Part shown: in pieces, positions 1-64,000 of the stretch
Layout: every line of letters begins with the position of its first letter
How positions within the stretch are numbered: the stretch's first letter is position 1
From: Deltaproteobacteria bacterium
GTDB lineage: Bacteria; Desulfobacterota; Syntrophia; Syntrophales; UBA2192
Assembly (NCBI GenBank): GCA_012728915.1
Contig: JAAYEC010000003.1
Span: forward strand, 62,001 to 126,000
Direction: 5' to 3'
Length of the DNA: 64,000 nt
Translations under genes and position numbers: made by a program
The notes under the pieces: generated by a model
Databases searched by the model: none
Seen by the model: the letters and a program-made list of their open reading frames with translations, nothing else
Told to the model about the DNA's origin: nothing

Positions 1-1
1 C

Positions 2-3000
2 TGCATGCGCGGCAGGGTCGAGCAGCCCATCGACATCATGCACCTCAAGCGCTTTGTCGCCGATCTCGACCTCAACGATGCCACCAAGTACATCCCCGAG
101 ATCAAGGAAAAGAAGGGCAAGAAGGTCGCCGTCGTCGGGGCCGGCCCCGCGGGCCTGACCTGCGCCTACTACCTGACGATCGAGGGCTACGACGTCACCG
201 TCTACGAGAAGGCCCCCATCCCCGGCGGCTGGATGACCCTCGGCATCCCCGAGTACCGCCTGCCCCGCGACGTCCTCAATGCCGAGATCCAGACCATGAC
301 CGACATGGGCGTGAAGATCCTCTGCAACCAGGAGGTGGGCAGGGACATCACCCTGGAGCAGCTCCGCAAGGACTACGATGCCCTGTTTCTCGGCGTGGGC
401 GCGCAGCTCTCGAGCAAGCTCGACATCCCCGGCGAGGAGATGCAGGGCGTCATCCACGGCGTCGACTACCTCAAGCGTGTCAACCTGGGCGAGAAGGTCT
501 TCCTGGGCGAGAAGGTCGCCGTCATCGGCGGCGGCAACGTGGCCATGGACGCCGTCCGAACGGCCATCCGCACGGGATCGAAGGACGTCTTCATCCTCTA
601 CCGCCGCTCGCGGGCCGAGATGCCCGCCTCCCCAGAGGAGATCGAGGAGGCCGAGGAGGAAGGGATCCGCTTCGAATTCCTCGTGGCCCCCACCCGCGTC
701 GTGGGCCGGGACGGCAAGGTGACGGGTATCGAGTGCCTCCGCATGGAGCTGGGCGAGCCCGACGCCAGCGGCCGGCGCCGCCCCGTCCCCATCAAGGGCT
801 CCGAGTTCATCGTCGAGTGCAACGCCGTCGTCCCGGCGATCGGCCAGGCCTGTGACCTGGGCTTCGTGTCGAAGGACAGCGGCATCTCCATCAACAAGTG
901 GATCAACTTCGACGTCGACGAGGTGACCTTCCAGACGACAGCGCCCGGCGTGTTCGCTGGCGGTGACGCCGTGACGGGCCCCGCCACGGTCATCAAGGCC
1001 GTCAACGCCGGCAAGGAGGCGGCCAAGTCCATCGACCGGTATCTGCGCGGCGAGGACGTGAAGGCCGGCCGTGCCAAGGACTGGACGAAGGGGCTCGCCG
1101 ATCAGGCCGACCTGAGAGACGTTCCAAAGATGCCCCGCGTGAAGTACCCTCACGCCGATCCGGCCGAGCGCCGTACGGACTGGCGGGAGGTGGGGCTCGG
1201 CTTCAGCGAGGCCCAGGCCGTCGCCGAGGCGAACCGCTGCCTCAAGTGCGGGATCTGCTGCGAGTGCTACCAGTGCGTCGAGGCCTGCATCGCCAAGGCC
1301 ATCAACCATGACGACACCTACGCCGAGGAGACCCTCGAGGTCGGGGCCGTCATCGCCGCCCCCGGGTTCGAGATCTTCGACCCGAAGCTGCGCGGCGAGT
1401 ACGGCTTCGGCGTCTACGAGAACGTCGTGACGAGCATCCAGTTCGAGCGCATTCTCTCGGCCTCGGGGCCCTATTTCGGCCATGTCCAGAGGCTCTCCGA
1501 CGGCAAGGAGCCGCGCAAGATCGCCTTCATCCAGTGCGTGGGTTCCCGCGACACCTCCTGCGGCAACTCCTGGTGCTCCTCCGTGTGCTGCATGTACGCC
1601 ACGAAGGAGGCCATCATCGGCAAAGAGCACCTGAAGACCCTCGAACCCACGATCTTCTTCATGGACATCCGCGCCCACGGAAAGGACTTCGACCGCTTCG
1701 TCAACCGCGCCAAGTCCGAGTACGGGATCCGCTACATCCGCTCCATTCCCTCGGCGGTCAAGGAGCTCCAGGGGTCGAAGAACCTTCTCATGACCTACGT
1801 CACCGAGGACGGCAGGCTCGTCGAGGAGGAGTTCGAGATGGTCGTTCTCTCCGTGGGGCTCACCCCTCCGAAGGAGGCGGCGAAACTGGCCGGGGCCCTC
1901 GGCATCGAACTCGAGGAGCACGGCTTCGCGAAGACCCTGCTCGAGAATCCGGTCCAGACGACCCGCGACGGCGTCTTCGTGTGCGGAGCCTTCGCCGGCC
2001 CCAAGGACATCCCCGAGACGGTCATGGAAGCCAGCGGCGCGGCCGCCTGCGCAACGGGGCTGCTGGCGCCCGCGCGCGACACGCTCGTGACGGAGAGCAC
2101 GCTGCCGGCCGAGAAGGACCTGCGCGGCACGGGCCCGCGGATCGGCGTCTTCGTGTGCCACTGCGGCATCAACATCGGCGGTGTCGTGAACGTGCCCGAG
2201 GTCGTCGAGTACGTCAAGACGCTGCCCAACGTCGTCTATGCCACGGACAACCTCTTCACCTGCTCCCAGGACACGGCCGTCAAGATGGGCGAGGTGATCC
2301 GGGAGCACAACCTGACGCGCGTCGTCGTGGGCTCCTGCTCGCCGCGCACCCACGAGGGCCTCTTCCAGGAGAACTGCGAGAAGGCGGGCCTCAACCGCTA
2401 TCTCTTCGAGATGGCCAACATCCGAGACCAGAATTCCTGGGTCCACATGAACGAGCCCGTCGAGGCCACGGAAAAGGCCAAGGACCTCATGCGCATGGCC
2501 GTTGCCAAGGCGCAGTTCCTCAAGCCCCTGAAGCCCGGCCAGCTCGGCGTCAACCACAATGCGCTGGTCATCGGCGGTGGGCTGGCCGGCATCACGGCGG
2601 CCCTGTCGCTGGCGGACCAGGGCTTCGAGTCCTGCATCGTCGAGAAGGAGAAGGAGCTCGGCGGCAACTACCGCAAGCTCTACTACACCCTCGAGGGGCT
2701 CGACACGCAGAAACACCTCGCGGGACTCATCGAGAAGGTGAAGACCAACCCGAAGATCAAGGTCGTCACCGGGGCCGAGATCAGGAAGATCGACGGCTTC
2801 ATCGGCAACTACAAGACCACGATCGCCGCCGGCGGCCAGGAGCAGCAGTATGACCACGGCGTCGTCCTCGTCGCCACGGGCGCCTACGAGCTCGAGACGA
2901 AGGAGTACGGCTACGGGACGAGCGAGGCCATCGTGGTCCAGCGCGACCTCGAGAAGATGATTCACGACAGGGACGACAAGGTGGGCGCCGCCCGCAATGT

Positions 3001-3796
3001 GGTCATGATCCAGTGCGTGGGCTCGCGCTCGTTCGAGCGGCCCTACTGCAGCCGCTACTGCTGCAGCGAGGCGATCAAGAACGCCCTGAAGCTCAAGGAG
3101 CTCGACCCCGAGAAAGACGTCACGATCCTCTACCGCGACATCCGGACCTACGGGCTCAAGGAGGACTTCTACAAGAAGGCCCGCGAGCTCAACGTCAAGT
3201 TTGTCCGCTTCGACGAGGAGCGAAAGCCCGAGGTGAAGGTCGACGGCGGGAAGGTCACCGTGAGCGTCTTCGACCCGGTGATGAACGAGCCCGTGGACCT
3301 GCGGGCCGACATCCTGGCGCTCTCCGTGGGCACCGTGCCCAACCCGGACAACGTTGCGACGGGCATGATGCTCAAGGTCCCCACGAATCAGGACGGCTTC
3401 TTCCTCGAGGCCCACGTGAAGCTTCGCCCCGTGGACTTCGCCACCGACGGCGTCTTCATGTGCGGCATGTCCCACGCCCCCAAGATGAGCGATGAGACCA
3501 TCGCCCAGGCCAATGCGGCCGTCTCGAGGGCCTGCACGATCCTGACGAAGGACTATATCGAGTCCGAGGGCAAGACGGCCTACGTGAACAAGGAGCGCTG
3601 CATGGCCTGCGGCCTCTGCGAGTCCAACTGCCCCTACGGGGCCGTCGCCGTGGACATGGCCGAAGGCTGCGCCGTGGTCAACTCGGTGCTCTGTAAGGGC
3701 TGCGGCGTCTGCACGGCCTCGTGCCGCATGAACGCCATCGACCTCAACGGGTTCAACAACGAGGAGGTGCTGGCGCAGATATCCTCGGCGATATGA
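2..3796 (+). CDS. hdrA: HdrA-type FAD/Fe-S protein fused to a GltD/NfnB-like domain (5' end outside window)
   Basis: This is a flavin and iron-sulfur subunit of an Hdr-Flx complex, the expected site of flavin-based electron bifurcation. The first in-window Met (base 5) is internal: it follows a Cys codon (bases 2-4) and sits in the CxRG stretch that ends the GltD N-terminal cluster domain, so the true start lies upstream. Counting from that Met, residues 1-370 are GltD/NfnB-like with a dinucleotide motif VVGAGPAG near 45 and a second (VIGGGNVAMD) near 172. A Cys-rich segment lies near 409-428. Two HdrA-type modules follow, each with IQCVGSR and a Cys cluster (about 509-529 and 1002-1020), and the second has its own FAD motif VIGGGLAG near 857. 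Two ferredoxin motifs (CMACGLCESNCP, CKGCGVCTASC) end the protein. At over 1263 residues it is about twice a simple HdrA. The domain calls are firm; the electron path is inference. Confidence 0.9.
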   Translation, partial: CMRGRVEQPIDIMHLKRFVADLDLNDATKYIPEIKEKKGKKVAVVGAGPAGLTCAYYLTIEGYDVTVYEKAPIPGGWMTLGIPEYRLPRDVLNAEIQTMTDMGVKILCNQEVGRDITLEQLRKDYDALFLGVGAQLSSKLDIPGEEMQGVIHGVDYLKRVNLGEKVFLGEKVAVIGGGNVAMDAVRTAIRTGSKDVFILYRRSRAEMPASPEEIEEAEEEGIRFEFLVAPTRVVGRDGKVTGIECLRMELGEPDASGRRRPVPIKGSEFIVECNAVVPAIGQACDLGFVSKDSGISINKWINFDVDEVTFQTTAPGVFAGGDAVTGPATVIKAVNAGKEAAKSIDRYLRGEDVKAGRAKDWTKGLADQADLRDVPKMPRVKYPHADPAERRTDWREVGLGFSEAQAVAEANRCLKCGICCECYQCVEACIAKAINHDDTYAEETLEVGAVIAAPGFEIFDPKLRGEYGFGVYENVVTSIQFERILSASGPYFGHVQRLSDGKEPRKIAFIQCVGSRDTSCGNSWCSSVCCMYATKEAIIGKEHLKTLEPTIFFMDIRAHGKDFDRFVNRAKSEYGIRYIRSIPSAVKELQGSKNLLMTYVTEDGRLVEEEFEMVVLSVGLTPPKEAAKLAGALGIELEEHGFAKTLLENPVQTTRDGVFVCGAFAGPKDIPETVMEASGAAACATGLLAPARDTLVTESTLPAEKDLRGTGPRIGVFVCHCGINIGGVVNVPEVVEYVKTLPNVVYATDNLFTCSQDTAVKMGEVIREHNLTRVVVGSCSPRTHEGLFQENCEKAGLNRYLFEMANIRDQNSWVHMNEPVEATEKAKDLMRMAVAKAQFLKPLKPGQLGVNHNALVIGGGLAGITAALSLADQGFESCIVEKEKELGGNYRKLYYTLEGLDTQKHLAGLIEKVKTNPKIKVVTGAEIRKIDGFIGNYKTTIAAGGQEQQYDHGVVLVATGAYELETKEYGYGTSEAIVVQRDLEKMIHDRDDKVGAARNVVMIQCVGSRSFERPYCSRYCCSEAIKNALKLKELDPEKDVTILYRDIRTYGLKEDFYKKARELNVKFVRFDEERKPEVKVDGGKVTVSVFDPVMNEPVDLRADILALSVGTVPNPDNVATGMMLKVPTNQDGFFLEAHVKLRPVDFATDGVFMCGMSHAPKMSDETIAQANAAVSRACTILTKDYIESEGKTAYVNKERCMACGLCESNCPYGAVAVDMAEGCAVVNSVLCKGCGVCTASCRMNAIDLNGFNNEEVLAQISSAI

Positions 3797-3800
3797 GGAT

Positions 3801-3892
3801 GGAAGAGCGGAAGAGCGGAAGCGAGGAAGAGCAGAGAAGAGAAGAAGGATTTTCCGATCTTCCTGACTTCATAGCTTCTTCACTTCGTGAAA
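3801..3892. repeat. Intergenic word-repeat element, class GAAGAGCGGAAG (copy A)
   Basis: The hdrA-flxD spacer holds a purine-rich arm (3801-3849) made of degenerate GAAGAGCG words, then a pyrimidine-rich arm (3852-3892) whose reverse complement uses the same words. The left arm contains the 20-mer GAAGAGCGGAAGAGCGGAAG, also found exactly at 25573-25592. The right arm contains CTTCCTGACTTC, also found in the element near 46593. It lies inside an operon, so it should be transcribed. Confidence 0.75.
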
Positions 3893-3962
3893 TTATATGG
3901 ATGGCTCTGCACAAACCGACAAAGCCGTCTTAGAAACCACTTATCGCGACAATGGAGCAACC

Positions 3963-4442
3963 ATGTCACATCACGACAAGCCGGCAGGCAGGAAATCGGA
4001 AGGGTGGGAGCCGAAAATCGTCGCCATCGTCTGTAACTGGTGCACCTATGCAGGGGCGGATCTGGCCGGGATCAGCCGCATCCAGTACCCCCCGAACGTG
4101 CGAATCATCCGCGTGCCCTGCACGGGGCGGATCAACCCCTTCTACGTCGTGAAGGTGCTGCAGGCAGGCGCCGACGGCGTCCTCGTCTCGGGGTGCCACC
4201 CGGGCGAGTGCCACTACATCTCGGGCAACCTCTCGGCGCGCCGCAAGTTCGCCACCCTGAAGAGCTTCCTGAACTACATCGGGATCGAGGACGGCCGGAC
4301 GACCTTCACCTGGGTCTCCGCCTCGGAGGGCGAGCGGTTCGCCCAGGTCGTCAAGGCCGTGACGGAGCGGGTCAAGGCCCTGGGCCCCGCCACGAAGCTT
4401 GTCAAGAAACTGCGCGACGCCGACGTCGCCGTTGCGAAATAA
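3963..4442 (+). CDS. flxD: MvhD/FlxD-type [2Fe-2S] electron-transfer subunit
   Basis: This small protein of about 159 residues belongs to the MvhD family (methyl-viologen-reducing hydrogenase delta subunit), which passes electrons from a donor module to HdrA. The conserved pattern is visible: IVCNWCTYAGADLAG near the N-terminus, then RVPCTGRI and GCHPGECHY, supplying the family's cluster-binding cysteines. The ATG at 3963 has a GGAGC about 5 bases upstream; a longer in-frame start would overlap the repeat spacer. The gene sits between hdrA and an FrhB-like gene, as in Flx-Hdr clusters, so it probably links the Flx input to HdrA. There is no hydrogenase gene nearby, which favours NAD(P)H over H2 as the electron source. 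Confidence 0.9.
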   Translation: MSHHDKPAGRKSEGWEPKIVAIVCNWCTYAGADLAGISRIQYPPNVRIIRVPCTGRINPFYVVKVLQAGADGVLVSGCHPGECHYISGNLSARRKFATLKSFLNYIGIEDGRTTFTWVSASEGERFAQVVKAVTERVKALGPATKLVKKLRDADVAVAK

Positions 4443-4464
4443 CCGGAACAGAAGGATCGGGAAC

Positions 4465-5484
4465 GTGGAAAAAGTAGAGAAGAAGCTGCGGGAAGAGGCG
4501 AAAAAGCTCCTGGCCGAAAAGAAGGTGGATGTTGTCGTAGGCTATGAGGCGGGAACCCTGCCGCTTACGGCGACCCCGGTGTTCATCACGGCCCCCGAGG
4601 AAGCGGACAGGCTCGTCTGGAACGCCTTCTGTCACCACAACCTCGCCAAATACGTGCACGACCTGATCAGCGCAAACAGGGATTCCCAGAAGCGGCTGAA
4701 ACCCGAGGATCGCAAGCGCAAGGTCGTCGGCGTCGTGACGAAGGGCTGCACGTCGCGCTCTCTGGTCATCCACCTGCAGGAGCGGCAGTACGAACGCCTG
4801 GACCTCTCGATTCTCGGCGTGCCCTGCACCGGTTACGTGGACCGCAGGGCCCTGGCCGAAAAGCTGGGCGGCGAGGAAATCCTGGAGGGGTCCCTCGACG
4901 GCGCAAATCTGAAGATCAGGACCGCAAGCGGCGAGAAGACCATCGCCGTGAAAGACGTCCTGGCCGCAAACTGCGTGACCTGCCGGTTCAACAACCCCGT
5001 CATCTCGGACGTGATGCTCGGCGAGCCCGCCCCGGCCATGAACCCGGCCGCGGAGTACGCGGAAATCGACGAATTCGAGAAGCTCTCGCCCGAGGAGCGC
5101 TGGGCCTACTTTCAGAAGGAGATGGCCAAGTGCATACGCTGCGCGGCCTGCCGGCAGGCCTGCCCGTCGTGCTACTGCCGGACCTGCTTTGCCGAGCAGA
5201 GCATGCCCCAGTGGGTGGGCATCAGCGAAGACCCCTCGGACACGCAGGTCTTCCAGTTCATGCGGATGTACCACATGGTGGGCCGCTGCGTCGACTGCGG
5301 CTCCTGCGTCAGCGTCTGCCCCATGGGCGTCGACCTGAGGAAGTTCCTCAAGAAGCTCGACAAGGACTGCTTCGTCCTATTCAACCAGCGGGCCGGCGAG
5401 AAAATCGACTTCCCGGCGCCCCTGCAGGACCAGAGGATGGACGACAAGGAGGATTTCATCTTCAACCCCGGCGGCGGGCACTAA
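4465..5484 (+). CDS. FrhB/FdhB-like 4Fe-4S dicluster protein, candidate FlxC
   Basis: This 339-residue protein has a GTG start at 4465 preceded by GAAGGA; an earlier ATG at 4399 lies inside flxD in another frame and has no such site. The N-terminal half resembles the F420-hydrogenase/formate-dehydrogenase beta family (KVVGVVTKGCTSRSLV and LGVPCTG). The C-terminal half carries two ferredoxin-type motifs, CIRCAACRQACPSCYC and CVDCGSCVSVCP. It is probably an electron-wire subunit between the flavoprotein and HdrA. Desulfovibrio Flx clusters have two Fe-S subunits, and this could be the FlxC equivalent, but I cannot confirm that name by alignment. Confidence 0.8.
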   Translation: MEKVEKKLREEAKKLLAEKKVDVVVGYEAGTLPLTATPVFITAPEEADRLVWNAFCHHNLAKYVHDLISANRDSQKRLKPEDRKRKVVGVVTKGCTSRSLVIHLQERQYERLDLSILGVPCTGYVDRRALAEKLGGEEILEGSLDGANLKIRTASGEKTIAVKDVLAANCVTCRFNNPVISDVMLGEPAPAMNPAAEYAEIDEFEKLSPEERWAYFQKEMAKCIRCAACRQACPSCYCRTCFAEQSMPQWVGISEDPSDTQVFQFMRMYHMVGRCVDCGSCVSVCPMGVDLRKFLKKLDKDCFVLFNQRAGEKIDFPAPLQDQRMDDKEDFIFNPGGGH

Positions 5485-5486
5485 TT

Positions 5487-5522
5487 GCAGAAGGTAAGAG
5501 GGCGAGAGGGTAAGAAGGTAAG
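5487..5522. repeat. Intergenic word-repeat element, class GGTAAGAGGG (copy D, one arm)
   Basis: A 36-base purine-rich stretch of repeated AAGGTAAGAGGG-like words fills the spacer before hdrC. It matches the reverse complement of 40011-40046 at 33 of 36 positions, although the two loci lie about 34 kb apart. No facing pyrimidine arm is seen here. Confidence 0.7.
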
Positions 5523-5548
5523 ACACAGGATCGATATACGGAGATAAA

Positions 5549-6076
5549 ATGAAAACGTTTCTGGACGAAGTCAACGAGAGGATCGGCGGGGTTCCCATCC
5601 AGCGCTGCTACCACTGCCGGAAGTGCACGGCGGGCTGTCCCGTGGCGTTCGTGATGGAATACAACCCCAACAAGGTCATCAAGATGATCCAGATGGGCAA
5701 GAGGGACGAAGTCCTGGGGAGCTCCACCATCTGGCTCTGCGCCTCCTGCGAGACGTGCATCACGCGCTGCCCCAACGAGGTGGACATCGCGCGGATGATG
5801 GATGTGCTCAGGCAGATGGCCCTGGAGAGCGGCAAGGGCTCGAAGGAAAAGAGCGTGCTCGCCTTCCACGAGGCCTTCCTGTCGAGCATCAAGTCGGGCG
5901 GGCGGCTCAACGAGCCCGTGATGATGGTGAACTACAAGCTCAAGTCCGGGGATCTCTTCTCCGACATGGCCCTGGGCCTGGACATGTTCTCGAAGGGCAA
6001 GCTTTCGCTTTTCGGCCCCAAGACGAAGGACGTGGCTTCCGTCCGGAAGATATTCGAAAGGACGAAAACGGCGTAA
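5549..6076 (+). CDS. hdrC: Heterodisulfide reductase subunit C-like [4Fe-4S] protein
   Basis: This 175-residue soluble HdrC-type subunit carries two four-cysteine ferredoxin motifs, CYHCRKCTAGCP near residue 20 and CASCETCITRCP near residue 70, which pass electrons to HdrB. The length is close to methanogen and Desulfovibrio HdrC. The ATG at 5549 follows GGAG at a suitable distance. The gene lies directly before hdrB, separated by a word-repeat spacer. No membrane helix is visible, so the complex should be cytoplasmic, unlike HdrDE. Confidence 0.92.
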   Translation: MKTFLDEVNERIGGVPIQRCYHCRKCTAGCPVAFVMEYNPNKVIKMIQMGKRDEVLGSSTIWLCASCETCITRCPNEVDIARMMDVLRQMALESGKGSKEKSVLAFHEAFLSSIKSGGRLNEPVMMVNYKLKSGDLFSDMALGLDMFSKGKLSLFGPKTKDVASVRKIFERTKTA

Positions 6077-6079
6077 AAC

Positions 6080-6158
6080 GGGCATCAGGCATAAGGCGCG
6101 GGGAAAAGGACCAAGAGTTTTTATCAAGACCATAAGCCATAAGCCGTAAGCCATAAGC
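6080..6158. repeat. Intergenic word-repeat element, class GGCATAAGGC (copy F)
   Basis: The hdrC-hdrB spacer has a left arm (6080-6112) with GGCATCAGGCATAAGGCG words and a right arm (6130-6158) of CCATAAGCC words, partly complementary to it. The hdrB ribosome-binding site AGAGGAGG follows at once. The words resemble those at 54271-54368. Confidence 0.6.
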
Positions 6159-6172
6159 AGAGGAGGCATTCC

Positions 6173-7021
6173 GTGAAGGTTTCCATCTATCCCGGTTGTT
6201 CCGCGCACGGAACGGCAAAAGAGTACAGCCAGTCCATCGAGGCCGTGAGCCGTGCCCTGGGCATCGAGACCCACGAAATCGACGACTGGTCCTGCTGCGG
6301 GGCGACATCGGCGCACAGCACGAACTACAAGCTCTCCGTGGCACTGCCGGCCAGGAACCTGATGATCGCACAGAAGAAGGGGCTCGACGTCATGATCCCC
6401 TGTGCGGCCTGCTTCAACCGCTTCAAGAGCGCCCAGCATCACATCGAGAAGGACAGGGCCCTGAGGGCGGAGGTCGAATCGATCGTCGGGGGCACGTACA
6501 CGGACGGGATCTCCATCCGCAACCCCATCGACATCATCGCCAACGACATCGGGGTCGACGCCCTCGAGAAAAAGGTCGTCAAGAAGCTCGAGGGGCTCAA
6601 GCCCGTGTCCTATTACGGGTGCCTGCTGCTGAGGCCTCCCGAGGTGTGCCGGTTCGACGACCACGAGAACCCGGTGCTCCTCGACAAGCTCCTGGCGGCC
6701 TGTGGGGCCGAGGTAAAGAAGTGGTCCTTCAAGACCGACTGCTGCGGCGGGAGCCTCTCCATCAGCCGGACGGACATCGTGGGCAAGATGGTCAACAAGC
6801 TCGCCGCGATGGCGAAGGAGGCCGGGGCCAACTGCATCGTGACGGCCTGTCCCCTTTGCATGGCCAACCTCGACATGCGGGCCGACGCGGGGCTGAAGAT
6901 GCCGGTTTTCTACTTCACGGAGCTGCTGGCGCTCGCCATGGGGCTGCCCGGTCCGGAGAAGTGGTTCAAGCTCCACATCACCGATCCCCTGCCGCTCGTG
7001 CGGTCGCTCAAGCTGATGTAA
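6173..7021 (+). CDS. hdrB: Heterodisulfide reductase subunit B-like CCG-domain protein
   Basis: HdrB is the catalytic subunit that reduces a disulfide at non-cubane Fe-S clusters held by two CCG domains. Both are present: a Cys near residue 8 with SCCGATSAHS and PCAAC downstream, then YYGCLLLRP with DCCGGSLS and ACPLC. At 282 residues it is full length. The GTG start at 6173 has a strong AGAGGAGG site. In a non-methanogen the substrate is not CoM-S-S-CoB; DsrC or another small disulfide is a plausible but unproven target. No dsr genes lie in this window. Confidence 0.92.
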   Translation: MKVSIYPGCSAHGTAKEYSQSIEAVSRALGIETHEIDDWSCCGATSAHSTNYKLSVALPARNLMIAQKKGLDVMIPCAACFNRFKSAQHHIEKDRALRAEVESIVGGTYTDGISIRNPIDIIANDIGVDALEKKVVKKLEGLKPVSYYGCLLLRPPEVCRFDDHENPVLLDKLLAACGAEVKKWSFKTDCCGGSLSISRTDIVGKMVNKLAAMAKEAGANCIVTACPLCMANLDMRADAGLKMPVFYFTELLALAMGLPGPEKWFKLHITDPLPLVRSLKLM

Positions 7022-7080
7022 GGACGCAAAACCGCCCCCGGACCCGCGGGGGATGCAGAATTTCTCAGACAAGGAACGCC

Positions 7081-8112
7081 ATGGAAAAGAAACTGCTCAA
7101 GAAGGACAGACTCTCCGGCATCGTGAAGAAGATGGCCGACGACAAACCCGTCTACGCCCCGGTGAAAGACGAGGACAACGTCCTGTTCAAGATCCTCGAG
7201 CCGGGGATGGAGCCGCTCATCTCCTTTGCCAACACGAAAGACGCGCCGAAGAAGGTCTTTTTCCCCCACTCGGAGCTCCTCATGAAGTATACGCGGAGCC
7301 CGAAGGGAATGGTCTTTGCCGCCATGCCCGCCGGCGAGAAGGAGTTTGTGCTCTTCGGGGTGCGGCCCTGCGATGCCCGCAGCTTCGTCCTCCTCGACAT
7401 GCTCTTCGACCAGGAGAAGTGGAAAGACCCCTACTACATCGATAAGCGGAAGAAAGGGACGGTCATCTCCATGGCTTGCGTGCATCCTCCCTACGCGGCG
7501 TGCTTCTGCACGTCCGTGGACGGCAGCCCCACCTCGACGCAGGGCTCCGACATCCAGCTGACGGACCTGGGGGAGACCTACCTGGTGGAGTTCCTGACGC
7601 CCAAGGGCGAAGCCCTGGCGCCGTACTTCGCCGAGGCGACGGCCGCCGACGCCTCGGCCGAGGCGAAGAAGCAGGCCATCGCCGAGCAGTCCGCAGCCGA
7701 GATTCAGCGGAAGATCCCCGGGCGGGCCATCAAGCCCATCCTCGATGTGAGCTTCGAGCACCCCTTCTGGGACACGATTGCCGGCAAGTGCATCGCCTGC
7801 GGGACCTGCACGTACCTGTGCCCGACCTGCCATTGTTTCGACATCAGCGACGAGATGAAGGGCGACGACGGCGTGCGGATCCGAAACTGGGACTCCTGCA
7901 TGTTCCCGCTGTTCACGCTGGAGACCTCCGGGCACAACCCCCGGACGAGCCAGAAGCAGCGCTGGCGCCAGCGCCTGATGCACAAGTTCAAGTACTACGT
8001 GGACAACTTCGACGCCATCTCCTGCGTGGGCTGCGGCCGCTGCGTCATGGCCTGTCCCGTGAACATCGATATCCGCAAGATCGTCGATGACATCTCGAAA
8101 CTCCAGGTTTAG
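7081..8112 (+). CDS. flxB: 4Fe-4S dicluster protein, FlxB/AsrA-like
   Basis: This 343-residue protein belongs to the family of anaerobic sulfite reductase subunit A and hydrogenase Fe-S subunits. The marker GVRPCDARSF lies near residue 97, and two ferredoxin motifs sit near the C-terminus, CIACGTCTYLCPTCHC and CVGCGRCVMACP. The ATG at 7081 follows AAGGA. It lies immediately before the flavoprotein gene, as asrA precedes asrB, and probably takes electrons from that flavoprotein and passes them towards FlxD and HdrA. AsrC is absent, so a sulfite reductase role is unlikely. Confidence 0.85.
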   Translation: MEKKLLKKDRLSGIVKKMADDKPVYAPVKDEDNVLFKILEPGMEPLISFANTKDAPKKVFFPHSELLMKYTRSPKGMVFAAMPAGEKEFVLFGVRPCDARSFVLLDMLFDQEKWKDPYYIDKRKKGTVISMACVHPPYAACFCTSVDGSPTSTQGSDIQLTDLGETYLVEFLTPKGEALAPYFAEATAADASAEAKKQAIAEQSAAEIQRKIPGRAIKPILDVSFEHPFWDTIAGKCIACGTCTYLCPTCHCFDISDEMKGDDGVRIRNWDSCMFPLFTLETSGHNPRTSQKQRWRQRLMHKFKYYVDNFDAISCVGCGRCVMACPVNIDIRKIVDDISKLQV

Positions 8113-8125
8113 AGGAGACCAGCCG

Positions 8126-8992
8126 ATGCAGAAGCCGCTACACCAGATCGCCGCCGAGAACCCCTACGTTCCCATGCCCGTGGAGGTCATCAAGATCATC
8201 ACGGAGGTGGACACGAAGGACATCAAGACCTTCCGCCTGGCCTTCGTGAACAAGGAGGACGAGGAACGCTTCCGGTACATCCCCGGGCAGTTCGCCGAGC
8301 TGTCCCTCTACGGCAGGGGCGAGTCGCCCATCGGCATTGCCTCGTCGCCCACGCAGAAGGGTTACATCGAGTTCACCGTCCAGAAGGCGGGCGTCGTGAC
8401 GACGGCCCTGCACGAGATGGAGGAGGGGACCCTCATGGGGGTGCGGGGCCCGCTGGGCAACTCCTGGCCCATCGAGTTTCTCGAGGGGAAGAACATCGTC
8501 GTCGTGGGCGGGGGGTTCGCCTTCACGACCCTGCGCTCGCTGATCAACTACATGATCTTCGAAGAGAACCGCAAGCGCTTCGGGAAGATTACCGTCGTCT
8601 ACGGCGCCAGGAGTCCCGGGCTGCTCCTCTACAAGGACGAGCTGGAGGCTTGGGGAAAGCGCGGGGACATCGACCTCAACGTGACCGTCGACAAGGGCGA
8701 CGCGACCTGGAAGGGACGCGAGGGGTTTGTGCCCACCGTCTGCAAGGAGGTGGCCCCGAGCCGGGAGAACGCCGTAACGGTCATCTGCGGGCCTCCGATC
8801 ATGATCCGCTTCACGCTGCCCGTCTTCTTCGACCTTGGCTTCTCGAAGGAGAACATCATCACCTCCCTCGAGATGCGGATGAAGTGCGGAATCGGCAAGT
8901 GCGGCCGATGCAACGTGGGCAGCAAGTACGTCTGCAAGGACGGCCCCGTCTTCAGTCTGGCGGAGCTTGACAAGCTGACGAAAGAATACTAA
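8126..8992 (+). CDS. flxA: FAD/NAD(P)-binding oxidoreductase, FlxA/AsrB-like
   Basis: This 288-residue ferredoxin-NADP reductase-type flavoprotein is the likely NAD(P)H entry point of the Flx-Hdr complex. The FAD-binding barrel has a YIPGQFAELSL motif near residue 52. The nucleotide-binding half follows with VVVGGGFAFTTLRS and CGPPIMI. A cysteine motif CGIGKCGRCNVG with a later Cys supports a [2Fe-2S] cluster, as in dihydroorotate dehydrogenase K and AsrB. The ATG at 8126 follows AGAGGAG. It is the last gene of the operon, with a clear terminator behind it. Confidence 0.88.
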   Translation: MQKPLHQIAAENPYVPMPVEVIKIITEVDTKDIKTFRLAFVNKEDEERFRYIPGQFAELSLYGRGESPIGIASSPTQKGYIEFTVQKAGVVTTALHEMEEGTLMGVRGPLGNSWPIEFLEGKNIVVVGGGFAFTTLRSLINYMIFEENRKRFGKITVVYGARSPGLLLYKDELEAWGKRGDIDLNVTVDKGDATWKGREGFVPTVCKEVAPSRENAVTVICGPPIMIRFTLPVFFDLGFSKENIITSLEMRMKCGIGKCGRCNVGSKYVCKDGPVFSLAELDKLTKEY

Positions 8993-9016
8993 GCACCACA
9001 CACCAGGAAGGAAGCG

Positions 9017-9043
9017 GAGGGAGCCTTCTGGCTCCCTCTTTTT
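9017..9043 (+). terminator. Intrinsic terminator after flxA
   Basis: A perfect 9-bp stem (GAGGGAGCC with GGCTCCCTC), a 4-base loop and a run of five T form a textbook Rho-independent terminator 24 bases after the flxA stop. It separates the hdr-flx operon from nfnAB. Confidence 0.92.
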
Positions 9044-9123
9044 ATGAGCCGGAGCGGGTCTTCCCCGCGGTGAGCGGCTCGAATGCGGGACCCTGCTCCT
9101 GCAGGAAAAGGAGGGTGGAAACG

Positions 9124-9960
9124 TTGCACCGGATCACGGAAAAGGTCGTTCTCTCCGAGAACATCGTCAAGACGGTCTTCGAGGCGCCCGAGATCGCCAG
9201 GAAGCGCAGGGCCGGCCAGTTCGTCATCCTCATGATCGACGAAAAGGGGGAGCGCATCCCGCTGACCATCGTCGACTCGGATCCCGTGAAGGGGACGCTG
9301 ACGATCATCTACCAGGTCGTGGGAAAGACGACGGACCAGCTTGCGCAGCTCGGGCCGGGCGACGTCATCGGGCACGTGCTGGGACCCCTGGGGCATCCCA
9401 CGGATGTCGACGGCATCGGGACGGCCGTCTGCGTCGGCGGCGGCGTCGGGATCGGCGTGCTCTACCCCATCGCCCGGGCTCTGAAGGAGAAGGGGACGCG
9501 CGTCATCTCCATCATCGGGGCGCGGACGAAGAAGATGCTCATCCTCGAGGAGGAATCGAGGGGCGTGAGCGACGAGCTTCACGTGACGACCGACGACGGC
9601 AGCTACGGATACCACGGTTTCGTGAGCGACGTTCTCCGAGACCTCATCGCATCGGGCACGAAGATCGACCGGGTCTTCGCTATCGGGCCCGTGCCCATGA
9701 TGCGGGTGGTGTCCAACGTGACGCGCCCCCACGGGATCAGGACGCTCGTGAGTCTCAACCCCATCATGGTGGACGGAACGGGGATGTGCGGGGCCTGCCG
9801 GGTCACCGTGGGCGGCAAGACGAAGTTTACCTGCGTGGACGGTCCCGAGTTCGACGGCCACGAGGTGGATTTCGGACTCCTCACGAGCCGGTTGCAGATG
9901 TATGCGGAGCAGGAACAGCTAGCGAGGGATCGTTGCAGGTGCGGGAACCATGACCGATAA
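9124..9960 (+). CDS. nfnA: NfnA-type FAD/NAD-binding subunit
   Basis: This is the small subunit of the bifurcating NADH-dependent ferredoxin:NADP oxidoreductase, also similar to sulfide dehydrogenase SudB. I take the TTG at 9124 as start because GGAGGG lies about 8 bases upstream and the family begins at this HRITEK-like segment; an in-frame GTG at 9070 has no site. Visible features are RAGQFVILM for FAD, CVGGGVGIGVLYP for the nucleotide, and GTGMCGACRVTVGG plus TKFTCVDGPEFDG for the [2Fe-2S] cluster. The length of about 278 residues is normal. It overlaps nfnB by 11 bases. Confidence 0.9.
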   Translation: MHRITEKVVLSENIVKTVFEAPEIARKRRAGQFVILMIDEKGERIPLTIVDSDPVKGTLTIIYQVVGKTTDQLAQLGPGDVIGHVLGPLGHPTDVDGIGTAVCVGGGVGIGVLYPIARALKEKGTRVISIIGARTKKMLILEEESRGVSDELHVTTDDGSYGYHGFVSDVLRDLIASGTKIDRVFAIGPVPMMRVVSNVTRPHGIRTLVSLNPIMVDGTGMCGACRVTVGGKTKFTCVDGPEFDGHEVDFGLLTSRLQMYAEQEQLARDRCRCGNHDR

Positions 9961-11374
9961 GGACAAGACAGAAAAGAAGGACGGAAAAGAGCGGATCCCC
10001 CGGCAGCCCATGCCGGAGCAGGATCCGAAGACCCGGGTTGGCAATTTCGACGAGGTTCCCCTGGGCTACACTCCCGAGACGGCCATCCTCGAGGCGAAGC
10101 GCTGCATCCAGTGCAAGAAGCCGGGCTGCGTGACGGGGTGTCCCGTGGACGTCGACATCCCGGGCTTCCTTCAGCGGGTTGCCGAAGGGGATTTCCTGGG
10201 GGCCGCCCGAAAGATCAAGGAGACAAACTGCCTGCCCGCCGTCTGCGGGAGGGTCTGCCCCCAGGAGGACCAGTGCGAGAAGCTCTGCATCCTCGGCAGG
10301 AAGTGGGACCCCGTCGCCATCGGGCGCCTGGAACGCTTCGTGGCCGATTACGAGCGGCAGGCCGGCGCCGTCGAGGTCCCGGAGACGCCCGCCCCGACGG
10401 GAAAGCGCATCGCCGTCGTGGGGGCGGGCCCCGCGGGGCTGACAATCGCGGGTGATCTCGTCAAGATGGGCCACGAGGTGACTATCTTTGAGGCCCTCCA
10501 CAAGGCAGGAGGAGTCCTCATCTACGGCATCCCCGAGTTCAGGCTTCCCAAGAGCATAGTCGACGCCGAGGTGGAGTACCTGCGGAGGCTGGGGGTGAAG
10601 ATCGTGACCGATGCGGCCATCGGAAGGCTCAAGACGGTCGACGATCTTTTCGCCGAGGGCTTTCACGCCGTGTTCCTCGGTGTCGGGGCCGGGGCCCCTG
10701 TGTTCATGAACATCCCCGGAGAGAACTTCTCCGGGATCTACTCGGCCAACGAGTACCTCACCCGATCGAACCTCATGAAAGCCTACAGCTTTCCTGAATA
10801 CGACACGCCCATTGCGAGGGGGCGCAACGTGGCTGTCATCGGAGGCGGCAACGTAGCCATGGACTCCGTCCGCACCGCCCTGCGGCTCGGGGCGGAAAAC
10901 GCCTATATCATCTACCGCCGGACGAAGGCCGAGATGCCCGCCCGTGCCGAGGAGATCCACCACGCCGAGGAGGAAGGCGTGCAGTTCAAGTTCCTCACGA
11001 ATCCCATCGAGTATGTGGGCGACGAAAAGGGCTGGGTGAAGCGGATGGTCTGCCAGCGGATGGAACTGGGGGAGCCCGACGAGTCGGGCCGGCGCAGGCC
11101 CGTCGTGATCAAGGGGTCGGAGTTCACGATCGACATCGACACCGTCGTGGTTTCCGTCGGGACGATGGCCAACCCCGTGATCCCGATGACGACCCCCGGA
11201 CTCGAGACGAACCGCTGGGGCTACATCGTCACGAAGGACGAGACGGGCGAGACGACCCGGAAGGGCGTCTGGGCCGGCGGGGACATCGTGACAGGATCGG
11301 CCACGGTGATCCTGGCCATGGGAGCCGGCCGAAAGGCGGCCAGGGCGATCCACGACTACGTGATGGCGATGTAA
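9950..11374 (+). CDS. nfnB: NfnB/GltA-type NADPH-binding bifurcating subunit
   Basis: This 474-residue homologue of the glutamate synthase small subunit pairs with NfnA to form NfnAB. N-terminal clusters are visible (CIQCKKPGCVTGCPVDVDIP, then CGRVCPQEDQCEKLC), followed by FAD motif VVGAGPAGLT and NADPH motif VIGGGNVAMDSV with the YRRTKAEMPA stretch. No glutamate synthase large subunit is present, so the Nfn role is preferred. Coupling to the Hdr-Flx complex through NADH and ferredoxin pools follows from known NfnAB chemistry; a physical link is not shown. Confidence 0.9.
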   Translation: MTDKDKTEKKDGKERIPRQPMPEQDPKTRVGNFDEVPLGYTPETAILEAKRCIQCKKPGCVTGCPVDVDIPGFLQRVAEGDFLGAARKIKETNCLPAVCGRVCPQEDQCEKLCILGRKWDPVAIGRLERFVADYERQAGAVEVPETPAPTGKRIAVVGAGPAGLTIAGDLVKMGHEVTIFEALHKAGGVLIYGIPEFRLPKSIVDAEVEYLRRLGVKIVTDAAIGRLKTVDDLFAEGFHAVFLGVGAGAPVFMNIPGENFSGIYSANEYLTRSNLMKAYSFPEYDTPIARGRNVAVIGGGNVAMDSVRTALRLGAENAYIIYRRTKAEMPARAEEIHHAEEEGVQFKFLTNPIEYVGDEKGWVKRMVCQRMELGEPDESGRRRPVVIKGSEFTIDIDTVVVSVGTMANPVIPMTTPGLETNRWGYIVTKDETGETTRKGVWAGGDIVTGSATVILAMGAGRKAARAIHDYVMAM

Positions 11375-11380
11375 GGATCA

Positions 11381-11601
11381 GGCGAAGGGCGAAAGGCAAA
11401 GGGCGCAGGGCAAAGGGCAAAGGGAGAAAGGCAAAGGGCAAAGGGCAAAGGGCGAAAGGCGAAGGGCGAAGGGCGAAGGGCAGAGGGCAAAGGGCGAAAA
11501 AGCAAGACCTCTGAAAGAAAAAAGGGTCGGGAGATTCTCCCGACCCTTTCCCGCTTCACCTTTTGCCTTTAGCCCTTAGCCCTGCGCCTTAAGCCTGCCT
11601 T
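11381..11601. repeat. Large intergenic heptamer array, class GGGCAAA (copy H)
   Basis: Between convergent nfnB and atpB lies about 120 bases of degenerate seven-base words (GGGCAAA, GGGCGAA, AGGCAAA), roughly 17 in a row at 11381-11500. After a hairpin terminator comes a right arm (11554-11601) of CCTTTTGCC and CCCTTAGCC words, the reverse complement of the same vocabulary. The right arm runs up to the atpB stop codon. It is the largest of the word-repeat elements in the window. Confidence 0.85.
11514..11549 (-). terminator. Terminator between nfnB and atpB, strongest for the minus strand
   Basis: A 13-bp stem (AAAGGGTCGGGAG with its complement, loop ATT) lies in the middle of the heptamer array. 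Read on the minus strand it is followed by TTTTTTCTTT, a good terminator for atpZ-atpI-atpB. On the plus strand the tail is only CCCTTTCCC, so it would end nfnB transcripts less efficiently. Confidence 0.85.
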
Positions 11602-12255
11602 CTAGTGATGCTCCTCCATGGCGCCGGCGATGTACATCATCGACAGAAGCATGAAGACCAGCGTCTGGATGACGGAGATCAGGATTTTCAAAATCAGGAT
11701 GGGCAGGGGGATCAGCAGCGGCACGAGAACGAAGATGACCGCCACGACGATATGGCCGCCCTGGATGTTTCCGAAGAGCCGGACCGAGAGGGACAGCGGC
11801 CTCGAAAGGTGGCTGATGATCTCGATGGGCATCATGAGCGGGATGAGCCACCAGACGGGCCCGAGGAACTGCTTGAAGTACTTCATGCCCTGGATCTGCA
11901 CGCCGACGATGTGCGTCAGGAAGAAGACGACGAGGGCCATGGCCACCGTTGTATTCAGGCTGGCCGTGGGCGATTCGAATCCGGGGATGAGGCCGATGAG
12001 GTTCGAAAACAGGATGAAGAAGCCGATGGTTGCGATGAGCGGGAAAAACTTCTTCCCATGTTCGCCCATGGTGTCGATCAGGAGGTTGTGGAAGGCGTTG
12101 ACGAACACCTCCATGACGTTCTGGACCTTGTTCGGGTAGATGTCCATGCGGCGCGTGGCCAGGAAACCCAAGAGGGCCAGGATGGCCATGACCAGGAACG
12201 TGTAGGTGACGTGGTCCGGGATGAACTGGTTGTGGAAGAAAAGCAGGGGATGCAT
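11602..12255 (-). CDS. atpB: F0F1 ATP synthase subunit a
   Basis: The 217-residue integral membrane subunit a forms the ion half-channels beside the c ring. Several hydrophobic helices are visible, and the conserved penultimate segment [17 protein letters not shown] contains the essential Arg. It ends with a typical hydrophobic helix and GAMEEHH. It follows atpI by 6 bases. No F1 genes lie in the window, so the F1 operon must be elsewhere, as in many deltaproteobacteria. Confidence 0.95.
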
Positions 12256-12261
12256 ACTCTG

Positions 12262-12657
12262 TCAGCTAGCCTCCTCCGGAAGAATTTTTTTTTGAGATTC
12301 AAGAACCGCCGTGACGGCGATGTTGATGACGACGAGCGACAGGCCCAGGAGCAGGCCGATGACATCCACAGGCAGCCCGGTGATGACGAAGTAGAGGATC
12401 ACGGCCGTGACGGCGATGCGGATATAGTACCGGATCATCATCGCCGACTTCGCCCTTCCCGAGAGATTCGAGAAGATGACGCGGAGATCCCGGCCGAGCC
12501 AGTGGAGGTTGACGATGCTGATGACGCCGCCGAGGAGGATGCCCAGGGTGAATGGCCAAGGCATGGCCAGAAGGCTGACGAGGAGCATGAGACCCAGAAT
12601 GGCGAGGTTCCGGAGCTCAATTTTTCTTTGCAGGGGGTCTTTTCCTGTGGGGTTCAT
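12262..12657 (-). CDS. atpI: ATP synthase subunit I (AtpI-like)
   Basis: This 131-residue protein has four predicted membrane helices in two pairs, matching the ATP-synthase I family that helps assemble the c ring. Position between atpZ and atpB supports the call, since the sequence itself is weakly conserved. Its start overlaps the end of atpZ by 41 bases in another frame, so the genes should be translationally coupled. Confidence 0.8.
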   Translation of the reverse strand: MNPTGKDPLQRKIELRNLAILGLMLLVSLLAMPWPFTLGILLGGVISIVNLHWLGRDLRVIFSNLSGRAKSAMMIRYYIRIAVTAVILYFVITGLPVDVIGLLLGLSLVVINIAVTAVLESQKKILPEEAS

Positions 12658-12916
12658 CCTTCAGCCGCCTGATGACCGGTTCTTCGTAGCTGTCCTCGAA
12701 CGTGTTCCTGATCCAGACGTAAAGACTCCGGAATCCCGCGAACACACCGACGAGAAGGAAGAGGATGGCGAACTTGTTTCCCGTTCCGAGCCGCCTGTCC
12801 AGCCAGGCACCGATCAGGATTCCCCCGAAGATGCCCAGGACCAGCGCGATGCCGAAGGTGCTGGCATACGCCGCCTGCATCATGGACTTCTTCGATTCCT
12901 TATCTCCCTCTCTCAT
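12617..12916 (-). CDS. atpZ: AtpZ/AtpQ-type F0F1 accessory protein
   Basis: A 99-residue protein with two transmembrane hairpin segments (AAYASTFGIALVLGIFGG and FAILFLLVGVFAGF) joined by a short loop GAWLDRRLG, the layout of the AtpZ/ATPase_gene1 family. The ATG at 12916 is preferred over a start 14 codons earlier because an AGG lies a few bases upstream and a promoter is centred just beyond. It is the first gene of the F0 operon, and AtpZ is thought to act with AtpI in c-ring assembly or ion supply. Confidence 0.78.
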   Translation of the reverse strand: MREGDKESKKSMMQAAYASTFGIALVLGIFGGILIGAWLDRRLGTGNKFAILFLLVGVFAGFRSLYVWIRNTFEDSYEEPVIRRLKDEPHRKRPPAKKN

Positions 12917-12929
12917 GGAAACCTCGCGC

Positions 12930-12958
12930 GCTATACCATACCGGCGCCCGGAAGTCAA
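12930..12958 (-). promoter_or_regulatory. Sigma-70-type promoter for atpZ-atpI-atpB
   Basis: On the minus strand TTGACT is followed after 17 bases by TATAGC. The expected transcript start is only about 7 bases before the atpZ ATG, so the mRNA would have almost no leader. Confidence 0.5.
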
Positions 12959-13133
12959 TAGAAATAGGCCAGCGGAAACGGCATCCGGCCAATGAATTAC
13001 GTATGGGATATCCCGGGGTTAGGCGAGGCCCGATCGGCGCGCTGCACCCCCGTGAACGGGCGCCTGCGCGGGGCCGCCGGAGGGGCCTTGCCGGCGCGCG
13101 GGCCCCAACGGGTCGAAAGGGGGCAACCGGCCA

Positions 13134-14885
13134 TCACCGCTTTGGTCTGACATCCCGCCTAACGGAGGACGAGACAGGGCGAGGTCTCGCGGGTGCCGCG
13201 GGGGACCGGCCGCCGTACACCTCGTCCTTGATCCGCTTCACGTGACCCCGCCCGAGGCCCTTGACCTCGCAGCCGAGCTCGAAGTAGCGGCGGATGGCCT
13301 CGTCGTTGAGGATGCCGAAGCAGTCGATCACGGCCGGGGGCTTGCCCGCCATTCTCACCATCCCGTCGGGATCGAGGTGCCGGTAGGCCTGATGGCGTAC
13401 TGCGAGGACCACGGCATCGGCTCCCCGCACGGTTTGGGACAGGTCCTTGTGCACGACGAGGTCCTTGAGGCGCTCCTGGTTGCGGAAGAACCGGGACCGG
13501 GAGTGACCCGGCGCCGGGTAGGTGTCCTGCTTCTCCATCTCCCACCAGTGCGCCACATAGGGGTCGTGGACGATGACGTCGGCTCCCATCTCCGTGAGCT
13601 TGCGGACGAGGATTTCCGAGCCGCTGTAGCGCGTGTCCCCCACGTCCTCCCGGTACGAAACGCCCAGCACGGCGATCCGGGCGGCGGCGACGATCCGCCC
13701 CATGTTGCGCAGGGCGTCGCGCACGAGCTCCGCGGCGTGGAGCGCGCGGGTGTCGTTGATGTCGATGGCCAGAGGGGTGATCTTGAAGATGTCGTCGTCA
13801 AACCCCATGAGGGTCTGGTAGGACCAGACGCCGAGGCCGCCATCCTTGGGGAGGCAGTATCCCCCGATGCCGGGGCCCGGGAAGATCATGTTGGAGTGGG
13901 TCGGCCGCACCCTGATCGCGTCGATCACCTTGATCAGATCCACCCCGTTTCGCTCGGCAAAGAGACTCCACTCGTTCAGGAAGGCGAGCAGGGTCGCCCG
14001 GTAGGAGTTTTCCACGATCTTGCAGGTCTCGCTCTCGATGGGGCGGTCCAGCACCGTCATGGGGAACTTTCCGACGTTGAGGACCTCCGAGAGGAACTCC
14101 GTCACCCGGCGGCGGGCCTCGTCGTTGATGCCGCTGCAGACGCGCCAGAAATCGCGAATCGAGCAGACGTACTCCCGGCCCGGCATGACCCTCTCGAAGG
14201 AATGCGCCAGGAGCGGCTCCCGGTCGATGCCGCGCTCCTCGAAGGCCTTCTTGAGAATCGGGTAGGCCACGTATTCCGTCGTCCCGGGGGGGACCGTCGT
14301 CTCGATGAGGACGAGGCAGTCGGGGCGCACCTTCGTCCCGATGACCCGCAGGCTGTCCTCCAGCGCCGCGATGTCGGCCGATCCCTGCCGGCAGTCTCCC
14401 AGCGTTTCCTTGTGGTAGTCGCACTGGACATCCACCACGACCGCGTCGGCCAGCGCCAGGGCGTCGTAGGTGTACGTGGCCATCAGTGTCTTCTTCCCGC
14501 GGACACACCGCTCAATGAGGGGGGCCACTTCGGGGTCCTCCGCCTCAACGGGCGGGACCCCCTGGTTGAGGTATCCGATCTTCCAGAAGGACCGCGTGGA
14601 GGGGCGCTGCATCCCGATGACGAATTTCCCCGGCTTGCCGGTTTTCCGGTCCGTCGAGTCCGCGATGACAGCGGCCATGACGGCGCCGACGAACCCTAGG
14701 CCCATTACCACGACAATTTCGCGGCCCTTCCGCCTCTCGGCGGCGACGATTCTTTTCAGCCTCTCATGCTCTCTTGCGTAATCCGTTTCTGCGGGGAGCG
14801 GATACCGTTTGCCTGCCGGGCAGACGGAAACCGCGGGCGTCTCCCTTGCGGTCTTGCTCGAACGGCTCGGTTTGGGTCGTTTCAT
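13134..14885 (-). CDS. Nucleotide-sugar dehydrogenase (UDP-Glc/UDP-ManNAc dehydrogenase family), enlarged
   Basis: The protein oxidises the C6 hydroxyl of a UDP-sugar to a carboxylate with two NAD+. The Rossmann motif GLGFVGAVMA and the catalytic GPGIGGYCLPKD (active-site Cys) are clear, as is LGVSYREDVGDTR of the C-terminal UDP-binding domain. At 583 residues from the ATG at 14885 it exceeds the usual 430 or so. The excess is a basic, Pro-rich N-terminal extension of about 60 residues, an insertion around HWWEMEKQDTYPAPGHSRSRFF, and a Pro/Arg-rich tail. The substrate cannot be fixed from sequence. It lies downstream of hemL with a 134-base gap, so it may be separately transcribed. Confidence 0.85.
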   Translation of the reverse strand: MKRPKPSRSSKTARETPAVSVCPAGKRYPLPAETDYAREHERLKRIVAAERRKGREIVVVMGLGFVGAVMAAVIADSTDRKTGKPGKFVIGMQRPSTRSFWKIGYLNQGVPPVEAEDPEVAPLIERCVRGKKTLMATYTYDALALADAVVVDVQCDYHKETLGDCRQGSADIAALEDSLRVIGTKVRPDCLVLIETTVPPGTTEYVAYPILKKAFEERGIDREPLLAHSFERVMPGREYVCSIRDFWRVCSGINDEARRRVTEFLSEVLNVGKFPMTVLDRPIESETCKIVENSYRATLLAFLNEWSLFAERNGVDLIKVIDAIRVRPTHSNMIFPGPGIGGYCLPKDGGLGVWSYQTLMGFDDDIFKITPLAIDINDTRALHAAELVRDALRNMGRIVAAARIAVLGVSYREDVGDTRYSGSEILVRKLTEMGADVIVHDPYVAHWWEMEKQDTYPAPGHSRSRFFRNQERLKDLVVHKDLSQTVRGADAVVLAVRHQAYRHLDPDGMVRMAGKPPAVIDCFGILNDEAIRRYFELGCEVKGLGRGHVKRIKDEVYGGRSPAAPARPRPVSSSVRRDVRPKR

Positions 14886-15019
14886 ACGGGCGGTATCCTT
14901 TTGCGAATTCTCGGGGCGGTTCGCGAGCGGCGCGGCAGGCCGCACTGTTCGAGGAGCGGAGGAGATGATAAACGATGGCCCCGGGACTGTCAACAAAATT
15001 GCCCTGGCGGCGGGAACGG

Positions 15020-16303
15020 CTATATCTCAGCGAGGGCCTTTCCGCAGGCCTCGAGGGTGCGGTCGATGTCATCCGGCCCGTGCGCGAAGGAGACAAAAGC
15101 CGTCTCGAACTGCGAGGGCGGAAGGCTCACGCCGTGGCGGAGCATGGCGTTGAAGTACCGCGCGAACAGGCGCGTGTCGCACCGCAGGGCCGATGCGAGA
15201 TCGGTCACCTCGCGGTCGGTGAAGAAGACGGTGAACATGGAGCCGCGGCGGCTGACGGTGGCGGGAATGCCCTTCCGGTGGAAAAGAGCCTTCATCCCGT
15301 CGCAGAGACGGCGCGTTCTCCGCTCGAGCCCGCGGTAGTCCGCGTCGTTCTTGAGCACGCGGAGCGTCGCCAGTCCCGCGGCCATGGCCAGAGGGTTTCC
15401 GGACAGGGTTCCCGCCTGATACACGGGACCCGCCGGCGCGAGCAACGCCATGATGTCCGCCCTGCCGCCGAAGGCCCCCACGGGCATCCCCCCGCCGATG
15501 ATTTTCCCGAGACAGGTCAGGTCCGGCCGGACTCCCGCGAGGTCCTGGAAGCCTCCGAAGCGCAGCCGGAACCCCGAGATCACTTCGTCGAAAATCAGGA
15601 CGATTCCCCCGGCCTCGGTGATCTCCCGCAGACCCTCGAGAAAACCGGGCGCGGGGGGGACGAGCCCCATGTTGCCCGCGCAGGGCTCGACAATGACGCA
15701 GGCCAGATCCTTCCCGTGCTTTCTCACGGCGGTCTTTGCCGCGGCGAGATCGTTGAAGGGAACCGTGACGGTCAGTTCTGCCAGTCCTTTCGGGACGCCG
15801 GGGCTTCCGGGGATGCCGAGCGTCGCGACGCCGGAGCCCGCCTTGACCAGCAGGGAGTCCGCATGGCCGTGGTAGCAGCCCTCGAACTTGAGGATTTTCT
15901 CGCGGCCGGTGTATCCCCGGGCGAGCCGGATTGCGCTCATGGCCGCCTCGGTCCCGGAGCTGACCATCCGGACAAGCTCCATGGAGGGGAAGGCGCCCGT
16001 GATCCGTGCGGCCATTTCCACCTCGGCGACAGTCGGGGCCCCGTAGCTCGTTCCCCCTTTGGCCGCCTTGGCGATCGCGCGGGCAACGGCCGGATGGGCA
16101 TGGCCCAGGATCATGGGGCCCCAGGAGGCCACGTAGTCGATGTACCGGTTGCCGTCCTCGTCCCAGACCCTCGACCCCGAGGCCTTCCTGACGAAGAAGG
16201 GCGTCGACCCGACGGAACCGAAGGCCCGCACGGGGCTGTTCACGCCGCCGGGGATCAGCGTCCTTGCCGTATCGAACAGCTCAAGAGAACGATTTCGTTT
16301 CAT
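15020..16303 (-). CDS. hemL: Glutamate-1-semialdehyde 2,1-aminomutase
   Basis: HemL makes 5-aminolevulinate from glutamate-1-semialdehyde with PLP, the C5 route to tetrapyrroles. The 427-residue protein shows the PLP region IFDEVISGFRL, the Schiff-base Lys in PDLTCLGKIIGGGMPVGAFGG and the N-terminal IPGGVNSPVRAF. The ATG at 16303 gives the canonical start (KRNRSLELFDTA); earlier candidates fall in a low-complexity spacer. Pairing with an ahbB-like gene suggests supply to siroheme and alternative heme synthesis. Confidence 0.96.
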   Translation of the reverse strand: MKRNRSLELFDTARTLIPGGVNSPVRAFGSVGSTPFFVRKASGSRVWDEDGNRYIDYVASWGPMILGHAHPAVARAIAKAAKGGTSYGAPTVAEVEMAARITGAFPSMELVRMVSSGTEAAMSAIRLARGYTGREKILKFEGCYHGHADSLLVKAGSGVATLGIPGSPGVPKGLAELTVTVPFNDLAAAKTAVRKHGKDLACVIVEPCAGNMGLVPPAPGFLEGLREITEAGGIVLIFDEVISGFRLRFGGFQDLAGVRPDLTCLGKIIGGGMPVGAFGGRADIMALLAPAGPVYQAGTLSGNPLAMAAGLATLRVLKNDADYRGLERRTRRLCDGMKALFHRKGIPATVSRRGSMFTVFFTDREVTDLASALRCDTRLFARYFNAMLRHGVSLPPSQFETAFVSFAHGPDDIDRTLEACGKALAEI

Positions 16304-16329
16304 GGAAGCACCGGGAATCATCGCGTTGG

Positions 16330-16360
16330 TAAACGGCAAATGGCAAAAGGCATCGTCCCT
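16330..16360. repeat. Short heptamer-word patch upstream of hemL (copy L)
   Basis: The words AACGGCAAATGGCAAAAGGC in the ahbB-hemL spacer resemble the GGGCAAA class. It is short and has no clear opposite arm, so it may be a remnant. Confidence 0.4.
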
Positions 16361-16371
16361 CCGCCCTGTGC

Positions 16372-16842
16372 CTAGAAATATTCCATACTGCTCTTCTTGA
16401 ATTCCTCCTCGCTGTGCAGGACCAGGTAGTCGAAAATCCCCGCCCGACGGGCGATTTCGGCGATGAGATTCTCGATCGTTCCTTTCCCGGCGTGCACCAT
16501 CGTGAAGAGGTTGTACCGGCCTTCGAAGGACGGGTGCCGCTCGTAACAGTGGGTGATCTCCCGAAAGGAAGCGAACATCGCGCCCGTTTCTTCGACCCGT
16601 TCGGCGGGCACGGCCCAGACCACCATGGCGTTCCGGGTGATGCCCGCTTTCTGGTGCTTCAGGACGGCGCCGAACTTCCGTATCGTGCCCTCCCGCAGGA
16701 GGGCCCGGATCGTGTCCAGGACCGCCTGCTCATCGATTCCCTCGCGGGATGCCGCATCCCGAAAGAACCTCCTCTCGATGGGAAGGTCGCCCTGCAACCG
16801 CCTGAAAAGACCCTTGCGTTCGTTGTCCCCGTGACGTGCCAT
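16372..16842 (-). CDS. ahbB: Siroheme decarboxylase subunit, AhbA/AhbB-like (Lrp/AsnC fold)
   Basis: This protein of about 156 residues has an N-terminal helix-turn-helix-like region of Lrp type and a C-terminal ligand domain. The segments GITRNAMVVWAVP and THCYERHPSFEGRYNLFTMVH match AhbA/AhbB and NirD/L siroheme decarboxylases, which turn siroheme into didecarboxysiroheme in the alternative heme pathway. The neighbouring hemL supports this. I chose the ATG at 16842; a TTG 24 bases upstream has no site. Whether it is the A or B subunit cannot be decided here, and the partner gene is not in the window. An Lrp-type regulator is the less likely alternative. Confidence 0.72.
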   Translation of the reverse strand: MARHGDNERKGLFRRLQGDLPIERRFFRDAASREGIDEQAVLDTIRALLREGTIRKFGAVLKHQKAGITRNAMVVWAVPAERVEETGAMFASFREITHCYERHPSFEGRYNLFTMVHAGKGTIENLIAEIARRAGIFDYLVLHSEEEFKKSSMEYF

Positions 16843-16908
16843 GACCTGGAAAATCCCCTGCGGCAACGTCCATGCCGCCGTCTCAAGAAACGGCTGTTAG
16901 CACAATCA

Positions 16909-16945
16909 AATTGTCCTTGACAATTCTTTTTTATCTCTTTAATAG
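16909..16945 (+). promoter_or_regulatory. atpE promoter with an overlapping palindrome
   Basis: TTGACA (16917-16922) is followed by TTTAAT after 15 bases, or TAATAG after 17. The -35 is embedded in a perfect inverted repeat, AATTGTC-CTT-GACAATT (16909-16925), which could be an operator. The leader to the atpE start would be about 140 bases. Confidence 0.5.
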
Positions 16946-17093
16946 ATTACGCGGCTGACCGGTCCACTTTCGCTGCAGCGGGAAGGGAATTCCCTCAGCC
17001 TCGCCGGAAAGGGGGTGCCACGTCAAAGGACGAAGGACCGGGGCCGGTTCCGTTTAGAGAGAGTTTTCATTCAAAGACAGAGAGGAGGTCGAA

Positions 17094-17453
17094 ATGAAGT
17101 CCAAGAAGATGTTCGCTGCCCTGGTATCCGTTCTGTTCGTGTTCGGTTTTGCGTCCCTGGCCCTTGCCGCCGAGAAGGAAGGCGGAGCAGACTACACGAA
17201 GGCAATCGTTCTGGGTTGCTCCGTGATCGCCGCCGGCATCGCGATGGGCTTTGGAGCCATCGGGGCCGGGCTGGGCATCGGGCAGGCCACCGGCGGCGCG
17301 TCCAATGCCGTGGGCAGAAATCCCGAGGCGCAAGGCAAGATCATGCTCACCATGATGGTCGGCATGGCCATGACGGAATCCGTCGCGATCTACGCCCTGG
17401 TCGTGTCGCTCGTGATTCTCTACGCGAACCCGATCATCAAGCTGCTCGGCTAA
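17094..17453 (+). CDS. atpE: F0F1 ATP synthase subunit c with signal-peptide-like extension
   Basis: The 119-residue proteolipid has two hairpin helices: [17 protein letters not shown] with the loop RNPEA, and [21 protein letters not shown], whose Glu95 is the ion-binding carboxylate. Residues 1-26 form a signal-peptide-like segment ending ALAA, before a mature part of ordinary c-subunit length. Ser96 and Tyr100 match sodium-type rings, but the position equivalent to the sodium-ligand Gln is Ile62, so proton coupling is more likely. The AGGAGG site is strong. It lies alone, 4.2 kb from atpZ and on the opposite strand. Confidence 0.94.
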
Positions 17454-17485
17454 ATCATCATATCCCCTGGAATCATCGGAAAAAG

Positions 17486-17531
17486 GGGAAAGAAGCGAAA
17501 TAAAAAGAGGCTTCTTTCTCCTTTTTTTTTT
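17486..17531 (+). terminator. Intrinsic terminator after atpE
   Basis: The stem GAAAGAAGC (17488-17496) pairs with GCTTCTTTC (17510-17518) and is followed by TC and a run of about ten T. It ends the monocistronic atpE transcript. Confidence 0.8.
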
Positions 17532-17534
17532 GCC

Positions 17535-17945
17535 TCAGTCCCCGTCCCGCGGGATCCTTGCCCGGAGGCCTTTCTTTTCCGACTGGCGCCGTTTTCCCTC
17601 GAGCATCTTTTCCTTCGCCCGTTTCGAGCGCTTGCGTTTTTGCCGGCGGATCTTCTCGACGCGGTCACGCTCGGCCTCGACGACACCTTTTTGCAGCTTC
17701 TCGATCCGGTCCAGCAGCAGGCGGCGCGCTAGGAAACGGTTCATCGCCTGGGAGCGCTCCCGCTGGCACTTCACGCTGAGCCCCGTGGGCAGGTGGACGA
17801 GCTGCACGCAGCTCGAGGTCTTGTTGACCTTCTGGCCGCCCGGGCCCGAGGACCGGACAAAGGTCTCCCGGAAGTCGCTCTCCGCGACTCCGAGGCGCTC
17901 CATCCTGTCGAGAAGAGCTTTTTCTTTTTCGGGCGAAACGGGCAT
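17535..17945 (-). CDS. Release-factor-like protein with GGQ domain (ArfB-like)
   Basis: This 136-residue protein holds the peptidyl-tRNA hydrolysis domain of class I release factors, with RSSGPGGQKVNKTSS near residue 31, and lacks the codon-recognition domains of RF1/RF2. A strongly basic C-terminal tail (QKRKRSKRAKEKMLEGKRRQ) resembles that of ArfB/YaeJ, which inserts into the empty mRNA channel of stalled ribosomes. Rescue of stalled ribosomes is therefore the likely role. The ATG at 17945 gives the usual family start (PVSPEKE) but has no Shine-Dalgarno site, because a heptamer array begins immediately upstream. Confidence 0.82.
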   Translation of the reverse strand: MPVSPEKEKALLDRMERLGVAESDFRETFVRSSGPGGQKVNKTSSCVQLVHLPTGLSVKCQRERSQAMNRFLARRLLLDRIEKLQKGVVEAERDRVEKIRRQKRKRSKRAKEKMLEGKRRQSEKKGLRARIPRDGD

Positions 17946-18031
17946 AGGGCAAAAGGCAAAAGGCAAAAGGCTAAGGGCTAAGGGCAAAGGGCTAAAGGTG
18001 AAGAGTCTATTGTCATACGCCCTTAGCCTTC
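17946..18031. repeat. Intergenic heptamer array, class GGGCAAA/GGCTAAG (copy I)
   Basis: A left arm of about eight words (17946-18004, such as GGCAAAA, GGCTAAG, GGGCTAA) and a short right arm (18017-18031, CGCCCTTAGCC) fill the spacer between the ACT gene and the release-factor-like gene. The array directly abuts both the start codon of one gene and the stop codon of the other. Confidence 0.8.
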
Positions 18032-18460
18032 TTAGAGGTTGTAAATCCGCTCCCCCACGAAGTTGATCCAGTGTTCCTTGAGGATCTCGGCGGCCTCTTC
18101 GTGGTTGTCGACGCCCAGGATCAGGATCGTTTCCTTCCCGATGCGCTCGATCGTCGTGTAGATGTAGTGGATGTTGATCTCCGCATCCATGAGGGGCTTG
18201 ACGATGGCGTTCATGCCGGCCGGGTGGCAGGGCACCTCGACGGCGAGCACCGGTTCAACCTCGAAGGCGAAGCCGAAGGTGTCGAGGACCTTTTCGGCCC
18301 TGTCGGGATCGTTGACGACGAGCCTCACGGTGCTGCTTTCGGCCGTGCTGGCCGCGGAGATCGCCTTGGCGCTGATGTCCTCCTTTTCCAGGACATCCAC
18401 GAGCTTCGCGAGCTGGCCCGGGATATTGGCCAGCCGTATGGAAATCTGCTTGATGGTCAT
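18032..18460 (-). CDS. ACT-domain protein of the 2-oxoacid oxidoreductase operon
   Basis: A 142-residue protein of two tandem ACT-like repeats (ISIRLANIPGQLAKLVDVL, then PGMNAIV-type second half with a VDNHEEAAEIL end). ACT domains bind amino acids or similar ligands. It lies 21 bases downstream of the gamma subunit of a ferredoxin-linked 2-oxoacid oxidoreductase, so it may sense branched-chain or other amino acids for that operon. It has no catalytic domain. The ligand is unknown. Confidence 0.8.
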   Translation of the reverse strand: MTIKQISIRLANIPGQLAKLVDVLEKEDISAKAISAASTAESSTVRLVVNDPDRAEKVLDTFGFAFEVEPVLAVEVPCHPAGMNAIVKPLMDAEINIHYIYTTIERIGKETILILGVDNHEEAAEILKEHWINFVGERIYNL

Positions 18461-18481
18461 GAAGGGCGGACTCCCCCCGGA

Positions 18482-19018
18482 TTAGTCGATATAGTCGTAA
18501 CCGGCCGAGAAGGCCTTCCGGTTGACCTCCATCGCCGCCTTCTTCCTAGCCCCCAGGATCGACTCGAGGCTCCTGAGGTAGGTGTCGGCGGACACGAGCC
18601 GCGTGGCCTTCACGTAGGCGCCCATCATCACGACATTCTGCACGCGGGGGCTTCCCAGCTCGGAGGCGATGCCTGCCGCGGGGATCTCGAAGAGCGTCAC
18701 GTCCGCGCGGTTCGGACGCCCCTCGACGATGGAGGAGTTCAGGAAAAAGGTCCCGCCGGGGGTGATCCTCGTCTGAAAGGCCATGAGGGAGGGGCCGTTC
18801 ATCGCTACGATGAAATCCGGCTGGGAGGCCACGGGCGATGCGATCTCCTCGTCCGAGACCGCGACGGTGCAGTTTGCCGTCCCCCCGCGGACCTCGGCGC
18901 CGTAGGAAGGCAGGTAGGTGACGTGGAGGCCCTCGTTCATGGCCGCGTGGGCGATGCTGTAGCCCATCATGAGGACGCCCTGGCCGCCGAAGCCCGCAAA
19001 GACGGTTTTAATCTGCAT
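18482..19018 (-). CDS. 2-oxoacid:ferredoxin oxidoreductase, gamma subunit
   Basis: The 178-residue gamma subunit opens with the family signature FAGFGGQGVLMMG and contains YLPSYGAEVRGGTANC. Together with alpha, beta and delta it forms a CoA-dependent oxidoreductase that converts a 2-oxoacid to an acyl-CoA and reduces ferredoxin. The ATG at 19018 has a GGGGGAG site and overlaps beta by 11 bases. The subunit mix resembles 2-oxoisovalerate (Vor) or 2-oxoglutarate (Kor) enzymes. Confidence 0.93.
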   Translation of the reverse strand: MQIKTVFAGFGGQGVLMMGYSIAHAAMNEGLHVTYLPSYGAEVRGGTANCTVAVSDEEIASPVASQPDFIVAMNGPSLMAFQTRITPGGTFFLNSSIVEGRPNRADVTLFEIPAAGIASELGSPRVQNVVMMGAYVKATRLVSADTYLRSLESILGARKKAAMEVNRKAFSAGYDYID

Positions 19019-19766
19019 GCTTCTCCCCCTTGCGGATGTCCTTGATCACCCCGATGGGAAAGGCCTGCGCCATCACCTCGTCGACCCATTTGCAGGACTC
19101 GGCGGCCGTCATCTTCCAGTTGGTCGGGCACTGCGACAGAACCTCGATCATGGTGAACCCGGCGCCGTCCATCTGGTACCGGAAGGCCTTCCGGATGGCG
19201 CGGCCGGCCCTCAGGATGTTCTGCGGCGAGTTCACGGCGCAGCGCTCGATGTAGGCCGTTCCCTCGAGCCGGGCGAGCACCTCGCTCATGCGGATGGGGT
19301 GCCCGTCAAGGGTTGCGCTGCGGCCCGGCGGCGACGTGGTGGACATCATGCCCAGCAGGGTGGTCGGTGCCATCTGGCCCCCCGTCATGCCGTAGACGGC
19401 GTTGTTGATGAAGATGACGGTGATGTTCTCGCCGCGGTTGGCCGCGTGGAAGGTCTCGGCCGTACCGATAGCGGCGAGGTCCCCGTCGCCCTGGTAGGAA
19501 AAGACGACCCGGTCGGGCAGCGTCCGCTTGATCCCCGTGGCGACGGCGCAGCCGCGTCCGTGGGGGGCCTCGAGCATGTCCACGTCGAAATAGTTGTAGG
19601 CGAGCACGGCGCAGCCCGCGGGCGGGACGCCGATCGTGATCCCGCGGATCCCGAGCTGGTCGACGGCGTCGCAGATCAGGCGATGGGTGATGCTGTGGCC
19701 GCATCCCGCGCAGTAATGGAACGGGGTGTTCTTGAGCGACCGGGGTCTGGAGAAGACCTTCTTCAT
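19008..19766 (-). CDS. 2-oxoacid:ferredoxin oxidoreductase, beta (TPP-binding) subunit
   Basis: This 252-residue subunit binds thiamine pyrophosphate. CAGCGHSITHRL is near the N-terminus, and the GDGDLAAIGTAETFHAANRG to FINNAVYGMTGGQ segment is the Mg-TPP motif. The ATG at 19766 is taken because the family starts close to the CAGCGH segment; a longer start would overlap the alpha gene. The partner subunits lie on both sides with near-zero spacing, so it is one transcript. Confidence 0.93.
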   Translation of the reverse strand: MKKVFSRPRSLKNTPFHYCAGCGHSITHRLICDAVDQLGIRGITIGVPPAGCAVLAYNYFDVDMLEAPHGRGCAVATGIKRTLPDRVVFSYQGDGDLAAIGTAETFHAANRGENITVIFINNAVYGMTGGQMAPTTLLGMMSTTSPPGRSATLDGHPIRMSEVLARLEGTAYIERCAVNSPQNILRAGRAIRKAFRYQMDGAGFTMIEVLSQCPTNWKMTAAESCKWVDEVMAQAFPIGVIKDIRKGEKHAD

Positions 19767-19773
19767 CGGCTGG

Positions 19774-20826
19774 CTACCTCTGGTATTCCTGGACGATCGC
19801 CTTGGCAAGCTCCGCCGGCGTCGGCACGATCCCGCCGGGACGACCGTAGAAGCCGACGCGCGCGCGTCCCTCCAGCGCGAGCTTCACGTCCTCGAGCATC
19901 TGTCCCGTGCTCATCTCGAAGACCAGGAAGCTGCCGATCCGCTCCGCCGTGTCCCGTATGATCTGCGCGGGGAAGGGCCACAGGGTGATGGGCCGGATGA
20001 GCCCGACCCGGTACCCCGAGTCCCTGAGCCGGTTGATGGCCCCCTTGGCGATCCGGGCCGCGATTCCGTAGGCGATGATGACGAGCTTCGCGTTGCCCGT
20101 CCGGAAGGTCTCGAAGCGGACCTCCTTCTGCAGGATCACGTTGTACTTGCGCACGAGCTTCCAGTTGTGCTCCTCCATCCGGAGGGCGTCTAGGATGAGG
20201 GCCCGCACGAACCGGCTCCTGCCCTCGCCGGCCCCCTTGAGCACGTATTTCTCGCTGTAGCGCCGGGGCCGAGGCTTGCCGAAGACGACGGGTTCCATCA
20301 TCTGGCCCGTCATGCCGTCGCCCAGGATCAGGACGGGGTTTCGGTAGGCGTCGGACAGGTCGAAGGCGTCCATGGTCAGGTCGGCGAGCTCCTGCACCGA
20401 CGAGGGGGCGAGCACGATCGTCCGGTAGTCCCCGTGCCCGCCGCCGCGGGTGGCCTGGAAGTAATCGCCCTGGGAGGGGAGGATGTTGCCCAGCCCCGGC
20501 CCGCCCCGCATCATGTTGACGATCACGGCGGGCAGTTCATCGGCGGCCAGCGCCGAGATCCCCTCCTGCTTGAGGGAGATGCCGGGACTCGACGAGGATG
20601 TCATGGCGCGGGCCCCCGCCGCGCTTGCCCCCAGCACCATGTTGACGGCGGCAATTTCGCTTTCGGCCTGGATGAAGGTCCCCCCCTCGGCCTGGCGCAT
20701 GTGCTCGGCCATGTACTCGGTGAGCTCGTTCTGGGGCGTGATGGGGTAGCCGGCGTAGAACCGGCACCCGGCGCGGATGGCGGCTTCCCCGCAGGCCCAG
20801 TTCCCGGAGATGAGGATCTTATCCAC
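19774..20826 (-). CDS. vorB: 2-oxoacid:ferredoxin oxidoreductase, alpha subunit (VorB-like)
   Basis: The 350-residue alpha subunit begins with GNWACGEAAIRAGCRFYAGYPITPQNELTEY, the pyrimidine-binding domain signature of Vor/Kor enzymes, and contains MRGGPGLGN and the domain II region GIAARIAKGAI. It has a GTG start and overlaps the delta gene by 8 bases, with GAGGT as its site. The length and opening fit 3-methyl-2-oxobutanoate (branched-chain 2-oxoacid) oxidoreductase. A 2-oxoglutarate enzyme cannot be excluded. Confidence 0.9.
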   Translation of the reverse strand: MDKILISGNWACGEAAIRAGCRFYAGYPITPQNELTEYMAEHMRQAEGGTFIQAESEIAAVNMVLGASAAGARAMTSSSSPGISLKQEGISALAADELPAVIVNMMRGGPGLGNILPSQGDYFQATRGGGHGDYRTIVLAPSSVQELADLTMDAFDLSDAYRNPVLILGDGMTGQMMEPVVFGKPRPRRYSEKYVLKGAGEGRSRFVRALILDALRMEEHNWKLVRKYNVILQKEVRFETFRTGNAKLVIIAYGIAARIAKGAINRLRDSGYRVGLIRPITLWPFPAQIIRDTAERIGSFLVFEMSTGQMLEDVKLALEGRARVGFYGRPGGIVPTPAELAKAIVQEYQR

Positions 20827-21031
20827 GATAGACCTCGATTGCCGCCTCGGGGCACGTGACGGCGCACAGCGTGCAGCCCGTGCACTCGTCCCCGTCCCCT
20901 GAGGCCACGGGGTGGTAGCCCCTGGAATTGAATTCCGCCGTCGCCACGATCAGGGCCTTCTTGCACGCCAGGATGCACAGGTGGCACTCCTTGCAGAGCT
21001 CCCTGTCGATGACGATGCGGGCTTTCGCCAT
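20819..21031 (-). CDS. 2-oxoacid:ferredoxin oxidoreductase, delta (2x[4Fe-4S]) subunit
   Basis: This 70-residue ferredoxin-like subunit has two motifs, CKECHLCILACKKAL and CTGCTLCAVTCPEAAIEV, that carry electrons from the TPP site to free ferredoxin. The first motif ends in ACK rather than the usual CP. The ATG at 21031 is preceded by GGAGGGG at 6 bases; longer in-frame starts run into the promoter. It is the first gene of the delta-alpha-beta-gamma-ACT operon. Confidence 0.93.
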   Translation of the reverse strand: MAKARIVIDRELCKECHLCILACKKALIVATAEFNSRGYHPVASGDGDECTGCTLCAVTCPEAAIEVYRG

Positions 21032-21070
21032 GGTGTCCCCTCCGCAGGAAAAAGGGTGATCAGGTTGTGC

Positions 21071-21099
21071 AATAGATCGTTTCCGGTTGCGAAAGTCAA
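21071..21099 (-). promoter_or_regulatory. Promoter of the 2-oxoacid oxidoreductase operon
   Basis: On the minus strand TTGACT, a 17-base spacer and TCTATT (4 of 6) lie about 40 bases before the delta-subunit start. The expected leader is short. Confidence 0.6.
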
Positions 21100-21119
21100 G
21101 TGATTTCTGAACGCTTGCC

Positions 21120-21148
21120 TTGACCGCCCGGAGGGGGCATAGTACAAG
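21120..21148 (+). promoter_or_regulatory. Divergent promoter for the RNase Z-like gene
   Basis: TTGACC, 17 bases, then TACAAG (4 of 6) reads towards the gene starting at 21238. It is back to back with the vor-type promoter, 20 bases away. Confidence 0.45.
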
Positions 21149-21237
21149 CGGAAGGCAGGCAGGGACGGCCCTGCGCACAGGTTGGGGCCGTCCGTCCATT
21201 TCCCGGGTTCGAGCCCGCGAGCCCCGGCGAGGCATCC

Positions 21238-22251
21238 ATGTTCAGTGCCCGACTCGTCAACGATCCCTTCGGAGACCCGGCCCTACTGCTCGAGGCGAGG
21301 TACCGCAGGGAAGCCCTCCTCTTCGACCTGGGGGACATCCGGGCGCTGCCGCCGCGAACGATCCTCAAGCTCGACCGGATTTTCGTCACCCACACCCACA
21401 TGGATCACTTCATCGGCTTTGATCACCTCCTGCGCGTCTGCCTCGGTCGCGAGAAACACCTGTTCCTCTACGGGCCGCCCGGCTTCATCGGCAACGTGGA
21501 GGGCAAGCTCAGGGCCTATACCTGGAACCTCGTGGAAAACTACGAGAACGACTTCAGGCTCGTGGCGACGGAACTTCACCCCGGCCGAAGGGAGACCGCG
21601 GAGTTCCGATGCCGCGAGGCCTTCCGCCCCCCGCCGCGGAGAAGCATCGGGGACTTCGACGGAACGGCCGTGGAGTCAGACGCCTATCGGGTGGATGCCG
21701 TTTTCCTGGACCACCGGGTCCCGTGCCTGGCATTCCGCCTGGAGGAGAAGCGCCGCGTCAACGTCAGAAAGAACGTCCTGGCCGAGATGGGCCTGCCGGG
21801 CGGCGCGTGGATCAATGAGCTGAAGGACGCCATCCATCGCAACGAGCCCGGTGAGAGCGCATTCCGCGTCTGGTGGAAAGGGGAGGGCCGCGGCGCGGTC
21901 GAACGGGTCTTTCCACTGGGCGAGTTGAAGGAGAGGATCACGAAGATCACGCCGGGGCGGAAGATCGTCTACGTCTCGGACGTGATCGGCAGCCCCGGGA
22001 ATGCGGGGCGCATCGTGGAATTCGCCCGGGACGCAGACGTCCTCTTTGTCGAGGCCTGCTTTCTCGAGGAGGACAGGAAGCGGGCCGGGGAGAAGTATCA
22101 CCTGACGGCACGGCAGGCCGGCCGGCTGGCCGGGCTTGCGGGTGTGAAGCGCTTCGTCCTGTTTCACCACTCTCCAAAATACAGGGGCGGGGAGGGGCGC
22201 TTCGAAGAGGAAGCGATGGGGGCCTTCCTCGAGGCGAGGAGCTCCGGATGA
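21238..22251 (+). CDS. Metallo-beta-lactamase-fold hydrolase, RNase Z-like
   Basis: This 337-residue protein carries the zinc motif VTHTHMDHFIGFD near residue 60 and a later VYVSDVIGSP (conserved Asp) and FHHSPKY (final His), the layout of the RNase Z/ElaC group of the metallo-beta-lactamase fold. RNase Z trims tRNA 3' ends. The middle is divergent and lacks an obvious exosite arm, so a phosphodiesterase with another substrate is possible. It has its own promoter and no operon partners. Confidence 0.75.
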   Translation: MFSARLVNDPFGDPALLLEARYRREALLFDLGDIRALPPRTILKLDRIFVTHTHMDHFIGFDHLLRVCLGREKHLFLYGPPGFIGNVEGKLRAYTWNLVENYENDFRLVATELHPGRRETAEFRCREAFRPPPRRSIGDFDGTAVESDAYRVDAVFLDHRVPCLAFRLEEKRRVNVRKNVLAEMGLPGGAWINELKDAIHRNEPGESAFRVWWKGEGRGAVERVFPLGELKERITKITPGRKIVYVSDVIGSPGNAGRIVEFARDADVLFVEACFLEEDRKRAGEKYHLTARQAGRLAGLAGVKRFVLFHHSPKYRGGEGRFEEEAMGAFLEARSSG

Positions 22252-22292
22252 GGGGGGCGATGAAATTCTGCCCGGGCCCTGGACCCTTGCCC

Positions 22293-22796
22293 CTAGACTC
22301 TCTCCACCTGGAACCCCTGCATCTCGATGGCCACGGCGCGCTGGAGGATCTCGATGGTGATCACGAAGAGATCTTTCCGGGGGTCGGCCTTCACGACCAT
22401 CCCCTCGATGTCCCTGAAGGGCCCGTCGAGGATCCGGGCCCGTTCCCCGGCTTTGGGGTAGCGGTAGTGCTGGATTTCCACTTTCGAGTCCACGAGGCGC
22501 CGGATGGCCTCGATTTTCTCATCGGGAACGGGGATGGGGATGTTGCCCCGGGCGGTCCCCAGGATCTTGACGACCCCGGGCGTTTTCAGGATGTCGAGCC
22601 GCTCCTGGTTGTCGGCCCTCATCATTTCAACGAACAGGTAGCCCGGGAACATGGGAAGCTGGATTCTCTTCCGGCGATCCTTTCTGCGGCTCCAGGTCTC
22701 GATCTTCGGCAGGAAGGCGTGAATTGACTTCAGCGTGAGGCCGTCGCAGGCCTTGCTCTCGTGGCGGCTTCTCGTGTGAACGGCGTACCAGGGCAT
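22293..22796 (-). CDS. NusG-family antiterminator paralogue (RfaH/UpxY/LoaP type)
   Basis: A 167-residue protein with the NusG N-terminal opening WYAVHTRSRHE, LPMFPGYLFVEM in the middle, and a KOW segment ILDGPFRDIEGMVVKADPRKD at the C-terminus. Genuine nusG lies with secE and rplK, which are absent here, so this is a specialised paralogue that probably acts on long operons such as surface polysaccharide clusters. Sugar-nucleotide genes lie 1.5 kb away on the other strand, which fits but is not proof. Confidence 0.82.
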   Translation of the reverse strand: MPWYAVHTRSRHESKACDGLTLKSIHAFLPKIETWSRRKDRRKRIQLPMFPGYLFVEMMRADNQERLDILKTPGVVKILGTARGNIPIPVPDEKIEAIRRLVDSKVEIQHYRYPKAGERARILDGPFRDIEGMVVKADPRKDLFVITIEILQRAVAIEMQGFQVERV

Positions 22797-22901
22797 CAGG
22801 CGCAGGCCTCCGGCGTTACAGGAAACAGGTTGACGGTCGAAGGGCCGGGGTGTCGAGGGCGGGCATGGATCAGATTCCCTTCTTAACAGCCGCTGCCCGG
22901 T

Positions 22902-23984
22902 TCATCCGGTGATGAACCGGGCGTCGACGATGATGTCCCCGCTCCGGCGGGAAACGCGCCGGATGTCCAGGGGGACGGCCTGATCAACGGTTTTCACGGC
23001 CAGCTCTCCGATGGCGTCCAGCCCCTTTCCGAAGATCTTCGGGGCGGAAATGACGATGAGCCGGTCGGCCAGCCGCTCCCGGATGAAGGAGGTCAGGACC
23101 CCGGCACCCCCTTCCACGAGAAGCGACGAGATCTCCCGCCTGCCCAGTTCCTCGAGAACCGCAGCGAGATCGACCTGCCTTCTCCCTGCGACCCGGACCT
23201 CGATCCCGGCGTCCGCGAGCAGCGCTCTCTTCTTCCGGTCATGCCCGGCGGTCGTGAACACCAGGGTCCTTGCCCGCTGCTGCCCCTGAAACACGCGGGC
23301 CCGGGGACCGATCTCCAACCTCGAGTCCACGACGACGCGCAGGGGGTCCCGGCCCCTGACGAGGCGGCAGGTGAGTTCCGGGTCGTCCTTGACGATCGTG
23401 CCCGAGCCCACGAGGATGGCGTCGTGCAGGCTTCGCAGGCGGTGGGCGAAGACCCGCGAGGGCTCGGAGCTGATCCACCGGGAGTGCCCTGTGGAGGTCG
23501 CGATCTTGCCGTCGATGGACTGGGCGAATTTGAGCGTGACAAAGGGGACCCGGGTCCGGATGTACTTGAAGAAGACCTCGTTGATCTCCCGGCACTGCGC
23601 GTCGAGGACGCCGGAGCGGGTCTCGATCCCGTGCCGCTTCAGCGTTGCGAGCCCCCGCCCCGAGACAAGCGGATTGGGGTCGATCGTCCCGATGACGACG
23701 CGGGCCGGCTTTTCCTGCACCAGCCGCTCGATGCAGGGCGGGGTTTTGCCGTGGTGGGTGCAGGGTTCCAGGGTGACGTAGACCGTTGCACCGCGGACCG
23801 GCTCCGTCGCGCTCTCGATGGCGTCGATCTCGGCGTGATTTTCCCCGCGGCGCCGGTGGAACCCTTTCCCGATGATGCGCCCGTCCTTGACGATCACCGC
23901 CCCCACGAGGGGGTTGGGCGAGGCCCAGGGCGCTCCCCGTCTCGCCAGGGCGAGGGCCGTTCTCATGTAGCTCTCGTCGGTCAT
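22902..23984 (-). CDS. ribD: Bifunctional riboflavin enzyme RibD (deaminase/reductase)
   Basis: The 360-residue protein catalyses the second and third steps of riboflavin synthesis. The N-terminal deaminase has the zinc site HAEIDAIE and PCTHHGKTPPC; the C-terminal reductase has DGKIATSTGHSRWIS and LLVEGGAGVLTSF. The ATG at 23984 follows GGGAG. It stands alone, without ribE, ribBA or ribH and without an FMN riboswitch upstream. Confidence 0.95.
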   Translation of the reverse strand: MTDESYMRTALALARRGAPWASPNPLVGAVIVKDGRIIGKGFHRRRGENHAEIDAIESATEPVRGATVYVTLEPCTHHGKTPPCIERLVQEKPARVVIGTIDPNPLVSGRGLATLKRHGIETRSGVLDAQCREINEVFFKYIRTRVPFVTLKFAQSIDGKIATSTGHSRWISSEPSRVFAHRLRSLHDAILVGSGTIVKDDPELTCRLVRGRDPLRVVVDSRLEIGPRARVFQGQQRARTLVFTTAGHDRKKRALLADAGIEVRVAGRRQVDLAAVLEELGRREISSLLVEGGAGVLTSFIRERLADRLIVISAPKIFGKGLDAIGELAVKTVDQAVPLDIRRVSRRSGDIIVDARFITG

Positions 23985-24072
23985 GCCCGGCTCCCGTTGT
24001 CGTTCGGCCCGCGATCTTCCTTTGTGGAATGACCCTTGCAATATCATGCGTCTTCGAGTGGCACGGCTTCCT

Positions 24073-24101
24073 ACTATACAAAAGCTGGGTCTCCTGCACA
24101 A
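24073..24101 (-). promoter_or_regulatory. Possible ribD promoter
   Basis: On the minus strand TATAGT (5 of 6) lies 17 bases after TTGTGC, which keeps only the TTG of the -35. The leader would be about 80 bases. Confidence 0.35.
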
Positions 24102-24282
24102 GATCAAATCGACTTCCGCGCCGGGCGCCGGGTCTCCGTCATGCGCAGGAGCCCATGACCGGCGGGCCGCTTTTATGCGATCAGTGCCCGAAGGGGGCCG
24201 CGGCTGTTTTCCGCTACCGCCCTGCGGTCCGGATGTGGTATATAACCGCAGCTTTCGACCCCGCGGCAGAATGGAGGATTTC

Positions 24283-25014
24283 ATGAAAGGCATCGTTCTC
24301 GCAGGGGGGCTCGGGACCCGCATGCACCCCCTGACCAAGGTCACCAACAAGCATCTTCTTCCCCTCTACCGTGAGCCGATGATCTACTACCCCATCCGCA
24401 CCCTCGTCAACGCGGGCATCGACGAGATCCTGATCGTCACGGGCGGCAACAACGCCGGGGATTTCTTGAAGCTGCTGGGAAACGGAAAGGACTTCGGCTT
24501 GAAGCATCTCAACTACACCTACCAGGAAGGGGAAGGCGGGATCGCCGCCGCCCTCGACCTGGCGGCGTACTTCGCCGACGGGGACAGGATCGCCGTCGTC
24601 CTGGGCGACAACATCATCGAAAAGAACATCCGACGGGCCGTCGAGGCCTTCAAGAAACAGCCGCGCGGCGCGAAGATCCTGCTCAAGGAGGTCCCGGACC
24701 CCCAGCGGTTCGGCGTGCCAGCCTTCGAGGGGGACCGCATCGTTCGCATCGACGAGAAGCCGAAGCAGCCGGCGTCGAACTACGCCGTCATCGGCATCTA
24801 CCTGTACGACGCCACGGTCTTCGACGTGATCAAGACACTCAAGCCCTCGAACCGGGGCGAGCTGGAGATCACGGACGTGAACAACCATTACATCCGCGAG
24901 GGTACGATCACCTGGGATGTGCTCGACGGGTGGTGGTCCGATGCCGGCACGTTCGATTCGCTGATGTACGCGGGCAACATGGTGGCCAGGACGGGCGCGA
25001 ACAAATTGGACTAG
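24283..25014 (+). CDS. Sugar-1-phosphate nucleotidylyltransferase (RmlA-like)
   Basis: The 243-residue enzyme has the nucleotidyltransferase signature KGIVLAGGLGTRMHPLT at the very start, VVLGDNII with the metal-binding Asp, and FGVPAF and DEKPKQPASNYAVIGIYLYD further on, as in glucose-1-phosphate thymidylyltransferases. It is shorter than RmlA of E. coli because the C-terminal allosteric part is reduced. The ATG at 24283 has GGAGG 6 bases away. It pairs with a cupin epimerase-like gene, so it probably makes an activated dTDP-sugar. Confidence 0.88.
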   Translation: MKGIVLAGGLGTRMHPLTKVTNKHLLPLYREPMIYYPIRTLVNAGIDEILIVTGGNNAGDFLKLLGNGKDFGLKHLNYTYQEGEGGIAAALDLAAYFADGDRIAVVLGDNIIEKNIRRAVEAFKKQPRGAKILLKEVPDPQRFGVPAFEGDRIVRIDEKPKQPASNYAVIGIYLYDATVFDVIKTLKPSNRGELEITDVNNHYIREGTITWDVLDGWWSDAGTFDSLMYAGNMVARTGANKLD

Positions 25015-25026
25015 GCGGCGGGTCAA

Positions 25027-25048
25027 CAGGCAAAGGACGAAGGGCAAG
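25027..25048. repeat. Short word-repeat patch (copy K)
   Basis: The words AGGCAAAGGACGAAGGGCAA between the two sugar-nucleotide genes resemble the GGGCAAA class. It is short, without an obvious opposing arm. Confidence 0.35.
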
Positions 25049-25107
25049 ATGGATTATAGAAGGATGCATCCCCGGGGCCCCATGAACGGTGCCTCACCGG
25101 AGGCGAC

Positions 25108-25563
25108 ATGATCGACGGCGTGAAGATCAAGAAATTGAAGGTGATCCCCGACGAGCGCGGGCGGCTGATGGAGATGCTGAGGGCCGACGATGAGCTGTTC
25201 GAATCGTTCGGTCAGGTCTACATGACAACGGCCTACCCGGGGGTGGTCAAGGGGTGGCACTACCACAAGCGGCAGTCCGACAACATGACCGTCGTCAAGG
25301 GGATGATGAAGATCGTGCTCTATGACAGCCGCAAGGGCTCGCCGACCGAAGGCGAGGTGAACGAATTCTTCGCGGGCGAGCACAATCCGGTCCTGCTCCA
25401 CATTCCCCCCCTGGTCTTCCACGGCTTCAAGTGCATCTCCGGCGAGGAGGCCCTCGTGATCAACGTCCCCACGGAGGTGTATCGCTACGACGATCCCGAC
25501 GAGTTCCGGGTCCATCCCCACGACAACGATATTCCCTATGACTGGGATCGCAGGGACGGGTGA
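25108..25563 (+). CDS. dTDP-4-dehydrorhamnose 3,5-epimerase-family cupin protein
   Basis: This 151-residue cupin resembles RmlC-type proteins: IPDERGRLMEMLR, then VKGWHYHKRQSDNMTVVKG with the conserved His, IPPLVFHGF and an acidic C-terminus. It is shorter than classical RmlC (about 180), like the group acting as sugar 3,4-isomerases or 3,5-epimerases on dTDP-sugars. It lies 93 bases after the thymidylyltransferase-like gene with GGAGG before its ATG. The exact sugar is unknown. Confidence 0.78.
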   Translation: MIDGVKIKKLKVIPDERGRLMEMLRADDELFESFGQVYMTTAYPGVVKGWHYHKRQSDNMTVVKGMMKIVLYDSRKGSPTEGEVNEFFAGEHNPVLLHIPPLVFHGFKCISGEEALVINVPTEVYRYDDPDEFRVHPHDNDIPYDWDRRDG

Positions 25564-25571
25564 GGGCATCG

Positions 25572-25641
25572 CGAAGAGCGGAAGAGCGGAAGTGATGAAG
25601 AGCGGGAAAGAAAAGAATAGAAGTTCCATGCCGCTCTTCAC
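25572..25641. repeat. Intergenic word-repeat element, class GAAGAGCGGAAG (copy C)
   Basis: The left arm (25572-25616) carries the same exact 20-mer as copy A, followed by AGTGATGAAGAGCGGG. A short right arm CCGCTCTTC (25631-25639) can pair with the AAGAGCGG words. It separates the sugar-nucleotide genes from pilD. Confidence 0.72.
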
Positions 25642-25707
25642 AACACCCCGACATCGTGTGGTTTGTCACCGGCTCCGACAGGGGCTCATGAATATACGGA
25701 ACAGAGA

Positions 25708-26481
25708 ATGGGCATATTCTGGGGCGTTATTTCGTTTGTCCTCGGCGCGGTGATCGGCAGTTTCCTCAACGTCTGCATCTGGCGGATCCCCGAGGAGAAA
25801 TCCATCGTGTTCCCCTCCTCCCGCTGTCCGAAGTGCGGCGCACCCATCCGTCCCTGGGACAATATCCCCATCCTGAGCTGGTTTCTCCTGCGCGGCCGGT
25901 GCCGCGACTGCGGCGGGGCCATCTCGCCCCGCTACCCCCTGGTCGAACTGCTGACGGGCCTGCTCTCCCTGGCCCTGTGCCGGCTGTACGGTCCGGGCCT
26001 GCCGTACCTGGCCGCCTTCCTTTTCGTCTCCGTCCTTGTCGTGATCAGCTTCATCGACCTGGACCACCAGATCATCCCGGACGTGATCTCGCTGCCGGGA
26101 ATCCCGGTGTTCTTCCTGCTGGCGGTCTTCGTCATGGGTGTCGGCTTCTGGGACTCGCTCCTCGGCGTTCTCGCCGGGGGCGGGTTTCTCTACCTGATCG
26201 CCGTGGGGTATGAGCTCCTGACGAAGCGGGAGGGGATGGGGGGAGGCGACATCAAGCTGCTGGCCATGATCGGGGCCTTCCTGGGGTGGCAATCGCTGTT
26301 TTTCGTGGTGTTCATGAGCTCCATCCTCGGGGCACTCGTGGGGGCCGTGCTCATCGCGACCCGGGGCAAGGACATGAAGTATGCCGTGCCTTTCGGACCC
26401 TTCCTGTCGGTGGCCGCCGCGATGTATCCCTTTGTCGGCGTCCAGCTGACGCATCTCGTTTTATTCCGGGCGCTTCCCTGA
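25708..26481 (+). CDS. pilD: Prepilin peptidase/N-methyltransferase PilD
   Basis: This 257-residue polytopic membrane enzyme cleaves and N-methylates type IV prepilins. The N-terminal cytoplasmic domain has two CxxC pairs (CPKCGAPIRPWD and CRDCGGAISPRYPLVE). The catalytic aspartates lie in FIDLDHQIIPD and GGGDIKLLAM. The ATG at 25708 fits the family start (IFWGVISFVLGAVIGSFLNVCIWR). It directly precedes the minor-pilin operon, whose products are its substrates, but a 430-base regulatory leader separates them. Confidence 0.96.
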   Translation: MGIFWGVISFVLGAVIGSFLNVCIWRIPEEKSIVFPSSRCPKCGAPIRPWDNIPILSWFLLRGRCRDCGGAISPRYPLVELLTGLLSLALCRLYGPGLPYLAAFLFVSVLVVISFIDLDHQIIPDVISLPGIPVFFLLAVFVMGVGFWDSLLGVLAGGGFLYLIAVGYELLTKREGMGGGDIKLLAMIGAFLGWQSLFFVVFMSSILGALVGAVLIATRGKDMKYAVPFGPFLSVAAAMYPFVGVQLTHLVLFRALP

Positions 26482-26516
26482 TCCTTCCCGTCCCTTCGCA
26501 CCGGGGAAGTTTCCCC

Positions 26517-26544
26517 TCAAGTTTTCCACGCTCCGGGCCGAAAA
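26517..26544 (+). promoter_or_regulatory. Sigma-28 (FliA)-like promoter of the minor-pilin/pilY1 operon
   Basis: CTCAAGTTTT followed by GCCGAAAA fits the flagellar sigma factor pattern TAAAGTTT-N11-GCCGATAA. TCAAGTTT matches 7 of 8 with a 12-base spacer (11 if the -35 is shifted by one), and GCCGAAAA matches 7 of 8. No comparable sigma-70 promoter is seen before the riboswitch. The transcript would start near 26552, about 60 bases before the aptamer. Confidence 0.65.
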
Positions 26545-26610
26545 GGAATTCAGAAGAGTTCCAACCCGCGATCGGGTTGAACGATTCGCAGGTTCCGGTC
26601 GCTCTCATGA

Positions 26611-26702
26611 AACGGCCTGATAAGGGCAAACCATCCGAAAGGGTGGGGCGCAAAATCACTGGCCTACGTCCGATCGAAGGATATGGCGGCAGGATTGCCG
26701 GG
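26611..26702 (+). promoter_or_regulatory. Cyclic-di-GMP-I (GEMM) riboswitch aptamer
   Basis: The sequence has the GEMM-I hallmarks in order: AAGGGCAAACC, stem CCATCC closed by a GAAA tetraloop with GGGTGG, GCGCAAAA, then P3 with a near-canonical 11-base tetraloop receptor (CCTACG opposite TATGG), and the 3' end GGATTGCCG. P1 can form from CGGC (26613-26616) and GCCG (26697-26700). The base matching G20 of the Vibrio Vc2 aptamer is G (26625), which favours c-di-GMP over 3',3'-cGAMP. It lies 212 bases before the fimT start. Confidence 0.9.
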
Positions 26703-26914
26703 CAGGACATCCGATCACGAGCCGAAGCGGGGATCCCCTCCCTGGGCGGACCGCGCTCTCGTCTCCCGTCCCATCTCCTCCCGCCCGGATTCAGCCTCCT
26801 GCCTGGCGGCCCTTCCGTCGCCGGTACGGGCATGCTTCTTGCTGAACCGGAATTGTTCCCGGCAGGACGGGCATGCGCCGGGGCCGGGCATGAGAACCTG
26901 AGGAATCGAGGGAA
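26703..26914 (+). other. Riboswitch expression platform and leader to fimT
   Basis: No gene or T-run terminator is visible in these 212 bases. There is a C-rich, G-poor stretch at about 26752-26792 that could serve as a Rho entry site. The ten-mer ACGGGCATGC occurs twice (26826 and 26867), with a related GGGCATG near 26887. The fimT site GAGGGA could pair with CCCCTCCC (26734-26741). Translational or Rho-dependent control is therefore more likely than an intrinsic terminator. Confidence 0.5.
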
Positions 26915-27439
26915 ATGAACATCACGGGTCACGTACAAAGCGGCAGCGTTCAGAAGCGGGCTCCTGCCGGGCGGTCTGCCGCCGGCTTTTCCCTGGTGGA
27001 GCTTCTGATCACGCTGGTCCTGTTGGGCATCGTGCTGGCCATCGCCGTCCCGTCCTACCGGGGGTGGGTGGACAACTCGAACCTGAAGGGTGCGGGAAGG
27101 ATGATTTCGTCCGATTTCTACGACACGCGCGCCCGGGCCATGGCGGAAAACCGGGCGTACACCATCACCTACAGCCCGGAGCCGGCCAACACCTGCCGGA
27201 TCCAGGCCGCGGCGGTCAACGATCTTGCCGCCGTCGACGAGACGAAGACCTTCGGAGAGTACGGGACGGTCCGGATGACGGCCGTCAACGGAGGCGCAGC
27301 GGCTGTGACAGTCACGATCCAGCCCCGCGGGTCGGCCGCTCCGGCCGCGACGATCGGCCTCACCAACGTGCGTAACTCGACAGGCACGGTTACCGTGCTG
27401 ATGACAGGAAGGGCCCATGTCACGTACAGCATGCAATGA
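26915..27439 (+). CDS. fimT: Type IV minor pilin FimT/GspH-like
   Basis: A 174-residue pseudopilin with a type III signal: a long basic leader ending G, then FSLVELLITLVLLGIVLAIAVPSYRGW with Glu at +5. The GspH/FimT-type C-terminal domain follows. Minor pilins prime pilus assembly and form the tip complex with PilY1. The start has GAGGG at a normal distance and overlaps the next gene by 23 bases. It is the first gene behind the c-di-GMP riboswitch. Confidence 0.85.
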   Translation: MNITGHVQSGSVQKRAPAGRSAAGFSLVELLITLVLLGIVLAIAVPSYRGWVDNSNLKGAGRMISSDFYDTRARAMAENRAYTITYSPEPANTCRIQAAAVNDLAAVDETKTFGEYGTVRMTAVNGGAAAVTVTIQPRGSAAPAATIGLTNVRNSTGTVTVLMTGRAHVTYSMQ

Positions 27440-27875
27440 CCGCGGGATCACCATCGTCGAGGTGCTCATCACGCTGTTTCTCACGGCCGTGGGCATCATG
27501 GCCCTTCTGTCCATGCAGCCCACGTCGTGGAGCGCGGCGGGGCGATCCGATTTCATGGGCCGGGCCGCCGGCATCCTCCAGAGCGAGCTGGAGCGGAGCG
27601 AGCTGTGGGTCATGAATCCGAACAACGCCTTCGCGACGAACTGTGACCCCTCCGGCCGCAATCTTTATGTCGGGGCGTGCTCACGCACCGTCAATGCCAG
27701 CAGCCAGTCGGTACAGCAGACGGGCGACGTGGCGTATACCGTTGCCACGACGGTCACCCCGCTGGCCGGTGCGACGAACGCCTGGACGGTGAGGATCCAG
27801 GTGAGCTGGCCCGGCAACACGCGGGGAATCACGGAGAGCGCCATCGTTTCGAGACAGGAGTATTTCAGGCAATGA
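27417..27875 (+). CDS. pilV: Type IV minor pilin PilV-like
   Basis: A 152-residue pilin-like protein with the short leader MSRTACNDRG cut before ITIVEVLITLFLTAVGIMALL, Glu at +5. PilV proteins are minor pilins incorporated near the tip. The assignment rests on the N-terminus, size and position between fimT and pilW. A Cys pair (NCDPSG, GACS) in the C-terminal half could form a disulfide. It overlaps the next gene by 4 bases (ATGA). Confidence 0.82.
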   Translation: MSRTACNDRGITIVEVLITLFLTAVGIMALLSMQPTSWSAAGRSDFMGRAAGILQSELERSELWVMNPNNAFATNCDPSGRNLYVGACSRTVNASSQSVQQTGDVAYTVATTVTPLAGATNAWTVRIQVSWPGNTRGITESAIVSRQEYFRQ

Positions 27876-28600
27876 GGGATCCGCTGAACGATTCGAGAGG
27901 GTTCACGCTCACCGAGCTCGTCATGGCCGTCGCCGTCGGGCTCGTCCTGCTTGCGGCTGTTTCGACGGCCATGGTGTCGGGGCAGCGCTCTGCCACGGGG
28001 ATCGAGCGGAAGGTGACCACGAACCAGGACGCCAGGGCCGCCCTGGAGATCATGGCCGCGGAGATCCGCATGGCCTCCTTCAACTCCACCTTGGAGCCGA
28101 ACCTCTGGCGCAACCCGGGGGACTGCACCATATCGGGAAACCAGAACTGGCGCGGCATCCAGGAGGCCACGGCCACGTCGATCACCGTCGAGATGGACAT
28201 CGAGTCGCCCCCCACCAAGGTCTGCGGGGACACGTCCGGCGAGATCATCCGCTACGAGGCCTCCGGCCAGGGCATCACCCGGCACGTCATCACCTGCGTG
28301 TCCGGCGTGCGCAACCTGGATTCCCAGCCGTTCCTGGGTCCCATTGCCGGGCATCCCGAGGTCCGGACCGTCGAATGCGCCAACTGTGTCATCAACCACG
28401 CGCTACCCGTTTTCCGGTATTTCGACGGCACGGGCGCCGAAATTCTCCACGCCAATCTCCCCAACGACATCCCGAGGATCCGGCGCATCGAGATCGCGCT
28501 GCTCGTCCGCTCGGCCGATATCGACCCGAACACCGGTCAGCAGCGGCAGATGGCCTATTCGACCAGCGTCATTCCTCGAAACCACGGAATTCACTTCTGA
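27872..28600 (+). CDS. pilW: Type IV minor pilin PilW-like (copy 1)
   Basis: A 242-residue protein cleaved after SRG, with the N-terminal helix FTLTELVMAVAVGLVLLAAVSTAMVSGQ and Glu at +5. PilW-like features follow (RAALEIMAAEIRMASF, later PRIRRIEIALLVRSAD). A close paralogue lies at 38727-39443, sharing the helix, GQRSA-GIER and the C-terminal STSV-P-NHG end. It is translationally coupled to pilV. Confidence 0.88.
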   Translation: MRDPLNDSRGFTLTELVMAVAVGLVLLAAVSTAMVSGQRSATGIERKVTTNQDARAALEIMAAEIRMASFNSTLEPNLWRNPGDCTISGNQNWRGIQEATATSITVEMDIESPPTKVCGDTSGEIIRYEASGQGITRHVITCVSGVRNLDSQPFLGPIAGHPEVRTVECANCVINHALPVFRYFDGTGAEILHANLPNDIPRIRRIEIALLVRSADIDPNTGQQRQMAYSTSVIPRNHGIHF

Positions 28601-28610
28601 GCAAGGACGA

Positions 28611-29090
28611 ATGCGAATGGCACACCACCGTGAACAGAAAGGCTTTGCACTCGTGGCCGCGCTGCTGGCCAACCTGATCCTCCTGGCCGTGGGGATCGTC
28701 GCCCTCAACCTCTCCACGGGGGACATCCGGTTCAGCATGCGCTCCGTGGGCGACAAGAAGGCCGTAAACGCCGCCGAGGCGGGTCTGCACTGGCTGACCG
28801 TCAATTTCAATCCCGCAGACCTCGCGTCCGTCACCGTGACCAACCAACAGGTGGACATCGGGGGGGACCCGAACACGCAGTACACGATCCAGGAAGTCGG
28901 GGACCCCCCCGCAGGGTCGGGCCCCGCCCAGCTTCCGCTCCCGGGCTTCTCCATCGGCGGCTCCCAGACCTGGGGGCAGGCACGGTACCGGGCGGTGGTC
29001 ACGGGCAGGAACACGGCCTACAACTCGACCATGACGATCGAAGCGGGCCTGGGACACGGCCCCATAGAGATGGGGACGATGTCCCGATAG
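28611..29090 (+). CDS. pilX: Type IV minor pilin PilX-like (copy 1)
   Basis: A 159-residue protein cleaved after QKG, with FALVAALLANLILLAVGIVALNLSTGD. The residue at +5 is Ala rather than Glu, as in GspK/PilX proteins that cap the pseudopilin tip. AAEAGLHWLTVNFNP is the conserved PilX motif. Two start codons six bases apart (28611, 28617) are possible; AAGGA is nearer the first. A paralogue lies at 39460-39930. Confidence 0.85.
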   Translation: MRMAHHREQKGFALVAALLANLILLAVGIVALNLSTGDIRFSMRSVGDKKAVNAAEAGLHWLTVNFNPADLASVTVTNQQVDIGGDPNTQYTIQEVGDPPAGSGPAQLPLPGFSIGGSQTWGQARYRAVVTGRNTAYNSTMTIEAGLGHGPIEMGTMSR

Positions 29091-29101
29091 GAGAAACGAC
29101 C

Positions 29102-32100
29102 ATGAAGACGCTGCGCACCATCCTCGCCGCGATGTGGATCTTCCTGTTCTGCGGGGCGGGGGTCTCCCTCGCCCAGACCTGCACGACCGACGAAGACTGC
29201 TCGGAGACGGGGCTCTTCACCAGCGTGGCCCCCGAGGCCATGATCCTCCTGGACATGTCGGGAAGCATGAAGTGGAACCCCCCGGGCGACGTCTTCCAAT
29301 GCCCCGGCGCGGACTCCCTCTGCTATTACAAACCCGCCGGCGGCAACTGCGCCACCATCCAGAAAAACCCGGCCCTCTACAGCGACTACAAGACGACGTA
29401 TTACCCTCCCTGGACGCAGCAGTGCGGCAATGCCGTTCTCAACCGCTACAGCAACGAGACCTGCTCGGGCCCCTTTTACATGACAAAGACGGAGATGCCC
29501 GGCTACTCCACCGACTGCGCCCGCTACCTCATCGCAAGAGAGGTCATCCGGAAGCTCCTGGACGACAACAAGGACGGCAAGATCTTCACCGACGACGACA
29601 CGAGCCTCAACATCCGGATGGGGTTTGCCAAGTTCCAGGCAAGCACCTACCAGGAGTGGAAGCCCATCGGGACGTCCTACCGGAACATCTACTGCGGCGC
29701 CCCCTTCGGTTCCCTCACCGCCTGCACGGCGTCGAACCAGTACAATTACGGCGACTATAAGTGCATCCTGTCGTCGATGTGGACGGACTCGGCCGTTGTC
29801 GGGGCGACGCCCCTGGCGCTTGCCCTGGAGAGCGTGAAAACGACCCTGGACACCGCGAAGAACAAAGACGCCTACAAAAACTGCCGGCAGCGCTTCGTGA
29901 TCCTCCTCTCGGACGGGGCCGACACCATGGCCTGCGGCGCGGCGAACGGCGACAGGGACAGCACCCAGTACAAGCGCAGGCGGGCCTCCGTGGCCCGGGC
30001 CAAGGCACTGGCCGATGCAGGCTACAAGATCTTCGTCATCGGCTTCGGCGCCAACATGCCGGACATCGAGAAGAACACCCTGAACTGGATGGCCTACTAC
30101 GGGGGAACGGACAACCCGCTCGTGGCCAACAGCGGCGACAAGACGGCCCTCGACGTCTCGGCCTTCGAGGCCGATCCCTGCGCCGCGTCCGCCACGACGG
30201 GGACCTGCGACGGGACGAGCCTCCAGTGCTTTGCCGCGTCCAACGACCCCGGGAACACGCCGCTTTCCGGCTATGCCTTCATCGCCGGCAACGCCACGGA
30301 GCTCGAGGCGGGACTGAGGGAGGCGCTCAACTATATCCGCGAGGCCAACTACGCCTTTTCTCAGTCCTCGGTGGCCTCGTCACGCATCGCCGACGAGAAC
30401 TTCCTCTATGAGGCGTCCTTCCAGCCCGTCAACAACGACCCCATGTGGCTCGGGCACCTTCGCAAGTACCAGATCCTGAGCGACGGGACCGTCGGGGGCG
30501 CGATCTGGGACGCCGGCAAGCTCCTGCAGGAGCGCGACCCGGACACAAGGGTCATGAAGACCTACAAGGGTGGCGCCCTCGTCGATTTTCTGACATCCAA
30601 CATCACCGCCGCGGACCTGGGCGTCGAGAACGATACCCGGCGCAACGAGGTCGTGGGATACGTCCGGGGCGAGCCAACCTACAACAAGGACAACTGGAAA
30701 CTGGGCGACATCTTCCGGGCCAACCCCGTGACGGTGGGGACGCCGTCTCACTACTACAGGGACATCAACGACGGCGCCAACGCCTTCGCCACGCACCGTG
30801 CAAGCCATGTGAGGTCTTCCGCCAACGGGCTGCGGATCGTGCTGTCCGGCGCCAACGACGGCCAGCTGCACGCCTTCAGGACCTCCGATGGCTCCGAGGC
30901 CTGGAGCTTCATCCCGCCGAGCGTGGTCCCCAAGCTTCGGCAGATCGCGCATGCCTCGCACCCGGCCGGCATGCCCCACGTCTACTTCGTGGACGGGCCC
31001 ATCTCGGTGGCCGATGCCTGGCTCGGCACCGGCGAGGGGAAGACGAAGTCGGCGTCGGACTGGAAGACCCTGCTCGTGTTCGGCCTGGGCCGCGGCGCGG
31101 ACCCGAACCTCTGGAGCTCGTCGCCGGACTGCCTGAGCGACTTCAGCCTGGTCTACGACGCGTCGCGCCCCCACTACTGCGGCTATTACGCCCTCGACAT
31201 CACCGACACGCTCAACCCGGCGTACAAGTGGCGGATCACCCCGTCGAGCGCCCAGGCCCCCTACCTGGGAGACCCCTACAGCAAGATGTCTATCGGCCGC
31301 GTGAAGGTGGGCGGAAACGAAAAATGGGTAGGGTTCATGGGCGGCGGTCACAACTGGGCCGCCTGCAACCCCTACGACGGCGTCGGTACGGACTGCGACA
31401 AGCGCGGAAAGGGCTTCTTCGTGATCGACCTGTCGAACGGCAGCATCCTCTGGAGCTACACGAGAGCGGACAACCCCACGGACCTGAACTATGCCATGCC
31501 CGCGGCTCCCGCCGCCGTGGACAGCGATCTCGACGGGTTCGTCGACACGGTCTACATCGGCGACCTGAACGGGCAGATGTGGCGGTTCCGGTTCTGCTCG
31601 GCCTCCGACGGCGACGCCTGCGGCACGGCGAACTGGACCGGCAGCCGCCTGTTCCAACCCAGCGGGCTCAACCCGAGCCCCGGGCCGACCTTCGCCGCGC
31701 CGACGGTGGCCAAGGATGCCACGGGCAACCTCTGGGTCTACTGGGGGACAGGCGACAAGACGGAGCCCATCGTCGTGGGGACGACCGTGGACCGATTCTT
31801 CGCCGTCAAGGATTCCGACCTGACGAGCACCTGGTCGGGCAGCACCCTCGATAACATCACGGGTGCGCAGAGCCGATACACGGACAACGCGGGCAAGCAC
31901 GGCTGGTACATGAACCTGAGCGGTTCAGGCGAGAAAGTGCTTGGCGAGGCGACCGTGTTCGGCGGCAGCGTCTACTTCACGACCTACATGCCGGGGGGAG
32001 TCGGAGTCACCGACCCCTGCAACGCCGCCGGAACGGCGAAGCTCTACGGGGTGGCCTACATAGAAGGGGCAGGTTCCCTGACGGGCAACGCCCGGAGCAT

Positions 32101-32290
32101 CACCCTGGGCGTGGGGATCCCCACGGCCCCCACGCTCTCGCTCAACCCCTACAGCCCCAACCCGGACCTCTACGTGACGGTGAGCGGGGGATCGGGCACG
32201 GGCTCCACGACGATGCGGGCGCCCGTCAACCCGAGCGGGGCGAGCAACCGTACCAACATCCTCCACTGGCGCGACCGCAGGGTGCAGTAG
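29102..32290 (+). CDS. pilY1: PilY1-family pilus tip adhesin, copy 1
   Basis: This 1062-residue secreted protein has a signal peptide ending near residue 24 (VSLAQ). An N-terminal von Willebrand A domain carries the metal site DMSGSM (Asp51, Ser53, Ser55), and an EF-hand-like loop DDNKDGKIFTDD lies inside it. The C-terminal half is the PilC/PilY1 beta-propeller: SGANDGQLHAFRTSDG, then the calcium loop DSDLDGFVD with YIGDLNGQMWRF. Copy 1 alone has a Cys-rich insert after the metal site (CPGADSLCYY to ETCSGPF). PilY1 forms the tip with minor pilins and acts in adhesion, twitching and surface sensing. Confidence 0.93.
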   Translation: MKTLRTILAAMWIFLFCGAGVSLAQTCTTDEDCSETGLFTSVAPEAMILLDMSGSMKWNPPGDVFQCPGADSLCYYKPAGGNCATIQKNPALYSDYKTTYYPPWTQQCGNAVLNRYSNETCSGPFYMTKTEMPGYSTDCARYLIAREVIRKLLDDNKDGKIFTDDDTSLNIRMGFAKFQASTYQEWKPIGTSYRNIYCGAPFGSLTACTASNQYNYGDYKCILSSMWTDSAVVGATPLALALESVKTTLDTAKNKDAYKNCRQRFVILLSDGADTMACGAANGDRDSTQYKRRRASVARAKALADAGYKIFVIGFGANMPDIEKNTLNWMAYYGGTDNPLVANSGDKTALDVSAFEADPCAASATTGTCDGTSLQCFAASNDPGNTPLSGYAFIAGNATELEAGLREALNYIREANYAFSQSSVASSRIADENFLYEASFQPVNNDPMWLGHLRKYQILSDGTVGGAIWDAGKLLQERDPDTRVMKTYKGGALVDFLTSNITAADLGVENDTRRNEVVGYVRGEPTYNKDNWKLGDIFRANPVTVGTPSHYYRDINDGANAFATHRASHVRSSANGLRIVLSGANDGQLHAFRTSDGSEAWSFIPPSVVPKLRQIAHASHPAGMPHVYFVDGPISVADAWLGTGEGKTKSASDWKTLLVFGLGRGADPNLWSSSPDCLSDFSLVYDASRPHYCGYYALDITDTLNPAYKWRITPSSAQAPYLGDPYSKMSIGRVKVGGNEKWVGFMGGGHNWAACNPYDGVGTDCDKRGKGFFVIDLSNGSILWSYTRADNPTDLNYAMPAAPAAVDSDLDGFVDTVYIGDLNGQMWRFRFCSASDGDACGTANWTGSRLFQPSGLNPSPGPTFAAPTVAKDATGNLWVYWGTGDKTEPIVVGTTVDRFFAVKDSDLTSTWSGSTLDNITGAQSRYTDNAGKHGWYMNLSGSGEKVLGEATVFGGSVYFTTYMPGGVGVTDPCNAAGTAKLYGVAYIEGAGSLTGNARSITLGVGIPTAPTLSLNPYSPNPDLYVTVSGGSGTGSTTMRAPVNPSGASNRTNILHWRDRRVQ

Positions 32291-32392
32291 CGGATGCGGG
32301 AAACCGGCCGCGGGCCGGCGAATGGAAGGAGGGGCCGGAAGGGCCCGCGACGGAACCGGAAACGTTCACAGAGAGCAAAGAGGTCGGCAGCC

Positions 32393-35300
32393 ATGAAGAA
32401 GAAAACGGTCCCTCTCCTTGCATTTTGTGCCGCGATCGCAATGTCCCTCGGGACGGCCACGCACGGCCGTGCCGACGAGACGGGCCTGTTCACCTCCATC
32501 GCCCCCGACGCCATGATCGTGCTCGACCTCTCGGGGAGCATGAGGTGGAATCCGCCGGGGGACCACAACGCGTACAATTCCCCCATCAACGAGTACAGCA
32601 ACCCCGCCTGCGAGGGGCCCTTCTACAACAACCAGTCGCGGCCGGGCTATACGACCTACTGCTCGCGCTTCGAGATCGCCCGCAAGACGCTGTTCGACAT
32701 CCTCGACGACAACCACAGCGGGACGATCAACAGCCAGGACGAGACGAGCCTCAACATCCGCATCGGCCTCGGGAAGTTCCAGGGAAGCACCTACGCGAAA
32801 TTGCGCGACATCGGGACGAAGTACTCCCTGGTCTACTGCGGGAGCAACACGTCCTGCACCGTGAACCAGAGCTCGGGAGATTACTCCAGCATCAACTACT
32901 GGATGACCTATTCCAACGTGGTCGGGGCCACCCCGCTCGTAAGCGGGCTCGCGGGCGTCAAGGCCTACCTCGACGGCCACAAGGCGAACGACCCGTACAA
33001 GAATTGCCGGCAGAAGTTCGTCATCCTCGTCTCCGACGGGGCCGACACGATGTACTGCGGCGGCACGGGCTACGACGACCAGACGGACCAGTACAAGCGC
33101 AGGCGGGAATCGGTGCTGGCGGCCAAGGCCCTCGCCGACGCGGGCTACAAGGTCTTCGTTATCGGCATGGGCAGCAACATGCCCGATCACCTCAAGCGGA
33201 CCCTGAACTGGATGGCCTACTACGGGGGGACCGACAACCCCCTCGTCGAGAACGAGGGGGACGCGACGGCCTTCGACCCAAGCGCGGTGAGCAGCTGCGG
33301 GAGCTCCTCCACGACGGGCCCGGGATGCGGGACGACGGACGAGTGCTACGCCGTGTCGAACGACCCGGGAACGCTGGAGCTGTCGGGCTACGCCTTCCTG
33401 GCCAACAACGCCACGGAGCTCGAGGCGGCCTTCCGGCAGGCCATCAGTGTGATCCGCGAGGCGACCTACTCCTTCTCCCAGGCCTCGGTGGCCTCGTCTC
33501 GGCTCATCGACGAGAATTTCATCTACGAGGCGTCCTTCCAGCCCATCAACGGCGACCCCTTCTGGCTGGGGCACCTGACGAAGTACCAGATCAACAGCAA
33601 CGGGACGATCGGAGCCGCGCTCTGGGACGCCGGCCAGGTGCTCCAGGGGACGGATGCCGCCTCGCGGACGATCTACACGTACAAGTCGGGGGCCTTGACG
33701 GCTTTCAACGCGACCAACATCACCCCGGCCGACCTGGGCGTGCCGAGCACCACGAGGCGCAACGAGGTCGTGGGATTCATCCGGGGAGAGGCGGCGTACA
33801 ACAAGGACAACTGGAAGCTCGGCGACACCTTCCGCTCGAACCCCGTGACGGTCGGCACCCCCTCGGCCTGGTTCAAGGACGCCCGCGACTCGGCAGGCGC
33901 CTTCGCCTCCCACCGGACGGCGAATCCACGCACAACGGCCAACGGGAAGCGGATCGTCGTCGCCGGCGCCAACGACGGCCAGCTCCATGCCTTCCGGACG
34001 GACAACACCCCGCCGCCCTCGGGCAGCGGCGGCATGGAGGTCTGGAGCTTCATCCCGCCCAACCTGCTGCCGAAACTCAAGGATATCGCCCACAAGTCCC
34101 ATCCCACGGGGCTGACCCACCAGTACTTCGTGGACGGCCCCATCTCGGTGGCCGACGTCTGGGTGGGGACGGGCGACGGCACCGCGAAGTCCGCTTCGGA
34201 CTGGAAGACGCTCCTGATCTTCGGCGAGGGCCGCGGAGGGACGAGCACCCTCTGGAGTTCCTCGGCCTCCTGTGACTCGGGATTCAAGAACATCTACTCG
34301 AGCGTTTACCGCAACTACTGCGGCTACCACGCCCTGGACATCACGAACACCTACAGCCCCGCCTACCGGTGGCGGATCAGTCCATCGGCCGGCCAGGCGC
34401 CCTACCTCGGGGACCCGTGGAGCAAGATGATGGTGCACCGCGTGAAGGTGAACGGCTCCGAGAAGTGGGTCGGATTCATCGGGGGCGGCAACAACCTGTC
34501 GAGCTGTACGGGCGGCGGCTGCGACCTCCGGGGCAAAGGGTTCTTCGTCGTGAACCTCAGCGACGGCTCCGTCCTGTGGAGCTACACGCAGGCCGACAAC
34601 GGCTCCATGAACTACGCCCTGCCGGGCACGGCGGCCGTCGTGGACTCGGACAGCGACGGGTTCGTCGATCTGGCCTACATCGGGGACCTGGGCGGCAACA
34701 TCTGGCGGATGAAATTCTGCTCGGCCGCCGACGGGCCCTCCTGCACGACAGGCGACTGGGGCGGCTCAATGCTCTTTGCCCGCGACAGCGGAACCGGGCC
34801 CGTCTACGACGCCCCCGCGGTGGCCAAGGACGCGTACGGCAACCTCTGGGTCTACTGGGGGACGGGGGACAAGGCCGAGCCGATCGTCGTGGGTTCCGGC
34901 ACGGAGCGTTTCTATGCCGTCAAGGATGTGGACAGGACAAGCACCCGGCAGGCAGGCGACCTGGAGAACATCACCGGTACGACCTACACGGACAATGCCT
35001 CGAAGAGCGGCTGGTACATCAACCTCACCGGGGCGGGAGAAAAGTGCCTCTCCGAGCCCTCCGTATTTGCAGGGTACCTGTACTTCACCACCTACACGCC
35101 GGCGGGCAGCGGCGGCGACCCCTGCGACCAGGCCGGATCGGCCCGGCTCTACGCCGTCTCCTACATCGAGGGCGCCGGGTCGCTTACGGGCAACGCGAGG
35201 AGCATGACCCTCGGCGTGGGGATTCCCACGGCGCCCGTGCTCTCCATCAACCCGCACAGCAGCACGCCGGACCTGTATGTCACCCTGAGCGGCGGGGCCG

Positions 35301-35395
35301 GAACGGGGGCCACCACCATGCGCGCCAACGTGAACCCCCCGTCCATCGCGAACCGGACCAACCTGATCCACTGGCGGGACGCCCGGTTCCAGTGA
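32393..35395 (+). CDS. pilY1: PilY1-family pilus tip adhesin, copy 2
   Basis: A 1000-residue paralogue of the preceding gene with the same order: signal peptide (ending near HGRA, residue 27), VWA metal site DLSGSM (Asp45, Ser47, Ser49), a calcium-type loop DDNHSGTINSQD, and the propeller with AGANDGQLHAFRTD, DSDSDGFVD and YIGDLGGNIWRM. It lacks the Cys-rich insert of copy 1. The ATG at 32393 gives an uninterrupted signal peptide and has AGAGGT upstream. The gap to copy 1 is 102 bases without a terminator. Many blocks are shared with copies 1 and 3, so this is a tandem duplication followed by divergence. Confidence 0.93.
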   Translation: MKKKTVPLLAFCAAIAMSLGTATHGRADETGLFTSIAPDAMIVLDLSGSMRWNPPGDHNAYNSPINEYSNPACEGPFYNNQSRPGYTTYCSRFEIARKTLFDILDDNHSGTINSQDETSLNIRIGLGKFQGSTYAKLRDIGTKYSLVYCGSNTSCTVNQSSGDYSSINYWMTYSNVVGATPLVSGLAGVKAYLDGHKANDPYKNCRQKFVILVSDGADTMYCGGTGYDDQTDQYKRRRESVLAAKALADAGYKVFVIGMGSNMPDHLKRTLNWMAYYGGTDNPLVENEGDATAFDPSAVSSCGSSSTTGPGCGTTDECYAVSNDPGTLELSGYAFLANNATELEAAFRQAISVIREATYSFSQASVASSRLIDENFIYEASFQPINGDPFWLGHLTKYQINSNGTIGAALWDAGQVLQGTDAASRTIYTYKSGALTAFNATNITPADLGVPSTTRRNEVVGFIRGEAAYNKDNWKLGDTFRSNPVTVGTPSAWFKDARDSAGAFASHRTANPRTTANGKRIVVAGANDGQLHAFRTDNTPPPSGSGGMEVWSFIPPNLLPKLKDIAHKSHPTGLTHQYFVDGPISVADVWVGTGDGTAKSASDWKTLLIFGEGRGGTSTLWSSSASCDSGFKNIYSSVYRNYCGYHALDITNTYSPAYRWRISPSAGQAPYLGDPWSKMMVHRVKVNGSEKWVGFIGGGNNLSSCTGGGCDLRGKGFFVVNLSDGSVLWSYTQADNGSMNYALPGTAAVVDSDSDGFVDLAYIGDLGGNIWRMKFCSAADGPSCTTGDWGGSMLFARDSGTGPVYDAPAVAKDAYGNLWVYWGTGDKAEPIVVGSGTERFYAVKDVDRTSTRQAGDLENITGTTYTDNASKSGWYINLTGAGEKCLSEPSVFAGYLYFTTYTPAGSGGDPCDQAGSARLYAVSYIEGAGSLTGNARSMTLGVGIPTAPVLSINPHSSTPDLYVTLSGGAGTGATTMRANVNPPSIANRTNLIHWRDARFQ

Positions 35396-35427
35396 GCGGG
35401 GCCCGGCCGCAGGCCCCGAAAAACCGC

Positions 35428-35456
35428 TTGACCCGCACAGCCTGATGCGGTAAATT
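35428..35456 (+). promoter_or_regulatory. Possible internal promoter before the third pilY1
   Basis: TTGACC, a 17-base spacer and TAAATT (4 of 6) lie between copies 2 and 3. A GC-rich hairpin (CGGGGCCC with GGGCCCCG, about 35474-35506) follows without a T-run. This would let copy 3, pilW2 and pilX2 be expressed apart from the riboswitch-led transcript. Confidence 0.4.
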
Positions 35457-35646
35457 CCGTCCATCCCGGGCGGGGCCCCGGAAAAGGGCCCCGTCCCGTA
35501 CCCTCCTTCCAGCCGTATTCTACCCTTCGGATTGCATGGGCGGCGAGAACGGGCCGTCAACCGGCATGCGGGGATGTGCGTCCAGGTTTCACTCCGGGGG
35601 ACCTCCGCGCTCGAGCGTCGGGCGCGTCGCGATGGAGGTTTCCGCC

Positions 35647-38600
35647 ATGACCCTCTTCGCCTTTGTCCGGCGTGCCGCCGTCCTGGGCATCCTCGTTTTC
35701 TCCGGCGCGGCCGCGTTCGCTGAAACCGCCGACCAGGCGCTTTTTACCGCCGTTTCCCCCGATGTCCTGATCGTCCTCGACCTCTCGGACAGCATGCGCC
35801 GGAATCCGAAAGGAGAGGCCGACGGTCTCGGGGAGCCGCTGCGGCGCTTCGGAAACGAGGCGTGCTCGGGGGAAACCTTCCACGACACGCCCCGGCCGGG
35901 CTTCGCGACGGACTGCGCCCGGTACCTCGTCGCCAGGCGCGTCCTGTACGATCTTTTCGACAACAACCGGGACGGGGTGATCGACCGCCGGGACGAGGCC
36001 GGCCTCGGCGTCCGTCTCGGGTTCTGGGCGTTCAGCGCGGGAATCCGGAGGCTGCGGGACATCGGGCAGCCCTTTGCGCAGAGCTGGTGCGGGGCAGACT
36101 CCTGCCCAGGGGCCGATGCGTCGACGGCCGAGGAACGCACGATCCTCTACTGGACCGACAGGAACCGGGAGCGGCAGCGCGTCCGCGGCGGCTCGAACCT
36201 GGCCGCGTGCCTGGAGGCCGCAAAGCCCTACCTGGACAGCCACAGGCAGGCCGATCCCTACAGGAACTGCCGGAAGAAGTTCGTCATCCTCGTCACCGAC
36301 GGCCACGATACCCTCGCCTGCGGCGGCACCGGTGACGGCAGCCGGCCCGATCAGTACAAGCGGCGGCGCGCCTCGGTGGCGAAGGTGAAGGCCCTCTGGG
36401 ACGCGGGGTACCGGGTCTTCGTGATCGGGCTCGGGGACGGGATGCCCGCCTATGTACGGAACACGCTCAACTGGATGGCCTTCTACGGGGGGACGGAGAA
36501 CCCCTCCGCAGTCCGGAGGGGCGACCCGCAGGCCCTGCGCATCGATCAGATCACCGACGAGCCCTGCGCCGAGTCGGCGACGACGGGCTCATGCAGCGGG
36601 GCAAGCGAGCTCTGCTTCGCCTCCGTCAACGACCCCGGCGCGCTCGAGCTTGACGGGTATGCCTTCCTCTCCGCGAAGGGGGAACCATTCGAGGCTGCCC
36701 TGAGGGCGGCGATGAGCTCCATCCGCGACGCCGCCTACTCCTTCAGCGCGCCGTCGGTGCCCGCGGCCAGGACGGCGGAGCACAACCACCTGTTCGCGGC
36801 CTCCTTCCAGCCCGTGGCCGGGGACCCCTTGTGGCGGGGAACACTCCGGAAATACGCGATCCTGTCAGACGAATCGGTGGGCGGCATTCTGGCCGATGCA
36901 GGGGCGGCCCTCCAGGCCAGGGCCGCGAAAGACCGGAAAATCCTGACGGTCAAGGGCGGGGCCGTGGTGCCGTTTTCTGCGCAGACCCTCTCTGCGGAGG
37001 ATCTCGGGGTGAGCGACGGGAGGCGGCGCGACGAGGTGGTCGGCTACATCCGCGGCGAGGCGGCATACAACCCCGATCGGGATGCCCGAGGCAACGTCTG
37101 GAAACTGGGCGACATCTTCCACTCGAACCCCGTCACGGTGGGCACGCCCCCGGCGCACTTCGCCGATCCCCGGGACCGGGGCAGGTCCTTCGATGCCTAC
37201 CGCGCAGCAAACCGGCGGAGCTCGGACAACGGACGGCGGATCGTCGTGGCGGGCGCAAACGACGGCCAGCTCCACGCGTTCCGGACCTCGGACCTGGCCG
37301 AGGTCTGGAGCTTCATCCCCCCGAACCTCCTGCCCCGGCTCAAGGAGCTTGCCCACGGGGAGCACCCGACAGCCCGGACACACCGGTTCTATGTCGACGG
37401 GCCGGTTACCGTGGCGGACGTCTGGACGGGAAAGGGAGACGGGAAAATCAAGTCCTCCGGCGAATGGAAAACCCTGCTGGTCGTCGGACTGGGGAGGGGG
37501 GGCGACCGGACGCTCTGGAGCGCTTCGCCGTCCTGCGAATCGGGCTTCAGCGGCAGCTATCTCCCGGGCGGCGAGTTCCCCGTGTATTGCGGCTACCACG
37601 CCCTGGACGTGACCGACACGCTCAATCCGGGGCTTTCCTGGCGGATCCGTCCCGCGCCGTCCCAGGCGCCGTACCTGGGCGATCCCTGGAGCAGGATGGT
37701 GATCCGCAGGGTCCGGATCGGAGGACAGGAGAAATGGGTCGGCTTCATCGGCGGCGGACACCGGATATCCTCCTGTGCGGGGGCGGCGGACTGCGACGCG
37801 CGGGGGAAGGGGTTTTTTGCCGTCGACCTCGCGACGGGGCACATCCTCTGGGATTTCACGCGGGGCTCCCCGGGAGGCGGCCTTATGGGGCACGCCATCC
37901 CGGCGAGCGCGGCCGTGATCGATTCGGACATGGACGGGTTTGCCGACAGGGCCTACATCGGGGACCTGGGGGGAAACCTCTGGCGTTTCACGTTCTGCAG
38001 GGCCTCCGACGGGGAAAGCTGTACGACGGCCGACTGGAAAGGGTCCCTCTTTTTCCGGCGCGACGGCGTGACGGGGCCGGTCTACTTCGCCCCCGCCGTC
38101 ACGAGGGACGCCGCCGGCAGCCTCTGGGTCTACTGGGGCACCGGAGAGCTGCTCGAGCCCCTGGCCCGGGGGCCTGGCAGGGACGGGTTTTACGGCGTGC
38201 GGGACACCGGGGCGGCCTCGCCCCGGACGGCCGCGAACCTGCAAAACATCAGTGGCGCCGCGCAGCGTTTCACCGAGCCGGACACCCGGGACGGGTGGTT
38301 CATCCTGTTCGACGGAAAGGGGGAGAAGCTCCTTGCCGCCCCGACCGTCTTCGGCGGCGTCGCGTATTTTACGACCTACACGCCGGAGGGCGGGTCGGGA
38401 GACCCCTGCGAGCAGACAGGCCTCTCAAGGCTGTACGCCGTCTCCTACATCGACGGGACGGCAGCCTTCGCGGGAGGCGGGCGCTGCACGGTCCTCGGCA
38501 GGGGGATCGCGTCGGAGCCGATGGTATCCGCCGGGGTGGAACCGGGCAAGGGGGGCATGTTCGGATGGGTCAGCGGCGGGGCCGGCAGCTCCGCCGCTCC

Positions 38601-38679
38601 ATGGAGGGCCCCGGCCGTGCTGAAGTGGCCTGGAAACCGGACACACCTCCTTCAATGGCGCGACGTGCGCGTCCGGTAG
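35647..38679 (+). CDS. pilY1: PilY1-family pilus tip adhesin, copy 3
   Basis: A 1010-residue paralogue, more diverged than copies 1 and 2. The ATG at 35647 is chosen because GGAGG lies 8 bases upstream and a clean signal peptide follows, ending near AAAFA (residue 25). The VWA metal site is DLSDSM (Asp45, Ser47, Ser49). The loop DNNRDGVIDRRDE is a closer match to an EF-hand than in copy 2. The propeller keeps AGANDGQLHAFRTSD, DSDMDGFAD and YIGDLGGNLWRF. The final segment lacks the LTGNARS block of the other two. It begins the second half of the locus, with its own pilW and pilX. Confidence 0.93.
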   Translation: MTLFAFVRRAAVLGILVFSGAAAFAETADQALFTAVSPDVLIVLDLSDSMRRNPKGEADGLGEPLRRFGNEACSGETFHDTPRPGFATDCARYLVARRVLYDLFDNNRDGVIDRRDEAGLGVRLGFWAFSAGIRRLRDIGQPFAQSWCGADSCPGADASTAEERTILYWTDRNRERQRVRGGSNLAACLEAAKPYLDSHRQADPYRNCRKKFVILVTDGHDTLACGGTGDGSRPDQYKRRRASVAKVKALWDAGYRVFVIGLGDGMPAYVRNTLNWMAFYGGTENPSAVRRGDPQALRIDQITDEPCAESATTGSCSGASELCFASVNDPGALELDGYAFLSAKGEPFEAALRAAMSSIRDAAYSFSAPSVPAARTAEHNHLFAASFQPVAGDPLWRGTLRKYAILSDESVGGILADAGAALQARAAKDRKILTVKGGAVVPFSAQTLSAEDLGVSDGRRRDEVVGYIRGEAAYNPDRDARGNVWKLGDIFHSNPVTVGTPPAHFADPRDRGRSFDAYRAANRRSSDNGRRIVVAGANDGQLHAFRTSDLAEVWSFIPPNLLPRLKELAHGEHPTARTHRFYVDGPVTVADVWTGKGDGKIKSSGEWKTLLVVGLGRGGDRTLWSASPSCESGFSGSYLPGGEFPVYCGYHALDVTDTLNPGLSWRIRPAPSQAPYLGDPWSRMVIRRVRIGGQEKWVGFIGGGHRISSCAGAADCDARGKGFFAVDLATGHILWDFTRGSPGGGLMGHAIPASAAVIDSDMDGFADRAYIGDLGGNLWRFTFCRASDGESCTTADWKGSLFFRRDGVTGPVYFAPAVTRDAAGSLWVYWGTGELLEPLARGPGRDGFYGVRDTGAASPRTAANLQNISGAAQRFTEPDTRDGWFILFDGKGEKLLAAPTVFGGVAYFTTYTPEGGSGDPCEQTGLSRLYAVSYIDGTAAFAGGGRCTVLGRGIASEPMVSAGVEPGKGGMFGWVSGGAGSSAAPWRAPAVLKWPGNRTHLLQWRDVRVR

Positions 38680-38726
38680 GCGACGGGTTCGGGGGGAAGG
38701 CTCCAGGCGGAGGAAGGAGAGGTCCA

Positions 38727-39443
38727 TTGAAAGAAGCGACGGGAGCGACGGAACGGGGATTCACGGTCGTCGAGCTAGCCATGGCCGTGGCCGTGGGACT
38801 CGTCATCCTCGCGGCGATCCTGTCCGCCGTGGTGGCGGGGCAGCGGTCCGCCTCGGGCATCGAACGCAGGGTCACGACGGGACAAGACGCCCGGATCGCC
38901 CTGGAGATCATGGGGGCCGAGATTCGCATGGCATCGTACAACCCCCTCTACGCGGCCGGCCTGTGGGTAACCCCGGCCGATTGCAGAACGGCCGCCGAGC
39001 AGGGCCGGCGGGGAATCCAGGAGGCAACGGCCACGGCGATCACCGTCGAGATGGACCTCGACCCGGACGGTCTCTGCGGCAGCTCGCCCAACGAAATCAT
39101 CCGTTACGCCTACGACGGCCCGTCGGGGCGGGTCACCCGGGAGACGATCCGCTGCACGGCGGGAAGACGGACGTCGTCGGGGGCGCAGCCCTTCCTGGGC
39201 CCCATCCCGTCGAACGCGGCGGTGAAGACCCTGCGGGTGGTCAACGGCGCGGTGCCCCTGTTTCGATACTACGACGGATCGGGCGCCGAGGTCGTGAACC
39301 TGCCCGCCGAGGTGCCGCGGATCCGGCGCATCGAGATCGTCCTGATCGTCGAGTCGGCCGATGCCGACCCGCGTACGGGACAGCCCCGGCGGATCGCCCT
39401 TTCGACCAGCGTCGTGCCGAAAAACCACGGGGTTCAATTCTGA
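38727..39443 (+). CDS. pilW: Type IV minor pilin PilW-like (copy 2)
   Basis: A 238-residue paralogue of the gene at 27872. It begins with TTG at 38727, chosen because AGGAGAGG lies just upstream and the leader then ends TERG before FTVVELAMAVAVGLVILAAIL, Glu at +5. GQRSASGIERRVTTGQDAR and the C-terminal PRIRRIEIVLIVESADADP are near matches to copy 1. It lies 47 bases after pilY1 copy 3. No FimT or PilV copy accompanies it, so it may share those with the first set. Confidence 0.87.
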   Translation: MKEATGATERGFTVVELAMAVAVGLVILAAILSAVVAGQRSASGIERRVTTGQDARIALEIMGAEIRMASYNPLYAAGLWVTPADCRTAAEQGRRGIQEATATAITVEMDLDPDGLCGSSPNEIIRYAYDGPSGRVTRETIRCTAGRRTSSGAQPFLGPIPSNAAVKTLRVVNGAVPLFRYYDGSGAEVVNLPAEVPRIRRIEIVLIVESADADPRTGQPRRIALSTSVVPKNHGVQF

Positions 39444-39459
39444 AAGGGGGAACGGAACC

Positions 39460-39930
39460 GTGAAGCGTGCCCGCGAGGGAGGATTTGCCCTCATCGTGTC
39501 GATCCTGGCGAACCTCATTCTCCTGGCCGTGGGGATCGTCGCCTTCAATCTGGCGACGCAGGATCTGCGCATCAGCACGAGGATCGTCGGCGAGAAGAAG
39601 GCGATGAGCGCCGCCGAGGCGGCAACGCACTGGGTGATGCTCCACTTCGACCCCGCCAACCCCGGCGCCGTGGTCAAGTCCGGCCGCCTCCTGGCCGAGC
39701 TGGGCGGCGGGCTGGAACCGCGGAGCCGCGTGAGCATTTCGCGGCCCGTCCCGCCGGTTGCAGGCCCGCTGCAGGTCGTCGGCCCGGCCGGATACGACAT
39801 GGGTTCGACCCCCTGGGTGCTCCTGCGCTACGACACGACGATCACGGGGCGAAACGACGACCACCGCTCGAGCGTGACCGTCGACGTGGGGCTGGGCTAC
39901 GGGCCGGTCGTCGCGGAGGGTTACCGGTGA
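39460..39930 (+). CDS. pilX: Type IV minor pilin PilX-like (copy 2)
   Basis: A 156-residue paralogue of the gene at 28611. The GTG at 39460 follows AAGGGGG. The leader ends EGG before FALIVSILANLILLAVGIVAFNLATQDLR; as in copy 1, +5 is not Glu (Val), typical of PilX/GspK. AAEAATHWVMLHFDP matches the copy 1 motif. It is the last gene of the pilus locus. Confidence 0.84.
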   Translation: MKRAREGGFALIVSILANLILLAVGIVAFNLATQDLRISTRIVGEKKAMSAAEAATHWVMLHFDPANPGAVVKSGRLLAELGGGLEPRSRVSISRPVPPVAGPLQVVGPAGYDMGSTPWVLLRYDTTITGRNDDHRSSVTVDVGLGYGPVVAEGYR

Positions 39931-39933
39931 ATA

Positions 39934-40046
39934 GAAGGTGAGGAGGTGGGAACGTGAGAGGGTGAGAAAATCGAATATGTCGCTTGTTCTCGCCGCGCTT
40001 GCAGCTTTCCGACCTTCTTACCCTCTCACCCTCTTACCTTCTGCAT
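39934..40046. repeat. Intergenic word-repeat element, class GGTGAGAGGG (copy E, two arms)
   Basis: The left arm (39934-39968) and right arm (40011-40046) use the same words in opposite orientation. GTGAGAGGGTGAGAA (39954-39968) can pair over 15 bases with 40015-40029, with one G-T pair. The right arm in reverse complement matches the patch at 5487-5522 at 33 of 36 positions. It ends the pilus operon and precedes argS. Confidence 0.78.
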
Positions 40047-40136
40047 TGCGGTTGCCCCGCGATCCGCTTCCCGGTGACGGACATCGAGTGGGTCCGGCCG
40101 CACGGCGGCTGTGCCGGCCCTTCCCTTGAAAATTGC

Positions 40137-40165
40137 TTGACTTTGCGCCCCTGAGCGGGTAGTGT
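40137..40165 (+). promoter_or_regulatory. Possible argS promoter
   Basis: TTGACT and TAGTGT are 17 bases apart. The -35 is good and the -10 poor (3 of 6). The argS leader would be about 110 bases. The rest of the 39931-40279 gap beyond element E shows nothing else I can identify. Confidence 0.35.
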
Positions 40166-40279
40166 TGCCGCGGTTTCCGACAGGGGAAGACAACTCCCCC
40201 CGGAGTGGGGGAAACGGTGCTGAAAGAATTGGCCGACGGGCCTTTTTTTTATTATAGTCGGAACGAGCGTGCCCGAACC

Positions 40280-41944
40280 ATGAAAGAACAAATCATCAGG
40301 CTGCTGGAGGAATCAACGACACAGTGCCTCGCCGAGGGACTCTTCGAGGTGAAGAGCCTTCCCTTCATCGAGCTGGAAGTGACGCGCGACGAGTCGCACG
40401 GGGACTACGCCTCGAACGTGGCCATGGTGATCGCCTCCCAGGCCCGCAAGAACCCCCGCGCGGTCGCCCAGGCGATCGTCTCGAAATTGAAGGACGACGG
40501 GGAACTGCTGAGCAGGGTCGAAATCGCGGGCCCCGGCTTCATCAACTTCTTCGTCCGGGAGGAACGCTGGCGCGGCCAGCTCCTGGAGATCGAGCGCCTG
40601 AAGGAACGCTACGGCACCCTCGCCGCAGGAAAGGGCCGGAAGGTCCAGGTCGAGTTCGTGAGCGCCAACCCCACGGGCCCGCTTCACATCGGGCATGCAC
40701 GGGGGGCCGTCACGGGCGACGTCATCGCCAACATCCTGAGGGTGAGCGGCCACGGCGTCGTCAAGGAATACTACATCAACGACGTGGGCAACCAGATGCG
40801 GACCCTCGGACGCTCGGTTTACCTTCGCTACCGCGAGGCGCTCGGCGAGGCGATCGAATTCCCGCCGGATCACTACCAGGGGGACTACATTGCCGAGCTG
40901 GCGCGGCAGATCCTCTCGAGGGACGGAGATCGGTACCGGGACAGGCCCGAGGAAGAGGTCCTGCCGCTTTTCACGGCCTACGCCGCCGGCTCCATCATGG
41001 AGGGGATCAAGGACGATCTGGCGGCCTTCGGCGTCTTCTTCGACGACTACTTCAGCGAGGGGCGGCTGTACGAGAACGACGGCGTCATGAAGCTCCTCGA
41101 GCATCTGAGGGAACAGGGCCATGTGTACCGGGAAGGCGGCACGCTCTGGTTCCGCTCGACGTCCTTCGGCGACGAGAAGGACCGTGTCGTCATCCGGGAC
41201 ACGGGGACGCCCACCTATTTCGCGGCGGACATCGCCTATCACAAGAACAAGTTCGACCGGGGCTTCGACACGGTCATCGATGTCTGGGGGGCCGACCATC
41301 ACGGCTACATCCCGAGGCTGAAGGCCAGCATCGAGGCCCTCGGCGGCAACCGGGACGCCCTCCGGGTCATCCTCGTGCAACTCGTGAGCCTGCTGCGCGA
41401 CGGCAAGCCCGTGGCCATGTCCACCCGGGCGGGCGAGTACGTGACCCTGAGGCAGGTGATCGACGAGGTCGGCAAGGACGCCGCCCGCTACAATTTCCTG
41501 ATGCGCCGATCGGACAGCCAGCTCGATTTCGATCTGGAAGTGGCCAAGAGACAGTCCAACGAGAACCCGGTCTATTACGTCCAGTATGCCCATGCCCGGA
41601 TCTCGAGCATCATCCGGATGGCCGCCGATCGGGGGGTGGACGTGCCGGCCGGGGAGAGCGCGGCGCTGCATCTGCTGAAGCTGCCCGAGGAGATCCAGCT
41701 GATCAAATCGATCACCCGCTATCCCGAGGTCATCGAGGGGGCCGCGAAGGCACTCGAGCCGCACCGGGTGACGTTTTTCCTGAACGAGTTGGCCGGGATC
41801 TTTCACAGCTACTACAACAAGAACCGGGTCATCACCGACGACGAGGCCCTGAGCCGGGCAAGGCTCTTCCTCGTGCATTCGATCGGACAGGTCCTGCGCA
41901 ACGCCCTCGGTGTCCTGGGCGTCAGCGCGCCGGAGAAGATGTAA
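40280..41944 (+). CDS. argS: Arginyl-tRNA synthetase
   Basis: The 554-residue class I synthetase charges tRNA-Arg. The signature HIGH appears as [16 protein letters not shown] near residue 130, the KMSKS position is degenerate ([15 protein letters not shown], as is common in ArgRS), and the C-terminal DALR anticodon domain is present. The ATG at 40280 gives the usual start. It overlaps nothing and is followed 14 bases later by a SPOR protein, an arrangement I know from other deltaproteobacteria. Confidence 0.97.
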
Positions 41945-41958
41945 GCCCCGGAGGGGTC

Positions 41959-42606
41959 ATGCGTCCGCAGCGGATGAAAGAATTCGAATTCCGGCTGGGA
42001 AAAATGGGGCTGGCGCTCTTCGTCGTCGGCATCTCCTTCCTGGTCTTCCTGGCCTTCGCGACGGGCGTGATGGTGGGTGTCAATCTGGAGGGCAATCCCG
42101 ACCAGGCCGAACAGGGTCTGACGGGCATCCTCAAGCAGAAGCTGGGGCGGTCGGCGCCGGCCGGGGGCGGCGAGGCGCTCAAGGGCACCGTCGATGACCG
42201 GAGGGATACGGCCGACACCGGCAAGGGCGAGTTCAAGCTGACGTTTTTCGACACCCTGACGAAGGGCAAGGGGCCAGGCGCGGGCGATGCCGCACAGCCC
42301 AGGGTGAAAAAAGAGGAGAGGGAAGCCGCCCCTGCCAAGGAGCAGGCGACCGCGCCCGCGGCGGGCAGGTTCGTCATCCAGGTAGCGTCCCTGCAGGAGA
42401 AGAAGAAAGCGGAAGAGCTGCGCGACCGGCTCAACAGCATGGGCTACGCCCCGTACATCGATTCGGCCGAACTCAGCGACCGGGGCCACTGGTACCGGGT
42501 CAAGCTGAAAGGGTTTGAGACGCGCGAGCAGGCGCAGAAGATCGTCGACGGGCTGGAGGAGAAGGTGAAGGGCCTGCAGTGCCTCATCGTGCCCGCCGGC
42601 AACTGA
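41959..42606 (+). CDS. Membrane-anchored SPOR-domain protein
   Basis: A 215-residue protein with a short cytoplasmic N-terminus, one transmembrane helix (MGLALFVVGISFLVFLAFATGVMVGV), a charged Lys/Glu-rich linker and a C-terminal SPOR domain (RFVIQVASLQEKKKAEELRDRLNSMGYAPYI). SPOR domains bind septal peptidoglycan lacking stem peptides, so a role in cell division or wall maintenance is likely. The ATG follows GGAGGGG. It is probably co-transcribed with argS. Confidence 0.88.
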   Translation: MRPQRMKEFEFRLGKMGLALFVVGISFLVFLAFATGVMVGVNLEGNPDQAEQGLTGILKQKLGRSAPAGGGEALKGTVDDRRDTADTGKGEFKLTFFDTLTKGKGPGAGDAAQPRVKKEEREAAPAKEQATAPAAGRFVIQVASLQEKKKAEELRDRLNSMGYAPYIDSAELSDRGHWYRVKLKGFETREQAQKIVDGLEEKVKGLQCLIVPAGN

Positions 42607-42681
42607 AACGGGGTCCGGGGAGAGAACCCGCCCTCCGTCATCCCCCCGACCCCGTCGTTTGCGAAGACCGGGTAGAGCCGC

Positions 42682-44019
42682 ATGTTTGAAAACCTGACCG
42701 AAAAACTCGACGGCATTTTCAGGAAACTGAAGAGCCGCGGAAGGCTCGACGAGGAAAACATCCGGGAATCCCTCAAGGAGATCCGGATGGCCCTTCTCGA
42801 AGCCGACGTGAACTTCCGCGTCGTCAAGGATTTCGTCGAGGATGTCCGCTCGAGGGCCGTGGGGCGTGAGGTCCTGGAGAGTCTCACGCCGGGCCAGCAG
42901 GTCGTCAAGATCGTCCATGACCGCCTCGTGGAGCTCATGGGCGGGGAGGGCAGCCAGTGGCTCAAACTCGTCGACCGCTTCCCGAACCCGGTCATGCTGG
43001 TCGGGCTGCAGGGCTGCGGCAAGACGACGTCTGCGGCGAAGCTCGCCCGACTGACGATGGAGCAGGGCCGGCGGACGGCGCTGGTCTCCACCGACGTGTA
43101 CCGGCCGGCTGCCATTGATCAGCTGCGGGTTCTCGGCGAATCGCTTGGGGCAGGGGTCCTGCAGCCCGCAGACACAGAGGACCCCGTCGACATCGCCCGC
43201 AGGGCCGCGGCCGAGGCGGAGAGCCTGGGCTACGAAGTCCTGATCCTGGACACGGCGGGACGCCTTCACGTCGACCAGGCCATGATGGATGAGCTTCAGC
43301 GGATCAAGAGTGCAATCAACCCGTCGGAGATCCTGCTGGTGGCCGATGCCATGACGGGGCAGGATGCCGTGCAGGTGGCTCAGAAATTCAACGAGGCCCT
43401 CGCCATCGACGGCGTGATCCTCACGAAGATGGACGGCGATGCCCGAGGCGGCGCGGCGCTCTCCCTCCGGGCGGTGACGGGCAAGCCCATCAAGTTTGTG
43501 GGTGTCGGCGAGAAGGCGGATGCCCTCGAGGTGTTCCATCCCGAGCGGATGGCCTCCCGCATCCTAGGCATGGGGGATATCCTGACCCTGGTCGAGAAGG
43601 CCCAGGCCGCGATCGACGTCCAGGAGGCGCAGGAGCTCCAGAAAAAGATCCGAAAGGACACCTTCACCCTGGAGGACTTCCGGGACCAGCTGCAGAAGAT
43701 GCGCAGGATGGGCTCGCTCAAGGACATGCTGGGCATGATCCCCGGCCTGGGGAAGCTCAAGGCCCTGAAGGATATCGATCCCGACGAGACGGAGCTTGTC
43801 CGAACGATGGCCATCATCGACTCCATGACGAAAAGGGAGCGGGCGAACAGCCAGATCATCGACGGCTCGCGCCGCAAGCGTATCGCCCGGGGAAGCGGCA
43901 CGTCGGTGCAGGACGTCAACCGCCTCCTGAAGAATTACGCGGAAATGCGGAAAATGATGAAGAGGATGATGGGCCCGGGGGGCAAGGACGCCCTGCGGAG
44001 GGGGTTTTTCCGGCGGTAA
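42682..44019 (+). CDS. ffh: Signal recognition particle protein Ffh
   Basis: The 445-residue GTPase guides nascent membrane proteins to FtsY with 4.5S RNA. The N domain, the G-box GLQGCGKTTSAAKLA, DTAGRLHVD and TKMDGDARGG are visible, and the C-terminal M domain is Met-rich (MRKMMKRMMGPGG). It leads the conserved ffh-rpsP-khpA-rimM-trmD-rplS-rnhB-yraN string. Confidence 0.98.
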   Translation: MFENLTEKLDGIFRKLKSRGRLDEENIRESLKEIRMALLEADVNFRVVKDFVEDVRSRAVGREVLESLTPGQQVVKIVHDRLVELMGGEGSQWLKLVDRFPNPVMLVGLQGCGKTTSAAKLARLTMEQGRRTALVSTDVYRPAAIDQLRVLGESLGAGVLQPADTEDPVDIARRAAAEAESLGYEVLILDTAGRLHVDQAMMDELQRIKSAINPSEILLVADAMTGQDAVQVAQKFNEALAIDGVILTKMDGDARGGAALSLRAVTGKPIKFVGVGEKADALEVFHPERMASRILGMGDILTLVEKAQAAIDVQEAQELQKKIRKDTFTLEDFRDQLQKMRRMGSLKDMLGMIPGLGKLKALKDIDPDETELVRTMAIIDSMTKRERANSQIIDGSRRKRIARGSGTSVQDVNRLLKNYAEMRKMMKRMMGPGGKDALRRGFFRR

Positions 44020-44116
44020 GAGGCCGCCGAAAAAAAAGATTCAAAGAATCGTCGGTTTATGCTAGTTTAACGTACTTTTTTTCGCTCAACACATCAGGAG
44101 GTGACAGGGGAACGGA

Positions 44117-44386
44117 ATGGCTGTGAAGATGAGATTGACGCGGATGGGAACCCGGAAGAAACCCTACTACCGGATCGTTGTGGCCGATTCGGTATCGCCC
44201 AGGGACGGGAAATTCATTGAAATCGTCGGAAGCTACGACCCGAAGAAGGACCCCGCCGAGATCACGGTCAAGGAAGACCGGGTCCGGGAGTGGCTCTCCA
44301 GGGGGGTCGAGCCGACACTGACCGTTTCCCAGCTGCTCGGGAAGAAGGGAATCACGATCGCAAAGGGCCGGACCAAGGTCGCCTGA
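44117..44386 (+). CDS. rpsP: 30S ribosomal protein S16
   Basis: An 89-residue S16 with the typical start [22 protein letters not shown] and [10 protein letters not shown]. The AGGAGG site is strong. The preceding spacer (44020-44116) has an A-rich run and a small GATTC-AAA-GAATC hairpin but no convincing promoter, so read-through from ffh is likely. Confidence 0.98.
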
Positions 44387-44468
44387 ACCGCCGTCTTCGC
44401 AGGACTCTCGATTCGACATGGGGTGAACCAGGAGCTAAACATCCAGAAAATCCCTGGAGGTCGTGACG

Positions 44469-44699
44469 ATGAAAGACTTGATCAAGTACATCGCCCAGGC
44501 GTTGGTGGACAACCCGGACAAGGTCGAGGTCTCCGAGGTGCAGGGGGAGCAGACGTCTGTCATCGAGCTGAGAGTGTCGAAGGAGGATCTGGGGAAGGTC
44601 ATCGGCAAGCAGGGCAAAACAGCGAAAGCCATGCGGACGATCCTGAGCGCCGCGTCGGCCAAGGTGCACAAGCGGACCGTTCTTGAGATCATCGAGTAG
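44469..44699 (+). CDS. khpA: KH-domain RNA-binding protein KhpA
   Basis: A 76-residue single KH domain with the RNA-binding loop [18 protein letters not shown]. KhpA proteins act with KhpB/Jag in post-transcriptional control, and the gene is usually found between rpsP and rimM. The ATG at 44469 is preferred over the GTG six bases earlier because GGAGG is then 8 rather than 2 bases away. Confidence 0.95.
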
Positions 44700-44708
44700 C
44701 CGTTGCCG

Positions 44709-45233
44709 ATGAGACGGGTCGAAATCGGACGGATCGTCAGATCGCACGGTCTTGACGGCCGCGTGAAAGTTCTTTCCTATCTTGAGTCGGACCGGTTGCT
44801 GCCGTCGCTGGCGGAGGCCTGGATCGGCCGAAGCAGGGACTCGGCGAAGCGATACCCCATCGAAAACGCGCGCCCCGAGGGGCGGGCCCATTTCACCCTC
44901 AAACTGGGCGGGGTCGAGGACCGCACGGCAGCCGACGGACTCAGAGGGCTTACGGTCTCCGTCCCGTACACGAGCCTAGAGCCGCTCCCGGAGGGCGAAT
45001 ACTACTGGGAGGATCTCATCGGGCTGCGCGTCGAGACGGAAGCGGGAGCCCCCCTGGGGGTCATCGAGAGCGTCTTTCCGACGGGAAGCAACGACGTGAT
45101 CGTCTGCAGGGCCGGGGAACAGGAGATCCTGCTTCCGGCCATCTCCGAGGTGATCCGGTCCGTCGACATCGGGGCGGGCAGGATGGTCGTCCGGTTGCTG
45201 AAAGGGCTGGAGGCGGGCGATGGTGCGATTTGA
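44709..45233 (+). CDS. rimM: 16S rRNA processing protein RimM
   Basis: The 174-residue protein has the N-terminal RimM domain ([19 protein letters not shown]) and the C-terminal PRC barrel ([34 protein letters not shown]). It binds S19 and matures the 30S head. A TTG six bases upstream is an alternative start, and neither has a good ribosome-binding site, consistent with coupling to khpA. It overlaps trmD by 14 bases. Confidence 0.95.
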
Positions 45234-45954
45234 CATCCTGTCCATCTTCCCGGAGATGTTCGAGTCCTTTTTCGGATGCAGCCTTCTGAAGAAGGCGCGG
45301 GACAGGGGGCTCATCCGGATCGAAGCGCACAACATCCGCGACGGCGCGACCGACAGGCACCGGATGACGGACGATTACCCCTACGGCGGCGGGGCCGGCA
45401 TGGTGATGAAGGTCGAGCCCATTGCCCGGGTCCTCGAGACGATCGGCGCCGACCCCGGGGGGTGTCTCCGGGTTCTCCTCTCGCCGCAGGGCGAGATCTT
45501 CAGCCAGGCGATCGCCGGGGAGATGGCCCGGGCGGCCAGGATCGTCCTCATCTGCGGGCACTACGAAGGCGTCGACGAGCGGGTGAGGCAGAACCTAGCG
45601 GACCGGGAAATCTCCATCGGCGATTACATCCTCACCGGGGGCGAGGCGGCGGCCATGGTCGTCGTCGATGCCGTGGCCAGGCTCATCCCGGGCGTGCTCG
45701 GCAATGACGAGTCGGCCCACCACGAGTCGTTTTCCGAGGGGCTGCTGGAGAGCCCGCAGTACACCAGGCCGGAGGAGTTCAGGGGCTGGAAGGTCCCCGA
45801 GGTCCTTCTGTCGGGGCACCACCGGGAGATCGAGCGGTGGAGGCGCCGCGAGGCGCTGAAACGGACCCTGCTGCGAAGGCCCGACCTGCTGGCCGGGGCG
45901 CCGCTCACGGAGCGGGACCGAAAGATCCTCGAGGAACTGAAAAAGGAAGCCTGA
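45220..45954 (+). CDS. trmD: tRNA (guanine-37 N1) methyltransferase TrmD
   Basis: The 244-residue SPOUT methyltransferase modifies G37 of tRNAs and prevents frameshifting. Motifs [27 protein letters not shown] and [21 protein letters not shown] form the trefoil-knot SAM site. Overlap with rimM indicates translational coupling. Confidence 0.98.
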
Positions 45955-46102
45955 CGCCGGGCGGACCGGCTGTAGAAGGCTAGGCGATCAGGAGGCAGGA
46001 AGAGAAAGCGGGATACGCCGCGGACCGTCTTTGAGGCTCTTCGGCAGCAGGGGCCTTCGAATGGAGAAAGCCAGAAGGAGACACCCAGGAGGTTTTACTG
46101 TC

Positions 46103-46450
46103 ATGGATAAGATCGATTTCATCGAGAAGGAACAGATGAGAGGGGACATCCCCGATTTCCGGCCGGGCGACACCGTCAAGGTCTATGTGAAGATCGTCGA
46201 GGGCACCAAGGAGAGGGTCCAGGTCTTCGAGGGCGTCGTGATCAAGAAGACCCGCGGCAACAGCCGGGCCCAGTTCACCGTCCGCAAGATTTCCTACGGC
46301 GTGGGCGTCGAGAGGACCTTCCCCAGCCACTCGCCCGTGATCGACCGGGTGCAGATCGTCACCCGCGGCAAGGTGCGCCGCGCGAAGCTCTTCTACCTCC
46401 GGGGACGCAAGGGCAAGGAGACAAAGATCAAGGAAGCCGACAAGCACTGA
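46103..46450 (+). CDS. rplS: 50S ribosomal protein L19
   Basis: A 115-residue L19 with [26 protein letters not shown] and [17 protein letters not shown]. The ATG at 46103 has AGGAGG upstream. It lies 148 bases after trmD, a larger gap than inside the operon, without a clear terminator. Confidence 0.98.
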
Positions 46451-46516
46451 TCTGGGGCGCCTGGCGGAGGCGCGCTATTCTTTGCGGGCTTCCGTTCAGA
46501 GCCGATATCGAGCCCG

Positions 46517-46610
46517 TAAAGAGCGGAACGTCGGAGGTCAGGAAGAGCGGACAAGAAGATTCTCTTTCTTTGCCGCTCTTCTGCTCTTCTTCACTTCCTG
46601 ACTTCGCAAA
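46517..46610. repeat. Intergenic word-repeat element, class GAAGAGCGGAAG (copy B)
   Basis: The left arm (46517-46560: AAAGAGCGG, GGAGGTCAGGAAGAGCGG) and right arm (46566-46610: CCGCTCTTCTGCTCTTCTTC, CTTCCTGACTTC) share the vocabulary of copies A and C. The stretch GTCAGGAAG occurs in both arms in opposite orientation. It lies between rplS and rnhB. Confidence 0.75.
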
Positions 46611-46681
46611 TGTGCCCCTGAAGCCGGGATTGGTTGGGAAAGCCGGGCGAGTCGCTCTTCGCGGGAACAGGGCCACGGTGG

Positions 46682-47302
46682 ATGGACAGCTTCGAACGGA
46701 GCGCGCGCAGCAGGGGGTACCGTGTCATCGCTGGCGTCGATGAGGCGGGCCGGGGACCCCTGGCAGGGCCGGTGGTGGCGGCTGCCGTCGTCCTCCACGA
46801 GGAGTTCCGCCTGGACGGGGTCAGGGATTCCAAACAGCTCTCGGGGAAGAAAAGGCAGCGGTTTTACGACATCATCCTCAACGGGGCGCTCAGCTGGGGC
46901 CTCGGCGTCGTGGAGCCCTCCGTCATCGACCGGATCAACGTCTTGCAGGCCACGCGCCTGGCCATGAAAGAGGCCGTCCTCCAGCTCTCCCCCGCAGCCG
47001 ACTACCTGCTCATCGACGGAACGAGGGCACAGCGTCTGCAGCTGCCCGTCACCCAGGAGACGATCGTCCGGGGGGATGCCCTCAGCATCTCCGTGGCCTG
47101 CGCCTCGATCGTGGCGAAGGTGTCCCGCGACCGGATCATGGAGATCTACCACCACCAGTTTCCACAGTACAACTTCATCGCGAACAAGGGATACGGTACC
47201 CGGGATCACCTGGAGGCGATCCGATGCCATGGGTCCTGCAAGATCCACAGGCGGAGCTTCAAGGGGGTGAAGGGAACCCTTGACCAGGGAGAGAAAGAAT
47301 AA
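46682..47302 (+). CDS. rnhB: Ribonuclease HII
   Basis: The 206-residue enzyme cuts the RNA strand of RNA-DNA hybrids, including single ribonucleotides. The active site is visible as GVDEAGRGPLAGPVVAAAV (Asp, Glu), LLIDGTRA (Asp) and ASIVAKVSRDRIM. The ATG at 46682 fits the family start; a TTG at 46634 would add 16 residues. Confidence 0.96.
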   Translation: MDSFERSARSRGYRVIAGVDEAGRGPLAGPVVAAAVVLHEEFRLDGVRDSKQLSGKKRQRFYDIILNGALSWGLGVVEPSVIDRINVLQATRLAMKEAVLQLSPAADYLLIDGTRAQRLQLPVTQETIVRGDALSISVACASIVAKVSRDRIMEIYHHQFPQYNFIANKGYGTRDHLEAIRCHGSCKIHRRSFKGVKGTLDQGEKE

Positions 47303-47651
47303 GGGGGCCCGGGGCGAGGAGCGGGCGGCCGAATTCTTGCGGGACCGGGGATACCGGATTCTCGAACGAAACTACCGCTGCCCGCTTGGCGAGATAGACC
47401 TGATCGCCCGTGACGGCGGGACCGTCGTTTTCGTCGAGGTGAAGACACGCTCGACGGAGCGGTTCGGGTCCCCCCAGGCCTCCATCGGAGCCCGCAAGCA
47501 GCGGCGGATGACCGCGGTCGCTCTTTACTACCTGAAGGGAAAGAACTGGCTCACGGCCCCCGCGCGGTTCGATGTGGCGGCCGTCAGCCTCGTCGAGGGG
47601 AAGGAAACCGTGACCCTCTACCGCAATGCCTTCGACGCCGCGGGCGTCTGA
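47280..47651 (+). CDS. yraN: YraN-family (UPF0102) nuclease-like protein
   Basis: A 123-residue protein with GARGEERAAEFLRDRGY and the nuclease-fold core GEIDLIARDGGTVVFVEVKTR, where Glu, Asp and ExK match the Holliday-junction-resolvase-like PD-(D/E)XK pattern. It starts with TTG and overlaps rnhB by 23 bases. Function is uncertain; a DNA-processing role is usually assumed. Confidence 0.93.
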   Translation: MTRERKNKGARGEERAAEFLRDRGYRILERNYRCPLGEIDLIARDGGTVVFVEVKTRSTERFGSPQASIGARKQRRMTAVALYYLKGKNWLTAPARFDVAAVSLVEGKETVTLYRNAFDAAGV

Positions 47652-47788
47652 CCGAAGAAAGTGAACAGGGGCCAGGGGCCGACGGGCGGGGTTTCGCATC
47701 CCGGATTCAAGCGATCTTGCCTCCGCCCCATGGACCCGGAACCCGCAAGAACACGACGAAAATCAGGATGCCTGAAGAGCGTGCCGTC

Positions 47789-48658
47789 ATGATTGAGCAG
47801 GCCAAGAAGGGAGTGCTGTACCTCGTTTCCACCCCCATCGGGAACCTGGAGGACATCACGCTGCGCGCGATCCGGATCCTGAAGGAGGTCGACCTCATCG
47901 CCTGCGAGGACACGCGGCGCACGCGTGTCCTGCTGGCGCACTACGGGATCCGGACGGCCCTCACGAGCCTCTACGATGAAAACGAGCGGAAGAAAGGCGA
48001 AACCCTGATCCGGAGAATCCTCAAGGGCGCCTCGATCGCCTTTGTCTCAGACGCGGGCACGCCCCTGATCTCCGACCCGGGATACCGCCTTGTCAGGCGG
48101 GCCATCGAGGCGCGGGCTGCCGTCGTCCCGGTCCCCGGTCCCTCCGCCGTCATCACGGCCCTGTCCATCTCGGGACTGCCCTCCCACCGGTTTGCCTTTT
48201 TCGGCTTTCTGCCCGAGAAATCCGCTAGGAGGCGATCGTTCCTCGATCGGCTCAAAGAACTGCCCGTCACTCTCGTCTTCTACGAGTCCCCGCGTCGCAT
48301 CGTCGATTCGCTCCGCGACATCCTGGACGTCCTGGGCGACAGGCAGGTCGCCGTGACGCGGGAACTGACGAAGGTCTTCGAAGAGGTCCTGCGGGGTCCC
48401 GCCAGCCGCGTGATCGAGGGGATGGAAGGGACGGACGTCAGAGGGGAGATCACGCTGCTGGTGGAAGGGGAGGGGGAGAAAGCCCCGGCGGACGACGGCG
48501 AGATCGAAGAATGCATGAGAAGGCTGGACGCACGGGAAGACCTCCCCACGAAGGCCCTCGCCGCGCGCATTGCCGACGAGCTCGATCTGCCGAGGAAACG
48601 GGTCTACGACCTCGTGGTCAGGCTCAGGGCCGAAAAGGCGAAACCCGAGACGATGTGA
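47789..48658 (+). CDS. rsmI: 16S rRNA 2'-O-methyltransferase RsmI
   Basis: The 289-residue tetrapyrrole-methylase-fold enzyme methylates C1402 of 16S rRNA. LYLVSTPIGNLEDITLRA, CEDTRRTR, FVSDAGTPLISDPGYRLV and VPVPGPSAVITAL are the family motifs. I chose the ATG at 47789; one at 47768 would add seven residues and neither has a strong site. Confidence 0.95.
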   Translation: MIEQAKKGVLYLVSTPIGNLEDITLRAIRILKEVDLIACEDTRRTRVLLAHYGIRTALTSLYDENERKKGETLIRRILKGASIAFVSDAGTPLISDPGYRLVRRAIEARAAVVPVPGPSAVITALSISGLPSHRFAFFGFLPEKSARRRSFLDRLKELPVTLVFYESPRRIVDSLRDILDVLGDRQVAVTRELTKVFEEVLRGPASRVIEGMEGTDVRGEITLLVEGEGEKAPADDGEIEECMRRLDAREDLPTKALAARIADELDLPRKRVYDLVVRLRAEKAKPETM

Positions 48659-48873
48659 AAGCGGGAAGCCCGGGGCAGCCGGTCCGGGGACGCATCCAAA
48701 TGTCATAACGTCCCGGCGTCCCGACTTCTTTCCCAAACGGGAGACGGCGAAAAGGGTTGAAGACTCCGGGGAGGTGTGATACTCCAACGGCAGGAATTCG
48801 GCCGGACGGAACGACAGCCGGTCCGGGTGGTGTGAACGCGTGGCCGCCCGACGGCGGGAAAGGGGAGCCGGGA

Positions 48874-49125
48874 GTGGACGAAAAGGTCAGCAACGCGGCG
48901 GACGCGCCGGTGCGGGACCCGAGGGGCAAGGTGTATGAGCTCCGGGATGTCGTCGAGGAGCCGCGGATCGAGGCCATTGCAGGCGGCCGGTTGCAGGACG
49001 AGATCATGAAGAAGGTCGCCGAGATCGCGGAACGGGTCGCGAGGGAGCAGTTCCCCGCCATCGCGGAGCGCATCATCCGCGAAGAGATCGAGAACCTCAA
49101 GAAGACGGCTGATGAATCGCCATAA
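48874..49125 (+). CDS. Small charged helical protein of unknown function
   Basis: An 83-residue acidic protein, taken from the GTG at 48874 with GGGGAG upstream; a TTG at 48757 would add 39 residues of low-complexity sequence. The C-terminal half is a highly charged amphipathic helix (EIMKKVAEIAERVAREQFPAIAERIIREEIENLKK). I do not recognise a named family. It overlaps the next gene by 14 bases, so it belongs to a unit with an exported protein and a lipoprotein. Confidence 0.65.
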   Translation: MDEKVSNAADAPVRDPRGKVYELRDVVEEPRIEAIAGGRLQDEIMKKVAEIAERVAREQFPAIAERIIREEIENLKKTADESP

Positions 49126-49834
49126 CCCCAGACGTCCTTTCCTGCGGGCGATCCTTGCCGGGTGTGCCCTGATGCTCCTTCTCCTGGGTCCTGCGCCCGC
49201 GTCGGTCGCGGAACAGCAGGCCGTCGAAGCCGACGGGGCCGCCGCCATCCAGGGCGGAAACCTCGCCCAGGCCCGCGATCAGGCGATTTCCCTTGCCCTG
49301 CGAAGCGCCCTCGAGAAGGTGATCTCCGCGTCCGCCGCGCCGGACCTCCAGGCCGACGGCAAGGCCCTCCTCCGCGAAAAGATCCTCCCGTCCACCGAAC
49401 GCTACATCGTCCATTTCAGGATCCTCCACGAGGCGGAGCTGGACGGCGGGTACGCCGTCAGGATTGCCGCGACCGTCGATGCGGACGGGCTCAGAGAGGA
49501 TCTGCGAAGGCACGGCATCCTGGCCGGAAAAGCGGAGGAGACCAGAGGCGCCGAGCGCCGGTTCATGCTTTCCGTACGTGGCTCCTTTGCGGGTCATCAC
49601 GATTATCTGGCGTTCCGGGACATGATCTCCGGCATCCCGGGCGTGCGGAGCGCAACGCCCGTTTCGATTGCACCGCGGCTTTCCGAGTGGCGCCTCCGGT
49701 CCTCAGAAGGATCGCAGGCGATCGCCCGGGAGCTTTCGAAACGGAGATTCAAGGGGGCCACGCTGCGAATCGTTCAATCCGGCGAGGATGCGATCGTCGT
49801 CTCACTCGACGGCAAGGGGGGCAATCGTGACTAA
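49112..49834 (+). CDS. Exported protein with a FlgT-N-like segment
   Basis: A 240-residue protein with a basic N-terminus and a hydrophobic signal segment ending near PASVA. The segment GNLAQARDQAISLALRSALEKVI resembles the N-terminal repeat of the flagellar assembly protein FlgT and related periplasmic proteins. Two beta-rich segments follow. The LAGC near residue 18 is inside the hydrophobic core and is unlikely to be a lipobox. It overlaps the following lipoprotein gene by 8 bases. A periplasmic partner of that lipoprotein is a reasonable guess. Confidence 0.6.
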   Translation: MNRHNPRRPFLRAILAGCALMLLLLGPAPASVAEQQAVEADGAAAIQGGNLAQARDQAISLALRSALEKVISASAAPDLQADGKALLREKILPSTERYIVHFRILHEAELDGGYAVRIAATVDADGLREDLRRHGILAGKAEETRGAERRFMLSVRGSFAGHHDYLAFRDMISGIPGVRSATPVSIAPRLSEWRLRSSEGSQAIARELSKRRFKGATLRIVQSGEDAIVVSLDGKGGNRD

Positions 49835-50471
49835 ACCGAAACCGGCCGGACTCGCCTGTGTCCTGGTGCTCGTCATGATGCTCATGCAGGGATGCTCGAC
49901 GATGGCGAAGATCCCCCTGATCCGGGATCTGCCCCTTGTGCCCAGGGCGGAAGAGGAAACCGGGCCGGTGACACCCGCTCTCGGCGTGGGGACGATCGCC
50001 GTGATGCCCGTCGACATCCGGGCGGGCAGCCCCGACGCGGCAAAGATGATCCGGGAAAAGCTCGCCCAGGAACTCTACTTCAAGGGATACCCGAAGATCC
50101 CGTTCGAGATGATTGATGCCGCGCTTGCGGATGCCCGTAAAAGGGACGAAGCGGCTGCGGGGACGATGGTGCGGCCCCAGCTCATCGGGGGCATGATCGG
50201 GGTGGACGCCGTCCTGTACACCACCCTCCTCGAGGCGAACACGGCGTACCGATACGTCTATGCGCCGGTGAGCGTCAGGGCCCTCTTCGAACTCAGGAGC
50301 GTGAGAACGGGGGACGTCATCTGGATGCAGGAGTCCCGCGCGGCCGATCGCGATTACGGGGTCACGAAGAGAAGCCTGGAGCTGGGATCGACGAAATTGT
50401 TCGAGGATGTCGTTTTTGCAGCCGTGAAGCAGGCGGTTGACAAACTGCCCGACGGGCCGGGAATGCGCTAA
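49827..50471 (+). CDS. Outer-membrane lipoprotein, DUF799/GNA1162-like
   Basis: A 214-residue lipoprotein starting at GTG 49827, with the lipobox LMQGC (Cys near residue 23). The mature part has VGTIAVMPVDIRAG, REKLAQELYFKGY, GVDAVLYTTLLE and a VRALFELRSVRTGDVIWMQESRA stretch, as in DUF799/GNA1162-type lipoproteins whose fold resembles TolB-N or LpoB-like domains. The upstream exported protein probably works with it. The detailed function is unknown. Confidence 0.7.
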   Translation: MTKPKPAGLACVLVLVMMLMQGCSTMAKIPLIRDLPLVPRAEEETGPVTPALGVGTIAVMPVDIRAGSPDAAKMIREKLAQELYFKGYPKIPFEMIDAALADARKRDEAAAGTMVRPQLIGGMIGVDAVLYTTLLEANTAYRYVYAPVSVRALFELRSVRTGDVIWMQESRAADRDYGVTKRSLELGSTKLFEDVVFAAVKQAVDKLPDGPGMR

Positions 50472-50642
50472 GCGGAAGACGCCGGGCACAGGGCAGATGC
50501 GGCAGGTGATTCTGTGTGCGAAGAACCGTCCCCCATCCTGGCCCCCGGGATCCCGGCACAACACCCCCGTGACCGTGCAAAACATGGATCAGGCATTAGA
50601 CGGCGGGCAGAGACGGCATGATCCGCCCCGCAAGGTGCACCG

Positions 50643-51197
50643 GTGAACATCCCCAATTCCCTGACGGTTCTCAGGATCGTCCTCGTCCCGGTCATCGTGA
50701 TCCTGCTGATCCAGGGCCAGCATGGGAAGGCCCTCGTGTGCTTCGTCATCGCGGGGATCACGGACGGACTCGACGGGCTTCTTGCCCGGATTCTGAACCA
50801 GACGACGGTTGTAGGGGCCTACCTCGACCCCGTGGCCGACAAGGCGCTCGTGATCAGCATGTTTACGACCCTGGCGATCATCGGCATGGTCCCGGGATGG
50901 CTTGCCGTGGTCGTCATCAGCCGGGACTGTATCATCCTGGGCGGGATCCTGGTGTTGACGCTCATGTCCGTCAGCCCCGATATAAAGCCTTCTTTTATCA
51001 GTAAAATCAATACGGTCTTTCAATTGGTCACCATCTTTTCCGCCCTTGTGCTGAAAGTGGGCGATGCGGGGAGGCACTACCGGGAGGCCTTCCTGGTCGT
51101 CTGCTGGCTCACGGCGCTCTTCACGGTGGTCTCGGGAGGCGATTACATCTTCAAGGGGATGAAGCTCATCGGCGGGGCCGGCCACGAAAAAGCGTGA
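50643..51197 (+). CDS. pgsA: CDP-diacylglycerol-glycerol-3-phosphate 3-phosphatidyltransferase
   Basis: The 184-residue integral membrane enzyme makes phosphatidylglycerol phosphate. The CDP-alcohol phosphotransferase signature is complete: DGLDGLLAR, then G and AYLDPVADK (DG-x2-AR-x8-G-x3-D-x3-D). Several hydrophobic helices flank it. It starts with GTG at 50643 with AAGGTG upstream. Confidence 0.94.
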   Translation: MNIPNSLTVLRIVLVPVIVILLIQGQHGKALVCFVIAGITDGLDGLLARILNQTTVVGAYLDPVADKALVISMFTTLAIIGMVPGWLAVVVISRDCIILGGILVLTLMSVSPDIKPSFISKINTVFQLVTIFSALVLKVGDAGRHYREAFLVVCWLTALFTVVSGGDYIFKGMKLIGGAGHEKA

Positions 51198-51204
51198 TTT
51201 TGTC

Positions 51205-51233
51205 TTGACATCATTGCATTTTCTTGTTACTCA
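51205..51233 (+). promoter_or_regulatory. Possible tRNA-Val promoter
   Basis: A consensus TTGACA is followed 17 bases later by TACTCA (poor -10). The expected start is about 20 bases before the tRNA, which is suitable. Confidence 0.4.
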
Positions 51234-51261
51234 GTACCCGTTTTTTATGATGCGCGGAAAC

Positions 51262-51336
51262 AGGCACGTAGCTCAGGGGGAGAGCGCCATCTTGACGCGG
51301 TGGATGTCCAGGGTTCAAATCCCTGCGTGCCTACCA
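51262..51336 (+). tRNA. tRNA-Val (anticodon GAC)
   Basis: A 75-base cloverleaf: acceptor AGGCACG with CGTGCCT, D stem GCTC/GAGC, anticodon stem CCATC/GGTGG with loop TTGACGC giving anticodon GAC, a 5-base variable loop, T stem CAGGG/CCCTG with loop TTCAAAT, discriminator A and encoded CCA. It reads GUC and GUU valine codons. Confidence 0.96.
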
Positions 51337-51359
51337 TATGAATATTATTCCCTGAGGTG

Positions 51360-51400
51360 AAGGGCATCAAGAGACGTTGCAGCGTTGGTGCCCTTTCTTT
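51360..51400 (+). terminator. Intrinsic terminator after tRNA-Val
   Basis: AAGGGCATCAA pairs with TTGGTGCCCTT (one G-T pair) around a 14-base loop and is followed by TTTCTTT. It lies 24 bases after the tRNA. Confidence 0.75.
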
Positions 51401-51492
51401 AATTAAAACCCGAAGGTATTCAGCACGTTCCCCTGTCATGACCGGAGCGGCCCCGCCCGGGACGGTGAAGGGGGAAAATCGGGGATCGCCAG

Positions 51493-53409
51493 ATGAGCAA
51501 GATCGATATTCACTTCCCGGACAACTCCCGGATGACCTTCGATGCGGGGTTGACCGCCGGGGAGATCCTGGCCGCCTGGAAGGCGGAGGCCGCCCGCGAC
51601 GCCGTGGCCGCGAAACTCAATGACCGGATGATCGACCTCGCGAGCCCGGTGACGGAGAACGGCTCCATTCAGGCCGTGGACATCAACACGCCGGAAGGAG
51701 TGGGCGTGCTGCGCCACAGCATTTCCCACGTCATGGCCGAAGCGGTCCAGCAGCTGTTCCCGAACGTCAAGGTCACGATCGGCCCCTCCATCGAGGACGG
51801 CTTCTACTACGATTTCGACTGCGAGTCCACCTTCACGCCCGAGGACCTGAAAAAGATAGAGAAGCGGATGGCCGAGATCGCCGCAAAGGACGAGCCCTTC
51901 ACGCGCCGTGAGGTCAGCCGCGAAGAGGCGATCGAGCTTTTCGAAAAGAAGGGCGAGCCCTACAAGGTGGAGTTGATCCAGGACCTGCCCGCCGATGTCA
52001 GGACGGTGAGCCTCTACACCCAGGGAGACTTCACCGACCTGTGCCGCGGCCCGCACATCCCCGCGACGGGAAAGATCAAGGCCTTCAAGCTCCTCAACGT
52101 GGCGGGCGCCTACTGGCGGGGCGACGAGCACAACAAGATGCTCCAGCGCATTTACGGGACGGGGTTCGCGACAACCGAACAGATGGAGGAGTACCTCGCC
52201 TTCATCGAGGAGGCCAAGCGCCGCGATCACCGCAAGCTCGGCAGGGAGCTGGACCTCTTTCAGATCAACGAGGAGGTGGGCCCCGGACTCATCATCTGGC
52301 ACCCCAAGGGGGCGATGTTGCGCACCATCATCGAGGACTGGGAGCGCAAGGAGCATTTCAAGCGGGGCTACGACATTGTCCTGGGACCGCAGATCCTGCG
52401 GGACCACATGTGGATCCGCTCGGGCCACATGGACCACTACAAGGAATCCATGTACTTCACCGAGGTGGAGGACCAGGGCTACGGGATCAAGCCCATGAAC
52501 TGCCTCTCGCACATGATGATCTACAAATCGAAGATCCGCAGCTACCGGGACCTGCCCCTGCGGTACTTCGAGCTGGGCACCGTCCACCGCCACGAGAAGA
52601 CGGGCGTGCTGCACGGCCTGACCCGCGTGAGGCAGTTCACGCAGGACGACGCCCATATCCTCTGCACGCCCGAGCAGCTCAACTCGGAGATCCTGGCCAT
52701 CGCGGATTTCGTCAAGTACGCCATGGGGATCTTCGGCTTCGAGTACGAGGTGGAGCTCAGCACGCGGCCCCCGAACTCCATCGGGAGCGACAAGGACTGG
52801 GAGATGGCCACGGCGGCCCTGGAGCAGTCCCTGAAAGACAACCGGATGCCCTATGAGATCAACGAGGGCGACGGCGCCTTCTACGGCCCGAAGATCGACT
52901 TCAAGCTCAAGGATGCCCTGAAGCGCAAGTGGCAGTGCGCCACGATCCAGTGCGACTTCGCGCTGCCCGAGCGTTTTGACCTGCACTTCGTCGGGGCCGA
53001 CGGAGAGCGTCACCGCCCCGTCATGCTCCACCGGGTCATCTTGGGGTCCATCGAGCGCTTCATCGGCGTGCTGATCGAGCACTACGCGGGGGCATTCCCG
53101 GTGTGGCTGGCCCCCGTGCAGGCCGTTCTCCTCACCGTGACGGACAGCCAGATCCCGTACGGCGAAGAGGTCTTCCGGAAGATGCTCGATGCGGGCCTGC
53201 GCGTGGAGAGGGATTTCAAGAACGAGAAGCTCGGGCACAAGATCCGCGCCGCGCAGCTCCAGAAGGTCCCCTATATGCTCGTCATCGGGGACAAGGAAGT
53301 CGGCTCCGGAACGGTCTCCCCCCGGCAGCGCGACGGAAAGAATCTGGGCGCGATGCCGGTCGATGCCTTCATCGACCTCGTCCGCCGGACGTGCAGCCGC
53401 TACGAGTAA
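51493..53409 (+). CDS. thrS: Threonyl-tRNA synthetase
   Basis: The 638-residue class II synthetase has the N-terminal TGS domain, the editing domain with [11 protein letters not shown] and the zinc-binding catalytic core ([37 protein letters not shown]), and the C-terminal anticodon domain ([13 protein letters not shown]). It leads the classic thrS-infC-rpmI-rplT-pheST-ihfA block. Confidence 0.98.
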
Positions 53410-53464
53410 CGAAACGAATCCCCTGTCGGGGAAATGATGAGCGCCATCGGACAGGAGGTGTCCA

Positions 53465-53974
53465 ATAGAAAGAAATCTTCGGATCAACCAGGGGATCAGG
53501 GTGTCGCAGGTGCGGGTCATCGACTCCGAGGGCAAGCAGCTGGGGATATTGCCGATCGCCGAGGCCCTGGCGGAAGCCGGCAAGGCGGGAATGGACCTCG
53601 TGGAGGTTGCCCCGAATTCCAACCCCCCCGTGTGCCGGATCATGGATTACGGCAAGTTCCGCTACCAGCAGAGCAAGAAACAGCAGGTGGCGAGGAAGAG
53701 CGCGGCCGCCGTCCAGATCAAGGAGATGCGCATGCGGCCCAAGATCGACGGGCACGATCGGGAGATCAAGATCCGGAAGGTGAAGGAGTTCCTGGAGGAC
53801 GGGGACAAGGTGAAGATCTCCATGCTGTTCCGGGGCCGCGAGATCGCCTACACGTCGATCGGCCTCAAGATCATGGAGTCGATCCGGGAAGAACTGGAGA
53901 GCATCGCCACCGTGGAACAGCAGCCCAGGATCGAGGGGCGAAGCATGGTGATGGTGGTATCCCCCAAGAAATAA
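53465..53974 (+). CDS. infC: Translation initiation factor IF-3, probable AUA start
   Basis: The conserved IF-3 opening RINQGIRVSQVRVIDSEG is encoded in frame upstream of the first standard start codon (GTG at 53501). Reading back, the frame begins IERNLRINQGIR at an ATA (53465-53467), 6 bases after GGAGG (53454-53458). No ATG, GTG or TTG serves that ribosome-binding site in frame. E. coli infC starts with AUU and is autoregulated through it, so an AUA start here should give the same feedback. The product is 169 residues; the two IF-3 domains are intact (VAPNSNPPVCRIMDYGKF; KEMRMRPKIDGHD). Confidence 0.88.
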   Translation: MERNLRINQGIRVSQVRVIDSEGKQLGILPIAEALAEAGKAGMDLVEVAPNSNPPVCRIMDYGKFRYQQSKKQQVARKSAAAVQIKEMRMRPKIDGHDREIKIRKVKEFLEDGDKVKISMLFRGREIAYTSIGLKIMESIREELESIATVEQQPRIEGRSMVMVVSPKK

Positions 53975-53992
53975 CGCGTTGAGGAGCAGTCC

Positions 53993-54190
53993 ATGCCGAA
54001 GCAGAAGACACACAAGGGAGCATCGAAACGCTTCTCGCTCACCGGGACGGGCAAGGTGAAGCGCAAGAAGGCCTTTCACAGCCACATCCTGACCAAGAAA
54101 ACGACGAAGCGCAAGCGGAACCTGAGGAAGTCGACGATCCTGGATGCCCGCGACACCAAGGGCGTCAAGAGACTGATCCCCTACGCCTAG
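53993..54190 (+). CDS. rpmI: 50S ribosomal protein L35
   Basis: A 65-residue L35 with [27 protein letters not shown] and [15 protein letters not shown]. It lies 18 bases after infC. Confidence 0.97.
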
Positions 54191-54235
54191 CGGACGGCCG
54201 CGGGCGAGGCGGGGACAGAGTCGGGGTGACATCGG

Positions 54236-54265
54236 ATAGAGGGGTCTCTTCCCCTCTATTTTCTT
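54236..54265 (+). terminator. Terminator/attenuator between rpmI and rplT
   Basis: A perfect 9-bp stem ATAGAGGGG/CCCCTCTAT with a 6-base loop, followed by TTTTCTT. In most bacteria rpmI and rplT are adjacent in one transcript, so this hairpin would uncouple them unless it is leaky. Confidence 0.8.
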
Positions 54266-54270
54266 AAAGA

Positions 54271-54368
54271 CAGGCACCAGGCGACAGGCATCAGAAAAGA
54301 GAAAGAAAGAAGTAAATGTCATCTTGACATGATGCCTAATGCCCAATGCCCAATGCCTAACGCCTAAT
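54271..54368. repeat. Intergenic word-repeat element, class GGCATCAGGC/GCCTAATGCCC (copy G)
   Basis: The left arm (54271-54294: CAGGCACCAGGCGACAGGC) and right arm (54331-54368: GATGCCTAATGCCCAATGCC repeated) are built from complementary words. At the centre lies a perfect ATGTCA-TCT-TGACAT repeat (54316-54330). It sits between the attenuator-like hairpin and rplT. The vocabulary overlaps that of copy F. Confidence 0.7.
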
Positions 54369-54381
54369 CGGGAGATTCATC

Positions 54382-54741
54382 ATGGCACGTGTAAAACGAG
54401 GTGTGGCGGGGAGGAAGAAACGCAAGAAGATCATGAGGCTGGCCAAGGGCTTTTTCGGGGCCCGGCGCAGGACATACCGTCTTGCGACGGAGTCCGTCAA
54501 CCGCGCCCTGGCCTTCGCCTTCCGCGACCGCAAGGCCCGCAAGCGCGAGTTCCGCAGCCTCTGGATCGCGCGGATCAACGCCGCGGCGAGACTGAACAAC
54601 CTTTCCTACAGCCGGTTCATCGACGGGCTCAGGAAGGCCGGCGTGGCCATGGACCGCAAGGTCCTTGCGGACATCGCCGTCCATGACCCGCGGGCGTTTG
54701 CCGCCATCGCCGGCATTGCCGCAGGCGAGAGGAAGGGATGA
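54382..54741 (+). CDS. rplT: 50S ribosomal protein L20
   Basis: A 119-residue L20, strongly basic N-terminus ([23 protein letters not shown]) and [17 protein letters not shown]. In E. coli L20 represses its own operon; no similar pseudoknot was searched for here. It overlaps pheS by 4 bases (ATGA). Confidence 0.98.
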
Positions 54742-55754
54742 GAGAACAGCTGGAGAGGCTTCAGCGGGACGCAGAGCAGGAGCTGCTCGGGGCCGTGGCG
54801 GCCGAGGAGATCCAGGCGATCCGGACGAAGTATCTGGGCCGCAAGGGCGCGCTTACGTCCATCCTGCGCGGGCTCGGGTCCGTGCCGCCGGAAGAGCGCC
54901 CTGCGGTGGGGCAACTGGCCAACCAGGTCAAGGAAGCCCTCTCGCAGCGCATCGAGGCGGCTCTCGAGGCGACGGCGGCGTCGAAGAAGGACAGCCGGCT
55001 CCTCCGGGAGAGGATCGACGTGACCCTTCCCGGAAGGCGGATTTCCCGCGGCACGCTCCACCCCATCACCCGGGTGACGCAGGAGATCTGCGGGATTTTC
55101 GCCTCCCTGGGGTTTGCCGTTGCCGAGGGACCCGAGGTCGAACTGGACTACTACAACTTCGAAGCCCTCAACATGGCCAAGGACCACCCGTCGCGCGACA
55201 TGCAGGCGACCTTCTACATCACGGGCAACCTGCTGCTGAGGACTCACACCTCCCCGGTCCAGGTCCGCGTGATGGAGAAACAGAAGCCTCCCGTCCGGGT
55301 CATCGCGCCCGGGAAGGTATATCGGCCCGACGCAGACGTCTCCCACTCCCCGATGTTCCACCAGATCGAGGGGCTATACGTCGATCGCGGGGTCACCTTC
55401 GGGGACCTGAAGGGCACGCTCACCTTCTTTTTGAGGCATGTCTTCGGCGAGGAGATCGGCGTGCGGTTCAGGCCCAGCTTCTTCCCCTTCACGGAGCCCA
55501 GCGCCGAGGTGGACATCCAGTGTGTCATGTGCCGCGGAAAGGGCTGCCGGGTATGCGGCCAGAGCGGCTGGCTCGAGATCCTCGGCTCCGGCATGGTCGA
55601 TCCCGAGGTCTTCAAGGCCGTCGGGTACGACAGCGAGGAATACACGGGCTTCGCCTTCGGCCTCGGTGTAGAGAGAATCGCCATGCTGCGATACGGCATC
55701 TCGGACATCCGGCTCTTCACGGAAAACGACCGCCGATTCCTGGAACAGTTCTGA
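54738..55754 (+). CDS. pheS: Phenylalanyl-tRNA synthetase alpha subunit
   Basis: The 338-residue catalytic subunit has an N-terminal coiled-coil arm (residues 1-90), then [24 protein letters not shown] and [14 protein letters not shown], the class II motifs 2 and 3. It is coupled to rplT, and the pheT gene follows after a word-repeat spacer. Confidence 0.98.
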
Positions 55755-55756
55755 AA

Positions 55757-55840
55757 AAAGGCTAAAGGCTAAAGGCTAAAGGCTAAAGGCTAAAGGCAAT
55801 AACCTTCTGACCCTTAGCCATTAGCCCTTTGCCTTATGCC
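55757..55840. repeat. Intergenic heptamer array, class AAAGGCT (copy J)
   Basis: The heptamer GGCTAAA is repeated almost perfectly five to six times (55757-55799). It is followed by a right arm (55810-55840: CCCTTAGCCATTAGCCCTTT) of complementary words. This is the cleanest tandem array in the window. It separates pheS and pheT, which normally touch or overlap. Confidence 0.85.
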
Positions 55841-55857
55841 CCAGAGGGTTCTCATTC

Positions 55858-58275
55858 ATGAAAGTCAGTTTACGGTGGCTTAGAGACTACGTCGACATCG
55901 ACATCACCCCGCAGGAGCTGGCGGACCGGCTCACGATGGCAGGCCTCGAGGTGGATGCCGTTGCGGAGTATACCCCCGCCTTCACCGGGGTCGTCACGGC
56001 GAAAATCCTGACCATGAGACGCCACCCCGATGCCGAGAAGCTCCACCTCCTGGAGGTCACGACTGGCGGCGATCCGCTCCCCATCGTGTGCGGCGCGCCG
56101 AATATGAAGCCGGGTGACGTGGTGGCCCTCGCGACCGTGGGGGCCGAGATCCCCGGCGGCTTTGTCATCAAGAGCTCGAAGATCCGGGGGGAGGCCTCGG
56201 AGGGAATGCTCTGCTCCGAGGACGAACTCGGGATCGGACCCGATGCGTCGGGACTGCTGATCCTGCCGCCGGACACTCCGACGGGCCGAAACCTGATCGA
56301 TGTTCTGGCCCTACGGGACACGGTGCTCGACATCGGGGTCACGCCGAACCGGTCCGACTGCCTCAGCATCATCGGGATCGCGCGAGAGGCGGCCGTCCTG
56401 TGCGGCAGGAAGCTCCGCTACCCGAAGATCTCCTTCAAGGAGTCCGGGGAGGATATCCGGTCGATCACCTCCGTTGAGATTCTCGACCCCGACCTCTGCC
56501 CCCGGTACACGGCCCGCATGATCAAGGGAGTGAAGATCCAGCCCTCCCCGAAGTGGATGCGGCAACGCCTCGAGGCCGTGGGGCTCAGGGCCATCAACAA
56601 CGTCGTTGACGTGACGAACTTCGTCATGATGGAGTTCGGGCAGCCCCTGCACGCCTTCGATTTCCGATTCCTCGAGGAAGGGAGGATCGTCGTCCGCCGC
56701 TCTCGGCAGGGCGAGCCCTTCGTCTCCCTCGACGGCAAGACCCGGACCCTGAACGCCGAGACGCTGATGATCTGCGACGGCCGCAAGCCCGTGGCCATTG
56801 CCGGGATCATGGGCGGCGAGAACTCCGAGGTCAAGGACGACACGGAGACGGTGCTGCTCGAGAGCGCGTACTTCAACCCGTCGACGATCCGCCGCGGCGC
56901 GAGGTTTCTCGGCATGGGGACCGATGCCGCATTCCGGTTCGAGAGGGGAATCGACCCCGAGGGCGTCGTGCGGGCCCTCGACCGGGCCGCGCAGCTCATC
57001 GCCGACCTGTCGGGCGGCCGCGTCTGCAGCGGTTTCATCGACACGTACCCCGGCAAGATCCCCGTCTCGGGGCCCATCCAGGTCCGACTGGATCGCATGG
57101 AGGCGATCCTCGGCACGGCCGTGAAGGCCGCCGAGGCGACGGCCATCTTCAAGGGCCTCGAGATGACCGTCAAAAAGGAAGGCAAGGGCGTCCTGTCCGT
57201 CACCCCGCCCCCCTTCCGCGTCGATTTGTGGCGGGAGATCGACCTCATCGAGGAGATCGCCAGGATCCACGGCTTCGACAAGATCCCCGTGACGGTGCCG
57301 GCCATTCCCGTGCCCGGAGATCTCCACGACCGCAAGCGGGAGTTCGAGACCGCCGTCCGAGATGCCCTGAACGGCCTGGGGTTCACGGAGGCGCTCAATT
57401 ACAGCTTTGTCTCGCCGAGCTCGGCCGACGCCCTCGGGCTCGCCGAGGGCGACGAGGGGCGCCGCTTCGTCCGGATCGCCAATCCTCTGACGGAAGACCA
57501 GTCCGTCATGCGGACGACGCTTCTCTACGGCCTGCTTGAGACGATGCGACGCAACGTCAACGCCGGCTCTCCGGATCTCAAGCTCTTCGAACTGGGGAAG
57601 GTCTTCATCGCACGGGGCGAGGCAGAGCTGCCCCGTGAAGTGGACAAAATCGCCCTTCTGGTGTCTGGGTCCCGTTACGGGGAGAACTGGCATTTTCCGT
57701 CCCTGCCGGCCGATTTCTACGACATCAAGGGGGCCCTCGAGACCCTCGCCGCTTTCCTTCGGGCGGGGGAGCTGCGCTTCGAGGCCGCCACGGACATCCC
57801 CTGGCTGCACCCGGGCCGGGCGGCAAGGGTGTTCTCCGGGGGCAAAGGGATCGGCTCCTTCGGGGAACTCCACCCCGATGCGGCAGCCCGGATGGACCTG
57901 CGCGGCAGAGCCTTCGTCTGCGAGATCGAGGCGGAACCGCTTGGGGAAGGGGCAACGGCCGCCGTTTGTTACCGGGACTACTCCCGTTTTCCCTCCATGA
58001 CCCGGGACGTGGCCTTCCTGGTCGGGATGGAGGCGGAGGCCGCGAAAATGATCGGCCTGGCCCGTTCGGCAGGGGAAGAATTGCTTGAAACGGTTGATGT
58101 TTTTGATGTATATAGCGGCGAGGGCATCCCCGGGGGCATGAAGAGTCTTGGCCTGCGGTTTACCTACCGGTCCGCATCGAAGACATTGACAGACGAGGAG
58201 ACGGGGCAGGCCCATGGCCGGATCGTGAAAAAGATCGTGGAATCGACCGGCGCCAGGATCAGGGGGGAAGGGTAA
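55858..58275 (+). CDS. pheT: Phenylalanyl-tRNA synthetase beta subunit
   Basis: The 805-residue subunit contains the tRNA-binding EMAP-like domain (VVTAKILTMRRHPDAEKLHL), the B3/4 editing domain with GTPNRSDCLS-type sequence (VTPNRSDCLSIIGIAREAA), B5, the catalytic-like core (ALNYSFVSPSSADALGL) and the C-terminal ferredoxin-fold anticodon domain. The length is standard. Confidence 0.98.
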   Translation: MKVSLRWLRDYVDIDITPQELADRLTMAGLEVDAVAEYTPAFTGVVTAKILTMRRHPDAEKLHLLEVTTGGDPLPIVCGAPNMKPGDVVALATVGAEIPGGFVIKSSKIRGEASEGMLCSEDELGIGPDASGLLILPPDTPTGRNLIDVLALRDTVLDIGVTPNRSDCLSIIGIAREAAVLCGRKLRYPKISFKESGEDIRSITSVEILDPDLCPRYTARMIKGVKIQPSPKWMRQRLEAVGLRAINNVVDVTNFVMMEFGQPLHAFDFRFLEEGRIVVRRSRQGEPFVSLDGKTRTLNAETLMICDGRKPVAIAGIMGGENSEVKDDTETVLLESAYFNPSTIRRGARFLGMGTDAAFRFERGIDPEGVVRALDRAAQLIADLSGGRVCSGFIDTYPGKIPVSGPIQVRLDRMEAILGTAVKAAEATAIFKGLEMTVKKEGKGVLSVTPPPFRVDLWREIDLIEEIARIHGFDKIPVTVPAIPVPGDLHDRKREFETAVRDALNGLGFTEALNYSFVSPSSADALGLAEGDEGRRFVRIANPLTEDQSVMRTTLLYGLLETMRRNVNAGSPDLKLFELGKVFIARGEAELPREVDKIALLVSGSRYGENWHFPSLPADFYDIKGALETLAAFLRAGELRFEAATDIPWLHPGRAARVFSGGKGIGSFGELHPDAAARMDLRGRAFVCEIEAEPLGEGATAAVCYRDYSRFPSMTRDVAFLVGMEAEAAKMIGLARSAGEELLETVDVFDVYSGEGIPGGMKSLGLRFTYRSASKTLTDEETGQAHGRIVKKIVESTGARIRGEG

Positions 58276-58313
58276 CAGGACACCGAGGCGAGGAATAGAG
58301 GAGGAGAAAGACG

Positions 58314-58592
58314 ATGACGAAGATAGACATCATTCAGAATGTCTGCGACAAACTGGGGTTTTCGAAGAAGGATTCGGCCCGCATCGTTGAGTCGGTCTTT
58401 GACATCATGAAGGATGAGCTGGCCCGGGGGCAGAAGGTGAAAATCTCGGGATTCGGCAATTTCGTCGTCAAGGAAAAGAACTCGCGCAGGGGGCGCAACC
58501 CCCAGACCGGCGCGGAGATCGAGATATCGGCCCGGCGTGTGCTCACGTTCAAGTCCAGCCAGGTCCTCAAGAAGGCCCTGAACCAGAAATAG
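58314..58592 (+). CDS. ihfA: Integration host factor alpha subunit
   Basis: The 92-residue DNA-bending protein has the HU/IHF signature ISGFGNFVVKEKNSRRGRNPQTGAEIEI. Its place after pheT is the usual one for ihfA. GAGGAGG precedes the ATG. It probably forms a heterodimer with an IHF-beta encoded elsewhere. Confidence 0.95.
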   Translation: MTKIDIIQNVCDKLGFSKKDSARIVESVFDIMKDELARGQKVKISGFGNFVVKEKNSRRGRNPQTGAEIEISARRVLTFKSSQVLKKALNQK

Positions 58593-58667
58593 GAAGGTCG
58601 ATCAAGTCCTCTCCGCTGAGGACGGGGGCAGGTTCCCGACGGGCATCTTCCGGTGAGAGGTCGTCTC

Positions 58668-59012
58668 ATGGGTATCGAGATCCCCGACAAAACCTACTTC
58701 CGCATCGGTGAGATCAGCAAGATCCTGGGTGTGGAGCCCTACGTCGTCCGGTACTGGGAGACGGAATTCCGCACCGTGAGACCCATCCGCACCAAGTCCG
58801 AGCAGCGGCTCTACCGCCGCAAAGACCTCGAGGCGCTCGCCCTCATCAAGAAGCTCCTATACCAGGACCGGTTCACTATTGCCGGGGCGAAGAAGAAACT
58901 CCAGGAAATGAACCGGGAGCCGCAGGATGTCGCGCAGCCCGGTGAGGAATGCCGGGAGAAGCTCCGGTCCATCAAGAGGGAACTGAAGGCGATCCGGGAT
59001 CTCCTGAGCTGA
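58668..59012 (+). CDS. MerR-family transcription regulator
   Basis: A 114-residue regulator with the winged-helix start YFRIGEISKILGVEPYVVRYWETEF and a short coiled-coil tail. It is a compact MerR type without a metal-binding Cys motif, commonly found right after ihfA. The ATG at 58668 fits GAGAGG at 7 bases better than the GTG at 58653. The target genes are unknown. Confidence 0.9.
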   Translation: MGIEIPDKTYFRIGEISKILGVEPYVVRYWETEFRTVRPIRTKSEQRLYRRKDLEALALIKKLLYQDRFTIAGAKKKLQEMNREPQDVAQPGEECREKLRSIKRELKAIRDLLS

Positions 59013-59033
59013 TCGGACCGCGAAGACGAGAAA

Positions 59034-59073
59034 GCCGGCCCGAAAGGAGCGAGTCCTTTCGGGCCGGCCTTTT
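59034..59073 (+). terminator. Terminator at the end of the thrS-to-merR block
   Basis: A perfect 15-bp stem GCCGGCCCGAAAGGA/TCCTTTCGGGCCGGC with a 5-base loop and four T. It ends the long plus-strand operon and faces the convergent PxxKW gene. Confidence 0.9.
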
Positions 59074-59089
59074 CCGATGCGGTCGGGGT

Positions 59090-59371
59090 TTACTTCTTCG
59101 CGGCGCGCTTGGAGGCCTTGAGGGGGTTGATCTTCTGGGCGCCCTCTTCCTTGACGAGCTTCTTGTGCGTCGCCTGCGGGCATCCGCCCATGGACCATTT
59201 GCCCGCGGGGTTGGGGTACACCATGCAGTACGATGCGCCGGAGTACTCGATCACCTTGCCGCAGCCCTCACAACGCTCAACGATCTTCTGGCAGCTGCCG
59301 CCTACGAAGCTGCAGCCGTTTTTTGTCATGAACGCACACTCGATACCTGCTTTGACCGTCTGGCAGACCAC
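59090..59371 (-). CDS. PxxKW-family cysteine-rich protein
   Basis: A 93-residue protein with about ten Cys residues: CQTVKAGIECAFMTKNGCSFVGGSC, CEGCGKVIEYSG, CMVYPNPAGKW (the PxxKW motif) and GCPQATH, with a basic tail INPLKASKRAAKK. The GTG at 59371 has AGGAGG at 8 bases. The family is known from anaerobic deltaproteobacteria; the pattern suggests metal or Fe-S binding, but no function is established. It is monocistronic and convergent with merR. Confidence 0.85.
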   Translation of the reverse strand: MVCQTVKAGIECAFMTKNGCSFVGGSCQKIVERCEGCGKVIEYSGASYCMVYPNPAGKWSMGGCPQATHKKLVKEEGAQKINPLKASKRAAKK

Positions 59372-59794
59372 TGTTGACACCTCCTGTCGGGTTTCTTCAT
59401 GAGGTTGGATAATTGCGAAAAACCGGCTCGCAGCATCCCGGATCTTCCCGGGTCCCCTTTCGGGCCGCCGCAATAAACGGCCATCCCGAGGGGGATGGCT
59501 TCGGATTCCCGTCGCCGTTACGCTCGCCGGCAGGCGTAATTATCAAAAAAAAAAAAGGCTGTCAAGGGGAAAAAGACAAAAAGTCTGAAAAATTCAAGGG
59601 TATACCGGACAGACGCATTGACTAATTCACGGGTTCGTGCTACGTTTTCCGCGATCGGGCCGGGCGCTTGCGGAACGAGCCAGCGTCGCGGAGCCTCCTT
59701 GACGGGTCTACGGCAGCGCCGGAAACCACCTCGCGTTCCCCGGGGCATGCGTGATTCGAATCAAATATAACCACGATCAGCCATCGGTCAAGCG
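59372..59794. other. 423-base gap with candidate promoters and a poly(A) run
   Basis: No gene is seen. On the minus strand TTGACA (59560-59565) and GATAAT (59539-59544), 15 bases apart across a run of 12 A/T, could serve the PxxKW gene. A second minus-strand pair, TTGACC and TATATT 16 bases apart (59764-59791), lies further back. On the plus strand TTGACT and TACGTT 17 bases apart (59618-59646) could lead the PTS genes. Around 59437-59510 lies a set of small GC-rich inverted repeats with no clear role. Confidence 0.45.
59539..59565 (-). promoter_or_regulatory. Candidate promoter of the PxxKW gene
   Basis: TTGACA and GATAAT (5 of 6) flank a 15-base spacer consisting mostly of T on the coding strand. 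The spacing is short, but the homopolymer could change length and thereby tune activity. Confidence 0.45.
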
Positions 59795-60526
59795 TTGAAA
59801 AGGAAAGAGCTCGTAAAAATCTTCCTGCGATCGCTCCTGATACAGGCCTCATGGAATGTCCCGCGGTTGCAGGGCCTGGGATTTGCTTATGCGACGGCGC
59901 CGCTGGCTGGAAACGAAGTCACCGGAAGGCCCGCGGTGCAGGCCCTGCTGGCCAGGCACCTGCAGCGGTTCAGCACCCATCCCTACATGGCCGCTCCGAT
60001 TATCGGGGTCGTCACCCGGCTAGAACTCGAGAACAGGTCTTCGGAAACGGCGGAGCTGAAAAATGCCCTCATGGGCCCCTATGCGGCGCTGGGGGATACC
60101 TTCTTCTGGGGCGCGCTGAAGCCCTTCTCGGCGGCGGCGGCCCTGTATCTGGCCGTCCAGGGGAGCCTCCTGGCCCCGGTCCTGTTCGCGCTGCTTTACA
60201 GCCCTGCTCATCTCTGGGTGCGTGTCCGGGGGTTCCTGGAAGGCCTGCGGGGCGGCAGAGACGGCATCGATTTCGTCGGCCGCCTCGAACTGCCAGAGAA
60301 AACGAAATGGTGCCGGTGGGGAACGGCGGTCGTCCTTGGGGGAGTTGCAGCCCTGGTCTCGTCGGGGGGGCCGATGTCCGCCCCCATTGAGTCGGGTTTT
60401 GCCGGGCATGCGGCCGGCCTGCTCGTCGTGCTGGCCTGCTTCCTGGCCGTGAAAAGAGGGCTTTCCGTTTTTGCGGTTCTTTACGGGGCGGTGGCGCTCT
60501 GCGCCGTTGCCGTGTGGGTGCAATGA
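59795..60526 (+). CDS. PTS mannose/fructose/sorbose-family IID component
   Basis: A 243-residue membrane protein with SLLIQASWNVPRLQGLGFAYA, the hallmark of EIID (ManZ), and several hydrophobic helices. It is shorter than E. coli ManZ (about 283), mostly through loss at the C-terminal side. It starts with TTG at 59795 without a good ribosome-binding site. The IIA, IIB and IIC genes that normally accompany it are missing here. It is coupled to ptsH by an ATGA overlap. Sugar transport cannot be confirmed without IIC. Confidence 0.82.
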   Translation: MKRKELVKIFLRSLLIQASWNVPRLQGLGFAYATAPLAGNEVTGRPAVQALLARHLQRFSTHPYMAAPIIGVVTRLELENRSSETAELKNALMGPYAALGDTFFWGALKPFSAAAALYLAVQGSLLAPVLFALLYSPAHLWVRVRGFLEGLRGGRDGIDFVGRLELPEKTKWCRWGTAVVLGGVAALVSSGGPMSAPIESGFAGHAAGLLVVLACFLAVKRGLSVFAVLYGAVALCAVAVWVQ

Positions 60527-60795
60527 TTGTTCGAAAGACCCTCACGATCAAGAACGAACTGGGCCTTCACGCACGGTCGGCGGCCATGATCGTCCGAGCC
60601 GTCGAGGGAAGCCGGTCGGAAGTGTTTCTCGAGAGGGACGGGGTCCGGGTTGACGCCCGGAGCCTCCTGGACATCCTGACCCTGGCCTGCCCGAAGGACA
60701 GCCGGATCGTGGTGAGGGCCGACGGGGAGGATGCCCGGGAAGTAGTCGAGAGCATCGAGAGACTCGTCGAGAGCGGGTTTGGAGAGGCTGCATGA
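60523..60795 (+). CDS. ptsH: Phosphocarrier protein HPr
   Basis: A 90-residue HPr with the phosphorylated His in ELGLHARSAAMIV and the regulatory Ser in VDARSLLDILTLAC, the position used by HPr kinase. It overlaps both neighbours by 4 bases, giving tight coupling of IID, HPr and EI. Confidence 0.95.
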   Translation: MIVRKTLTIKNELGLHARSAAMIVRAVEGSRSEVFLERDGVRVDARSLLDILTLACPKDSRIVVRADGEDAREVVESIERLVESGFGEAA

Positions 60796-62570
60796 CCGCC
60801 GCCGAACCCAAGAGAACCCTCATCGTGCAGGGGGTGGGCGTCTCCCCCGGCATAGCCATCGGCACGGCCCATCTCGTCCGGCCCGTCGACGCCCCCATCT
60901 CGCGCTACCAGCTCGAGGACCGCCGCCTCGTCGCCGAGGAGATCCGGCGGTTCCGCAAGGCCCTCAAGGACTCCGAGAACGAACTCCTCGAGATCAAACG
61001 CAAGTTCAAGGACCAGGAGGGGCTCGAGACCCTCTACATCCTCGACGTGCACATCATGATTCTGCGCGACAAGATGCTCATTCGGCAGACGACCCAGAAC
61101 ATCGAGGAGAAGGGGATCAATGCCGAGTGGGCCCTCCGCATGACCCTCGACAAGTACCGCGATGTCTTCAGCAAGGTCGACGACGAGTACCTGCGCGAAC
61201 GCGTCAGCGACGTGGAGTACGCGGGGCAGCGGATCCTGCGCAACCTGGCCGGGGTCCACCACGAGACCATCTCGGGGATCGGCGACCATGCCATCGTCAT
61301 CGCGCGCGACCTCTCGCCCGCGGACACGATGCAGATGAAGGTGGAGAAGATCCAGGGGTTCGCCACCGACATGGGCGGCAAGACCTCGCACACGGCCATC
61401 GTGGCCCGGGCCTACGAGATCCCGGCGGTCGTCGGTCTCGAGAAGATCACGACAGAGGCCAGGACAGGGGATCTCGTCATCATCGACGGCACGGCAGGTG
61501 CCGTGATCGTGAACCCCGACCCGGAGATCATCCGCCGCTACGAGGAGAAAAAGCGGCACTACGAGACGGTCGAGGACAGCCTTCTCAAGAACGCCCGCAG
61601 GCCCGCCGTCACGCTGGACAGGCACCGGCTGCAGATCGGGGCCAACATCGAGTTCACCGAGGAGGTCGCCTCGGCCGTGCACCACGGCGCCGACGGCATC
61701 GGCCTGTACCGGACGGAGTTCATCTACATCAATCGCGACAGGCTCCCCACCGAGGAGGAGCACTTCTGCGCCTACAGGAAGGTTGTCGAATCCAGGGGGA
61801 TCCGGTGGGCCACGATCCGCACCTTCGATCTCGGCGGCGACAAGTTTATCTCCGACCCGAGGCTGGCCGCCGAGATGAACCCCGTCATGGGCCTTCGGGC
61901 CATCCGCTTCTGCCTGCGCGAGGTGGACCTCTTCAAGGTGCAGCTGCGGGCCATCCTCCGGGCCAGCGCCTACGGCCGGACGAAGGTCCTCTTTCCCATG
62001 ATCTCGGGGATGGAGGAGCTGCTGGAGACCAAGCGGATCTTCAACGAGGTCAAGAAGGATCTCAAGCGCGACGGGATCCCCTATGGCAAGGACGTCAAGA
62101 TCGGGATCATGATGGAAGTCCCGTCGGCGGCCCTCATCGCGGAGGATCTCGCCCGCGAGGTGGACTTCTTCAGCATCGGCACCAACGACCTGATCCAGTA
62201 CACGCTGGCCATCGACCGGGTGAACGAGCGGGTCAGCTACCTGTACGAGCCGCTGCACCCGGCCGTCCTGAAGCTGATCCGGCACATGGTGGAGGCGGGC
62301 CGCAAGGCCGGCATCGAGGTGGCCATGTGCGGGGAGATGGCCGGGGAGCCGGTCTACACCATGGTCCTGCTCGGCCTGGGGCTTGACGAGCTGAGCATGA
62401 ATGCCCTGGTGATCCCCCGCGTCAAGAAGATCGTACGCTCCGTCACGTTGAAGGAGTGCAAAAAACTCGTCGATCGGATCATGTCGTTCAACACGGCCTC
62501 CGAGATCGAGTTCTTCGTCAGGGATCACATGCGGCGCAAGTTCAAGGAAGATTTCGAAATCGCCGATTGA
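60792..62570 (+). CDS. ptsI: PTS enzyme I (phosphoenolpyruvate-protein phosphotransferase)
   Basis: The 592-residue enzyme takes phosphate from PEP to HPr. The active His lies in GGKTSHTAIVARAYEIPAVVG near residue 199, and the PEP-binding barrel has GIGLYRTEFIYI, EMNPVMGLRAIRFCL, PMISGMEELLE and MCGEMAG. Length is normal. It is the last of the three coupled PTS genes. Confidence 0.97.
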   Translation: MTAAEPKRTLIVQGVGVSPGIAIGTAHLVRPVDAPISRYQLEDRRLVAEEIRRFRKALKDSENELLEIKRKFKDQEGLETLYILDVHIMILRDKMLIRQTTQNIEEKGINAEWALRMTLDKYRDVFSKVDDEYLRERVSDVEYAGQRILRNLAGVHHETISGIGDHAIVIARDLSPADTMQMKVEKIQGFATDMGGKTSHTAIVARAYEIPAVVGLEKITTEARTGDLVIIDGTAGAVIVNPDPEIIRRYEEKKRHYETVEDSLLKNARRPAVTLDRHRLQIGANIEFTEEVASAVHHGADGIGLYRTEFIYINRDRLPTEEEHFCAYRKVVESRGIRWATIRTFDLGGDKFISDPRLAAEMNPVMGLRAIRFCLREVDLFKVQLRAILRASAYGRTKVLFPMISGMEELLETKRIFNEVKKDLKRDGIPYGKDVKIGIMMEVPSAALIAEDLAREVDFFSIGTNDLIQYTLAIDRVNERVSYLYEPLHPAVLKLIRHMVEAGRKAGIEVAMCGEMAGEPVYTMVLLGLGLDELSMNALVIPRVKKIVRSVTLKECKKLVDRIMSFNTASEIEFFVRDHMRRKFKEDFEIAD

Positions 62571-62583
62571 CACCGGAGGGGTC

Positions 62584-64000
62584 ATGGACCCGGGCACCCA
62601 CAGCGTGGCTGCCGGCGCCTCGGAGCCGTCCGGCGGCGCCGGGGAAAAGGTCGACATTTACTTTCGCCGGCTCCTCTCGCGGTATCTCTCCAGGGTCGGG
62701 CTGACCCCCGAGGATGAAAACAGGGTTGCCGAGCTTGCCCGCAGGGGTGTCGTCGTCTACGCCCTCAAATACCCGAGCCGTCTCAACTGCCTCATCCTGC
62801 ACGAGCTGGGCCGGCGGATGAACATCCTCCAGCCCCTCTATTGCCACGGGATGAGCTCACCGCTCTGGGGGCGCGCCGCGAGGGCAGTCCGCTCCCTGCT
62901 GAAGGGCCGGCCTGCCGAGCCGGGCTCGACGGGCATCCTCGACCGCCTGACCCGCGTTCGCCGCAGTTCCGTGATCTACCTCCGGGGCTCGGAGAGCGAC
63001 GGCCCGTCCGACCCCCTCGTCCAGCTCCTGAGCGCCCAGAAGGCCCTCGACGTCCCCGTCACCATCGTCCCCATGGCCGTCATCTACGGCCCGCGGCGGG
63101 AGAAGAAGGAACGGCCCCTGGTGGATATCTTCTTCGGCGACCAGGAGCACCCGGGCTCGCTCCGAAGGCTCATCGCCTTCATCCGGTACAAGAACCGAAC
63201 CTCCGCGATTGCCGCCGAACCGATCGATCTTTCCCGCATCCTCGCGGAGACGGCCGGCGGCTCACCGCAGGATCTCGCGGGCGGTCTGAGAGCCGAGCTG
63301 ATCGGCAGGATCGATCGCGAGAAGCGCACGGCCCTGGGGCCGAGGGTCAAGGCCCGCGACGAGATCATCCGGATCGCCATGGGCGACCCGTCGCTGACGC
63401 GCTTCCTGGAGGGACACGCCGCCGCCGCGAAAAGGGATCTGCCGTCGGTGCAGAAGCAGGCGAGGCGTTACCTCGAGGAGATCGCGGCGGACTACAGCGA
63501 TTTCTACGTCGAGCTCTGGGACAAGGCCCTCACCTGGCTCTGGAACAACATCTACGACGGCGTGGTCTTCGACCGGGAGGGGCTCGGCCGCATCCGGGAT
63601 CTCTCGCGGCGCGTGCCCTGCGTGATCATCCCCTGCCACCGCAGCCACATCGACTACCTGCTGCTGTCCTACGTCTTCTACAAGCACAACATTCCCCTGC
63701 CCTTCATTGCGGCGGGGACGAACCTGATGTTCTGGCCTCTCGGGCACATCTTCCGCAAGGCCGGCGCCTTCTTCATCCGCCGTACCTTCGGCGGAAACGT
63801 CGTCTACCGCCAGGTCATGGAGACCTACATCCGGACGATGCTCCGCGAGGGCTATCCGATCGAGTTCTTCATCGAGGGAGGGCGCAGCCGGACGGGCAAG
63901 ATGGTCATGCCGAGGTACGGGATGCTCTCCATGGTCATCCAGGCCTGCACGGAGCTGCACCGGGACGTGGCCCTGGTCCCTGTCTTCATCGGGTACGACC
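62584..64000 (+). CDS. plsB: Glycerol-3-phosphate acyltransferase PlsB-like (3' end outside window)
   Basis: The visible 472 codons show the acyltransferase motifs HRSHIDYLL (HX4D) near residue 351, GHIFRKAGAFFIRR and FIEGGRSRTGK, as in PlsB, the enzyme that acylates sn-glycerol-3-phosphate at position 1. A long N-terminal part with PVTIVPMAVIYG and FFGDQEHPG agrees with PlsB and not with the smaller PlsC. The ATG at 62584 follows GGAGGGG. The gene runs off the edge. Confidence 0.92.
   Translation, partial: MDPGTHSVAAGASEPSGGAGEKVDIYFRRLLSRYLSRVGLTPEDENRVAELARRGVVVYALKYPSRLNCLILHELGRRMNILQPLYCHGMSSPLWGRAARAVRSLLKGRPAEPGSTGILDRLTRVRRSSVIYLRGSESDGPSDPLVQLLSAQKALDVPVTIVPMAVIYGPRREKKERPLVDIFFGDQEHPGSLRRLIAFIRYKNRTSAIAAEPIDLSRILAETAGGSPQDLAGGLRAELIGRIDREKRTALGPRVKARDEIIRIAMGDPSLTRFLEGHAAAAKRDLPSVQKQARRYLEEIAADYSDFYVELWDKALTWLWNNIYDGVVFDREGLGRIRDLSRRVPCVIIPCHRSHIDYLLLSYVFYKHNIPLPFIAAGTNLMFWPLGHIFRKAGAFFIRRTFGGNVVYRQVMETYIRTMLREGYPIEFFIEGGRSRTGKMVMPRYGMLSMVIQACTELHRDVALVPVFIGYD

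Follow-up and report, generated by a model that had tools for sequence, protein, structure and literature searches.

What decides whether a pilus operon is expressed when a riboswitch stands in front of it? In a Syntrophales metagenome-assembled genome (MAG; 2.79 Mb, 81 contigs), a stretch of 64,000 nucleotides (the window) carries a GEMM-I (c-di-GMP-I) riboswitch in the 5' leader of minor-pilin and PilY1 genes, and the question extends to what starts the leader transcript and whether the riboswitch is its only control. The Syntrophales play a key part in syntrophic degradation in anaerobic digesters, and to our knowledge the control of their attachment has been little studied. Here we describe the leader, its target operon and its counterparts in related genomes (Table 1). 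The reading that we consider probable is that a c-di-GMP riboswitch in a sigma28-started leader gates read-through into the PilY1 operon, with a sigma54-type promoter serving as a bypass.

The earlier note on this DNA had recognised a GEMM-I riboswitch and named an Infernal search with the Rfam model RF01051 as the check. A cmscan search of the whole window bears the identification out, with a match to the full model (positions 1-87) at 26615-26702 on the + strand, scoring 74.5 bits (E 9.2e-13) against a gathering score of 35. By direct reading, the P1 stem pairs GCCUG (26615-26619) with CGGGC (26699-26703), so that the extent originally given, 26611-26702, is off by no more than 4 nt, and P1 ends 1 nt past 26702. 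The GAAA tetraloop (26637-26640) and its receptor (CCUACG...UAUGG, 26663-26668 and 26682-26686) are present as claimed, as is the G at the ligand-specificity position (26625, model column 11, which we take to correspond to G20 of Vc2). The match is not due to chance, because the same covariance-model search of the whole genome gives only four matches, with scores of 68.8-74.5 bits. The aptamer is almost unchanged in sequence across seven same-genus orthologues, and the riboswitch itself is ordinary and real. The three further riboswitches of the genome stand before genes for one secreted beta-propeller (SBBP) protein and two secreted fn3 proteins, and each of the four targets appears to be a protein of the cell surface or a secreted one.

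The genes that follow the aptamer form a PilY1/type IV pilus minor-pilin operon, with PF05567 matches next to prepilin-type proteins. Its description in the earlier note as a minor-pilin and pilY1 operon holds but is incomplete, as the operon has PilY1 in triplicate and PilW/PilX-like proteins in two pairs. The three tandem PilY1 copies are 47-59% identical among themselves, copy a matches the solved PilY1 structure 3hx6 (E 2.7e-18), and the named closest relatives of the PilY1 proteins are found in metagenome-assembled Syntrophales and Syntrophaceae genomes (59-86% identity). PilY1 copy number appears to vary, with three in tandem here (29102-38679), four matches in a row in one relative (G005), and two or three in other relatives. 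The order pilD-riboswitch-FimT-PilV is kept in 6/6 same-genus relatives, where PilW, PilX and PilY1 copies then follow wherever the contig is long enough, and in more distant families GEMM-I also occurs upstream of related minor-pilin operons. In a family-f16 operon, a DsbC-like disulfide isomerase gene (L078:8000-8890, - strand) lies between GEMM-I and the minor pilins, and perhaps serves PilY1 folding. Elsewhere in the window, a NusG-like gene (22293-22796, - strand; NusG N-terminal and KOW domains) is a candidate for a specialised antiterminator, near rfbA/rfbC-like polysaccharide genes (23983-25563).

Table 1. Features of the pil locus, in window coordinates.
Feature	Position	Strand	Evidence
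Prepilin peptidase (PilD-like), directly upstream gene	25663-26481	+	Pfam A24_N_bact 125 bits, Peptidase_A24 84 bits
Sigma28/FliA-like promoter TCAAGTTT-N12-GCCGAAAA, 70 nt upstream of aptamer	26517-26544	+	Score 12.95
Short 5'-leader hairpin (AACCCG / CGGGTT)	26563-26578	+	Direct reading; stem letters largely kept in same-genus orthologues
GEMM-I (c-di-GMP-I) aptamer, P1 closing at 26703	26615-26703	+	RF01051 74.5 bits
C-rich, G-poor (rut-like) tract containing the conserved anti-aptamer strand	26763-26822	+	(C-G)/60 = 0.33
Sigma54-like promoter GGGCATGCTTCTTGCT, between aptamer and fimT	26828-26843	+	0/300 shuffles reach its score
FimT/GspH-like minor pilin	26915-27439	+	Pfam N_methyl 28.7 bits; GspH and pilin models sub-cut-off
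PilV-like minor pilin	27417-27875	+	N_methyl; TIGR02523 PilV sub-cut-off
PilW-like minor pilin 1	27872-28600	+	N_methyl; TIGR02532 above cut-off; 56% identity to second copy
PilX-like minor pilin 1	28611-29090	+	Position; 44% identity to second copy; no Pfam match
PilY1 copy a (von Willebrand A-like DxSxS motif and beta-propeller)	29102-32290	+	PF05567 54.6 bits
PilY1 copy b	32294-35395	+	PF05567 54.1 bits; 59% identity to copy a
PilY1 copy c	35536-38679	+	PF05567 56.6 bits; 47-50% identity to copies a and b
PilW-like minor pilin 2 (start codon uncertain)	38676-39443	+	56% identity to PilW 1
PilX-like minor pilin 2 (start codon uncertain)	39433-39930	+	44% identity to PilX 1

All four aptamers of the genome have G at the specificity base, and none has the A that marks GEMM-Ib; an A20G change turns a GEMM-Ib riboswitch c-di-GMP-selective (PMC6456294). 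The genome has seven GGDEF matches, of which six are readable and all six are GHxxGD; no Hypr (Ser-type) GGDEF was found among these six domains, the seventh match being partial and the assembly having gaps. Because all four aptamers are G-type and the six readable GGDEF domains are all GHxxGD, our best inference is that the ligand is c-di-GMP. The alternative is that the riboswitch senses 3',3'-cGAMP, and some G20 aptamers also bind cGAMP in vitro. In Geobacter, GEMM-Ib (cGAMP) riboswitches with the same aptamer fold occur upstream of pilus assembly and cytochrome genes (PMC6456294), a likeness in targets that is set against the G bases and the GGDEF domains as read here, so that sensing of cGAMP appears very improbable. 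The c-di-GMP-type base reported in the earlier note is borne out; the organism is not Geobacter-like and belongs to the Syntrophales, and nothing points to cGAMP. Elsewhere, A occupies the specificity base in 4 of 86 GEMM-I aptamers (own genome and relatives), which are candidates for the cGAMP type (L054 at G004:C148:27238-27329, - strand, and loci in G037, G057 and G070); one of the four sits behind a strong sigma28-like site.

As to the start of the leader transcript, no sigma70-like promoter was found. Scoring of the sigma28/FliA consensus TAAAGTTT-N11-GCCGATAA over the 160 nt that precede the aptamer gave a site whose score has p<0.005 against its own shuffles and is reached by 0.15% of random 160-nt windows of the same genome. 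With TCAA, GCCGAAAA and N12, the pil site shows two departures from the consensus and is a weaker one. It is kept in six orthologues at the same distance, and the alignment of orthologous leaders has a conserved island, CTCAAGTTT...CCGAAAA, 70 nt before the aptamer. The genome encodes FliA (256.7 bits against a cut-off of 189.6) and flagellins; the sigma28-like site before FlgM is TAAAGACG-N12-GCCGATCT, and that before the flagellin genes is TCAAGTTT-N12-TTCGATAG, of which TCAAGTTT-N12 is common to the pil site.

Such sites recur at other GEMM-I loci. All four aptamers of the genome have one, two of these being near-perfect, and sigma28-like sites at p<=0.01 (own shuffles) precede 39/85 GEMM-I aptamers, where about one is expected. 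By family, they are found at 28/31 GEMM-I loci in family f1 and 11/54 elsewhere; the lowest of the 39 scores is reached by 0.6% of random own-genome windows and by fewer than 2% of ORF upstream regions. In family f16, the orthologous operons carry strong sigma28 sites that are spaced from the aptamer as in the pil leader (68-70 nt). The occurrence of the sites follows that of the sigma factor, with a sigma28-like site before GEMM-I in 15/22 genomes with FliA and 1/13 without (Fisher p 0.001; p 0.03 outside family f1), p-values which overstate the case since relatives are not independent data points. One genome (G072) has no FliA above the cut-off, yet has a sigma28-GEMM-I locus; in another without FliA (G077), the corresponding site has a spacer of 16 nt in place of 11, which looks like decay of the site.

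Across the phylum, an exact sigma28 pattern matched 12/395 genomes, and four of the eight resulting loci tested are GEMM-I; so strict a pattern shows the presence of the coupling in the phylum, and its frequency is not readable from it. Outside the class, four more GEMM-I leaders carry the sigma28 motif. One lies directly upstream of the FliD flagellar cap gene (L140:81-1355, - strand; Pfam FliD_N, FliD_C). The other three (L136, 1551-1637, + strand; L137, 1431-1518, - strand; L139, 1429-1518, - strand) belong to one family of another class and lead genes whose products resemble Flp/Tad-type pilus proteins, which suggests that this logic was recruited independently for another kind of pilus.

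These data bear on a simpler explanation, in which an ordinary c-di-GMP riboswitch is transcribed from a housekeeping promoter, and the sigma28- and sigma54-like sites reflect chance or general conservation. It draws on the departure of the pil site from consensus and on the shared ancestry of the MAG relatives, which makes conservation alone a weak argument; as the search for a sigma70-like promoter also came up empty, the leader may start at a promoter of another kind. We nevertheless consider it rather unlikely: the sigma28-like sites turn up in several families, where they differ in sequence and in distance, the background being below 2%, they associate with FliA, and the sigma54-like site (below) is confined to one operon type. 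A FliA-type promoter remains our preferred reading of the upstream site.

No intrinsic U-run terminator follows the aptamer, the one candidate (near 26814-26830) having been rejected because its stem is weak and no good U-run goes with it. A conserved anti-aptamer strand (26783-26788 and 26799-26803), about 80-100 nt downstream, complements the 3' half of the aptamer; the CCGGGC/GCCCGG pairing is invariant, but compensatory changes that would support the helix are nearly lacking (1/61 pairs). Folding predictions for most orthologues show a jump in the cost of retaining the aptamer once this strand has been transcribed. The (C-G)/60 value of the surrounding tract exceeds the 99th percentile of the window (0.22), and the tract is present in 7/7 orthologues. 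Together, the anti-aptamer strand and the C-rich, G-poor tract suggest, as a working hypothesis, Rho-dependent control. ViennaRNA predictions gave no consistent difference between aptamer states in the exposure of the tract, which counts against this platform, or, in the shorter Fn3 and SBBP leaders, in that of the ribosome-binding site (RBS). It could be that the leader masks the RBS and acts as a translational switch rather than by termination; this agrees with the lack of an intrinsic terminator, and Vc2 acts on translation (PMC7371385). The pilin RBS, however, is separated from the aptamer by about 200 nt, with variable sequence in between, and in those Fn3 and SBBP leaders RBS pairing is equal in aptamer-forced and free folds, so that we regard masking as unlikely, albeit the strongest of the alternatives weighed here.

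Between the aptamer and fimT, the sigma54-like site GGGCATgcttcTTGCT (26828-26843) forms a conservation island amid variable sequence, with a GG-N10-GC element and conserved surroundings. In scans of the 330 nt after the aptamer, sites at p<=0.01 were found in 8/9 family-f1 pil leaders and at none of the other loci scanned; in one of the eight (G005b), the top-scoring site is elsewhere and the conserved site is present too. As the block is conserved, it was also considered as the start of a leader peptide (ATG near 26832; relatives read MLLAELKVI). This was rejected, since the ATG is lost in G004c, the frames diverge, and G006a has a stop after ten codons; the sigma54-like reading fits the block better. 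Transcripts from this site would lack the aptamer and so bypass the riboswitch. The earlier note had missed both promoter-like sites, the FliA-type one before the aptamer and the sigma54-like one after it, and its proposal that the tip adhesins are under second-messenger control is, with such a bypass, probably only half the story. RpoN was found in 6/6 same-genus relatives, but neither in the assembly studied here nor in G007. Since hpf, the neighbour of RpoN in a relative, is missing from this assembly as well, while same-genus relatives have both, a gap in the assembly seems more probable than loss of the gene, despite 100% marker completeness.

In the proposed mechanism, a sigma28/FliA-type promoter would start a transcript whose leader carries the GEMM-I riboswitch, and production of the leader would depend on FliA activity, as an indicator of flagellar status. 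Through the competition of aptamer and anti-aptamer strands, c-di-GMP would then decide whether transcription or translation continues, gating read-through into the minor-pilin operon with its three PilY1 tip proteins, while the sigma54-type promoter past the aptamer would supply riboswitch-free transcripts. Because a FliA-type promoter would make the leader and a c-di-GMP riboswitch would gate it, the pil operon would integrate two signals, flagellar status and c-di-GMP.

Parts of this arrangement have precedents. In Clostridioides difficile, c-di-GMP riboswitches are likewise found at motility (flagellar) and type IV pilus operons; there, a riboswitch lies upstream of a sigma-factor operon, whereas here the riboswitch is itself preceded by a sigma28-type site. 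Vibrio cholerae Vc2-tfoY is the precedent for the two-sided layout, as promoters on both sides of its GEMM-I aptamer give riboswitch-containing and riboswitch-free transcripts (PMC7371385); its bypass promoters are VpsR-dependent, while the promoter-like sites here are sigma28-like upstream and sigma54-like downstream, and the target is a pilus operon. The Bdellovibrio FliA attack-phase regulon (consensus TTAAG-N16-CCGATA) shows FliA recruited beyond flagella alongside an abundant c-di-GMP riboswitch RNA, merRNA, which, unlike the leader described here, has no downstream gene and is not listed with a FliA promoter (PMC3627812). Compared with the Geobacter GEMM-Ib leaders, the present locus differs in its G base, in the lack of a Hypr GGDEF among the domains read and hence in its predicted ligand, and also in its FliA-type promoter, the absence of an intrinsic terminator and its PilY1 triplication. 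In open-licence full texts, we found no report of FliA-driven GEMM-I leaders, the Bdellovibrio FliA regulon and merRNA being the nearest precedent, and the stacking of sigma28, riboswitch and sigma54 elements appears unreported there. Riboswitch-led pilus operons are known; what is new is the placement of the riboswitch behind a FliA-type promoter, repeated over a small regulon, together with a probable bypass promoter at the pilus operon.

Normally, c-di-GMP opposes motility and promotes attachment. We see the balance as even on whether GEMM-I riboswitches make up a regulon dedicated to 'sigma28 plus c-di-GMP' in the Syntrophales and also, separately, in other lineages of the Desulfobacterota. 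In such a regulon, surface adhesins, secreted fn3 and beta-propeller proteins, pili and even flagellar genes would be expressed only when FliA is active and then be gated by c-di-GMP, with sigma54 overriding the gate at the PilY1 operon; the choice between swimming and sticking would then be hard-wired as a logic gate. The locus also cautions against taking a riboswitch ahead of an operon as its sole control, since a second promoter can bypass it. If the model is true, attachment genes in these bacteria appear to be wired to both motility and c-di-GMP, and the motile-to-sessile switch would be a two-input RNA gate that can be read and tested from sequence.
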